From a virus: a stretch of 32,755 nucleotides of DNA. Shown here in pieces: positions 1-32,755 of this stretch. Made by a program: the position numbers and the translations under genes. Positions within the stretch are counted from its first letter, which is position 1; each line of letters starts with the position of its first letter. The DNA is taken from positions 1 to 32,755 of the IMG/VR virus record IMGVR_UViG_3300002519_002597; one strand, written 5' to 3'. The notes beneath the pieces are model-generated. The model saw only the letters and a program-made list of their open reading frames with translations, did not search any database and was not told the origin of the DNA.

Positions 1-123
1 AGTCACTAGCGGTACAAGTATGGATCAACTTCTTGAATTTTGTCTTTTAAGAGATTAGACAGATAGTTTTTTTAAACACGATCAGACCCCCTGTGTAAAA
101 TGTATTCAAAAGGAGGGCTAGCA

Positions 124-2046
124 GTGTTTGGAAATAGTCCATTTGAAAATAAGCCTCAGGTAAGCATTCCTGATAATTGTGACGTCGTGTTTGTCTCAGA
201 CATGTTCACGTCAGACCACGTTGGTGGCGCTGAGATGACAACAGACGCTCTGATAGATTCTTCACCGTATAGAGTGTTTAGACTTCACTCTAAAGATGTT
301 AGCAATGAGACTCTTGAGCAAGGGGTTAATAAGTTTTGGGTGTTTGGAAATTTCTTTGGAATGGATGCTAGTCTGCTCCCCACGATTATCTCTAATGTAA
401 CCTACTCTATTCTTGAATATGATTACAAGTACTGCAAGTATAGATCTCCAGAGAAGCACCAGGCTGCTGAAAATAAGCCCTGCGATTGTCATGAGCAGAT
501 GAATGGAAAGATGATATCCGCATTTTTCTATGGTGCAAAATCACTGTGGTGGATGTCACAGAAGCAGATGGAACTATATCATGAGAAATTTCCGTTTCTA
601 GGCAATATTAGAAATGAGGTGCTATCTTCAGTTTTTGATGAGAAATTTTTTAATACAGTTTCAAACCTTGTCAAAGACAAAAATCGCGAGAGATCAGGGT
701 GGGTTGTTGTTGGATCTAACTCGTGGATAAAAGGTGCTAGTGAATCTGAGAAGTACTGTAAGGACAATGAATTAGATTATGAAGTTGTGCGGAATGTTCC
801 TTATGATAAGCTCTTAGAGAAACTTTCTACATCAGAAGGACTTGTATTTTTACCCAACGGAAATGATACGTGTCCACGTCTTGTAATAGAGGCAAAGCTT
901 TTAGGATGCAATCTTACTATAAATGAATATGTTCAACACACCTCAGAGAGCTGGTTTAATACAAGCGATCTCAGCATTACATTAAAACATCTATATTTTG
1001 CAAGATCTAGATTTTGGAATCAAATTAAAAAGCAAATGGAGTATAAGCCATCAATTAGTGGATATACGACCACATTAAATTGCATAAGACAAAACTATCC
1101 ATTTGAAGAAAGTATTATGTCAATGATTGGATTTTGTGATCAGATTGTTGTTGTTGACGGAGGTTCTAGTGATGGAACGTGGGAGAGGCTTGAGGAGATG
1201 TCTAGTAAAAATGAAAAGATACTTATTCATAAACAACAACGTGATATGAATGACTCAAGGTTTGCTGTTTTTGATGGTCTTCAAAAGGCGCTTGCAAGAG
1301 CATTATGTGGCGGTGAATTTTGCTGGCAACAGGATTCTGATGAGATTGTTCATGAGAGAGATTATGACAAGATTAAAAACCTAGTTAATCAGATTCCAAA
1401 AAATATGGATCTCATTGCTCTTCCTGTCACTGAGTTTTGGGGATCTAAAGATAAGGTTAGAATAGACGTGAATCCCTGGAAGTGGAGACTCTCTAGAAAT
1501 AGACCTCACATAACTCATGGAATTCCGGCAAGTTTGAGAAAATTTGACAGTGAAGGAAAACTATATTCTCTTCCAGGGACTGATGGATGTGACTATATAA
1601 GAAGCGACTCTTTTGAGCCAGTTCCATTTGCTAATTTTTACACCGAGGAGTCTCATTCAATTAGAATGTCAGCCCTGTCAGGTGATGAAAATTCACTTAG
1701 TCAATACGACAAATGGATTGAAAATGTCAGAGAGTCTCTTCCATGTGTATATCACTACTCTTGGTTTGACTTAGAGAGAAAAATAAAAACATACCGGGAT
1801 TACTGGTCAAGACACTGGCAGAGCCTATATGATATCAATCAAGATGACATTCCAGAAAACAATATGTTCTTTGATAAATGCTGGTCAGAAGTTTCTGAAG
1901 AAGAGATAAAAGATCTGTCAGATAGACTTGAGAGTGAGATGGGTGGTTGGATATTTCACTCTAAGATAGATTTTTCTAGACCAACACCTTGCTTGACTTT
2001 AAAAGATGAGCATCCTGATGTAATCAAGGGGTGGATAAACAAGTGA
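124..2046 (+). CDS. Two-domain glycosyltransferase (GT4-like + GT2)
   Basis: This is a large protein of about 640 residues with two glycosyltransferase modules. Numbering below is from an in-frame ATG at 100. The first 310 or so residues look like a GT-B (GT4) domain: an N-terminal GGAEMTT stretch follows a Rossmann-like strand, and a C-terminal TCPRLVIEAKLLGC segment fits a DX7E variant of the GT4 EX7E motif. From about residue 340 there is a GT2 (GT-A) domain with VVVDGGSSDGTWE near residue 350 and a QDSDE metal-binding motif near residue 412. I chose GTG at 124 because a perfect AGGAGG (111-116) sits 7 bases before it, while the ATG at 100 has no ribosome-binding site. The gene opens the run of glycan genes and overlaps the next gene by a few bases. 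Donor and acceptor sugars cannot be read from the sequence. The two domains may act in sequence on one glycan (inference). Confidence 0.85.
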   Translation: MFGNSPFENKPQVSIPDNCDVVFVSDMFTSDHVGGAEMTTDALIDSSPYRVFRLHSKDVSNETLEQGVNKFWVFGNFFGMDASLLPTIISNVTYSILEYDYKYCKYRSPEKHQAAENKPCDCHEQMNGKMISAFFYGAKSLWWMSQKQMELYHEKFPFLGNIRNEVLSSVFDEKFFNTVSNLVKDKNRERSGWVVVGSNSWIKGASESEKYCKDNELDYEVVRNVPYDKLLEKLSTSEGLVFLPNGNDTCPRLVIEAKLLGCNLTINEYVQHTSESWFNTSDLSITLKHLYFARSRFWNQIKKQMEYKPSISGYTTTLNCIRQNYPFEESIMSMIGFCDQIVVVDGGSSDGTWERLEEMSSKNEKILIHKQQRDMNDSRFAVFDGLQKALARALCGGEFCWQQDSDEIVHERDYDKIKNLVNQIPKNMDLIALPVTEFWGSKDKVRIDVNPWKWRLSRNRPHITHGIPASLRKFDSEGKLYSLPGTDGCDYIRSDSFEPVPFANFYTEESHSIRMSALSGDENSLSQYDKWIENVRESLPCVYHYSWFDLERKIKTYRDYWSRHWQSLYDINQDDIPENNMFFDKCWSEVSEEEIKDLSDRLESEMGGWIFHSKIDFSRPTPCLTLKDEHPDVIKGWINK

Positions 2047-2741
2047 GAGTTTTATTTATAGTTCCGTGCTTTAATGCGTCTAAGAATATACAAAATATAG
2101 TCTCATCTCTCACATCTCAGACAGATGATAGGTGGGGCTGTGTTATAGTTGATGATATTTCAACAGATAATACTTTTGAAGTTATAAAATCCATAAAGTC
2201 AAAAAAATTTACTATTATTAAGAATGACGAGAAAAAATATGCTTTGAGAAACATAGTGGAGACTGCAAGGCTTTATGAAAATAGAGAAGATATTATCATA
2301 GCTGTTATTGATGGAGATGATCAGCTTTGTAATGATAATGCAGTATCTCTATTACTAAATGAATATCAGCGTGATTTTGACGTAGTGTGGACAGCTCATA
2401 AGTGGGATATTAATGGTATGAATATATCTAGGGAAATTCCCAATAATGTAGATCCGTATAGCTGGCCGTGGTGTAGCTCTCACCTAAGAACATTTAAATC
2501 CTCTCTAATTAAAAACATACATGATAAAAATTTTAAGGACTGTGATGGCAATTGGTTTAAAAGAGGATATGACCAGGCTTTAATGCTACCGCTTCTGTCA
2601 CTAGCAAATAATAGAAAATATATTCCAGAGGTTTGTTATCAATATAATATCAACTCTGTATCTATTGAGAATAGATCTTGGGAGGAGAAGGATCAGATAT
2701 CAACAATTAATATTGTTAGGGCTAGAGGCTTTTTAAAATAA
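2043..2741 (+). CDS. GT2 family glycosyltransferase
   Basis: This is a single-domain GT-A fold glycosyltransferase of about 232 residues. The N-terminus reads RVLFIVPCFNASKN, the classic first strand and nucleotide-binding loop of GT2 enzymes, followed by VIVDDISTDNT. The metal-binding motif is VIDGDDQL near residue 95. I chose GTG at 2043, which overlaps the stop of the previous gene (GTGA), because it puts the conserved strand at the N-terminus. An AAGGGG stretch about 10 bases upstream can serve as ribosome-binding site. An in-frame GTG at 2031 is the alternative and adds four residues. At this length the protein is little more than the catalytic domain, with no membrane segment, so it probably acts in the cytoplasm on a lipid- or core-linked acceptor. 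Confidence 0.85.
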   Translation: MRVLFIVPCFNASKNIQNIVSSLTSQTDDRWGCVIVDDISTDNTFEVIKSIKSKKFTIIKNDEKKYALRNIVETARLYENREDIIIAVIDGDDQLCNDNAVSLLLNEYQRDFDVVWTAHKWDINGMNISREIPNNVDPYSWPWCSSHLRTFKSSLIKNIHDKNFKDCDGNWFKRGYDQALMLPLLSLANNRKYIPEVCYQYNINSVSIENRSWEEKDQISTINIVRARGFLK

Positions 2742-2744
2742 AAA

Positions 2745-3848
2745 ATGCTAACAAATTGTTTAAAAAATGGAAACTGGACAGTTAAAGACGGAGTGTTTAT
2801 TCACAGCAAGTCTAAAAATTCAGATCTTTATGACAGAATATGGAGCAAAAAGAGTAAAGATTGCACATTTGTTGAAGGAGAGAATAACAACAGCTATTGG
2901 TCAGAAAAAGTTAATAGAAGATTAAAGCTAATAGAGATATTCAGCCCGTCGGCTATTCATAGACACAACAATAAAACTGACGAGAACATGATTAAAATAA
3001 TGAACTCTATGCCGCTTGCTAATTTGGTAGTTCTTGATGCTTGCTCTGGCCACGGATTCTATTCAGTTGCAGCAATTGAGCTAGGGGCTATCGGAGTAGT
3101 ATCTTGCGATTGCTCATTTAAAGTTCTTAATCAGTATTCTGATAAAATAGCTAACTCTATCTCTTTGGACAAGAAAATCTGCCAAGGTGTAAAAAATAAT
3201 CTAAGGATTCAAGCAGATGTGAATCATCTATCTGAAGTGTTTGATCATGGATATTTTGATTTATCATTTATCCGAATGGCAATTATGCATATGAAAAATC
3301 CATTTGCTACGATGAGAGATCTTGCAGCTGTAACAAAGCCCGGAGGATATATTGCATTTGATTGTTTTTTAGAAGGGTGCACTCCTGAAATAACTAGAAA
3401 ACTAAGGGATTATTTCTGTAAAAGAGATCTAGACCATGTTACAAATTTTTTATTTCAGTTTGGAAAAGTGAAAAATAATAAAGCTGAGCGAAATCTAAAT
3501 CCCTTAAGGCTAGAAAGCGTTTTTAACAATACGAGTCTTATCTCAGATGATTATTCTGAAGATATAAAGTTTTTAAAAAATATGACATCTAATTACGCCA
3601 TAGAAGAAATAGAAAATAAATTACACATGGAAGATTTTCAATCTCAGTATGTTCATAATTTAGATCCCGATCAAATTGCAACCTTTTGCGTACGTGATCT
3701 TGGGTTAATTTCTGCAGATTTTGCTCTTTTTAGGGCGTGGCCTGGAGATCCTCCTGATAGGGGGTGCTTTGCATTTAAAGTTCCCGATAACTGGAAAATT
3801 CCAAATATAGATTTTCCGAAACCAGAAAGCGGGATCGAATTTAAATGA
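2745..3848 (+). CDS. Class I SAM-dependent methyltransferase
   Basis: The protein has 367 residues with a Rossmann methyltransferase core in the middle. SAM-binding motif I is VLDACSGHGFYS near residue 98, an acidic motif II (VSCDCS) follows about 25 residues later, and motif IV/post-motif is DLSFIRMAIMHMKNPF near residue 175. Arrangements like this occur in enzymes that methylate sugars or small molecules and in tRNA wobble-uridine enzymes. Sitting between glycosyltransferase genes, it is more likely to methylate a sugar (inference). The region after about residue 220 is not recognised and may be a substrate domain. The gene begins 3 bases after the previous stop without a clear ribosome-binding site and overlaps the next gene by 4 bases, so it is probably translated by coupling. 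Confidence 0.8.
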   Translation: MLTNCLKNGNWTVKDGVFIHSKSKNSDLYDRIWSKKSKDCTFVEGENNNSYWSEKVNRRLKLIEIFSPSAIHRHNNKTDENMIKIMNSMPLANLVVLDACSGHGFYSVAAIELGAIGVVSCDCSFKVLNQYSDKIANSISLDKKICQGVKNNLRIQADVNHLSEVFDHGYFDLSFIRMAIMHMKNPFATMRDLAAVTKPGGYIAFDCFLEGCTPEITRKLRDYFCKRDLDHVTNFLFQFGKVKNNKAERNLNPLRLESVFNNTSLISDDYSEDIKFLKNMTSNYAIEEIENKLHMEDFQSQYVHNLDPDQIATFCVRDLGLISADFALFRAWPGDPPDRGCFAFKVPDNWKIPNIDFPKPESGIEFK

Positions 3849-4765
3849 ATATATTTCTGGACAATGTCAATCTTTCATCTCGGTCAGGTCCAAATTCTTT
3901 TGGGAAAAAAATAAAAAAAGAATTTGAGAACACCGGACATTCAGTTTTTTCTAATATTTCGGAGTTTAATAGTGTGCTTCCAGATGTTCAGCTTTCATTT
4001 ATAGCTGCAAACTTTAAAATAGCACCAATAGTTCAAAGATTAGATGGAATATATTTTAATAGTGAGCAGGATTTTAATTCACTAAATGCTCCAATAGAGG
4101 CAACTTATCAGGCTGCCGACGCTGTCATATTTCAATCAGAATTTAATAGATCTCTAACTGCTCATTATTTTGGAATAAAAGAAAAATCTTTTGTAATTAG
4201 AAACGGAACTGATCTTGAGATAATCAATAGTATTGATCCAATTAAAAATGATAACTTGGATAATTTTGAAAACGTATGGTCATGTGCATCTTCTTGGCGA
4301 CCTCATAAGAGACTCAAGGACAATATTGGATATTTTCTTGAAATGTCTCAAGACAGTGATTGTCTTATAGTTGCTGGAAACAATCCTGATCACATAATTT
4401 CTCATCCAAGAATATTTTATGCCGGAGATCTGGACTGGGATACACTTATTTCAGTATACAAGAGATCAAAATATTTTATTCATCTTGCGTGGCTTGATCA
4501 CTGTCCAAATGTTGTTGTTGATGCTCGGGCATCTGGCTGTCACATAATATGCTCTTCAGCTGGCGGAACCAAAGAGATAGCTGGCAATAATTCTACAATA
4601 ATACTTGAAGATGATTGGGATTTCACACCAACAAGGCTCTATAAGCCCCCAAGTATGGATTTTTCTAACTCACAGAAAAGTGAGTTTTTATCTGATATCA
4701 ATATTAAAAATGTTTCAGATTTATATTTAAATGTTTTAAACGAGGTAAAAAACAGTGTCGGTTAA
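3845..4765 (+). CDS. GT4-like glycosyltransferase
   Basis: This is a GT-B type glycosyltransferase of 306 residues. The C-terminal half carries WLDHCPNVVVDARASGC followed by SSAGGTKEIAG, the nucleotide-sugar binding region of GT4. The usual EX7E pair is replaced by DX7D, which is conservative. The central FNRSLTAHYFGIKEKSFVIRNGTD matches the interdomain segment where GT4 proteins say, in effect, 'founders of N, with a position to return to'. The N-terminus (IFLDNVNLSSRSGPNSFG) resembles the first strand and glycine loop. It overlaps the preceding methyltransferase by ATGA and the following gene by 11 bases. It is somewhat short for GT4 (usual 350-400), mainly in the N-terminal domain. The specificity is unknown. 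Confidence 0.82.
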   Translation: MNIFLDNVNLSSRSGPNSFGKKIKKEFENTGHSVFSNISEFNSVLPDVQLSFIAANFKIAPIVQRLDGIYFNSEQDFNSLNAPIEATYQAADAVIFQSEFNRSLTAHYFGIKEKSFVIRNGTDLEIINSIDPIKNDNLDNFENVWSCASSWRPHKRLKDNIGYFLEMSQDSDCLIVAGNNPDHIISHPRIFYAGDLDWDTLISVYKRSKYFIHLAWLDHCPNVVVDARASGCHIICSSAGGTKEIAGNNSTIILEDDWDFTPTRLYKPPSMDFSNSQKSEFLSDINIKNVSDLYLNVLNEVKNSVG

Positions 4766-5750
4766 ATTAACAATTGGCGTTATAAGCTACAATAGAAAGA
4801 AGTACATGAAGTCTCTTTTAAAGAGTCTTGAGTGTGTAAAAGATGACAACGATATACAGGTCGTTGTTGTAGATAATGGATCAACAGAAGAGGGGCTTTT
4901 GGAGATGCTAAAGTCATCAGATGCTATAGATGATCTTCATCTCAGAGAGAGAAAAGATTGGATAAACGATGAGTATATAGCGAAGAATAAGATAACTGAT
5001 CTCTGCAAGGGAGATGTTCTTTTTTCGATGCAAGATGATAGACAGCTTTTAGCGACACCAAAATATCTGAAACTATACGCACAAGATCTATTTGAGTCAC
5101 GTATTCCAACTATGGGAGTTGATGCCGTTAGAAGGATAACAGTGTCATCAAGAGTTGATCCAAAAAACTGTTTAGTTAGTGAAAAAACTGGTTGTAAATA
5201 CTGGATAAATTTAAATAACAAGGTTGGAACAACTGGGCTATTTATTGTTGATATTTTAAGAGAGATGGGACCGTACCCTGTTGACTGGCCCGTAGAGAAA
5301 GAATATTGGGGAAGATCTGAAGACGTCTTTAATGAAATGATATGGTCAAAATATCCGGGCAAGTGTGTGTCCATTAGGTCTCACATACCTGTAGTTGCAG
5401 GAGTCTGGAATGACCCACGAGGCGGACAGGCTTTTATCAGAGGCGATACTCGATATGGAGTTTATCTAGATGCTCCTGATAAATCTGGGCTATATTATGA
5501 AATGCTTACGGATCACGAGCTTGATACTATGATGAAACTTAAAAATCCTCTGTCATTTGTAGAAGTTTGTAAGCCAATAGGGTGGGAATACGCAAAGGAT
5601 GAAACTGGAGATCAGAAAAAATTTAGTCAAAAAGATGTAATGAATGAAGGTCCATTTGCACCAATATCTTCAAGTAATTCTGAAACTTTTAACTTAGAAA
5701 CTGTAAACGATAATGATTCAAGCTGGGTAGATGATTGGATGAATAGCTAA
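4755..5750 (+). CDS. GT2-like glycosyltransferase (GT-A fold)
   Basis: The protein has 331 residues. The N-terminal strand KLTIGVISYNRKKYMKSLL and the next strand VVVVDNGSTEEG are standard GT2. The metal-binding acidic pair is probably FSMQDDRQ near residue 95. A later segment, YWGRSEDVFNEMIW near residue 190, could supply the catalytic acid. The C-terminal 80 residues are acidic and low in recognisable motifs. The start is a GTG inside the end of the previous gene, with GAGG about 10 bases upstream (4742-4745). Its stop overlaps the ATG of the heptosyltransferase gene by one base, which suggests coupled translation of consecutive steps in glycan assembly. Confidence 0.8.
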   Translation: MSVKLTIGVISYNRKKYMKSLLKSLECVKDDNDIQVVVVDNGSTEEGLLEMLKSSDAIDDLHLRERKDWINDEYIAKNKITDLCKGDVLFSMQDDRQLLATPKYLKLYAQDLFESRIPTMGVDAVRRITVSSRVDPKNCLVSEKTGCKYWINLNNKVGTTGLFIVDILREMGPYPVDWPVEKEYWGRSEDVFNEMIWSKYPGKCVSIRSHIPVVAGVWNDPRGGQAFIRGDTRYGVYLDAPDKSGLYYEMLTDHELDTMMKLKNPLSFVEVCKPIGWEYAKDETGDQKKFSQKDVMNEGPFAPISSSNSETFNLETVNDNDSSWVDDWMNS

Positions 5751-6580
5751 TGGGATTAGGCGGATATTTGACATGGACACCTGTCGCTAAGGAGATATCT
5801 AGTCGACTAGGCGGAGTTAAAATTTTACCATACGAGTCTCATGGTCATATCATGAGAATAATTGACACCCCGGTATTTCATAATAATCCGAACATAGCTC
5901 AGAGACACGATATCTTGACTGATATTTTTCCAATGTGTCTAAATGATCCTAATACAAATTATTGCAAGAAAGATACCCCTGAGAAAGCTATTCAAAGACA
6001 CGATAAGCATATTTCTCAACAGATATGTGAGTTTTATGGAATAGATCTTAAAGATTTTTCATGTGAGATTTTCTTAACAGAAGATGAAGAGGAGTTTGGA
6101 GAAAACTTTGCTAATAGCTTATCATCACAGTTTGTTACAATAGACCCACATACAAAAGATGAATACACAGTAAATAAAAGATACCCATTTGAAAAATGGC
6201 AAAAAGTAGTTGATGAAATTAGTAAAGAAATTACAGTTGTTCAAATTGGTGAGAAAACTGATAAGATTTTAGATGGATGCATTAATATGTCCGGAGAGAC
6301 AACTTTTAGACAGGCCGGGTCTATAATAAAAAGCTCAAAGGCGTATGTTGGGTCTGAGGGAGGTCTCATGCATCTTGCTAGAGCTGTTAAGACAGAGTCT
6401 GTTATTGTAATAACAGGATTTTTACATCCAACGATGACTTGCTATCCTGAAAATAATAATATCTGGATAGGTAAAAATCACGGGCCATGTGGTATGAAAG
6501 TTCTCTGTAATAAATGTAAAAGTGAATTAGATATGCATGATCATGTAGAAATCATAGAAGCATTAAAAAGGATCGTATAA
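5750..6580 (+). CDS. GT9 family glycosyltransferase, heptosyltransferase-like
   Basis: This is a GT-B protein of 276 residues related to ADP-heptose:LPS heptosyltransferases (WaaC/WaaF/RfaF, GT9). The start MGLGGYLTWTPVAKEI corresponds to the family's G-x-GD-x-L-x-x-TP loop. The C-terminal donor-binding region is SKAYVGSEGGLMHLARAV followed by VIVITGFLHPT, matching the family's D/G-S-G-x-x-H-x-A-x-A pattern. The first beta-strand that normally precedes the glycine loop is absent, because an in-frame stop lies two codons upstream, and the whole protein is shorter than the usual 320-350. It lies directly before an HldD-like epimerase and HldE-like genes, so heptose is the likely donor (inference from context and family). 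A cysteine-rich tail (CGMKVLCNKC) is also seen. Confidence 0.82.
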   Translation: MGLGGYLTWTPVAKEISSRLGGVKILPYESHGHIMRIIDTPVFHNNPNIAQRHDILTDIFPMCLNDPNTNYCKKDTPEKAIQRHDKHISQQICEFYGIDLKDFSCEIFLTEDEEEFGENFANSLSSQFVTIDPHTKDEYTVNKRYPFEKWQKVVDEISKEITVVQIGEKTDKILDGCINMSGETTFRQAGSIIKSSKAYVGSEGGLMHLARAVKTESVIVITGFLHPTMTCYPENNNIWIGKNHGPCGMKVLCNKCKSELDMHDHVEIIEALKRIV

Positions 6581-7437
6581 TGTCTTGTCTTGTCACTGGA
6601 GCACATGGATTTATAGGTAGCCATCTTGTTGACGCGCTAGACAATCCGTCACAATGTGACATAGATACCGCTAGCGCTCTATCACCAGTTGAGGCTGTTT
6701 ATAGTATATATGAATCAGACATTGAAGCAGTTTATCACTTAGGTGCAATCTCATCAACGACAAATGATGATATAGAGTCTATAGCACATACAAATATCAC
6801 ATTCAGCTGTTCACTGTTGAGCGCGTGTATTGAAAAAGATATTCCTTTTATATATGCATCATCTGCATCTGTCTATGGTTTAGGGAAAAATGGATTTTCT
6901 GAAAATTCACAGCACTCTCCTTTAAACTATTATGCCATTAGTAAATCTTCATTTGATTGCATTGCGAGACAAAAGATTAGAGATAATCCATCTTCAAAGA
7001 TAGTGGGACTAAGATATTTTAACGTATATGGGAAAGGTGAATCTCACAAAAATGATATGGCTAGTCCTATTCATAAGTTTTTAAATCAATCTAAGAATAC
7101 AGGCGTGATTAAAGTATTCGAGGGAAGCGAAAATTTTTCAAGAGACTTTATACACATCTCAGACGTTATTAATATAACGGAGGCCGCGACAGATTTTCCG
7201 TCAGGAATTTATAATGTTGGAACAGGAATAGATAGAACGTTTCTAGATGTTGCAAAAATAATTTCACAATTGATAAATTCAGAAATTATAGAGATTCCAT
7301 TCCCAGACCAGCTAGTTGGAAAATATCAGGATTTTACGCGTAGTGACAATTCAAAAATTGATTCTGTGTTTAATATTCATAGAGTTTCTCTAGAAGATGG
7401 AATTAGGGAGGTTCATTTTGAAAACAGGGTTTGTTAA
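6580..7437 (+). CDS. hldD: ADP-L-glycero-D-manno-heptose 6-epimerase-like (HldD)
   Basis: This is an extended SDR epimerase of 285 residues, predicted to convert ADP-D,D-heptose to ADP-L,D-heptose in the cytoplasm. The NAD(P)-binding loop is TGAHGFIG at residues 6-13. The catalytic Tyr and Lys are Y118 and K122 in YYAISKS, with the Ser in YASSASVYG near residue 95. What separates HldD from other SDR sugar epimerases is the stretch RYFNVYGKGESHKNDMAS followed by FEGSENFSRDFIHISDV, which closely follows the HldD pattern RYFNVYG-x-x-E-x-HK-x-x-MAS and FEGSENF-x-RDF. It overlaps the heptosyltransferase-like gene by one base and the next heptose gene by 20 bases. The sequence is slightly shorter than E. 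coli HldD, with small losses in the N-terminal domain. Confidence 0.88.
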   Translation: MSCLVTGAHGFIGSHLVDALDNPSQCDIDTASALSPVEAVYSIYESDIEAVYHLGAISSTTNDDIESIAHTNITFSCSLLSACIEKDIPFIYASSASVYGLGKNGFSENSQHSPLNYYAISKSSFDCIARQKIRDNPSSKIVGLRYFNVYGKGESHKNDMASPIHKFLNQSKNTGVIKVFEGSENFSRDFIHISDVINITEAATDFPSGIYNVGTGIDRTFLDVAKIISQLINSEIIEIPFPDQLVGKYQDFTRSDNSKIDSVFNIHRVSLEDGIREVHFENRVC

Positions 7438-7816
7438 TGGGTGCTTTGATATTCTTCACGTCGGACACATAAGAATGCTTAAATTTGCAAAATCTCAATG
7501 TGATTATTTGACAGTTGGAATAGATTCAGACTCTAGAGTGAAGGAGTTAAAAGGATCTACAAGACCATTTAATTCTCATGAAGATAGAAAGGAAATGCTT
7601 CTAGCTCTAAGAGATGTTGATGACGTTTTTATATTTGATTCTTCTCAAGAATTAATTGACTTAATCAAAACAGCTAGTCCTGATATAATGATTGTAGGGT
7701 CTGATTATAAAGATAAGGAAGTTATTGGTGCAGAATACGCAAGACAGTTATTTTTCTTTGAGAGAGTTAGAGGTTATTCAACAAGCCGGGTCACTCAAAG
7801 TATTGGTAATAGGTGA
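7418..7816 (+). CDS. rfaE2: D-glycero-beta-D-manno-heptose 1-phosphate adenylyltransferase (RfaE domain II)
   Basis: This stand-alone nucleotidyltransferase of about 132 residues corresponds to the C-terminal domain of bifunctional HldE. It would join heptose 1-phosphate to AMP, giving ADP-D,D-heptose. The signature is FVNGCFDILHVGHIRML at the N-terminus, including the HxGH motif of the cytidylyltransferase superfamily, followed by VGIDSDSRVKELKG and RPFNSHEDRKEML. I chose TTG at 7418 because AGGGAGG (7405-7411) lies 6 bases upstream and the conserved motif then starts at residue 4. A longer frame from 7397 adds unsupported residues. It overlaps the epimerase upstream and the kinase gene downstream. 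The C-terminal FFERVRGYSTSRVTQ matches the family's ending, where the STS.. stretch binds the nucleotide. Confidence 0.9.
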   Translation: MKTGFVNGCFDILHVGHIRMLKFAKSQCDYLTVGIDSDSRVKELKGSTRPFNSHEDRKEMLLALRDVDDVFIFDSSQELIDLIKTASPDIMIVGSDYKDKEVIGAEYARQLFFFERVRGYSTSRVTQSIGNR

Positions 7817-8555
7817 CTCTTGTATAGATGAGTTTGTATATGGGTCTTGTGAAAGACTTTCGCCAGAAGCTCCTGTTCCTGTTTTAAAAATGTCTCGGAT
7901 CACATTTATGCCCGGGATGGCTGGCAATGTCACAGAAAATGTCACAGCATTCACAAAAAATGTTGAGCTTATGTGCCAGTTTGAAGAAATAAAGAAAACA
8001 AGATATGTTGATTCACGAAGCAACCAGCACATTATGAGATTTGATATTGAGCCTAGTGACATAAAGCCAGCTTATTTGTCTACGTCTAAAATTTCTCGTG
8101 ATATTAGAAATGGCAAGTTTGATCTTGTTATTATATCTGATTATGACAAGGGCTTTTTAAATAGAAGACAGGTTATATCTTTGACTTCTCGTTTAGCTGA
8201 TGGAATGAAATTATATGTTGATACAAAAAAGAAAGATGTCGGCTGTTATCAAAATTCATTTATTAAACTTAATGAAAGAGAATCTATGGTGAGCGGAGAT
8301 ACTTTGCACGATACAAGTTCTTTAATAACTACTCTGGGTCCCAATGGTTCACGATATGAAGAGAATAACTATCCTTCAAAGAAGGTTGATGTATTTGACG
8401 TTTCTGGAGCAGGCGATACATTTTTAGCAACATTTGCTATATTTCATGTAATTACAAAAGATATTCCAGGTGCAATAAGTTTTGCGAATAAGTGCTCTTC
8501 AATTGTTGTACAAAAGCAAGGAACTTATGCAATTAAGAGAGACGATTTATCATGA
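7728..8555 (+). CDS. rfaE1: D-glycero-beta-D-manno-heptose 7-phosphate kinase (RfaE domain I)
   Basis: This PfkB/ribokinase-fold protein corresponds to the N-terminal domain of HldE. It phosphorylates heptose 7-phosphate at C1. The signature is VLVIGDSCIDEF followed by RLSPEAPVPVLK, where SPEAPVPV is diagnostic of the family. The ATP/catalytic motif near the C-terminus is DVSGAGDTFLATFA, with the catalytic Asp in GAGD. Length is about 275, compared with 310-330 for the family, so some central segments are reduced. The start is GTG 7728 (or TTG 7725), with AAGGAAG at 7714-7720 upstream. This gives an N-terminal helix SLRELEVIQQAGS before the first strand, as in many homologues. It makes an unusually long overlap of about 89 bases with the previous gene. 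The alternative is a start at about 7803, without a clear ribosome-binding site. Confidence 0.87.
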   Translation: MQNTQDSYFSLRELEVIQQAGSLKVLVIGDSCIDEFVYGSCERLSPEAPVPVLKMSRITFMPGMAGNVTENVTAFTKNVELMCQFEEIKKTRYVDSRSNQHIMRFDIEPSDIKPAYLSTSKISRDIRNGKFDLVIISDYDKGFLNRRQVISLTSRLADGMKLYVDTKKKDVGCYQNSFIKLNERESMVSGDTLHDTSSLITTLGPNGSRYEENNYPSKKVDVFDVSGAGDTFLATFAIFHVITKDIPGAISFANKCSSIVVQKQGTYAIKRDDLS

Positions 8556-8872
8556 CATATGTTTTTGATATAGACGGAACAATTTGCTCTTTAACAGATG
8601 GAAATTATGCTAATGCAAAATCTTTTCCCGATAGAATAGAAAAAATTAATAATCTCTATTCAGATGGCAATGAAATTATTTTATACACTGCGAGGGGTAT
8701 GGGAAGAACTAAAAATAACATTCACCTTTCCTACTCTTACTTTTATGACCTGACAAGGAAACAATTGAATGAATGGGGTGTAAAATATCATCAACTATTC
8801 TTGGGAAAGCCCGCCGGTGATGTGTATGTCGATGACAAAGGAACAGGAGACAAAGACTTCTTTGGTGATTAA
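8552..8872 (+). CDS. HAD-superfamily phosphatase, capsule/heptose-type
   Basis: This is a compact HAD hydrolase of 106 residues. Motif I is FDIDGTI at residues 5-11, with the nucleophile Asp first. Motif II is YTARG near residue 46. Motifs III and IV are GKPAGDVYVDDKG near the C-terminus. The overall pattern, with the TARG motif and a tiny cap, resembles the capsule biosynthesis phosphatases of the EcbF/BcbF type rather than classical GmhB. Placed immediately after the heptose kinase and adenylyltransferase genes with an ATGA overlap, it is the best candidate for the missing heptose 1,7-bisphosphate 7-phosphatase step (inference). An independent sugar-phosphate phosphatase role is also possible. 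Confidence 0.78.
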   Translation: MTYVFDIDGTICSLTDGNYANAKSFPDRIEKINNLYSDGNEIILYTARGMGRTKNNIHLSYSYFYDLTRKQLNEWGVKYHQLFLGKPAGDVYVDDKGTGDKDFFGD

Positions 8873-9209
8873 GTTTGTTTCGAAGGGGTGGGGATTTGAG
8901 AAGTGGATTGTAAATTGTGAAGAATACTGTGGAAAACTTCTTTATTTTGTGAAAGGAAAACGATGCTCGTGGCATTATCACAAATTAAAAGACGAGGTAT
9001 TTTATATACAATCAGGAAAGGTTTTGGTGAAATTTTCAAGCGGTGATAGAGTGCAGGATGCCGAATCGATTATCTTGGGACAAGGAGATAATTTTCATGT
9101 CTATAGGGGTTTACGTCATCAGATAATTGCTATTGAGGATACAGAGTTATTTGAGTTTTCAACACAGCACTTTGATAGCGACAGCTATCGAATTTTAAAA
9201 GGAGATTAG
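8865..9209 (+). CDS. Cupin-domain protein, phosphomannose isomerase type II-like
   Basis: This is a single cupin domain of about 114 residues. Cupin motif 1 is SWHYHKLKDEVFYIQSG, with two His and one Glu ligands in HxH(x)4E spacing. Motif 2 is GDNFHVYRGLRHQI, which supplies the fourth His. The N-terminal KGWGFEKWIVN and GKLLYF strands match cupins related to the C-terminal domain of bifunctional mannose-6-phosphate isomerase/mannose-1-phosphate guanylyltransferase. The start is uncertain: GTG 8865 (or TTG 8862) puts the conserved strand at the N-terminus, and AGGAG at 8845-8849 is 12-15 bases upstream. It overlaps the HAD gene by 8 bases. A sugar-phosphate isomerase or sugar-nucleotide tailoring role is inferred from family and neighbours only. 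Confidence 0.75.
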   Translation: MIKFVSKGWGFEKWIVNCEEYCGKLLYFVKGKRCSWHYHKLKDEVFYIQSGKVLVKFSSGDRVQDAESIILGQGDNFHVYRGLRHQIIAIEDTELFEFSTQHFDSDSYRILKGD

Positions 9210-9211
9210 TA

Positions 9212-10837
9212 ATGAAAATAGCAGGCATATGGTCTGGTCATGATTGCTCTTATTGTATTCTTGACAACGGAAGGCCAGTTGTTCATGATGAATATGAGAG
9301 ATTTTTAAGAGAGAAAGAGCCTGCAGGAGATTCAGTTCAGTTTTTACTTGAGAATTATGATTACTCTGATGATATAAAACATGCAGCTACTTGCTTTCCA
9401 GAGAAAAAACTTACTGGTCACAAAGAGTCTCTAGACGTTCTTACAAATATAATTGATAAAAATGGTGGAAATTTATTTTTTCTAGGCCATCATCAAGCTC
9501 ACGCAGCAAATGTATTTTTTTCAAGTAACCTTGATAAATCTCTTATTATAACTTTAGACGGCGGCGGGATAGAGCAAGAGGGAAGGACAACTGCAGCAAC
9601 AATTTGGGCAGGTGAAGGGAATAAAATATCTCCTCTACATATATTTGATTTTTACGATTTCAATATTGGCGGTGTGTGGACAAGAGCAACTAGATATATT
9701 TTTAACATGCAATCTGGTCACCCTCTCGGTCATCAGGCAGGAACTGTTATGGCCCTTGCAGCATTTGGAGATCCTGAAAGGTTTCATGAAGATTTTTTTA
9801 AAATGATGACAGTTGATAATCATCTTGCATATCACAAACCACCTGGTCAAAAAAATGGAGCAAATATAGGGGAGGATCCTGAACATCCATATCTAAACAA
9901 GTACAGAATTCTTGCAAGTGAGAGTGAAGAGAATAGATTTGATTTAGCAGCAGGTTTACAAAGTGCAACTGAGTTAAGATTTAAAAATCTTTTAAGGGAT
10001 ATATTTTCTCAACTACCTGACATTAAAAATCTGTGCATGGCTGGCGGAGTCGCACTTAACTCTGTGATGACTGGAAAGATAAAGACGTGGTTTCCTCAAA
10101 TTGAAAATATATACATACCACCAGCAACACACGACGGGGGATTGACAATTGGAGCAGCACAATACGTGTGGCATCACGTCTTAGACAACCCCAGAATAGT
10201 GTGGAAAGATAATTTTACTCCTTATCTTGGAAGGACATATTCTAGAGAAGATGTAGAAAAAGCTCTAAGCTTAAGGTCTGATGAGATTGTATTCAGTGAA
10301 TCATCTGATGACGACATTATATTATCTTTGTTAAATCAGGAGATAGTCTCTGTATTTGGCGGAGGATCAGAGTCTGGAAAAAGAGCTTTAGGGAATAGAA
10401 GCATTCTTGCTGATCCGAGAAGTTCAACAATGAAAGATACAATAAACGAGAAGGTCAAGCATAGACAGTGGTTTAGACCGTTCGCACCATCAATTTTACG
10501 AGAAGAAGTTGAGAATTGGTTCGTAGAAGATATCGATAGTCCCTATATGTCCTTTGTTCTTAAGTTTAACGAAGATAAAGCTGGGAAGGTACCTGCTGTG
10601 GTTCATTATGATGGCTCTGCGCGTCTCCAGACGGTATCCAAGAATGATAATGATTGGTACCATGGGTTGCTTAAGAAGTGGCACCAGAAGTCATCTGTCC
10701 CAATCCTGCTTAACACCAGTTTTAATGATAGAGAGCCTATTTGTGAAACTCCAGATCATGCAATTGATTGTTTTTTGAGAACAAATATAGACAAACTTTA
10801 CTTCTATGATTACGGTATTTCTGTGAGTAAAAGATGA
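9212..10837 (+). CDS. O-carbamoyltransferase, NodU/CmcH/TobZ family
   Basis: This is a full-length carbamoyltransferase of 541 residues. It would use carbamoyl phosphate and ATP to place a carbamoyl group on a sugar hydroxyl via carbamoyl-AMP. The N-terminal Kae1-like domain has the metal-binding HHQAHA at residues 93-98, TLDGGG at about 114-119, and later SGHPLGHQAG and AGGVALNS. The YrdC-like C-terminal part carries SGKRALGNRSILADPR, FRPFAPS and PILLNTSFN, all standard for the family. A clear AAGGAGA ribosome-binding site precedes the ATG. Its neighbours (cupin, GT4, methyltransferase) suggest that the target is a sugar of the surface glycan. In bacteria these enzymes act on Nod factors, antibiotics and O-antigen sugars. 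Confidence 0.93.
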   Translation: MKIAGIWSGHDCSYCILDNGRPVVHDEYERFLREKEPAGDSVQFLLENYDYSDDIKHAATCFPEKKLTGHKESLDVLTNIIDKNGGNLFFLGHHQAHAANVFFSSNLDKSLIITLDGGGIEQEGRTTAATIWAGEGNKISPLHIFDFYDFNIGGVWTRATRYIFNMQSGHPLGHQAGTVMALAAFGDPERFHEDFFKMMTVDNHLAYHKPPGQKNGANIGEDPEHPYLNKYRILASESEENRFDLAAGLQSATELRFKNLLRDIFSQLPDIKNLCMAGGVALNSVMTGKIKTWFPQIENIYIPPATHDGGLTIGAAQYVWHHVLDNPRIVWKDNFTPYLGRTYSREDVEKALSLRSDEIVFSESSDDDIILSLLNQEIVSVFGGGSESGKRALGNRSILADPRSSTMKDTINEKVKHRQWFRPFAPSILREEVENWFVEDIDSPYMSFVLKFNEDKAGKVPAVVHYDGSARLQTVSKNDNDWYHGLLKKWHQKSSVPILLNTSFNDREPICETPDHAIDCFLRTNIDKLYFYDYGISVSKR

Positions 10838-11778
10838 TAGTCTATTTTAATAGACCCATTAAAAGGGAGCCCTGGGGAGGAGGCTCTCATTTTATAACCG
10901 CATTTCATGATTATCTTGTACAAAAAGGTTACACAATAGCGTTCGACCTAATTCCAGGCATAGATGTAATATTTATGTTTGATCCCAGGCCGTCGCAAGA
11001 AGGATCCTCTGTCGAAGAAATATATCGATATAAGATTTTAAATCCATCGTGTAAAATTATACAAAGAATAAATGACACTGATATTGCAAGACCTCTAGAT
11101 AGACCGTGGAGAGTTAATTTATTACTTAAGGCAAATCAGATAGTAGATCACACAATTTTTATAAGTGAGTGGATTAAAAATCACTATATAGATAACGGAT
11201 TTAATAAAAGAAAGTTAAATAGTGTCATAATAAATGGTTGTAATTCTAAGTGGTATTATCCTAATTTACCAAAAACAATAAATACTAGCAGCATCAAGCT
11301 TATAACTCATCATTGGTCAGATAATTTTATGAAAGGCTTTGATGTTTATAATTTTCTAGACGAGTATGTAAAAAAGAGAGATAATATAGCATTCACATAT
11401 ATGGGAAGATATAATAATCAATACTCTCCTAAAAATATAAAGATTATTGATCCTGTGTATGGACCGCGGGTTGGTGAAATTCTTAGAGAGCATGACATAT
11501 ACGTTACTGGTGCTAGATTTGAAGCTTGTGGCATGCACCATATTGAAGCTGCATCATGCGGTCTTCCAGTTTTATATCACAGAGATGGTGGTGCAGTTCC
11601 TGAGGTTTGTAAAAACCATGGTGTAGAATTTGATAGCGTAGATAGTTTTATATCTTCTCTAGATGATATTACATTGAGATATGAAAAGATCAAGAGCTGT
11701 ATAGATTACAAGTATCTTTCTTTTAAAAGATGCTTTAGTGAATATGAGAGTATATTGCTGGATTGTAAAAAGTTATGA
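10834..11778 (+). CDS. GT4 family glycosyltransferase
   Basis: This is a GT-B glycosyltransferase of 314 residues. The N-terminal domain begins IVYFNRPIKREPWGGGSHF, where the glycine run is the donor-phosphate loop. FISEWIKNHY and SVIINGC mark the interdomain region. The C-terminal donor site is FEACGMHHIEAASCGLPVL followed by RDGGAVPEV, with an intact EX7E pair. It overlaps the carbamoyltransferase gene by ATGA and the next methyltransferase gene by ATGA, so the three are likely to be made together. The sequence is shorter than typical GT4 but keeps all the recognisable motifs. The sugar donor is not known. Confidence 0.85.
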   Translation: MIVYFNRPIKREPWGGGSHFITAFHDYLVQKGYTIAFDLIPGIDVIFMFDPRPSQEGSSVEEIYRYKILNPSCKIIQRINDTDIARPLDRPWRVNLLLKANQIVDHTIFISEWIKNHYIDNGFNKRKLNSVIINGCNSKWYYPNLPKTINTSSIKLITHHWSDNFMKGFDVYNFLDEYVKKRDNIAFTYMGRYNNQYSPKNIKIIDPVYGPRVGEILREHDIYVTGARFEACGMHHIEAASCGLPVLYHRDGGAVPEVCKNHGVEFDSVDSFISSLDDITLRYEKIKSCIDYKYLSFKRCFSEYESILLDCKKL

Positions 11779-12569
11779 AAGATATCGTAGACATTCTTGA
11801 AAATCAAAGAAATTTTCTTGTAGATAGAGATAGCAATGATCCAGGATTTAAGAATGCGAGATCACCAGAGGGAAAATTTAATCTTGTAGAAAAAGAGTTT
11901 CCATGGGGAAAGAGGAAGATTTATATTCCCATAGATCAAAAGTACAATGAGAATTTACAAGGTCTTAGAGGAATACCCTTTAGTCGTGATGCATCTGGTG
12001 ATGAAATGAAGTCTCAAATTTTTTCAATGATAAATGATATTCAAGAATCAGATACACTTAGAATTAAAGAGCTTGATTACGTTATAGATACTCTATTTGA
12101 TGATAGAGAATTTAATTCTTTTTGTGAAATAGGGTTTAGAATACCGAGATTACAAAATTTTTATAGAAAAAGAGGAATGAAAGATAGGGGTTTTGACATT
12201 AATAGATTTAATGTAAAGCTAGGAAAATCATTAGGATTTGATTGTAGATTATATGACTTAAATGATGAAGATACTATAGACATATCTGACTGCGATTTAA
12301 TTGTTTGTTACCATGTTTTGGAACACATATCAGATCCATTTGAAGCAGTTAAGCTATTATATAAAAATTCTTCTCCCAGAACTTTGTTTCACATAGAGAT
12401 TCCAGTCGAGCCCGATGGTCCAAGATTAAGATATTCTCATTTATATCCATTTTTCTCAAAAGATATGCATCAAATGCTAGAGCTATCAGGATTTAAAATA
12501 CTCACAATGAGCAGTGAGACTCATACAGGTGGTCCCTGGGTAGAAAGATATTCAGCAATTAAGGAATAA
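11775..12569 (+). CDS. SAM-dependent methyltransferase (type 11/12-like)
   Basis: The protein has 264 residues. The N-terminal 110 residues are not recognised and are rich in charged residues. A degenerate methyltransferase core follows: SFCEIGFRIPRL near residue 117 for motif I (G-x-R instead of the usual G-x-G), GFDINRFNVK for motif II, and DLIVCYHVLEHISDPFEAV near residue 176 for motif IV/V. The last is the strongest mark of the Methyltransf_11/12 families. The HIEIPVEPDGP strand and LYPFFSKDMHQMLELSGF match the C-terminal strands, where the SGF turn is common. The start overlaps the preceding GT4 stop. It probably methylates a sugar or a sugar-linked acid (inference). Confidence 0.78.
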   Translation: MKDIVDILENQRNFLVDRDSNDPGFKNARSPEGKFNLVEKEFPWGKRKIYIPIDQKYNENLQGLRGIPFSRDASGDEMKSQIFSMINDIQESDTLRIKELDYVIDTLFDDREFNSFCEIGFRIPRLQNFYRKRGMKDRGFDINRFNVKLGKSLGFDCRLYDLNDEDTIDISDCDLIVCYHVLEHISDPFEAVKLLYKNSSPRTLFHIEIPVEPDGPRLRYSHLYPFFSKDMHQMLELSGFKILTMSSETHTGGPWVERYSAIKE

Positions 12570-12586
12570 ATCTATTTTGTCTTTAG

Positions 12587-12592
12587 TATAAT
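12587..12592 (+). promoter_or_regulatory. Possible -10 element TATAAT in a 50-base gap
   Basis: The gap 12570-12619 contains a perfect TATAAT, 27 bases before the ATG of the next gene. No convincing -35 is seen at 16-18 bases upstream. AT-rich DNA gives such matches easily, so this is weak by itself. It gains some weight because similar elements occur in other gaps of this gene run. Confidence 0.3.
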
Positions 12593-12619
12593 AATATTAT
12601 TCCTGTTAGAGATTATTAA

Positions 12620-13765
12620 ATGAAAGATGAAATATTGTTCGTTTCAACAATTCATAGAATGTCAGAGAGAGTTATTCCTGTAATTAAAAAATTACAGGAA
12701 AATTTTAACGTTAAAATATTGAATACTGGTCAATCTTCATTTAATACAGAATATGACGCAAGCCTTAGATATAAAAAATATGTAGAATCTAATTTTAAAA
12801 ATAGTTCTATTTTTAATACACCAAAAATCTCATATAAGGGCGACGGTCGCTCTGTAAAAACTATTAAAGACATAGCAGAAGCAGCTAATAGTCTTATTAA
12901 TAATAAAACCGCATGTGTAATATTAGACGATTCCAGATTTCAGGCATTTCCTTCTTGCCTATACAGCACATCAAAGGATAGCGGATCTGTTGTATTTGCA
13001 AATTCACACGGGAACATGCCAACAAATAATATGCCAGTATACTATGGATTTAAAGGCAGAAAGTTTTATGATTACATATTTGTTCTGGGCGATTGCGAAA
13101 GAGATCACATAAGAGATTTTGGTTTTGATAAAAACTTGGCTATTCCAGCAGGAATACCTGAAAATGATGACTTGTCTCTATTTGAGAGATCTAATGATTA
13201 TATTCTTGTAATTCCAAATTTTATCCTGCAAAGAGAGTTAGGAGGTTATAAATTTGATCAATGTAAAGCTTCTTTATTTTTCAGCTCAGAGGTGATAGGT
13301 AAAATGAAACTATTAGATCTTCAACAAAAACTTGGTAAAAAAATAATTTTCAAATTAAAACATAGAATGTCGTCTCCGATAAATGAGGAGACTGACGTTC
13401 TCAGAGAAAGAATTCCAAAAGGATTAGATTACGAGATTATTCATCACGTTGATTGTGAACAGTCTTTAATAGCAGGAGCTTCGTGTGTGTTATCATATGG
13501 CTCTACTATGTCATTTAAACCGATACAGATGAGAATACCTACTGTTGTGTATAGAGAGCTAGGAAATGTAGGAAATTTTATAGAGTATAAAGGATTGATT
13601 TCAATTGATGATTCATATAAGTTTATATTTGATAAAAACTTTATGGAAAAAGAAGGAAATAGATTTTTAACAAAGACGCTTAAGGGAGGCTGCGATTTTA
13701 CATCTTCTGATATTTATCTTAAGTCTATCTATAGAAGAATAGGAAGAGAGGATTTAGTAGAATGA
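12620..13765 (+). CDS. Putative GT-B-like glycan synthesis protein
   Basis: The protein has 381 residues and I do not firmly recognise its family. The N-terminus EILFVSTIHRMSERVIPVIKKL has the look of a first Rossmann strand and helix of a GT-B enzyme. The segment IFVLGDCERDHIRDFGF near residue 155 resembles the inter-domain part of CDP-glycerol or UDP-GlcNAc-epimerase-like GT-B proteins, followed by IPAGIPEND. The segment CEQSLIAGASCVLSYGSTMS near residue 285, then IPTVVYRE, resembles the donor-binding end of poly-glycerolphosphate transferases and sugar epimerases, where a Ser/Thr-rich loop binds phosphate. The gene follows the largest gap in the first half and overlaps the radical SAM gene by ATGA. 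A transferase in the glycan pathway is likely but not shown. Confidence 0.65.
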   Translation: MKDEILFVSTIHRMSERVIPVIKKLQENFNVKILNTGQSSFNTEYDASLRYKKYVESNFKNSSIFNTPKISYKGDGRSVKTIKDIAEAANSLINNKTACVILDDSRFQAFPSCLYSTSKDSGSVVFANSHGNMPTNNMPVYYGFKGRKFYDYIFVLGDCERDHIRDFGFDKNLAIPAGIPENDDLSLFERSNDYILVIPNFILQRELGGYKFDQCKASLFFSSEVIGKMKLLDLQQKLGKKIIFKLKHRMSSPINEETDVLRERIPKGLDYEIIHHVDCEQSLIAGASCVLSYGSTMSFKPIQMRIPTVVYRELGNVGNFIEYKGLISIDDSYKFIFDKNFMEKEGNRFLTKTLKGGCDFTSSDIYLKSIYRRIGREDLVE

Positions 13766-15261
13766 GTGATGTTAAAAAAAGAATATGTCTAATTACACCT
13801 CCGTCTCCCTTTCTATTAGATGAGCGTGTTTTTATGCATATTGGCATATTGAAGATAGCTTCACTTCTTGAGAAAAAGGGATTTAACGTAGACATGCTTG
13901 ATTTAAGTGGTGTAGAGAACTATCTAGATGTTCTCGATGATTATTTAAAAATTAATAATCATGCTGATGTAGTTGGAATAACAGCTACAACTCCCCAGGT
14001 TCCATATGCAGTTGAAATTAGTAAATTTTTAAAGGGAAGAGTATCCAAGGTTATTTTAGGAGGACCTCACGTGACATTGATGCATTCAGCATCAAAGAGA
14101 GAGATAAAGAGAAACTTTCTAGGAAGTGATAGAGCGTTTAGTGATGTTGAGAGGCTAAAAGAGTATTTTGATACAATAGTTTGCGGAGATGGTGAATATG
14201 CAATTCTTGAAGCAATTAATACTAATAAAAAAGTTGTTGATGCAGATGATAGAAAGTCTCCCTATTTTCTCACAGATGAAGATTTTTCTACCCTTCCAAT
14301 GCCTGCCAGGCATCTTATAGATATGGATTCATATCACTATACGATTGATGGTGTTAAAGCAACTAGTCTAATAGCACAGCTAGGATGTCCCTTTAGGTGC
14401 ACCTTTTGTAGCGGAAGAAATTCTCCGTTTTTGAGAAAAATAAGAACAAGATCGTCAGAGTCTGTTGTTAATGAGATAGAGCATCTATATCTCAGATACG
14501 GGATCAAAGGATTCATGTTTTATGATGATGAGCTTAATGTCAATAAAAGTATGGTTCAGTTAATGAATAAAATTACAGATCTTCAAAACAAGCACGGTGT
14601 CGAGTTCATGCTAAGGGGATTTGTCAAGGCTGAGCTTTTTAATGATGAACAGGCTGCAGCAATGTATAGGGCTGGCTTTAGATGGCTTTTAACGGGATTT
14701 GAATCTGGAGATGAAAGAATATTAAGAAATATTAAAAAGATGGCTAAAAAGGAAGACAACACAAGGGCAGTCAGCATAGCAAAGAGAAATGGCTTAAAGG
14801 TAAAAGCACTGATGTCAATTGGTCACGCCGGGGAGAGCTTTGAGAGTGTTGAAAATACAAAGCAGTGGTTATTAGATACAGAGCCAGAAGAGTTTGATTG
14901 CACAATTATTACAACATATCCAGGATCTCCGTATTTTGACGAAGCAGTAAAGGATGGTGATCACTATGTGTATACAGACACGAAAAATGGTGATAGGTTA
15001 TATCAAGCATCTTTAGACTATCTTGTAGATCAGGATTACTATAAGGGTGATCCTGATGGAGGATATACATCTTATGTTTGGACAGATAGTATGAGTGCAA
15101 AAGATTTGGTTGATTCTAGAAATGATCTTGAAAAAGAAGTTCGAGAATCACTCAACATATCATTCAATCAATCGAGACCTGGCATAAAACACGAACATTC
15201 AATGGGAATGGGAAATATTACAATTCCAGATTTTATACTTAAAAGAGTATCTGGCAAGTAA
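13762..15261 (+). CDS. B12-binding-domain radical SAM enzyme
   Basis: The protein has 499 residues. The N-terminal part (about 1-160) has the cobalamin-binding domain fold: LITPPSPFL, LKIASLLEKKGF, VVGITATTPQVPYA, VILGGPHVT and VCGDGEYAILEA. The radical SAM core starts near residue 205 with QLGCPFRCTFCSG, which is the CX3CX2C cluster, followed by FYDDELNVN and LLTGFESGDERIL. It belongs to the broad B12 radical SAM group, which includes C-methylases, ring-contraction enzymes and sugar-modifying enzymes. The reaction cannot be told from the sequence. Some members methylate unactivated carbon, which would fit modification of a sugar. A cluster of polysaccharide genes is a common setting for them. 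Confidence 0.88.
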   Translation: MSDVKKRICLITPPSPFLLDERVFMHIGILKIASLLEKKGFNVDMLDLSGVENYLDVLDDYLKINNHADVVGITATTPQVPYAVEISKFLKGRVSKVILGGPHVTLMHSASKREIKRNFLGSDRAFSDVERLKEYFDTIVCGDGEYAILEAINTNKKVVDADDRKSPYFLTDEDFSTLPMPARHLIDMDSYHYTIDGVKATSLIAQLGCPFRCTFCSGRNSPFLRKIRTRSSESVVNEIEHLYLRYGIKGFMFYDDELNVNKSMVQLMNKITDLQNKHGVEFMLRGFVKAELFNDEQAAAMYRAGFRWLLTGFESGDERILRNIKKMAKKEDNTRAVSIAKRNGLKVKALMSIGHAGESFESVENTKQWLLDTEPEEFDCTIITTYPGSPYFDEAVKDGDHYVYTDTKNGDRLYQASLDYLVDQDYYKGDPDGGYTSYVWTDSMSAKDLVDSRNDLEKEVRESLNISFNQSRPGIKHEHSMGMGNITIPDFILKRVSGK

Positions 15262-15270
15262 GAGATATCC

Positions 15271-16212
15271 ATGAATAGTATAGCAATTTATCTATCATCA
15301 AGAAACAATTATGATTTACTTGAATCACTTTTTCTAAGAACGACAAATCTAGAGGGTTATCAGCTCTATAATATAGATGATTTCTCAGACGAAGAAGAGA
15401 TTAGAAAAGGAAGAGATATTTGTGAGAGGAATAATATTAAATTTATTCCCAATAAAGATAGAGGTCTTCAGTGGGCAGCCCAGACAGTGATAGACAGTGT
15501 TGATGATAACGTGAAATATGTAATATGGTGCTCGCATGACACATTTCCATTGACACCAAATTTCTTTAAAAAGATCGATGAAAAGGTAAAGTCAGGATCA
15601 CTAGATCAATTTGGAATGGTTGGTTTTAACGCATTTGGCCCTCAAACACATATTCACAATCCATCAGATATAAAGCCTAACACTTGTGGAATTCTTGGAA
15701 GAGCATCTTTAATGAAGGTGCTTCCAAACCAGAAAGGTGCAGGGTGGTTTAGATCTAGAGATGTTAATTTAGACTGGGACGTATGGGGACAAGCGTGCAC
15801 AGTTGATGCACCAAATTCATTTTTTGAAATGTTCAATGTCAAATTATTTAGAAAATATATAAATCCAACAAATAAATTTCACTTATTTTTTGCACATGAT
15901 GATCTTGCAATGCAATTTTTGAAAAATAATGTGCATAATATAGTCTTGCCAGAATTTCTAATCTGGCATGATCAAAGACTCAAAACTCAGTTTAATATAC
16001 CATTTAGATCATCATCAGCTGCTAAAAAAGGAGATAGTCGTCATTTTGGTGATTATGGTCCTCACTACGAGCACTGGAAGGAAAGATGGGGGTGGTATAG
16101 ACAAGATCGAGCAGGGTTTGAAGAAGTTTCAGATCAGTACAAGGGAACGCTTATCTGCGACACATATTATCATGACTTTGCAACAGGTCCCTTAAAAAAA
16201 TTCAATATATGA
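15271..16212 (+). CDS. GT-A-like glycosyltransferase, divergent
   Basis: The protein has 313 residues. The N-terminal SIAIYLSSRNNYDLLESLF and YQLYNIDDFSDEEE resemble a GT2 first strand and second strand. YVIWCSHDTFPLTPNFF near residue 90 fits the end of the donor domain, with SHD at the place of the DXD motif. FHLFFAHDDLAMQFL near residue 207 looks like the acceptor-side acidic motif. The residues after 240 are rich in aromatic residues and His and are not recognised. AAGAGA lies upstream of the ATG. Its context between a radical SAM protein and another GT-A protein supports a sugar-transfer role. The motif match is imperfect, so its activity is less certain than that of the other transferases. 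Confidence 0.65.
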   Translation: MNSIAIYLSSRNNYDLLESLFLRTTNLEGYQLYNIDDFSDEEEIRKGRDICERNNIKFIPNKDRGLQWAAQTVIDSVDDNVKYVIWCSHDTFPLTPNFFKKIDEKVKSGSLDQFGMVGFNAFGPQTHIHNPSDIKPNTCGILGRASLMKVLPNQKGAGWFRSRDVNLDWDVWGQACTVDAPNSFFEMFNVKLFRKYINPTNKFHLFFAHDDLAMQFLKNNVHNIVLPEFLIWHDQRLKTQFNIPFRSSSAAKKGDSRHFGDYGPHYEHWKERWGWYRQDRAGFEEVSDQYKGTLICDTYYHDFATGPLKKFNI

Positions 16213-16219
16213 GGTAATT

Positions 16220-17059
16220 ATGATATCTTTAAAAGTTAAAGAAACAAATACACATCCACTTATGGTTCATGCCGCCGGAAAGGCAAAAAATAATCAAATA
16301 TTTCAAACACTTTGTCAACTTTTTCACGCTCAGCAAAAGAGCGATAATGACGGTGATCTAGATGTAACAATCATAACGTGGAAAGGCGGAGGAAGATATA
16401 AAAATAAGGATACCATCCTAGAACAGTGTGTAAGATTCTATAAGATTCCAACGATAATATGTGAATGGCCTGACGGTGCTTCTTTTTGGGGCGGCTGCAG
16501 GCATAAAATAACTTCTGCACTGCATGTGCTAAACGAAGGTATTGTTAAAACAAAATACGTCATGTATCTTGACATCGGAGATGTTTTATTTCTTGATCAT
16601 CCGTCAGTAATACTAGAAAGATATAAAGATCTCTTTCCGGGAAAGCTTGTGTGGAATGCTGAAAGAAATCACTACCCCAAGGACGAGGTTATTAATAAAA
16701 GATTTCCTGATATTGATAAAAAAACAAAAGCAAGATTTGACGAAGTTGTTGCATTTGATGAGGCAAAAACACATACAAAATTTAAGTACTTAAATGGAGG
16801 TGTGGCAATAGGAGAGACACAGCATCTAAAGGAGTTTTTAGAGTATGCAACAAATCCTGAAAATGAATGTGGCTATCATCTTTCTCAGCCAATAACTAGT
16901 CAATTCACATTAAGAATAGCACAGTATCACAATAAAGATAGAGTTGTTTTAGATGACAAGGCGGAATTAATTTTTTGTCCATTCAACTGCGTAGCACCTC
17001 ATCTAAAACATCAAGAATTGCACATGTCAGATGTAGAAATTTCATATACTTCTGACTAA
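16220..17059 (+). CDS. PLOD/GT25-like glycosyltransferase
   Basis: The protein has 279 residues and resembles the glycosyltransferase domain of procollagen lysyl hydroxylases and related bacterial and viral enzymes. The marks are VTIITWKGGGRY near residue 50, YVMYLDIGDVLFLDHP near residue 113 (DIGD as metal-binding motif), LVWNAERNHYPKD near residue 145, and KYLNGGVAIGE near residue 190. The last two correspond to the PLOD pattern of a strand ending in AE followed by a YLNSGG-type loop. Near the end, RVVLDDKAELIFCPF matches the closing strand (L-D-x-x-x-x-I-F). A good GAGGTAA ribosome-binding site precedes the ATG. This family is seen in several giant viruses and some phages. The acceptor here is unknown. 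Confidence 0.72.
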   Translation: MISLKVKETNTHPLMVHAAGKAKNNQIFQTLCQLFHAQQKSDNDGDLDVTIITWKGGGRYKNKDTILEQCVRFYKIPTIICEWPDGASFWGGCRHKITSALHVLNEGIVKTKYVMYLDIGDVLFLDHPSVILERYKDLFPGKLVWNAERNHYPKDEVINKRFPDIDKKTKARFDEVVAFDEAKTHTKFKYLNGGVAIGETQHLKEFLEYATNPENECGYHLSQPITSQFTLRIAQYHNKDRVVLDDKAELIFCPFNCVAPHLKHQELHMSDVEISYTSD

Positions 17060-17063
17060 TATG

Positions 17064-17072
17064 TGTTAAAAT
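17064..17072 (+). promoter_or_regulatory. Possible extended -10 promoter element (TGTTAAAAT)
   Basis: The gap before the aminotransferase gene has TG, one base, then TAAAAT, which fits an extended -10 box with one mismatch. No good -35 is seen. If used, transcription would start near 17080 and the transcript would begin with the hairpin at 17083-17109. Confidence 0.3.
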
Positions 17073-17082
17073 ATGCATAACA

Positions 17083-17109
17083 CTTTGCATGATTGTAAAT
17101 CATGCAAAG
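17083..17109 (+). repeat. Perfect 12-bp inverted repeat over the start codon of the aminotransferase gene
   Basis: The left arm CTTTGCATGATT (17083-17094) is followed by a 3-base loop GTA and the exact reverse complement AATCATGCAAAG (17098-17109). The ATG at 17102 lies inside the right arm. There is no T-tract after the stem, so a simple intrinsic terminator is unlikely. As RNA it would form a tight hairpin that hides the start codon. As DNA it could be an operator for a dimeric regulator. Confidence 0.75.
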
Positions 17110-18370
17110 AGAATATTACTCACATAAGATAAAGACAGTGAAAAATAGACTATCAGAAAAGGCCAATCAGTATAGTAGAAAAACATCTCCGGTAAAAGAG
17201 ATTATGATGTACGCTAATCATAATCTTCTTAAAGAGTATGGTATAAAAATAGATGATTTTATTTCTTTTGCGGGCGGATGGGTAAATCATCTATCTCCCG
17301 TAGAGCTTAAAGAATCATATAGGGAAATAATATATAAAAAATTTCATGAATGCGGTGCATATTCTGGAACAATGGGTGATGATAATTTTAAAAATGCTGT
17401 TATCACGTTCAATGATTACATTTATGGTGGTGATATAAATGATTTGACACCAGATCAAATTTGTGTAGGGGTTGGGTCAACACAGCTATTTTGTGACTTA
17501 TTAGACGTTTTGCTGGATCCTAGTGATACAGTTTTGTTGCTAGATCCTACGTATTGCAACTACCCAACACAAATTGAAATGAAATTTCCAACAGTAAAAA
17601 TTGATAGGTATTCTGTGCTCAATTCAGAGACGTGGGAATATAATGCAGACTCAGATGATTTTGCAAATTACATTCGGCTTACTAAACCTAAAGTGATTAT
17701 TCTTGTATCACCTGACAATCCAACATCGCAAATTTTATCTGATGATTTTGTTAACAAAGCGTTAGAAGCAGCTCAAGAAGTTGGTTCATTTATTGTAATG
17801 GATTTTGCCTATAAGGAGCTCGTATTCGATCAGGAGTATCCTGATTATTATTCGTGGCCACCAAATAATAATTTTATATCTCTAAGATCAAATTCAAAAT
17901 GGTGCAGAGGCTTGGGTAGAAGATTAGGATGGGTTGAAGCACCTAGCTTTGTTATAAAGGCAATGGAAGCTATACAAAGCTCATCAATTCTGTGTCCTGA
18001 TATGTTACATCAATTTGCCTTCACAAGCTATGTCAATAACATCGATTCAGATAGTCTTAATAAATACATTCAAGATGTAACAGGCGGATATAAGCTTGCA
18101 AGCAACGCTGTTGTAAATTTTATTAAAGAGCATCTTGAGTACCCGACACTATCTCCAAAGGGCGGGCTGTATGTCTGCGTTAATGTTGGCGAGCCAGGTC
18201 CTCAGTTTGTTGAAAGAATATTAAGAGAAACGGGTGTATTGTTTGTGCCAGGGTGGGGATTTGGTAATAGTATGAAAAATGCTGTGAGGGTTTCATACGG
18301 ACCCCTTTATCAAAATCATGAGAAAATTTATGAAGGTCTCACGAGAGTTAAGGAAGCATTACGTGGATAG
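17102..18370 (+). CDS. PLP-dependent aminotransferase, class I/II fold
   Basis: This is an aspartate aminotransferase-fold protein of 422 residues that would exchange amino and keto groups using PLP. Motifs in order are KTSPVKEIM near residue 29, ISFAGGWVN near residue 54, a VGVGSTQLFCDLL segment near residue 124 (PLP phosphate-binding), VSPDNPTSQ near residue 203 with the conserved N of the PDNPT motif, VMDFAYKEL near residue 233 (Asp and Tyr), and SLRSNSKWCRGLGRRLGW near residue 261, where the Lys of SNSK should form the Schiff base. AVRVSYG near the end provides the carboxylate-binding Arg. No ribosome-binding site precedes ATG 17102, which is inside a hairpin. GTG 17138 is an alternative start that keeps all motifs. 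It may supply the amino sugar or keto acid used by the next genes (inference). Confidence 0.87.
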   Translation: MQREYYSHKIKTVKNRLSEKANQYSRKTSPVKEIMMYANHNLLKEYGIKIDDFISFAGGWVNHLSPVELKESYREIIYKKFHECGAYSGTMGDDNFKNAVITFNDYIYGGDINDLTPDQICVGVGSTQLFCDLLDVLLDPSDTVLLLDPTYCNYPTQIEMKFPTVKIDRYSVLNSETWEYNADSDDFANYIRLTKPKVIILVSPDNPTSQILSDDFVNKALEAAQEVGSFIVMDFAYKELVFDQEYPDYYSWPPNNNFISLRSNSKWCRGLGRRLGWVEAPSFVIKAMEAIQSSSILCPDMLHQFAFTSYVNNIDSDSLNKYIQDVTGGYKLASNAVVNFIKEHLEYPTLSPKGGLYVCVNVGEPGPQFVERILRETGVLFVPGWGFGNSMKNAVRVSYGPLYQNHEKIYEGLTRVKEALRG

Positions 18371-19535
18371 AAAGAATAAAGTTCTTATTACTAGAAAGAT
18401 ATCTAATGTAGCTGAAAATATTTTGTGTGATGATTTTAATTTGGTAAAATCATCACACAATTCACCTTTATCAATGATAAAATTGCGTAATGCTCTATTT
18501 GACTATGACGCAATTTTATCAACTGTTTGTGATAAATTTGATGATACACTTTTATCATCTATCGATAGAAGAGTTGAGGTAATATCAAATTACGCTGTTG
18601 GTCTTGACAACGTTGACATCAAATCTGCTAAAAAAAACAAGATATTTGTTTATAATACACCTGGTGTTGTTACTGATAGCACAGCAGACATGGTTATGGC
18701 TTTAATATTATCTTCTGCAAGAAACATTAGAGATGCACAAGATTTCATCAAGGATGACAAATGGGTCGCGTGGGATCCGGAGATATTTGTCGGATCAGAA
18801 ATGAGAGGAAAAACTCTCGGAATTATTGGATTTGGTAGAATAGGTCAGGCTGTTGCAACTCGAGCACTTTCGTTTGGTTTAAAGATAATTTATTATAATA
18901 GAAGTGAAAAAGATTTTCAAAGAGCTGATCGTTGTGAAGATTTAAATGATCTTCTTCTGTCTTCTGACATTGTTAGTATTCACTTACCTTTAACAGAAAA
19001 GACAAGACATTTTATTGATATTGAACAATTTAAAATGATGAAGAGGATTCCATATTTTATCAATACAGCAAGGGGAGATGTTGTCTCAAGTGTCGCACTA
19101 GATCTTGCATTGAAGAATGGATATATCTCTGCGGCTGCTCTTGACGTCGTTGAGAGTGAGCCAATTGAAAAAGATCACAAGCTTCTTGGGCACAAAAACT
19201 GTATCATAGTCCCTCATATCGGAACTGCGACCAAAGAGTGTAGGGAAAACATGGCAAAGGTAGCTGCAACGAATATTGTTCTTCACTATGATATTAGAAA
19301 AAGAGTAGAAAAAGTATTCAAGGAAGCAATGCAACAGGATTTTTCTGTTGATTCAAACATGTACAATACTGGCTTGTGGGATTCGCTAAAGCATCTTGTA
19401 CTTCTTTCAGACCTTGAGAAAGAATTTGATATTAATTTTGAACATCGTGATGCCAGCAAGATGGTTGATGGTTACGAAATTATCAACGGAGTGTTCAAGC
19501 ATGTATTCAAGCGTTGGCAATCTTCTTCAGAGTAG
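18363..19535 (+). CDS. D-2-hydroxyacid dehydrogenase fused to a C-terminal acyl carrier protein domain
   Basis: The protein has about 390 residues and two parts. The first, roughly 1-312, is a complete D-isomer 2-hydroxyacid dehydrogenase: GIIGFGRIGQAVA near residue 155 for NAD(P) binding, NTARGD near residue 235 with the catalytic Arg, ALDVVESEP near residue 262 with the Glu, and VPHIGTAT near residue 284 with the His. The last 75 residues look like an acyl carrier protein. TGLWDSLKHLVLL carries the D-S-L site, with the Ser codon at 19383-19385 for phosphopantetheine, followed by LEKEFDINF and VDGYEII, as in ACP/PCP helices II-III. No start codon precedes the ACP part, so it is a real fusion. 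I chose GTG 18363 because AAGGAAG lies 6 bases upstream. It overlaps the ligase gene. I do not know this fusion from a described system. Confidence 0.85.
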   Translation: MDRKNKVLITRKISNVAENILCDDFNLVKSSHNSPLSMIKLRNALFDYDAILSTVCDKFDDTLLSSIDRRVEVISNYAVGLDNVDIKSAKKNKIFVYNTPGVVTDSTADMVMALILSSARNIRDAQDFIKDDKWVAWDPEIFVGSEMRGKTLGIIGFGRIGQAVATRALSFGLKIIYYNRSEKDFQRADRCEDLNDLLLSSDIVSIHLPLTEKTRHFIDIEQFKMMKRIPYFINTARGDVVSSVALDLALKNGYISAAALDVVESEPIEKDHKLLGHKNCIIVPHIGTATKECRENMAKVAATNIVLHYDIRKRVEKVFKEAMQQDFSVDSNMYNTGLWDSLKHLVLLSDLEKEFDINFEHRDASKMVDGYEIINGVFKHVFKRWQSSSE

Positions 19536-20874
19536 GGTAGAAGAGCATCCTGACACAGTCTTTATAGTCTGTAACGAAGAAAAATATACATATCAAAAAT
19601 TTTATAATTTATGCTCTAGGGTGGCATCCTATATAAGAAGTGACTTAAATGCTACCCAGGGTGACACTATAAGTATTTGTTTTAAAAATGACATAAATTT
19701 TTTGACATCGTACTTTGCGTGTCTTATATCTGGAATAAAAGTAGTGACAATCAATCCCGATCTGTCGCAAAGAGAGATAAATTATATTGTACAAAATAGT
19801 GAGTCAAAATTCTTGCTAAGTTTAGATCATGACTATGATTCATTTACTAGTGAAATAGATATAGCAGAAGTTAAAAGAGATGATGATGCTGTTATAATAT
19901 ACACTTCTGGAACAACTGGAGATCCAAAAGGTGTCGTTTTAACACATGAAAATCTCCTGAGTGATGCTCAGGCACTAGCTAGCTGGTTTCAGTTTGATAA
20001 GAATACTGTCACCATGTGCTCACTACCATTATTTCACAATAACGGACAGATCACAACTCTCTTAGCTCCACTATTTGCTGGTTGTAAAACTGTGATATTG
20101 AATCCTAAAACTTCTATATTTGGATTTTGGGATTACATAAGTGAATATGGCGTAACCTTTACAAGTGTGATGCCCACTATGCTTTCTATGCTTATGTCGC
20201 TTGGCAAGACAAGAAGAGACAATACATTAAAAGTGATTCTTTGCGGAGGACAACCGCTAAAGAGAAATGTTCAGGATAGCTTTGAAAGTAAATATGGTGT
20301 TAAGATATACGAAGGATACGGTTTGACAGAGACCACTTCTTTCTCATGTATAAATGATTATCCCGTATCATTAAAAAATGGCTCAATTGGAAAGCCGCTT
20401 CCCTGTAATGAGATGACGATAATAGATGGGGAAATTTGTATAAGAGGAAAAAATGTGACAAGGGGCTACCATAACATGCCTGATAAAAATAGGCATGCCT
20501 TTGATAAAGACGGATGGTTTCACAGTGGTGATTTTGGAGAGATGGATGATGATGGATATTTTTATTTTAAGGAGAGGAGAGACTTTTTAATAATAAAGGG
20601 CGGTGAAAACATATACCCAGCAGAGATAGAAAATGTAATACTGGGAAACGAGAACGTCTCTGAGTGTGCTGTTATAGGAATTGAAGACTCTCTTCTTGGT
20701 CAAACCATATGCGCAATAGTGAATACAAAAAACGATAACGAAAACATTGTAGAGTATTGCAAAGGGAAAATATCAAATTATAAACTGCCAAGCAAGGTGA
20801 TTTATGTCGATGAGATACCAAAGGGACCCACAAATAAAATCTTATATAAAAGGCTAATGAGTCAATATGGATAA
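19501..20874 (+). CDS. AMP-dependent acyl ligase (acyl-CoA/ACP synthetase)
   Basis: This is an ANL-superfamily enzyme of 457 residues that would activate a carboxylic acid as acyl-AMP and pass it to a thiol. Core motifs in order are YTSGTTGDPKGVVLTHE near residue 134 (A3 phosphate loop), GYGLTETTS near residue 272 (A5), GWFHSGDFGEMDDDGYFYF near residue 338 (A7), KERRDFLIIKGGENIYPAE near residue 357 (A8), and PKGPTNKILYKRL near residue 440, with the A10 Lys. I chose ATG 19501, which gives the usual N-terminus (NLLQSRVEEHPDTVF) and has GGAG about 10 bases upstream. It overlaps the dehydrogenase-ACP gene by 35 bases. It is a little shorter than typical but nothing essential is missing. The neighbouring ACP domain is the natural acceptor (inference). 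Confidence 0.92.
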   Translation: MYSSVGNLLQSRVEEHPDTVFIVCNEEKYTYQKFYNLCSRVASYIRSDLNATQGDTISICFKNDINFLTSYFACLISGIKVVTINPDLSQREINYIVQNSESKFLLSLDHDYDSFTSEIDIAEVKRDDDAVIIYTSGTTGDPKGVVLTHENLLSDAQALASWFQFDKNTVTMCSLPLFHNNGQITTLLAPLFAGCKTVILNPKTSIFGFWDYISEYGVTFTSVMPTMLSMLMSLGKTRRDNTLKVILCGGQPLKRNVQDSFESKYGVKIYEGYGLTETTSFSCINDYPVSLKNGSIGKPLPCNEMTIIDGEICIRGKNVTRGYHNMPDKNRHAFDKDGWFHSGDFGEMDDDGYFYFKERRDFLIIKGGENIYPAEIENVILGNENVSECAVIGIEDSLLGQTICAIVNTKNDNENIVEYCKGKISNYKLPSKVIYVDEIPKGPTNKILYKRLMSQYG

Positions 20875-21667
20875 GATATTATACAAATATTTTGACACAG
20901 ATGAGTCATGTGAAAGAAATATTTACAGTTCAGACTTTTCTAAGGCATTTAACGAGCTAGGCATAAAGGATGATGATACACTATTCATACATTCAGATAT
21001 TCTGTCGTTTGGAAAAATAGTAGATATTAGCACAATAATGCAGTCGCTGATGTGTGAAATAATATCTTCATCTCCAAAAGGCGACATACTGATGCCTGCC
21101 TACACATATAGCTTTACAAAAAATGAGATTTATGATGTTGAAAAAACACCATCGACAGTTGGATCTTTGACAAATTACTTTAGAAACATGAAAGAGACAT
21201 ATAGAACTCTTGATCCGATTTTCTCAGTATCTGTTTTAGGAGATAAAAAATATCTTGAGTGTGATACTAGAAATTGCTTTGGTGAAAAATCTGTGTATTC
21301 AGAGATGCTTAAGTCTAGAGGAAAGATCGTTATGCTTGGGTCAAAGTTTGATAAATCTCTAACTTTTTTACATTTTATTGAGCAACAATTTGGAGTCTAT
21401 TATAGAAAATTAAAGAAGTTTATTGGTGATAAAAAAGTAAATGATAATCTTTTTGAGGACTATTGTTACTTTTACGCTAGGGAGCCAATGGATATAATTA
21501 ATGTAAATCTTTTAAACCTCGAGAGATACGTGAGTGATAAAAATATAATAAAGACTGTGAGAGTAGGTCTGGGTAGTATTGCTATAATAGATGCACATTT
21601 ACTATATGATCATTGCATGCTTCTTCTTAGAAGTGATGAGAATTTTTTTTTAGAGATGAAGGTTTAA
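20867..21667 (+). CDS. AAC(3)-family N-acyltransferase
   Basis: The protein has 266 residues and resembles the antibiotic N3-acetyltransferase family (PF02522 type), which moves acyl groups from CoA or carrier thioesters to amino groups. The N-terminus has FIHSDILSFGKI, and then DILMPAYTYSFTKNE near residue 77, which is the family's L-M-P-x-Y/F-x-x-S/T-x-x pattern. STVGSLTNYFR near residue 98 corresponds to the G-x-L/ST-x-x-FR stretch, and DPIFSVSVLG follows at about 120. GKIVMLGSKFDKSLTFLHFIEQ contains the LG-x-x-x-x-x-x-T-x-x-H-x-E catalytic-site segment, though the last residues differ. It overlaps the acyl ligase by 8 bases. In glycan clusters members of this family acylate amino sugars, so this is probably the acyl-transfer partner of the ACP-ligase pair (inference). 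Conservation after residue 190 is weak. Confidence 0.78.
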   Translation: MDKILYKYFDTDESCERNIYSSDFSKAFNELGIKDDDTLFIHSDILSFGKIVDISTIMQSLMCEIISSSPKGDILMPAYTYSFTKNEIYDVEKTPSTVGSLTNYFRNMKETYRTLDPIFSVSVLGDKKYLECDTRNCFGEKSVYSEMLKSRGKIVMLGSKFDKSLTFLHFIEQQFGVYYRKLKKFIGDKKVNDNLFEDYCYFYAREPMDIINVNLLNLERYVSDKNIIKTVRVGLGSIAIIDAHLLYDHCMLLLRSDENFFLEMKV

Positions 21668-21668
21668 A

Positions 21669-22610
21669 ATGAGTGAGAAAATGAGTAAAAAATACTTTCT
21701 AGAAGATTTACACGAATATGAGGGTGAATGGGGCGGTCACTATATTAATGCGAGGAAAAATAAGCACGGACAATTTTTTAAAACTGCTGAAGATTGGGAA
21801 AAATATCGACCGGGAGATGGTAACACGCCTCTTATGATTCACCTGTTTAATAATATTGGTATAGAGTTTAAATATTGTCTTGATATAGGTGCATATTCTA
21901 CGATGGACTCTAATGTTTATCCAATAATGAAAAGATTTGGCACAGAAGGATTGTTAATTGATGGGAACAATAAACACAGAGACCCTGTCGTTGTACAGGC
22001 GTGGATTCAGCAATCTAATCTACACCACATACTTTCTGAAAATGGTTGTCCTAAAAAATTAGATTTTCTCTCTGTAGACATAGACAATAATGACTATTGG
22101 ATTCTTAAGACTCTTTTATCTGAAGGATACATATCAAATGTTCTAATATTTGAATTTAATCCTGCTTTTAGTATTGATGAGTCGTATGTTAAAACTTATC
22201 ATCACGCAGCTAGAAAGAATGATAAACACACTGGCTGCTCTTCGTGTTATGGGTCAAGCCTAAGAGCTGTAACTAATTTAGCATATGAGTTTGGCTATAG
22301 ATTGATTCACACGATTCCGGGTGAAAATAACGCAGTCTTTATTCAAAAAAGATTTGACACTAAGGATATGTGTGCTAATAAGCTCAAGATGCTTTCTAGG
22401 TTACACCCAGAGCCCTGGATTGAAAAGCACAAGATTAAAATGAATAAAGAAAGATACGGCATCTCTACAGAAGTACGTCACGTAAAAGGAAACATGTGTC
22501 AATATTTAAATTCTGAAGAAATATCACTTTTAAAAAAGAAGATGATAAGCTCTTTTGTTGAAGTTGACAGCTTATCTTACAAGCTAGCAGAATCAACTAT
22601 TCCAAAATAG
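21669..22610 (+). CDS. FkbM-like methyltransferase
   Basis: The protein has 313 residues. The core is a class I methyltransferase resembling the FkbM family: YCLDIGAYSTMDSN near residue 66 for SAM binding, EGLLIDGNN near residue 95 for the ribose-binding acidic strand, and LDFLSVDIDNNDYWILKTLL near residue 132, which closely follows the FkbM pattern of D-FLSVD-x-[DE]-x-x-D-x-x-IL. LIFEFNP follows. A cysteine-rich TGCSSCYGSS near residue 192 is unusual. The C-terminal 80 residues are basic and unrecognised. AAGG precedes the ATG by about 8 bases, and the gene starts only one base after the acyltransferase stop. O-methylation of a sugar or the linked acid is likely (inference). Confidence 0.78.
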   Translation: MSEKMSKKYFLEDLHEYEGEWGGHYINARKNKHGQFFKTAEDWEKYRPGDGNTPLMIHLFNNIGIEFKYCLDIGAYSTMDSNVYPIMKRFGTEGLLIDGNNKHRDPVVVQAWIQQSNLHHILSENGCPKKLDFLSVDIDNNDYWILKTLLSEGYISNVLIFEFNPAFSIDESYVKTYHHAARKNDKHTGCSSCYGSSLRAVTNLAYEFGYRLIHTIPGENNAVFIQKRFDTKDMCANKLKMLSRLHPEPWIEKHKIKMNKERYGISTEVRHVKGNMCQYLNSEEISLLKKKMISSFVEVDSLSYKLAESTIPK

Positions 22611-22621
22611 AGCTTGATATC

Positions 22622-22650
22622 TAGTACAAATTAAAAATCTTGAATATAGT
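22622..22650 (+). promoter_or_regulatory. Possible promoter (TAGTAC, 17 bases, TATAGT)
   Basis: The 62-base gap before the next gene has TAGTAC (22622-22627) and TATAGT (22645-22650) separated by 17 bases. The first differs by one base from TTGTAC in the stronger promoter at 23947, with the same spacer. Transcription would begin near 22657, about 16 bases before the ATG. The match to a standard -35 is poor. Confidence 0.35.
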
Positions 22651-22663
22651 TTAATATATTCAA
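22640..22663 (+). repeat. 9-bp AT-rich inverted repeat in an intergenic gap
   Basis: TTGAATATA (22640-22648) and TATATTCAA (22655-22663) are exact reverse complements around a 6-base spacer. The stem has only one G:C pair-type position per arm, so RNA stability is low. It overlaps the possible -10 box and could equally be an operator or chance in AT-rich DNA. Confidence 0.5.
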
Positions 22664-22672
22664 AAGTTAGCG

Positions 22673-23941
22673 ATGATCAGTCTTTGTAAAAAATTATATA
22701 AAGTCAATAGAAGCATAACTGGAGAAGGCGTAAGAGAATCGCTTGAGATAATAAAAAATCATGACGTTCCTTTAAATATATTCAGCGTAAAGTCAGGAAC
22801 AAGAGTTTTTGACTGGACTATCCCACCAGAGTGGAATATTAAAGATGCTTATGTGATTGATCTTGGATCTGGAAGAAAAGTTATTGATTTTAATAATCAT
22901 AATCTCCATGTTATGAGCTATAGTATTCCAATAGATAAAGAGATCACCTTTAAGGATCTAGATGAGAATCTATACTACATAGAGTCTATGCCAGACGCTA
23001 TACCGTATACTACGTCATACTATCAGAGACGTTGGGGATTTTGCCTATCTTATAATGACTATAAAAAACTAGATAAAAATTCAAGATATCGAGTCGTGAT
23101 TGACTCTAGCTTAGAAAGCGGTTGCTTAAATTATGGTGAAGTGATAATACCTGGAGTATCTGAAAAAGAGATCATGTTTTCAACATATATTTGTCATCCA
23201 CAGATGTGCAATAATGAGCTTTCTGGCCCAGCTGTGTGGTCAGAGATAATAAAATACGTATTAAGTCTTCAGAATAGAAAATACACTTATAGATTTGTAA
23301 TAGCACCTGAGACAATTGGGTCGATCACTTACATCTCTAGAAATATTGAAACGCTTAAGAGAAATGTAATAGCTGCTTTTAATCTAACTTGTGCGGGTGA
23401 TGAGAGATGTTTTTCATACGTGCCCTCCAGACAAGGAGACACATATGCTGATAAGGTGGCAAAGATAGTTCTTGATACAGAGATATTAAAATATAAAGAA
23501 TATACGTGGTTATCAAGAGGGTCAGATGAAAGACAGTACTGTGCTCCGGGGGTTGATATTCCCATGTGCTCTGTTATGAGAAGCAAGTATGGAGAATATC
23601 CCGAATATCACACATCTCTAGATAATTTTGATCTAATAAGTGAAAAAGGGCTTCGGGAAACACTGAGTGCACATAAAAGCATGATAGACATTATTGAAAA
23701 AAACTGTAATCCTGTTTCTAAAGTTTTATGTGAGCCTAATCTTGGAATGAGAGGATTATATCCTACTTCAAATGATAGACGACCTCTTAAGAAACAAACT
23801 AGATTAATAAAGAATTTTTTATCTTATTGTGATTCTAGTTATGATCTAATAGATCTATCTCGAATACTTGATGTTGATTTTAAAACTTGTTATGATATTT
23901 TTCACATTTTAGAAGAAAGTGAATTAGTAGAAGAATTTTGA
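22673..23941 (+). CDS. Aminopeptidase-like polysaccharide-cluster protein (DUF4910/DUF2172 type)
   Basis: The protein has 422 residues and matches the family of aminopeptidase-like proteins found in polysaccharide gene clusters. The N-terminal half reads VNRSITGEGVRESL, FDWTIPPEWNI and YSIPIDKEI, the signature of that family. The M28-like metallopeptidase core follows: FSTYICHPQMCNNELSGP near residue 167 with metal-binding His and Asn/Glu region, APETIGSITYI near residue 210, LTCAGDERCFSYVPSRQ near residue 240, RGSDERQYCAPGVDIPM near residue 284, and YPEYHTSLDN near residue 305 with the last His. The end is a winged-helix-like tail. Homologues often sit beside NeuB-like genes, as here. They may hydrolyse an amide in a sugar intermediate, but the reaction is not established to my knowledge. 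Confidence 0.85.
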   Translation: MISLCKKLYKVNRSITGEGVRESLEIIKNHDVPLNIFSVKSGTRVFDWTIPPEWNIKDAYVIDLGSGRKVIDFNNHNLHVMSYSIPIDKEITFKDLDENLYYIESMPDAIPYTTSYYQRRWGFCLSYNDYKKLDKNSRYRVVIDSSLESGCLNYGEVIIPGVSEKEIMFSTYICHPQMCNNELSGPAVWSEIIKYVLSLQNRKYTYRFVIAPETIGSITYISRNIETLKRNVIAAFNLTCAGDERCFSYVPSRQGDTYADKVAKIVLDTEILKYKEYTWLSRGSDERQYCAPGVDIPMCSVMRSKYGEYPEYHTSLDNFDLISEKGLRETLSAHKSMIDIIEKNCNPVSKVLCEPNLGMRGLYPTSNDRRPLKKQTRLIKNFLSYCDSSYDLIDLSRILDVDFKTCYDIFHILEESELVEEF

Positions 23942-23946
23942 TTTTC

Positions 23947-23975
23947 TTGTACACACTTAAAAAATAAAATATAAT
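23947..23975 (+). promoter_or_regulatory. Sigma70-like promoter (TTGTAC, 17 bases, TATAAT)
   Basis: TTGTAC lies at 23947-23952 and a perfect TATAAT at 23970-23975, with the optimal 17-base spacer. Transcription should start near 23982. This makes the ATG at 23988 too close for a ribosome-binding site, and supports GTG 24000, which has GGAG at 23990-23993. It is the best promoter candidate in the window and would restart expression at the NeuA/NeuB-like fusion. Confidence 0.6.
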
Positions 23976-23999
23976 AACAATTATAAAATGGAGACACTA

Positions 24000-25604
24000 G
24001 TGAGCATTGTAGCGGTAATACCAGCAAAAGAGAAGTCTGCTCGTCTAAAGAATAAAAATCTTAAAAAAATCGGACCAAAAACACTGATTGAGATATCAGT
24101 AGATTATGCTAAAAAGTCAAAAAAAATTACTGAGATATTTGTTTCAACTGATTCACAGGAAATTAAAAATCTCGCTAAGGACATGGGAGTTAAATGCATC
24201 TTAAGAGGAAAAGATCTCTCTGGAGACGCTCCTCTATTTGAAGTATACAGGCATGCATTTAATCATATCTCTAAAAATAATACTGTTGACTACGTAGTAG
24301 GTCTTCAGCCTGATAATCCAGATAGAAATATTGATATTGATTATTCAATTGAATATGCAATAAACAAGCAGGCAGATGATCTTTTTACAGTAGGCAGGGA
24401 TGGTCAAAAAAATGGCTCATTGAGAATTTTAAGCTCTAAAGCTTTGACATCAAATCTAATAGCTTCGTCATCAATTCTTGATGAGTGCACAAATATTCAC
24501 TCTATTGATGATCTTAACATAGCAAGATATAGTTTTGAAAAAAAGACTTATATAAAAGTTGACGATAGACGAATTGGAAATAGTGAAAAGGTTTTTGTTA
24601 TAGCAGAGGCAGCATGTAATCATATGTGTGATATGATAATTGCTAAAAAGATGATCGATGAAGCTGCAAAAGCAGGAGCTGATGCAATCAAATTTCAGAC
24701 ATACAAAGCAGAAAGACTAGCTACATCAAAGTCTAATGCATATTGGGGATCTGAAAAGTCAACCCAGCTAGAATATTATAAAAAACTCGACAAGTTTGGA
24801 AAAGAAGAATACGAGGAGCTCTTTAGCTATGCAAAAAAGAAAGGGATAGTTGGATTCTCTACTCCTTTTGATATTGAAAGTGCAAGCATGTTGAATAGTT
24901 TGGGAATGCCTTTATTTAAACTAGCATCTTGTGAGATTAATAATTTAGATCTTTTAAGACACGTTGCAAGATTTAAAAAGCCAATAATACTATCGACTGG
25001 AGCGTCAACTGTTGACGAGATTGATGCTGCAATTAGTGTGATATTTGGCCAGGATAATTTTGATTTAATTTTACTAGCTTGTACTCTAAGCTATCCAACA
25101 GAAAATAACAATGCCAATCTAAATAGAATAAAAACTTTAAAACAGAGATATCCAAATATTACCATAGGGCTATCAGATCACACAAGACCTGATGAAAATA
25201 TGATAATTCCATCTCTAGCAGTTGCAATGGGTGCCAGAGTTATTGAAAAACACTACACACTAGATAGAGGGTGGACAGGGTCAGGTCACTTTTTCTCAAT
25301 TCAGCCTGAAGATCTAAAGAAAATGATTGCTAATATTGGCTTAGCCACGACTGTCTTGGGAACACCAAATCTTGAGGTGATGCCAGAAGAGATGAAAGCA
25401 TTTGTCGGAGCTAGAAAAAGTGTTGTAGCTATGTGTGATATAAAAAGCGGAATGGTTATAACAAAGGATATGCTAGCTCTTAAAAGACCTGGAATTGGAA
25501 TACCTTCAGAAAAGATTGATACAGTTGTTGGAAGAATGTCTAGAATAGATATATTAAGAGATACAATCTTAAGTGATGACATGTTTTATAGCGAGGCTAA
25601 GTAA
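24000..25604 (+). CDS. Fused NeuA-like cytidylyltransferase and NeuB-like nonulosonate synthase
   Basis: This bifunctional protein has about 534 residues. Residues 1-185 look like a CMP-sialate synthetase-type nucleotidyltransferase: VAVIPAKEKSARLKNKNLK near the N-terminus is the R/K-x-x-S-x-x-x-x-x-KN loop, IFVSTDSQEI follows, and the domain closes with IDDLNIARYSF, a typical end. From about 195 a NeuB/SpsE-type synthase begins: FVIAEAACNHMCD, AGADAIKFQTYKAE, GFSTPFDIESA, ILSTGAST, IEKHYTLDRGWTGSGH. The usual GPDH in the last motif is GSGH here. The tail (ARKSVVAMCDIKSGM onward) is the SAF domain. The pathway step is condensation of a six-carbon amino sugar with phosphoenolpyruvate, then CMP activation. 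Start GTG 24000 follows GGAG. The two activities are usually separate genes. Confidence 0.88.
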   Translation: MSIVAVIPAKEKSARLKNKNLKKIGPKTLIEISVDYAKKSKKITEIFVSTDSQEIKNLAKDMGVKCILRGKDLSGDAPLFEVYRHAFNHISKNNTVDYVVGLQPDNPDRNIDIDYSIEYAINKQADDLFTVGRDGQKNGSLRILSSKALTSNLIASSSILDECTNIHSIDDLNIARYSFEKKTYIKVDDRRIGNSEKVFVIAEAACNHMCDMIIAKKMIDEAAKAGADAIKFQTYKAERLATSKSNAYWGSEKSTQLEYYKKLDKFGKEEYEELFSYAKKKGIVGFSTPFDIESASMLNSLGMPLFKLASCEINNLDLLRHVARFKKPIILSTGASTVDEIDAAISVIFGQDNFDLILLACTLSYPTENNNANLNRIKTLKQRYPNITIGLSDHTRPDENMIIPSLAVAMGARVIEKHYTLDRGWTGSGHFFSIQPEDLKKMIANIGLATTVLGTPNLEVMPEEMKAFVGARKSVVAMCDIKSGMVITKDMLALKRPGIGIPSEKIDTVVGRMSRIDILRDTILSDDMFYSEAK

Positions 25605-27008
25605 ATGAAAGTATTATTAATTGCTGCTCCAAGACCAAGTACTAATGAAACAGCTTTGCATATGGGTGATGGACGACCTCCAATGGGCCTAGCGTATGTG
25701 AGCGCCTATCTTGAAAAATTTGGTCATGAGACAAAGATAGTTGACTTATATCACTTTGGTAGCGATCACGAGAGTGAAAAGAGAAGTCAGAAGGTTACAG
25801 CCACTATTTGTCATATTATTAAACATGATAACAGTGTAGATGTTTTTAAAGAAATTGAAGAGTATAAGCCAGATTTTATTGGGATGTACATTGGGACAAT
25901 TTCATATTATAGAGGAACAGCTCTAATAAAGGAAATTAGAAGAAGATATCCACATATTCCAACAATGGCAGGAGGGCCTCACGCTATTGAGCTTCCAGAT
26001 ACTTTAATTAGATATTTTGATTATGTTGTGTGCGGAGAGGGAGAGATAGCGTCACTAGATATCGTTGAAGGAAGAATAAAGGATAAGGGGGTTGTTAAAC
26101 GTCCAAACATAGATGATATCAATGAGCTTCCGTTTCCAGACTTTAGACATTTTATTGATAAGCCGTATAACTGGGAACTGGAGATGTTTGATAATGATAT
26201 CAAGCCTGTATTAACTCTTAACTCTACGAGGGGCTGTCCATTTTCGTGTATGTTCTGCGGTGTTGCAAACACTAGGTTTAGAGGAATAAGCTCTCCAAAT
26301 CTAGTAGGATATATAAGTGATCTTGTTGAAAAATATGATACTCAAGGAATCTATTTTAGGGAGGATAACTTTACAGTTCAGCCAAAGAGAGTTGAGCAAT
26401 TTTGTGATATTCTCATCTCTGAAAATATGAACATCTCTTGGGCAGCTGAAAGTAGAGTTAAAAATCTTTCACCAAAGCTTATTGAAAAAATGGCTAGGGC
26501 TGGATGTGTTGGACTGTATATAGGTGTTGAGAGCGGAAGTGAGAGAATGCTCTCATACATAAGAAAGGGTGAAAATCGAAATGACTTTTTAGAAAAATTT
26601 CCAATTATTCATGCTAGCGGAATCACAACATACACGACTTGGATATATGGTTTACCGAGTGAGACAGAAGAAGATAGAAAAGAAAATGATAAATTTATTG
26701 AGATGTTAAATCCAACAACAGTGGATACATTTGTCTATTTGGGTGTCCCTGGAAGTGATTTCTATAAGATTTTGGATCACAGCAAGCTATATGAATTTAA
26801 AGAGACGAGTGGAATAATTTATCCTCCTGGACATCTTTCAATGGCGAAAAGAGTCTATGGTCAAAATGATCCTAGAGTTGAATATATGGAAAATCTCTAT
26901 GAAGAGAATAACATTAATTTAAAAAAGGCAGACCCATATTATATTCCTCAAACAGTATATGATAAGCTTAAAACAACAAAAATAAGAAAACAGCTTAGTG
27001 AAAGATAG
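25605..27008 (+). CDS. B12-binding-domain radical SAM enzyme
   Basis: The protein has 467 residues and the same architecture as the radical SAM protein at 13762-15261 but a different sequence. The N-terminus VLLIAAPRPSTNETALHMG and MGLAYVSAYLEKFGHE, IGMYIGTISYYRG, MAGGPHAIELPD and VVCGEGEIASLDI form the cobalamin-binding domain. The radical SAM cluster is NSTRGCPFSCMFCGVAN near residue 206 (CX3CX2C). DNFTVQPKRV and IGVESGSERML follow, with the E-S-G-S stretch typical of the MiaB/BchE-like subgroup. GAGG lies 9 bases before the ATG and the start directly abuts the previous stop. The substrate is unknown. A carbon methylation or rearrangement of a sugar or sugar-linked acid is possible (inference). 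Confidence 0.88.
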   Translation: MKVLLIAAPRPSTNETALHMGDGRPPMGLAYVSAYLEKFGHETKIVDLYHFGSDHESEKRSQKVTATICHIIKHDNSVDVFKEIEEYKPDFIGMYIGTISYYRGTALIKEIRRRYPHIPTMAGGPHAIELPDTLIRYFDYVVCGEGEIASLDIVEGRIKDKGVVKRPNIDDINELPFPDFRHFIDKPYNWELEMFDNDIKPVLTLNSTRGCPFSCMFCGVANTRFRGISSPNLVGYISDLVEKYDTQGIYFREDNFTVQPKRVEQFCDILISENMNISWAAESRVKNLSPKLIEKMARAGCVGLYIGVESGSERMLSYIRKGENRNDFLEKFPIIHASGITTYTTWIYGLPSETEEDRKENDKFIEMLNPTTVDTFVYLGVPGSDFYKILDHSKLYEFKETSGIIYPPGHLSMAKRVYGQNDPRVEYMENLYEENNINLKKADPYYIPQTVYDKLKTTKIRKQLSER

Positions 27009-27020
27009 TAATAATATTGT

Positions 27021-27054
27021 TACATGGTTATATTTTTTAAAGAGAAACCATGTA
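27021..27054 (+). repeat. 9-bp inverted repeat spanning the start codon of the GT2 gene at 27050
   Basis: TACATGGTT (27021-27029) and AACCATGTA (27046-27054) are exact reverse complements separated by 16 bases. The ATG at 27050 lies within the right arm, and the A/G-rich stretch AAAGAGA that might act as ribosome-binding site lies in the loop. This is the second start codon in the window placed in a repeat arm. Confidence 0.65.
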
Positions 27055-27703
27055 TAAGGTCACTGTCGGGGTATGCTGTTTTAAACAAAAGAAATGGCTA
27101 TACAGATGTCTGAGAAGTTTAGCTTCTCAAACATTACCCAGTTCAAAATTTGAAGTTATCGTAGTAAATGATGATCCAGATTCAAATATTAAAGATGTGT
27201 GTGATAATGTGTCAGATATAATGAATATTAGGCTCATAAATAATGAAAAAAATATAGGGCTCCCTGCATCTTTAAATAAAATTCTCTCTGTAGCTAGGGG
27301 GAGATATTTTGTACGTGTTGATTGTGATGATTATGTTTCTAATCACTTCTTATATTATTTGTCTTTATTTCTTGATATGAATAGAGAAAACCAAGCTGTA
27401 ACATGTGACTACAGAGAGGTGAATAGCTCTGGCGGGGTTGTTAATTATCATGTTTCATCTGTGGAAAACCCAATAGCATGCGGGGTTATGTTTACATATG
27501 AGTCTTTGTGCGAGATAGGGTACTATGATGAGTCATTTAATATGAGGGAGGGGCATGATCTAATGAAAAGATTTAATTGTAAATTTAACGTATTTAATAT
27601 TCCTGTACCACTTTATCGATATCGAAAGCATGAATCAAATAGAACGTTAAACAAAGATGAAGTATTAAAATACGATAAAAAACTAGATGAGGACAATAAA
27701 TAG
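27050..27703 (+). CDS. GT2 family glycosyltransferase
   Basis: This is a compact GT-A glycosyltransferase of 217 residues. YKVTVGVCCFKQKKWLYRCL forms the first strand and helix, FEVIVVNDDPDSN the second acidic strand, and NEKNIGLPASLNKIL the loop seen in many GT2 enzymes. The metal-binding motif is VRVDCDDYVS near residue 89. The acceptor-side segment is YYDESFNMREGHDLMKRF near residue 162, with the ED/EH acidic pair, and it ends with YRYRKHESNRT, a common GT2 ending (the Q/R-x-x-R-W analogue). The gene follows a 41-base gap with a hairpin over its start, and precedes a UDP-glucose dehydrogenase by one base. Addition of an uronic acid made by that enzyme is possible but not shown. Confidence 0.87.
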   Translation: MYKVTVGVCCFKQKKWLYRCLRSLASQTLPSSKFEVIVVNDDPDSNIKDVCDNVSDIMNIRLINNEKNIGLPASLNKILSVARGRYFVRVDCDDYVSNHFLYYLSLFLDMNRENQAVTCDYREVNSSGGVVNYHVSSVENPIACGVMFTYESLCEIGYYDESFNMREGHDLMKRFNCKFNVFNIPVPLYRYRKHESNRTLNKDEVLKYDKKLDEDNK

Positions 27704-27704
27704 C

Positions 27705-28547
27705 ATGAAAATTGGAATTATTGGAAATGGATTTGTAGGGTCAGCTATACTACATGGTTTTATTCTACATGCACCAGATGTGTTAATATATGATAGTGAT
27801 CCAAAAAGATCAACTCACTCATTGAGAGATGTAGTTTATGAGTCTGATGTGATATTTGTGTGTGTCCCTACACCAATGTTCGAATCAGGCGAATGTGATC
27901 TATCTATTGTAGAAAAAGTTGTCGATGATATGTCTCAATATTCCGTTATTAATGAAAAAGTTGTTGTGATAAAATCTACAGTTGTACCAGGAACTTTAGA
28001 GTCACTCGCAGCCAAATATCCTGATATGAATTTTGTATTCAATCCTGAATTTTTAACAGAGAGAAAAGCAAGACTTGATTTTATAAATACATCGAGAATA
28101 GTTCTTGGAAGTAATAAAAGCTTTGCTTGTGATATAGTTGAAAATCTATATAAGATAAGATTTCCGTACACAAAAATTATTAAAACAGATTTTGGCACAT
28201 CTCAGTTAATAAAATATATGGCTAATTGTTTTTTTGCAACAAAGGTATCATTTATGAATGAGATGTATCAAATATGCAGTGCTATTGAAGGAGATTGGGA
28301 TAAGGCACTCGAAGGTTTTATATCAGATGGAAGAATTGGAAACTCTCATATTGATGTTCCTGGTCATGATGGTGATTTTGGGTTTGGAGGAAAATGTTTT
28401 CCAAAAGATCTTAACGCAATGATAAGAAAAACAGAAAGTCTTGGAATAAATCCGTCTGTTATGAAAGGTGCCTGGGAAAAAAATGAAGAGGTACGAACTA
28501 ATCTTGACTGGTATGATATACCTGGTGCTGTCTCAGACAAGTCTTAA
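27705..28547 (+). CDS. UDP-glucose/GDP-mannose dehydrogenase family, short form
   Basis: The protein has about 280 residues and the features of nucleotide-sugar 6-dehydrogenases, which oxidise UDP-glucose to UDP-glucuronate using two NAD. IGIIGNGFVGSAI at the N-terminus binds NAD, VIFVCVPTPM and VIKSTVVPGT follow, and NPEFLTERKA is the conserved E loop. SQLIKYMANCFFATKVSFMNE carries the KxxxN catalytic region, and GFGGKCFPKDLNAMI contains the active-site Cys. The usual C-terminal UDP-binding domain (about 100 residues) is absent, since the frame ends soon after the central dehydrogenase helices. The start is ATG 27705, with GAGG 12 bases upstream. A frame opening 18 bases earlier lacks support. 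All catalytic residues look intact, so a working short form, as seen in some viruses, is possible. It may be less specific for its nucleotide. Confidence 0.85.
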   Translation: MKIGIIGNGFVGSAILHGFILHAPDVLIYDSDPKRSTHSLRDVVYESDVIFVCVPTPMFESGECDLSIVEKVVDDMSQYSVINEKVVVIKSTVVPGTLESLAAKYPDMNFVFNPEFLTERKARLDFINTSRIVLGSNKSFACDIVENLYKIRFPYTKIIKTDFGTSQLIKYMANCFFATKVSFMNEMYQICSAIEGDWDKALEGFISDGRIGNSHIDVPGHDGDFGFGGKCFPKDLNAMIRKTESLGINPSVMKGAWEKNEEVRTNLDWYDIPGAVSDKS

Positions 28548-28582
28548 ATGATACTTTATTTATTTTTAATGTATAGTTTATT

Positions 28583-29419
28583 ATGAAAGAAGAAAATAAA
28601 TTTCCAACTGGAAAGGGTCATGTCTCATTTTCAGAGATTAAGTGCTGGAAAGAGTGCTCTTATCGTCATAAATTATCTCACATAGATAAAGTTGATTTAT
28701 TTGAGCCATCACCTTATTTAGATTTTGGAACTACTGTCCACGAAGGGTGTGAGACTCTTTTAGAGAAGAAAGATCTCAACAGCGATAAGCTTTTAAAAGA
28801 TATCACAGATGCTTGGGATAGGCATGGATTTGATGATCCAGAGTGGGTAAAAAATCAACCTGGATGGTACAAGTATGCACCAGTTGAAACGTGGTGTCAG
28901 TGGGCTGAAAATATGTGGGGAGAGATTCCTAAGTTTTTAGATGAGACATTTCCTGGATGGGAATATGCTGCAGCAGAAGAGATGCTATATGAACCTATTG
29001 AAAATAAAGATCTAAACTTTAAGGGTTACATCGACGGTGTCATTAAAGTTCCAAATAATAAAGGAGACGGTCACAAGTACTGGATCATTGACTGGAAGAC
29101 TGCGCAGTCTTATGGGTGGAGAAGGTCAAAGAAGCAGGATATATTAATGACAGCACAGTTAATATTATATAAGCATTTTTGGTCTAGGAAGCACTCTGTT
29201 GAACTTAAGGACATAAGATGTGGTTTTATACTGTTGAAGCGTGGGGGTAAGCCAGGCAGGGTCTGTGAGCTTGTAACAGTATCTGTAGGGCCTAAGGCCC
29301 TAGCAACAGCAACAAAGATAATGAATAACATGATCTCATCTGTTAGAAGAGGAATGTTTCTTAAAAATAGAGACTCTTGTAGGTATTGTCAATTTAAAGA
29401 CACAGAACATTGTACGTAA
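28583..29419 (+). CDS. PD-(D/E)XK nuclease, RecB/Cas4-like with Cys cluster
   Basis: The protein has 278 residues. The N-terminus HVSFSEIKCWKECSYRHKL is the typical RecB-family opening (S-x-S-x-I-x-x-W-x-x-C-x-x-x-Y), with C25. FGTTVHEG near residue 48 has the conserved His. The catalytic core is GYIDGVI (D151) and WIIDWKTA (D170, K172), followed by DILMTAQLILY with Q192. Near the end, CRYCQFKDTEHC gives C266, C269 and C277. With C25 these could bind a 4Fe-4S cluster, as in AddB and Cas4. Nucleases of this type occur in T4-like phages, where they are thought to act in recombination or DNA processing. It follows the last glycan gene after a 35-base gap, so it probably marks the return to core phage genes. 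Confidence 0.87.
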   Translation: MKEENKFPTGKGHVSFSEIKCWKECSYRHKLSHIDKVDLFEPSPYLDFGTTVHEGCETLLEKKDLNSDKLLKDITDAWDRHGFDDPEWVKNQPGWYKYAPVETWCQWAENMWGEIPKFLDETFPGWEYAAAEEMLYEPIENKDLNFKGYIDGVIKVPNNKGDGHKYWIIDWKTAQSYGWRRSKKQDILMTAQLILYKHFWSRKHSVELKDIRCGFILLKRGGKPGRVCELVTVSVGPKALATATKIMNNMISSVRRGMFLKNRDSCRYCQFKDTEHCT

Positions 29420-29438
29420 TTTACTGTTCTAAAAAATA

Positions 29439-29471
29439 GCTATAATATTCTTTTTGTCGAGGTTTTATAGC
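29439..29471 (+). promoter_or_regulatory. TATAAT-like element and 7-bp inverted repeat before the GT4 gene
   Basis: The 54-base gap 29420-29473 holds TATAAT at 29441-29446 and a GAGG at 29459-29462. GCTATAA (29439-29445) pairs with TTATAGC (29465-29471), with the GAGG in the 19-base loop. If TATAAT is a -10 box the left arm would not be transcribed, so only one of these two readings can hold. No good -35 box lies at the proper distance. Confidence 0.3.
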
Positions 29472-29473
29472 AT

Positions 29474-30721
29474 ATGAAAAAGAAGAAAATTCTTGTATTG
29501 TCTGATCACGCACTTTCAACGTCAGGTGTTGGAACGCAGACAAGACACCTTATAATGGGTCTCTTAGAGAAAAATAATGATTGGACATTTAGACAGTTTG
29601 GTGCAGCTTTAAAGCACACTGATTATCAAACCGTTGTTGTAAATGAAGATTTTATAATAAAGCCAATAGATGGATTTGGAGATAGGGATACTCTTAGAGT
29701 GGCATTGGCCACAGAGAAGCCAGATCTTCTTTTTATATTTACAGATCCTAGATTTTTTATATGGCTTTTTGAGATGGAGGATGAGATTCATCAGATATGC
29801 CCCATAGTGTGGTGGCATGTTTGGGATAATTATCCGTATCCTAAGTTTAACGAAGCTCTATACTCATCAACTGATATGATCAATTGTCACTCTTACCTGA
29901 CTTATGAGATGATAAAGGAATATCATCCTGAAAGAGTCGGATTTATTCCACATTCTGTTCCTGATAATCTATTTTATCCTATTTCTAAAAATGATAAAAA
30001 GGATCAAAGGTCTAAAATTTTAGGAGATGATAGAGACGATCATCTTGTTGGAATATGGGTTAACAGAAATGCAAAAAGAAAGAGGCCAAATGATGTTTTA
30101 TTGTCGTGGAAGTTATTTTTAGACAGGCTTGAAAAAGAGCACGGACATAGAAAAGCAACACTTATTATGCACACAGATCCGATGGACCAGGAAGGTCCAA
30201 ATCTTACCATAACATCAGAGATGCTAGGAATTCATAAAAATATCTTCTTTTCAAGGGATAGAATTGAATTTGATAAAATGAATACGTTGTATAATATTTC
30301 AGATTTTTGCATAAATGTGTCTTACGCAGAGGGATTTGGATTATCAACTCTTGAGTCAATGCAAACAGCCACGCCAATCATAGCTGTAAAGACGGGCGGA
30401 TTAACAAGGCAGATCATTGATCATAGAGATGGATCAGAAAACGGAATCGCCATTGATGTCGACTGTAGATCGCTTGTGGGATCCCAGACAGTTCCATATA
30501 TCTTTGAAGATTACGCCAAGCCTGAGTCTATAGCAGATGCTATATTTAAATTTTACGAGATTCCCGAGCAAGAGAGAGAATCTATTGGTAAAAAAGCTAG
30601 AGATTATGTTATGTCAGAGTTTAAATATCAAGACATAATATCTAAGTGGCATGATTCTTTGTCTCATGTTTGTAAAAACTGGAGAGAGACTTATGATAGA
30701 TGGTCGATTTATAGCGTTTAG
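29474..30721 (+). CDS. GT4 family glycosyltransferase, T4-like phage type
   Basis: This is a GT-B glycosyltransferase of 415 residues. The N-terminus ILVLSDHALSTSGVGTQTRH has the glycine-rich donor loop. The linker VGFIPHSVPDNLFYP is the classic GT4 interdomain region, and VGIWVNRNAKRKRPNDVL is the start of the second domain with the NRN-x-x-RKR donor phosphate contact. YAEGFGLSTLESMQTATPI followed by VKTGGLTRQII carries an intact EX7E. It is longer than the cassette transferases and lies beside the nuclease and gp55-like genes, so it may belong to the conserved phage core rather than the glycan block (inference). It is followed 13 bases later by another GT4 gene. Its substrate is unknown: possible targets are host surface glycan, phage DNA or structural protein. 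Confidence 0.88.
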   Translation: MKKKKILVLSDHALSTSGVGTQTRHLIMGLLEKNNDWTFRQFGAALKHTDYQTVVVNEDFIIKPIDGFGDRDTLRVALATEKPDLLFIFTDPRFFIWLFEMEDEIHQICPIVWWHVWDNYPYPKFNEALYSSTDMINCHSYLTYEMIKEYHPERVGFIPHSVPDNLFYPISKNDKKDQRSKILGDDRDDHLVGIWVNRNAKRKRPNDVLLSWKLFLDRLEKEHGHRKATLIMHTDPMDQEGPNLTITSEMLGIHKNIFFSRDRIEFDKMNTLYNISDFCINVSYAEGFGLSTLESMQTATPIIAVKTGGLTRQIIDHRDGSENGIAIDVDCRSLVGSQTVPYIFEDYAKPESIADAIFKFYEIPEQERESIGKKARDYVMSEFKYQDIISKWHDSLSHVCKNWRETYDRWSIYSV

Positions 30722-30734
30722 GAGTTAAGACTGT

Positions 30735-31904
30735 ATGAAGAATGTTATTATTAGAGCACCGCTTTTATCAATAAGTGGGTACGGTGTTCATTCAAGACAA
30801 GTTTTTACCTGGCTTGAGTCTAGAAAAGACTTTAATATTTTTTCACAGGTGGTTCAGTGGGGAAATACAAGCTGGATGATAAATCCTGATCTTGAAGATG
30901 GTATTATAAAGAGGATAATGAACTCATCTAGAGATTTAAATGGAAAGGCAGATGTATCATTTCAAGTTCAGCTTCCTGATGAGTGGGATCCAGGCTTAGC
31001 AAGTGTTAATATTGGAGTAACTGCAGCTGTTGAGACTGATAGGTGTAGTCCGGCCTGGGTCGATGCAATAAATAAAATGAATGCAGTTATAGTTCCATCA
31101 AATCATATAAGACAGACTATTTTAAACTCTGGAACAGTCACAACAAAGCTATTTGTGATAGGTGAGTGGTTTTATGATAACATAGTGTCAGGAAAAAATG
31201 TTGAACTAGACGTTGATTTTGATACTGAGTTTAATTTTCTCTCTGTTGCAACATTTACAGGCAATGATCCAGATACAGATAGGAAAAATCTATTTAATAC
31301 TATAAAGTGGTTTTGTGAATCTTTTTCGAACAATAAAGATGTGGGTCTAATCTTAAAGACAAATTTTGGAAGAGGCACTCATATTGATAGACTTATTACA
31401 AAAAATACTGTTAGGTCAATACTTGGCGAAGTGAGAAAGGGAAAATTTCCAAAAATTCACCTCATACATGGAAACCTTACTACTGATGAGGTTATATCTC
31501 TTTACAGGCATCCAAAGGTTAAGTGCTTGATAAGTCTAACTAGAGGAGAAGGTTTTGGGCTGCCTCTTCTTGAAGCAGCAGCTTGCGGCCTACCAGTCAT
31601 AGCAACAAACTGGTCAGCACATTTAGATTTTTTAAATCTCGGAAGGTTTATACCTATTCACTATAAACTTGTTGATATTTCAGATAAAAGGATAGATAAC
31701 AGAATATTTCTTAAGGGATTTAAATGGGCTGATCCTATTGAGGGTGACTTTAAGAAAAAAATTAAAAAATTTAGAATAGGATATCAAATTCCTGAGAAGT
31801 GGGCTTCAGATCTGTCTACATCTGTTTGTAAAAAGTTTAATTCACAAACAATAATGACCGCTTATGATGAAATGATTAGTGATGTTTTAGGAGAATTAAA
31901 ATAG
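30735..31904 (+). CDS. GT4 family glycosyltransferase
   Basis: This is a GT-B glycosyltransferase of 389 residues. The N-terminus VIIRAPLLSISGYGVHSRQV has the glycine loop after the first strand. NAVIVPSNHIRQTILNSG near residue 118 is the end of the first domain. The second domain begins near FNFLSVATFTG, with DRKNLFNTIKWF as the donor-binding helix. RGEGFGLPLLEAAACGLPV with an intact EX7E, followed by NWSAHLDFL, completes the donor site. AGGAG at 30719-30723 is 11 bases upstream of the ATG. The tandem with the preceding GT4 gene suggests a two-step addition or a heterodimer (inference). Its stop overlaps the GTG of the small membrane protein gene by one base. Confidence 0.88.
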   Translation: MKNVIIRAPLLSISGYGVHSRQVFTWLESRKDFNIFSQVVQWGNTSWMINPDLEDGIIKRIMNSSRDLNGKADVSFQVQLPDEWDPGLASVNIGVTAAVETDRCSPAWVDAINKMNAVIVPSNHIRQTILNSGTVTTKLFVIGEWFYDNIVSGKNVELDVDFDTEFNFLSVATFTGNDPDTDRKNLFNTIKWFCESFSNNKDVGLILKTNFGRGTHIDRLITKNTVRSILGEVRKGKFPKIHLIHGNLTTDEVISLYRHPKVKCLISLTRGEGFGLPLLEAAACGLPVIATNWSAHLDFLNLGRFIPIHYKLVDISDKRIDNRIFLKGFKWADPIEGDFKKKIKKFRIGYQIPEKWASDLSTSVCKKFNSQTIMTAYDEMISDVLGELK

Positions 31905-32230
31905 TGAGCATGTCAACTATATTTTTTATAACATCATTATCTGTTGTATTGGCATTGCTTGCAGTGTCTATGTACTTTAATGTAAAGCATGCAATGATTA
32001 TCTTAAATACACAGGATGCAATTGAAAGATGTCTTGATATTATTGATATTCAATACAGGAGAATGAATAAGATTGTTGAAACTCCTATTTTTTTTGATTC
32101 CGTTGAAGTTAGAAGCGCTATATCTCAAATTAAGAAATCTCATGATTCTCTTCTTGTGGTTGCAAATACTTTGACTTCTGGAATAAACGGTTTTGATAAC
32201 ACTGAACTAGAGTCTAAAAATGATGATTAA
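31904..32230 (+). CDS. Small N-terminally membrane-anchored protein upstream of the gp55-like gene
   Basis: The protein has 108 residues. Residues 5-25 (IFFITSLSVVLALLAVSMYF) form one hydrophobic transmembrane segment. The rest is hydrophilic and mainly helical, with DIIDIQYRRMNKIVETPIF and VRSAISQIKKSHDSL. I recall similar small proteins with one membrane segment followed by a short helical region just upstream of gp55 in marine T4-like phages, but I cannot check this here. GTG 31904 has AGGAGA at 31889-31894, 9 bases upstream, and shares one base with the previous stop. ATG 31910 is an alternative. The 3' end overlaps the sigma factor gene by 11 bases. The function is unknown. Confidence 0.7.
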   Translation: MSMSTIFFITSLSVVLALLAVSMYFNVKHAMIILNTQDAIERCLDIIDIQYRRMNKIVETPIFFDSVEVRSAISQIKKSHDSLLVVANTLTSGINGFDNTELESKNDD

Positions 32231-32755
32231 AAAGATTAAAAGAAGAAAGAGATCAAAAAAACCATATTTTGGAAAGGATGCGCACAATGCCATAGTGAGG
32301 TATCAAAATGAACCTGATAAAAGTACAAGGGATGAAATATACATTAATGATATTCTTCCTGCATTTAGCAAACTATCTGAAAATCTTATTTTTATACATA
32401 GATTTGCAAAAAGCAAGGAAGAGTATGAGATAATGAAAAATGACTGTGTTTCATTTCTTTTTGAAACTCTTAATAAATTTGATCCATCAAGAGGAACAAA
32501 GGCTTTTTCATATTTTAACGTAGTAGCTAAGAACTGGTTAATAATACAAAGTAAAAAGAAGATGAAAAGCAATAGCAGGATTGTAAGCCTTGATGACACG
32601 CAATCTTTATCTTATTCCGACTCAGCGGCAATAGAGAATTATAGCATTTCTGCTATGCAAGACTTTAAGATTATGAAGAAGGAGTCAAAGGAAAGCTTGT
32701 TTGAGCTGCTAGATGTCATAAAGGGACGATTAAAAAGTGACAATGAGAAATCTTG
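32220..32755 (+). CDS. 55: Late-transcription sigma factor, T4 gp55-like (partial, runs off window)
   Basis: The open frame continues to the window end, giving 178 residues so far, while T4 gp55 has about 185. The segment LNKFDPSRGTKAFSYFNVVA near residue 85, followed by NWLIIQSKKKMKS, resembles sigma region 2 and aligns by eye with the equivalent stretch of T4 gp55 (N-F-D...Y...A-Y-x-x-x-x-C-F-x-A). In T4 this protein directs host RNA polymerase to late promoters with a TATAAATA box, together with gp33 and the gp45 clamp. The N-terminus is very basic (KKIKRRKRSKKP). The start is ATG 32220 (or 32223), with no strong ribosome-binding site, so translation is probably coupled to the overlapping gene upstream. 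Confidence 0.78.
   Translation, partial: MMIKKIKRRKRSKKPYFGKDAHNAIVRYQNEPDKSTRDEIYINDILPAFSKLSENLIFIHRFAKSKEEYEIMKNDCVSFLFETLNKFDPSRGTKAFSYFNVVAKNWLIIQSKKKMKSNSRIVSLDDTQSLSYSDSAAIENYSISAMQDFKIMKKESKESLFELLDVIKGRLKSDNEKS

Follow-up and report, generated by a model that had tools for sequence, protein, structure and literature searches.

A predicted dehydrogenase–acyl carrier fusion in a putative sugar-acylation cassette of an uncultured tailed phage

Introduction

Among DUF4910-associated cassettes, the acyl group on the sugar is known from chemical evidence for Cj1295 only (PMC3068675). This aminopeptidase-like protein is required for dimethylglyceric acid on the pseudaminic acid of Campylobacter jejuni flagellin, and an N-acetyltransferase gene lies adjacent (PMC3068675), an arrangement resembling the phage locus described here. 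Unlike that locus, the C. jejuni genes serve a bacterial flagellin glycan and include an FkbH-domain gene, Cj1302 (PMC7099621). The available portions of these accounts report no fusion of a 2-hydroxyacid dehydrogenase (2-HADH) to an acyl carrier protein (ACP) at the flagellin locus. The group II flagellar glycosylation islands of Aeromonas likewise hold an ACP, a 3-oxoacyl-ACP reductase and an AMP-dependent synthetase among pse genes; however, the genes are separate and the reductase belongs to a different family (PMC7874193). The Clostridium CA_C2195 neighbourhood shares DUF4910, aminosugar N-acetyltransferases, an ACP and the NeuB-like SpsE with our locus, but it encodes an ATP-grasp aminoacyl ligase, and neither an ANL ligase nor a 2-HADH is listed (PMC4000134). 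That 2014 DUF4910 structure paper proposed a role in acylation or deacylation from gene neighbourhoods only (PMC4000134).

Here we analyse a 32,755-nt stretch of viral DNA (the window; positions 1 to 32,755 of the 46-kb IMG/VR record IMGVR_UViG_3300002519_002597). The original prediction was of a phage acyl-transfer module of a kind not previously described, built from a dehydrogenase–ACP fusion, an ANL acyl ligase and an AAC(3)-type acyltransferase. The module proved to be of a known bacterial kind, comprising an ACP, an ANL ligase (or FkbH), a reductase, an AAC(3)-type enzyme and a Cj1295-like DUF4910 protein. We read this module as a bacterial cassette for surface-sugar acylation, carried in rearranged form by the phage and operating through a hydroxyacyl-carrier pathway (probability roughly 0.58). 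Its unusual features are the fusion itself, which our searches met nowhere else, and a 2-HADH in this role.

Results

The acyl module sits within a large sugar-modification island of an uncultured tailed phage, whose genes include many glycosyltransferases alongside rfaE-like, carbamoyltransferase and UDP-sugar dehydrogenase genes. Features are listed in Table 1. The aminotransferase, fusion, ligase and AAC(3)-type genes overlap successively by 8, 35 and 8 nt, and the catalytic residues of all four enzymes are intact. Positions 18363-25604 bring together an AAC(3)-type N-acyltransferase (NAT), an ACP, a loading enzyme, DUF4910 and NeuB in one neighbourhood. We take the DUF4910 protein to be of the same family as Cj1295. 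The product of 21669..22610 gave no match in Pfam, PHROG or PDB sequences; methyltransferase-like motifs were noted in it, by eye only. Pelagimyophages were considered as the home lineage and rejected: their glycan islands are alike in kind, but the baseplate relatives point to Flavobacterium and Microcystis myophages.

Table 1 Features of the acyl module and adjoining genes (window coordinates).
Feature	Coordinates	Strand	Evidence or remark
PLP aminotransferase, class I/II	17102..18370	+	Pfam Aminotran_1_2 1e-25
D-2-hydroxyacid dehydrogenase with C-terminal acyl carrier domain (fusion)	18363..19535	+	390 aa, one open frame
Dehydrogenase part, residues 1-310	18363..19292	+	glyoxylate/hydroxypyruvate reductase-like
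Acyl-carrier-like domain, residues 311-390	19293..19532	+	profile matches
Ser341 codon in D-S-L, predicted phosphopantetheine site	19383..19385	+	conserved Ser
ANL (AMP-forming) acyl ligase, acyl-CoA-ligase/MenE-like	19501..20874	+	457 aa; AMP-binding 1.3e-79
AAC(3)/Antibiotic_NAT-family N-acyltransferase	20867..21667	+	266 aa; PF02522 3.1e-24
Protein without recognised family	21669..22610	+	1 nt past NAT gene
DUF2172/DUF4910/HTH_47 protein	22673..23941	+	DUF4910 1.1e-94; CA_C2195 family
Cytidylyltransferase-NeuB-SAF fusion: nonulosonate synthase, CMP-transferase-like N-part	23988..25604	+	Pfam domains

Comparable gene sets recur beside nonulosonate genes in Bacteroidota (L110, G220:C174; L112, G245:C79; L113, G108:C70), in Sinorhizobium (L036) and in other bacteria. 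As in the window, the three Bacteroidota clusters have an ACP, an AAC(3)-type NAT, DUF4910 and NeuB adjacent, with an ANL ligase in L112 and L113; unlike in the window, their ACP is free-standing. L113 also carries the same CMP-transferase/NeuB fusion, with the cytidylyltransferase-NeuB-SAF order recurring at 2870-4615. The reductase of L112 is an SDR, and no dehydrogenase adjoins the set in L113, whereas the window encodes a 2-HADH. Two further Bacteroidota loci (L132 and L137) hold ACP, ANL, SDR and AAC3 genes. L113 and L132 have ligases of the amino-acid/DltA type; that of the phage is instead of the acyl-acid type, in line with the transaminase and dehydrogenase upstream of it.

A different sort of reductase–ACP fusion is found on plasmids of Sinorhizobium (L036) and Erwinia (L038), where a reductase with a C-terminal ACP lies beside an AAC(3)-type NAT, L036 also sharing DUF4910 and NeuB with the window. 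However, these reductases are MaoC-SDR proteins and the loader is an FkbH/HAD-IIIC domain fused to the NAT, with no ANL ligase. A second phage (L068, IMGVR_UViG_3300028595_000025), not recognisably of the window's lineage, encodes an ACP, an SDR, an ANL ligase and an AAC3/DUF4910 protein together with CMP-transferase, terminase and portal genes. It differs from the window in that the ACP is unfused, an SDR replaces the 2-HADH and AAC3 is fused to DUF4910. The ligase, NAT and ACP are mostly absent from other phage records with DUF4910, sister phages that carry NeuB among them. The overlaps, the intact motifs and the recurrence of the gene set in bacteria and a second phage all favour the predicted acyl-transfer module, the identities of the acid and of the acceptor sugar being unproven. 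The same bacterial sets and L068 narrow the claim that no such phage system is known to the fusion and the 2-HADH role.

Beyond the domains, motifs, gene order and gene-set recurrence observed here, we infer substrates, a direction of transfer and a purpose as follows. The aminotransferase would convert an amino acid to a 2-keto acid, which the dehydrogenase part would reduce, while still free, to a D-2-hydroxy acid. The ANL ligase would adenylate this acid and load it onto the 4'-phosphopantetheine on Ser341 of the fused carrier; no PPTase was found in the 46-kb record, so priming would require a host enzyme. The AAC(3)-family enzyme, perhaps assisted by the DUF4910 protein, would then take the hydroxyacyl group off the carrier and attach it to an amino sugar through the amine. 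A 2-hydroxy acid is plausible in this role, our leading guess being D-glycerate, made from serine by way of hydroxypyruvate. The acceptor would most likely be a nonulosonate, or a precursor of one, on which the NeuB/CMP-transferase fusion encoded nearby would act. No pseB, pseC or pseH-like gene stood out in the part of the record that is annotated, so the amino sugar would have to be supplied by the host or through sequence missing from the record. The product would enter the host surface glycan and probably alter receptor properties or block superinfection.

It is possible, if the less probable choice, that an NDP-amino sugar or another non-nonulosonate glycan component accepts the acyl group and that NeuB serves a separate pathway of the island. 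The wealth of other sugar genes in the island is in keeping with this, as are Erwinia L038 (AAC3/HAD-IIIC) and Solidesulfovibrio L037 (adenylation/ACP/AAC3), both without NeuB in the stretch examined. However, the window's NeuB lies two genes past the 21669..22610 protein, which is itself next after the NAT, and NeuB or pse genes adjoin the AAC3/DUF4910 pair in L035, L036, L040, L110, L112 and L113.

The enzymes on either side of the fusion were identified much as predicted. The aminotransferase has the PLP-Lys motif SNSKW, with GntC/VioD-type NCBIfam matches under cut-off. The overlapping ligase, said to hold all motifs of its family, contains A3, A5, A7, A8 and A10 (with the A10 Lys); its preferred start, ATG 19501, is preceded by GGAG and lies inside the carrier-encoding part of the fusion gene. 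NCBIfam gave PRK06187/MenE-type matches to it, none reaching an equivalog cut-off. The AAC(3)-family assignment also held, with 86 bits against PF02522 (Antibiotic_NAT; cut-off 25) and the catalytic motif of that family, T-x-x-H-x-x-E (PMC8956665), present as 166 TFLHFIE. A reading as aminoglycoside resistance was rejected (NCBIfam AAC_3 42.5 versus an equivalog cut-off of 270 bits). For a scan of viral sequences the AAC(3) alignment proved too divergent; among relatives from 396 genomes, an ACP was nearby in 6/10, four of these six also having an ANL ligase near.

Generic models match the carrier region (residues ~310-390) weakly: DltC gave 3.5e-6, ACP models ~1e-3, and Pfam PP-binding was below cut-off (E 0.028; 15.1 bits versus a gathering score of 20.8). 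The ACPs of related clusters also fall near the PP-binding line, at 21.5 and 21.7 bits, with L038 below it at 18.3. The top PDB sequence match was a D-alanyl carrier protein (0.003), and a search among named phages gave none. We built a profile from eight cognate carriers of related bacterial clusters, leaving out the window's own sequence; the ACP of L068 was kept out of the fusion alignment because its inclusion misaligned it. By this sequence measure the similarity is well above chance, because the cognate profile scored 38.2 bits (E 2.4e-12) on the fused domain versus 9.4 bits for the top-scoring one among 3,000 shuffles, which bears out the predicted C-terminal ACP-like domain. The D-S-L Ser codon was placed exactly, with its residue in the setting typical of carriers, at the predicted head of helix 2, and this Ser, whose conservation had been made a test, is kept in 8/8 cognate carriers. 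The four-helix ACP fold is unproven because AlphaFold confidence was low in this part (pLDDT <50 in the full model, 55 when modelled alone); the predicted helix order is ACP-compatible, at low confidence, and a PDB fold search with this model returned no confident match.

These results bear on an unlikely alternative in which the ligase yields a hydroxyacyl-CoA, acyl-CoA is the donor for the AAC(3)-type enzyme and the fused carrier is vestigial or structural. The ligase is nearest to acyl-CoA, MenE and oxalyl-CoA ligases, characterised Antibiotic_NAT enzymes use acetyl-CoA (PMC8956665), and the weak generic matches point the same way. However, loss of the Ser would be expected in a vestigial domain, whereas the D-S-L Ser and the flanking hydrophobic pattern are retained; most related clusters, moreover, have an ACP gene close to their AAC3 gene.

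The dehydrogenase part is complete, as predicted. It matched 2-Hacid_dh_C (1.5e-57) and 2-Hacid_dh (1.3e-21) in Pfam, retains catalytic R237, E266 and H285 and the GxGxxG loop of D-2-hydroxyacid dehydrogenases (PF00389/PF02826), and was modelled by AF2 with pLDDT about 90; a BFVD structure search with the fusion model gave low-TM matches only. Its closest enzymes are of the glyoxylate/hydroxypyruvate/glycerate type, with 6bii glyoxylate reductase the top PDB sequence match (1.6e-68). The NCBIfam glyoxylate reductase score of 300 bits (2.3e-89) is under the equivalog cut-off of 455, and this kinship is to be read as resemblance only. The motif NRS after beta-2 suggests NADP(H) use.

In D-2-hydroxyacid dehydrogenases the catalytic Arg holds the 2-keto acid by its free carboxylate, so reduction should come before activation. 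This weighs against a quite improbable scheme of ketoreductase-like action in cis, in which the dehydrogenase would reduce a 2-ketoacyl group already attached to its own carrier domain as a thioester, since a thioester would lack the carboxylate that an R237-type Arg binds. The fusion to a carrier would itself suit such a scheme, as would the SDR-ACP fusions of L036 and L038, which probably work on ACP thioesters.

The fusion was predicted to be unusual, and our searches for the dehydrogenase-ACP pairing gave no second example. The pairing was absent from 68 other 2-HADH loci, among the matches listed from 297 Bacteroidota genomes and among those listed in named phages and plasmids, and alignment-based 2-HADH scans of IMG/VR (25 and 20 loci) gave none with an ACP tail. 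The whole fusion as query returned no usable relative from IMG/VR and GTDB contigs (exact 8-mer seeds, a weak test). Two kinds of candidate were rejected. L026 was matched to residue 370, but its tail resembles the ACT-type ones of neighbouring SerA-like matches, with no carrier match, and Bacteroidota open frames of 390-394 aa (G040, G148) owe their length to upstream extensions instead.

A frameshift between the two parts was also checked for, and none is needed: both lie in one uninterrupted frame from GTG 18363, with AAGGA just 5' of it, to the stop at 19535. Translation could alternatively begin at an in-frame ATG at 18318. Although this is a single metagenomic contig and the fusion was found only once, it is very improbable that two genes were joined by an error of assembly or sequencing, as neither part needs a frame change, carrier helix 1 takes the place of the usual dehydrogenase C-terminal tail, the stretch separating the last dehydrogenase helix (M297) from the carrier core (M323) has no in-frame start, and the ligase gene that follows begins within the carrier frame.

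Discussion

We favour the acylation-cassette reading set out above. Only tentatively, and as rather doubtful, do we add that the fusion may be a self-loading hydroxyacyl donor invented in the phage lineage, with the acid-producing dehydrogenase bearing the arm for both activation of the acid and its hand-over to a surface sugar, and so adding a hydroxyacyl decoration that the host does not make.

Epimerisation and O-acetylation of host nonulosonates by phages are known (PMC12053666, PMC6586298). A phage-borne carrier-protein acylation cassette, if true, would extend such alteration to custom N-acyl groups. It would also add a function to the glycan islands of uncultured tailed phages, which have so far mainly been read as glycosyltransferases, and the fusion may offer a compact handle on the roles of AAC(3)-type transferases and DUF4910 proteins in such clusters.

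A dehydrogenase and a probable carrier domain joined in one phage gene

The phage record, from IMG/VR, comprises 46,381 bases, of which the window is bases 1-32755. T4-type baseplate wedge proteins are encoded by its remainder, and their nearest named relatives are from Flavobacterium phage immuto and Microcystis phage Mel-JY01. A glycan island takes up most of the window and includes many glycosyltransferases, an epimerase, rfaE-like genes, a NodU-like carbamoyltransferase, two B12-binding radical SAM proteins and a CMP-transferase/NeuB fusion. The carbamoyltransferase suggests that a sugar in the same island is carbamoylated. Relatives of the radical SAM proteins also occur near DUF4910/NeuB in Bacteroidota loci L118-L120, and a relative of the carbamoyltransferase lies near DUF4910 in L120.

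Coordinates of the module, associated island genes and related fusions
Feature	Locus	Position	Strand	Remark
RfaE-like cytidylyltransferase	window	7397-7816		frame overlaps PfkB kinase
PfkB kinase	window	7725-8555		match limited to C-terminal part
NodU-like carbamoyltransferase	window	9212-10837
B12-binding radical SAM protein	window	13762-15261
Aminotransferase	window	17102-18370	+
Dehydrogenase-carrier fusion	window	18363-19535	+	mid-island
Candidate internal start, M297	window	19251		ATG
ANL ligase	window	19501-20874	+	ATG start
AAC(3)-type protein	window	20867-21667	+
313-aa protein	window	21669-22610	+	starts 1 nt past NAT gene
DUF2172/DUF4910/HTH_47 protein	window	22673-23941	+
CMP-transferase/NeuB fusion	window	23988-25604	+	cytidylyltransferase-like domain N-terminal to NeuB/SAF; CTP_transf_3 profile matched over ~first 120 of 217 positions
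B12-binding radical SAM protein	window	25605-27008
Cytidylyltransferase-NeuB/SAF fusion	L113, Bacteroidota	2870-4615		same order as in window
MaoC-SDR-ACP fusion	L036, Sinorhizobium plasmid	8475-9956		adjoins AAC(3)-FkbH fusion
MaoC-SDR-ACP fusion	L038, Erwinia plasmid	8406-9800		adjoins AAC(3)-FkbH fusion
AAC(3)-type domain + DUF2172/DUF4910	L068, viral contig	7353-9176		single 607-aa frame

From the aminotransferase to the AAC(3)-type gene, each gene overlaps the next (by 8, 35 and 8 nt), and these four therefore very likely form one translationally coupled unit. The 313-aa protein that follows had no match in Pfam, PHROG or PDB sequence searches; by eye, its motifs are methyltransferase-like and it could O-methylate the acyl group.

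The original prediction of a complete dehydrogenase and a carrier within one gene held. The fusion is one continuous reading frame with no frameshift between its parts. The dehydrogenase half matched PF00389/PF02826, and its R237, E266, H285 and nucleotide loop are all retained. Among named proteins it most resembles glyoxylate reductases and glycerate dehydrogenases, at a score below the equivalog cut-off. AlphaFold2 modelled this half confidently, with a single long helix (residues 291-325) leading into the carrier. The region of the join contains only two ATGs in frame: M323, within carrier helix 1, and M297, which is conserved across the dehydrogenase family and has AGGG just upstream. Judged from sequence, M297 is a possible internal start that could also yield a free 94-aa carrier.

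Generic models scored the carrier half weakly (PF00550, 15 bits vs a cut-off of 20.8; DltC model, 3.5e-6; PDB search, D-alanyl carrier protein at E 0.003), so a dedicated profile was built solely from carriers of related bacterial clusters, with the window excluded. This profile gave the phage domain 38.2 bits, whereas no shuffle out of 3,000 exceeded 9.4. The serine of the D-S-L motif, expected to be conserved in homologues, was indeed kept by 8/8 cognate carriers in the profile. AlphaFold2 on the full fusion gave pLDDT <50 at residues 327-373; modelled alone, the carrier had an ACP-like helix order at low confidence (pLDDT 55), and Foldseek with this model found no match. We consider the phage domain very probably a true carrier domain.

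The pairing also appears unusual, as anticipated, being found in none of the sampled loci and listed matches besides the window's. Two alignment-based IMG/VR scans gave 25 and 20 dehydrogenase loci, and in no case did a carrier tail follow. A wider set of loci, some of them overlapping copies, included 69 with a dehydrogenase frame, of which the window's alone also matched the carrier profile. Across 297 Bacteroidota genomes, 256 of which had a match, none of the matches listed extends into the carrier part; the fusion was likewise absent among the matches listed for named phages and plasmids. The one listed Bacteroidota match that reached residue 364 was a SerA-type protein of 539 aa. Because these searches are samples, they support rarity of the fusion, not uniqueness.

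Recurrence of the module in bacteria, plasmids and viruses

The DUF4910 protein provided the entry point to related clusters. Strong matches to it numbered 15 in 396 Bacteroidota genomes, and their surroundings were scanned. Bacteroidota locus L113 carries a CMP-transferase/NeuB fusion as in the window, followed by ANL, ACP, GNAT, AAC3 and DUF4910; L112 has NeuB, AAC3, DUF4910, ACP, ANL and SDR, and L110 has ACP, GNAT, AAC3, DUF4910 and NeuB. Ten proteins related to the AAC(3)-type protein came from the 396 genomes; six have an ACP nearby, and four of these an ANL ligase as well. On plasmids, AAC(3)-type genes occur close to DUF4910 and pse/NeuB genes (L035, L036, L040) or immediately upstream of DUF4910 (L034). 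The order in L036 (Sinorhizobium sp. RAC02) is AAC3-FkbH, MaoC-SDR-ACP fusion, DUF4910, and Erwinia L038 has the same AAC3-FkbH/MaoC-SDR-ACP pair. Paenibacillus L039 combines ACP, SDR, AAC3, ANL, GNAT, a second ACP and a KASIII-like gene.

Among viruses, DUF4910 occurred on 17 IMG/VR contigs and in none of the named phages; seven contigs carried an AAC(3)-type gene. Contig L068 (IMGVR_UViG_3300028595_000025), with terminase and portal genes, has the order CMP-transferase, ACP, SDR, ANL ligase, AAC3-DUF4910 fusion; its ACP was identified from position, size and serine motif, the profile score being only marginal. The ACP-SDR-ANL order is also found in Bacteroidota L137, and the AAC3-DUF4910 fusion supports a functional link between both families.

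The window's downstream block is common to three sister phages (L061, L062, L066). All keep DUF4910, and all but L066 (CMP-transferase part only) keep a NeuB relative. ANL, AAC3 and PP-binding had no match in these three in this search, which suggests that the acyl part is an insert that varies within this phage group. Eight sister contigs (L055, L058, L059, L061, L062, L063, L065, L066) have a glycosyltransferase, a UDP-sugar dehydrogenase and an epimerase in common with the window, and some also PD-(D/E)XK-like and glycosyltransferase genes; the glycan genes lying between the shared ones are swapped. A plain 2-HADH-like protein lies near NeuB in L061, L062, L063 and L065.

Proposed acyl-transfer route

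Transamination followed by a D-2-hydroxyacid dehydrogenase is a standard route from amino acid to D-hydroxy acid. This dehydrogenase family requires a free carboxylate, therefore reduction should precede activation. The aminotransferase and dehydrogenase half would convert an amino acid to a D-2-hydroxy acid. The phage ligase groups with acyl-acid ligases, which fits a hydroxy acid instead of an amino acid as substrate; the ligases of Bacteroidota L113 and L132 are of the DltA/amino-acid type. By analogy, the hydroxyacyl group would be loaded on Ser341 and transferred by the AAC(3)-type enzyme, whose catalytic motif is intact, and the product may be used in a nonulosonate-containing surface glycan.

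Campylobacter jejuni Cj1295 is presumably a member of the DUF2172/DUF4910 family. One study found that C. jejuni needs this "aminopeptidase-like" protein for its flagellin to carry pseudaminic acid in the dimethylglyceric acid form, and an N-acetyltransferase gene adjoins the Cj1295 gene (PMC3068675); another places an FkbH-domain gene in the same locus (PMC7099621). The DUF4910 structure paper reports a neighbourhood with NeuB-like SpsE, ACP and aminosugar N-acetyltransferases, and proposes a role in transacylation or deacylation (PMC4000134). An ACP/reductase/AMP-synthetase trio occurs in Aeromonas islands (PMC7874193), and phage genes for epimerisation or O-acetylation of host nonulosonates are described (PMC12053666, PMC6586298).

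We put the probability that the module carries out acyl transfer to an amino sugar at roughly 0.75. The acyl group is somewhat more probably 2-hydroxyacyl than not, glycerate in particular being doubtful, and the chances that the acceptor is a nonulosonate or its precursor are even. The original prediction of a phage acyl-transfer module was broadly right, but the module belongs to a known bacterial kind, a cassette that recurs in bacteria and is seen here in phage form. What is new is the joining of dehydrogenase and carrier, together with the change of reductase type.
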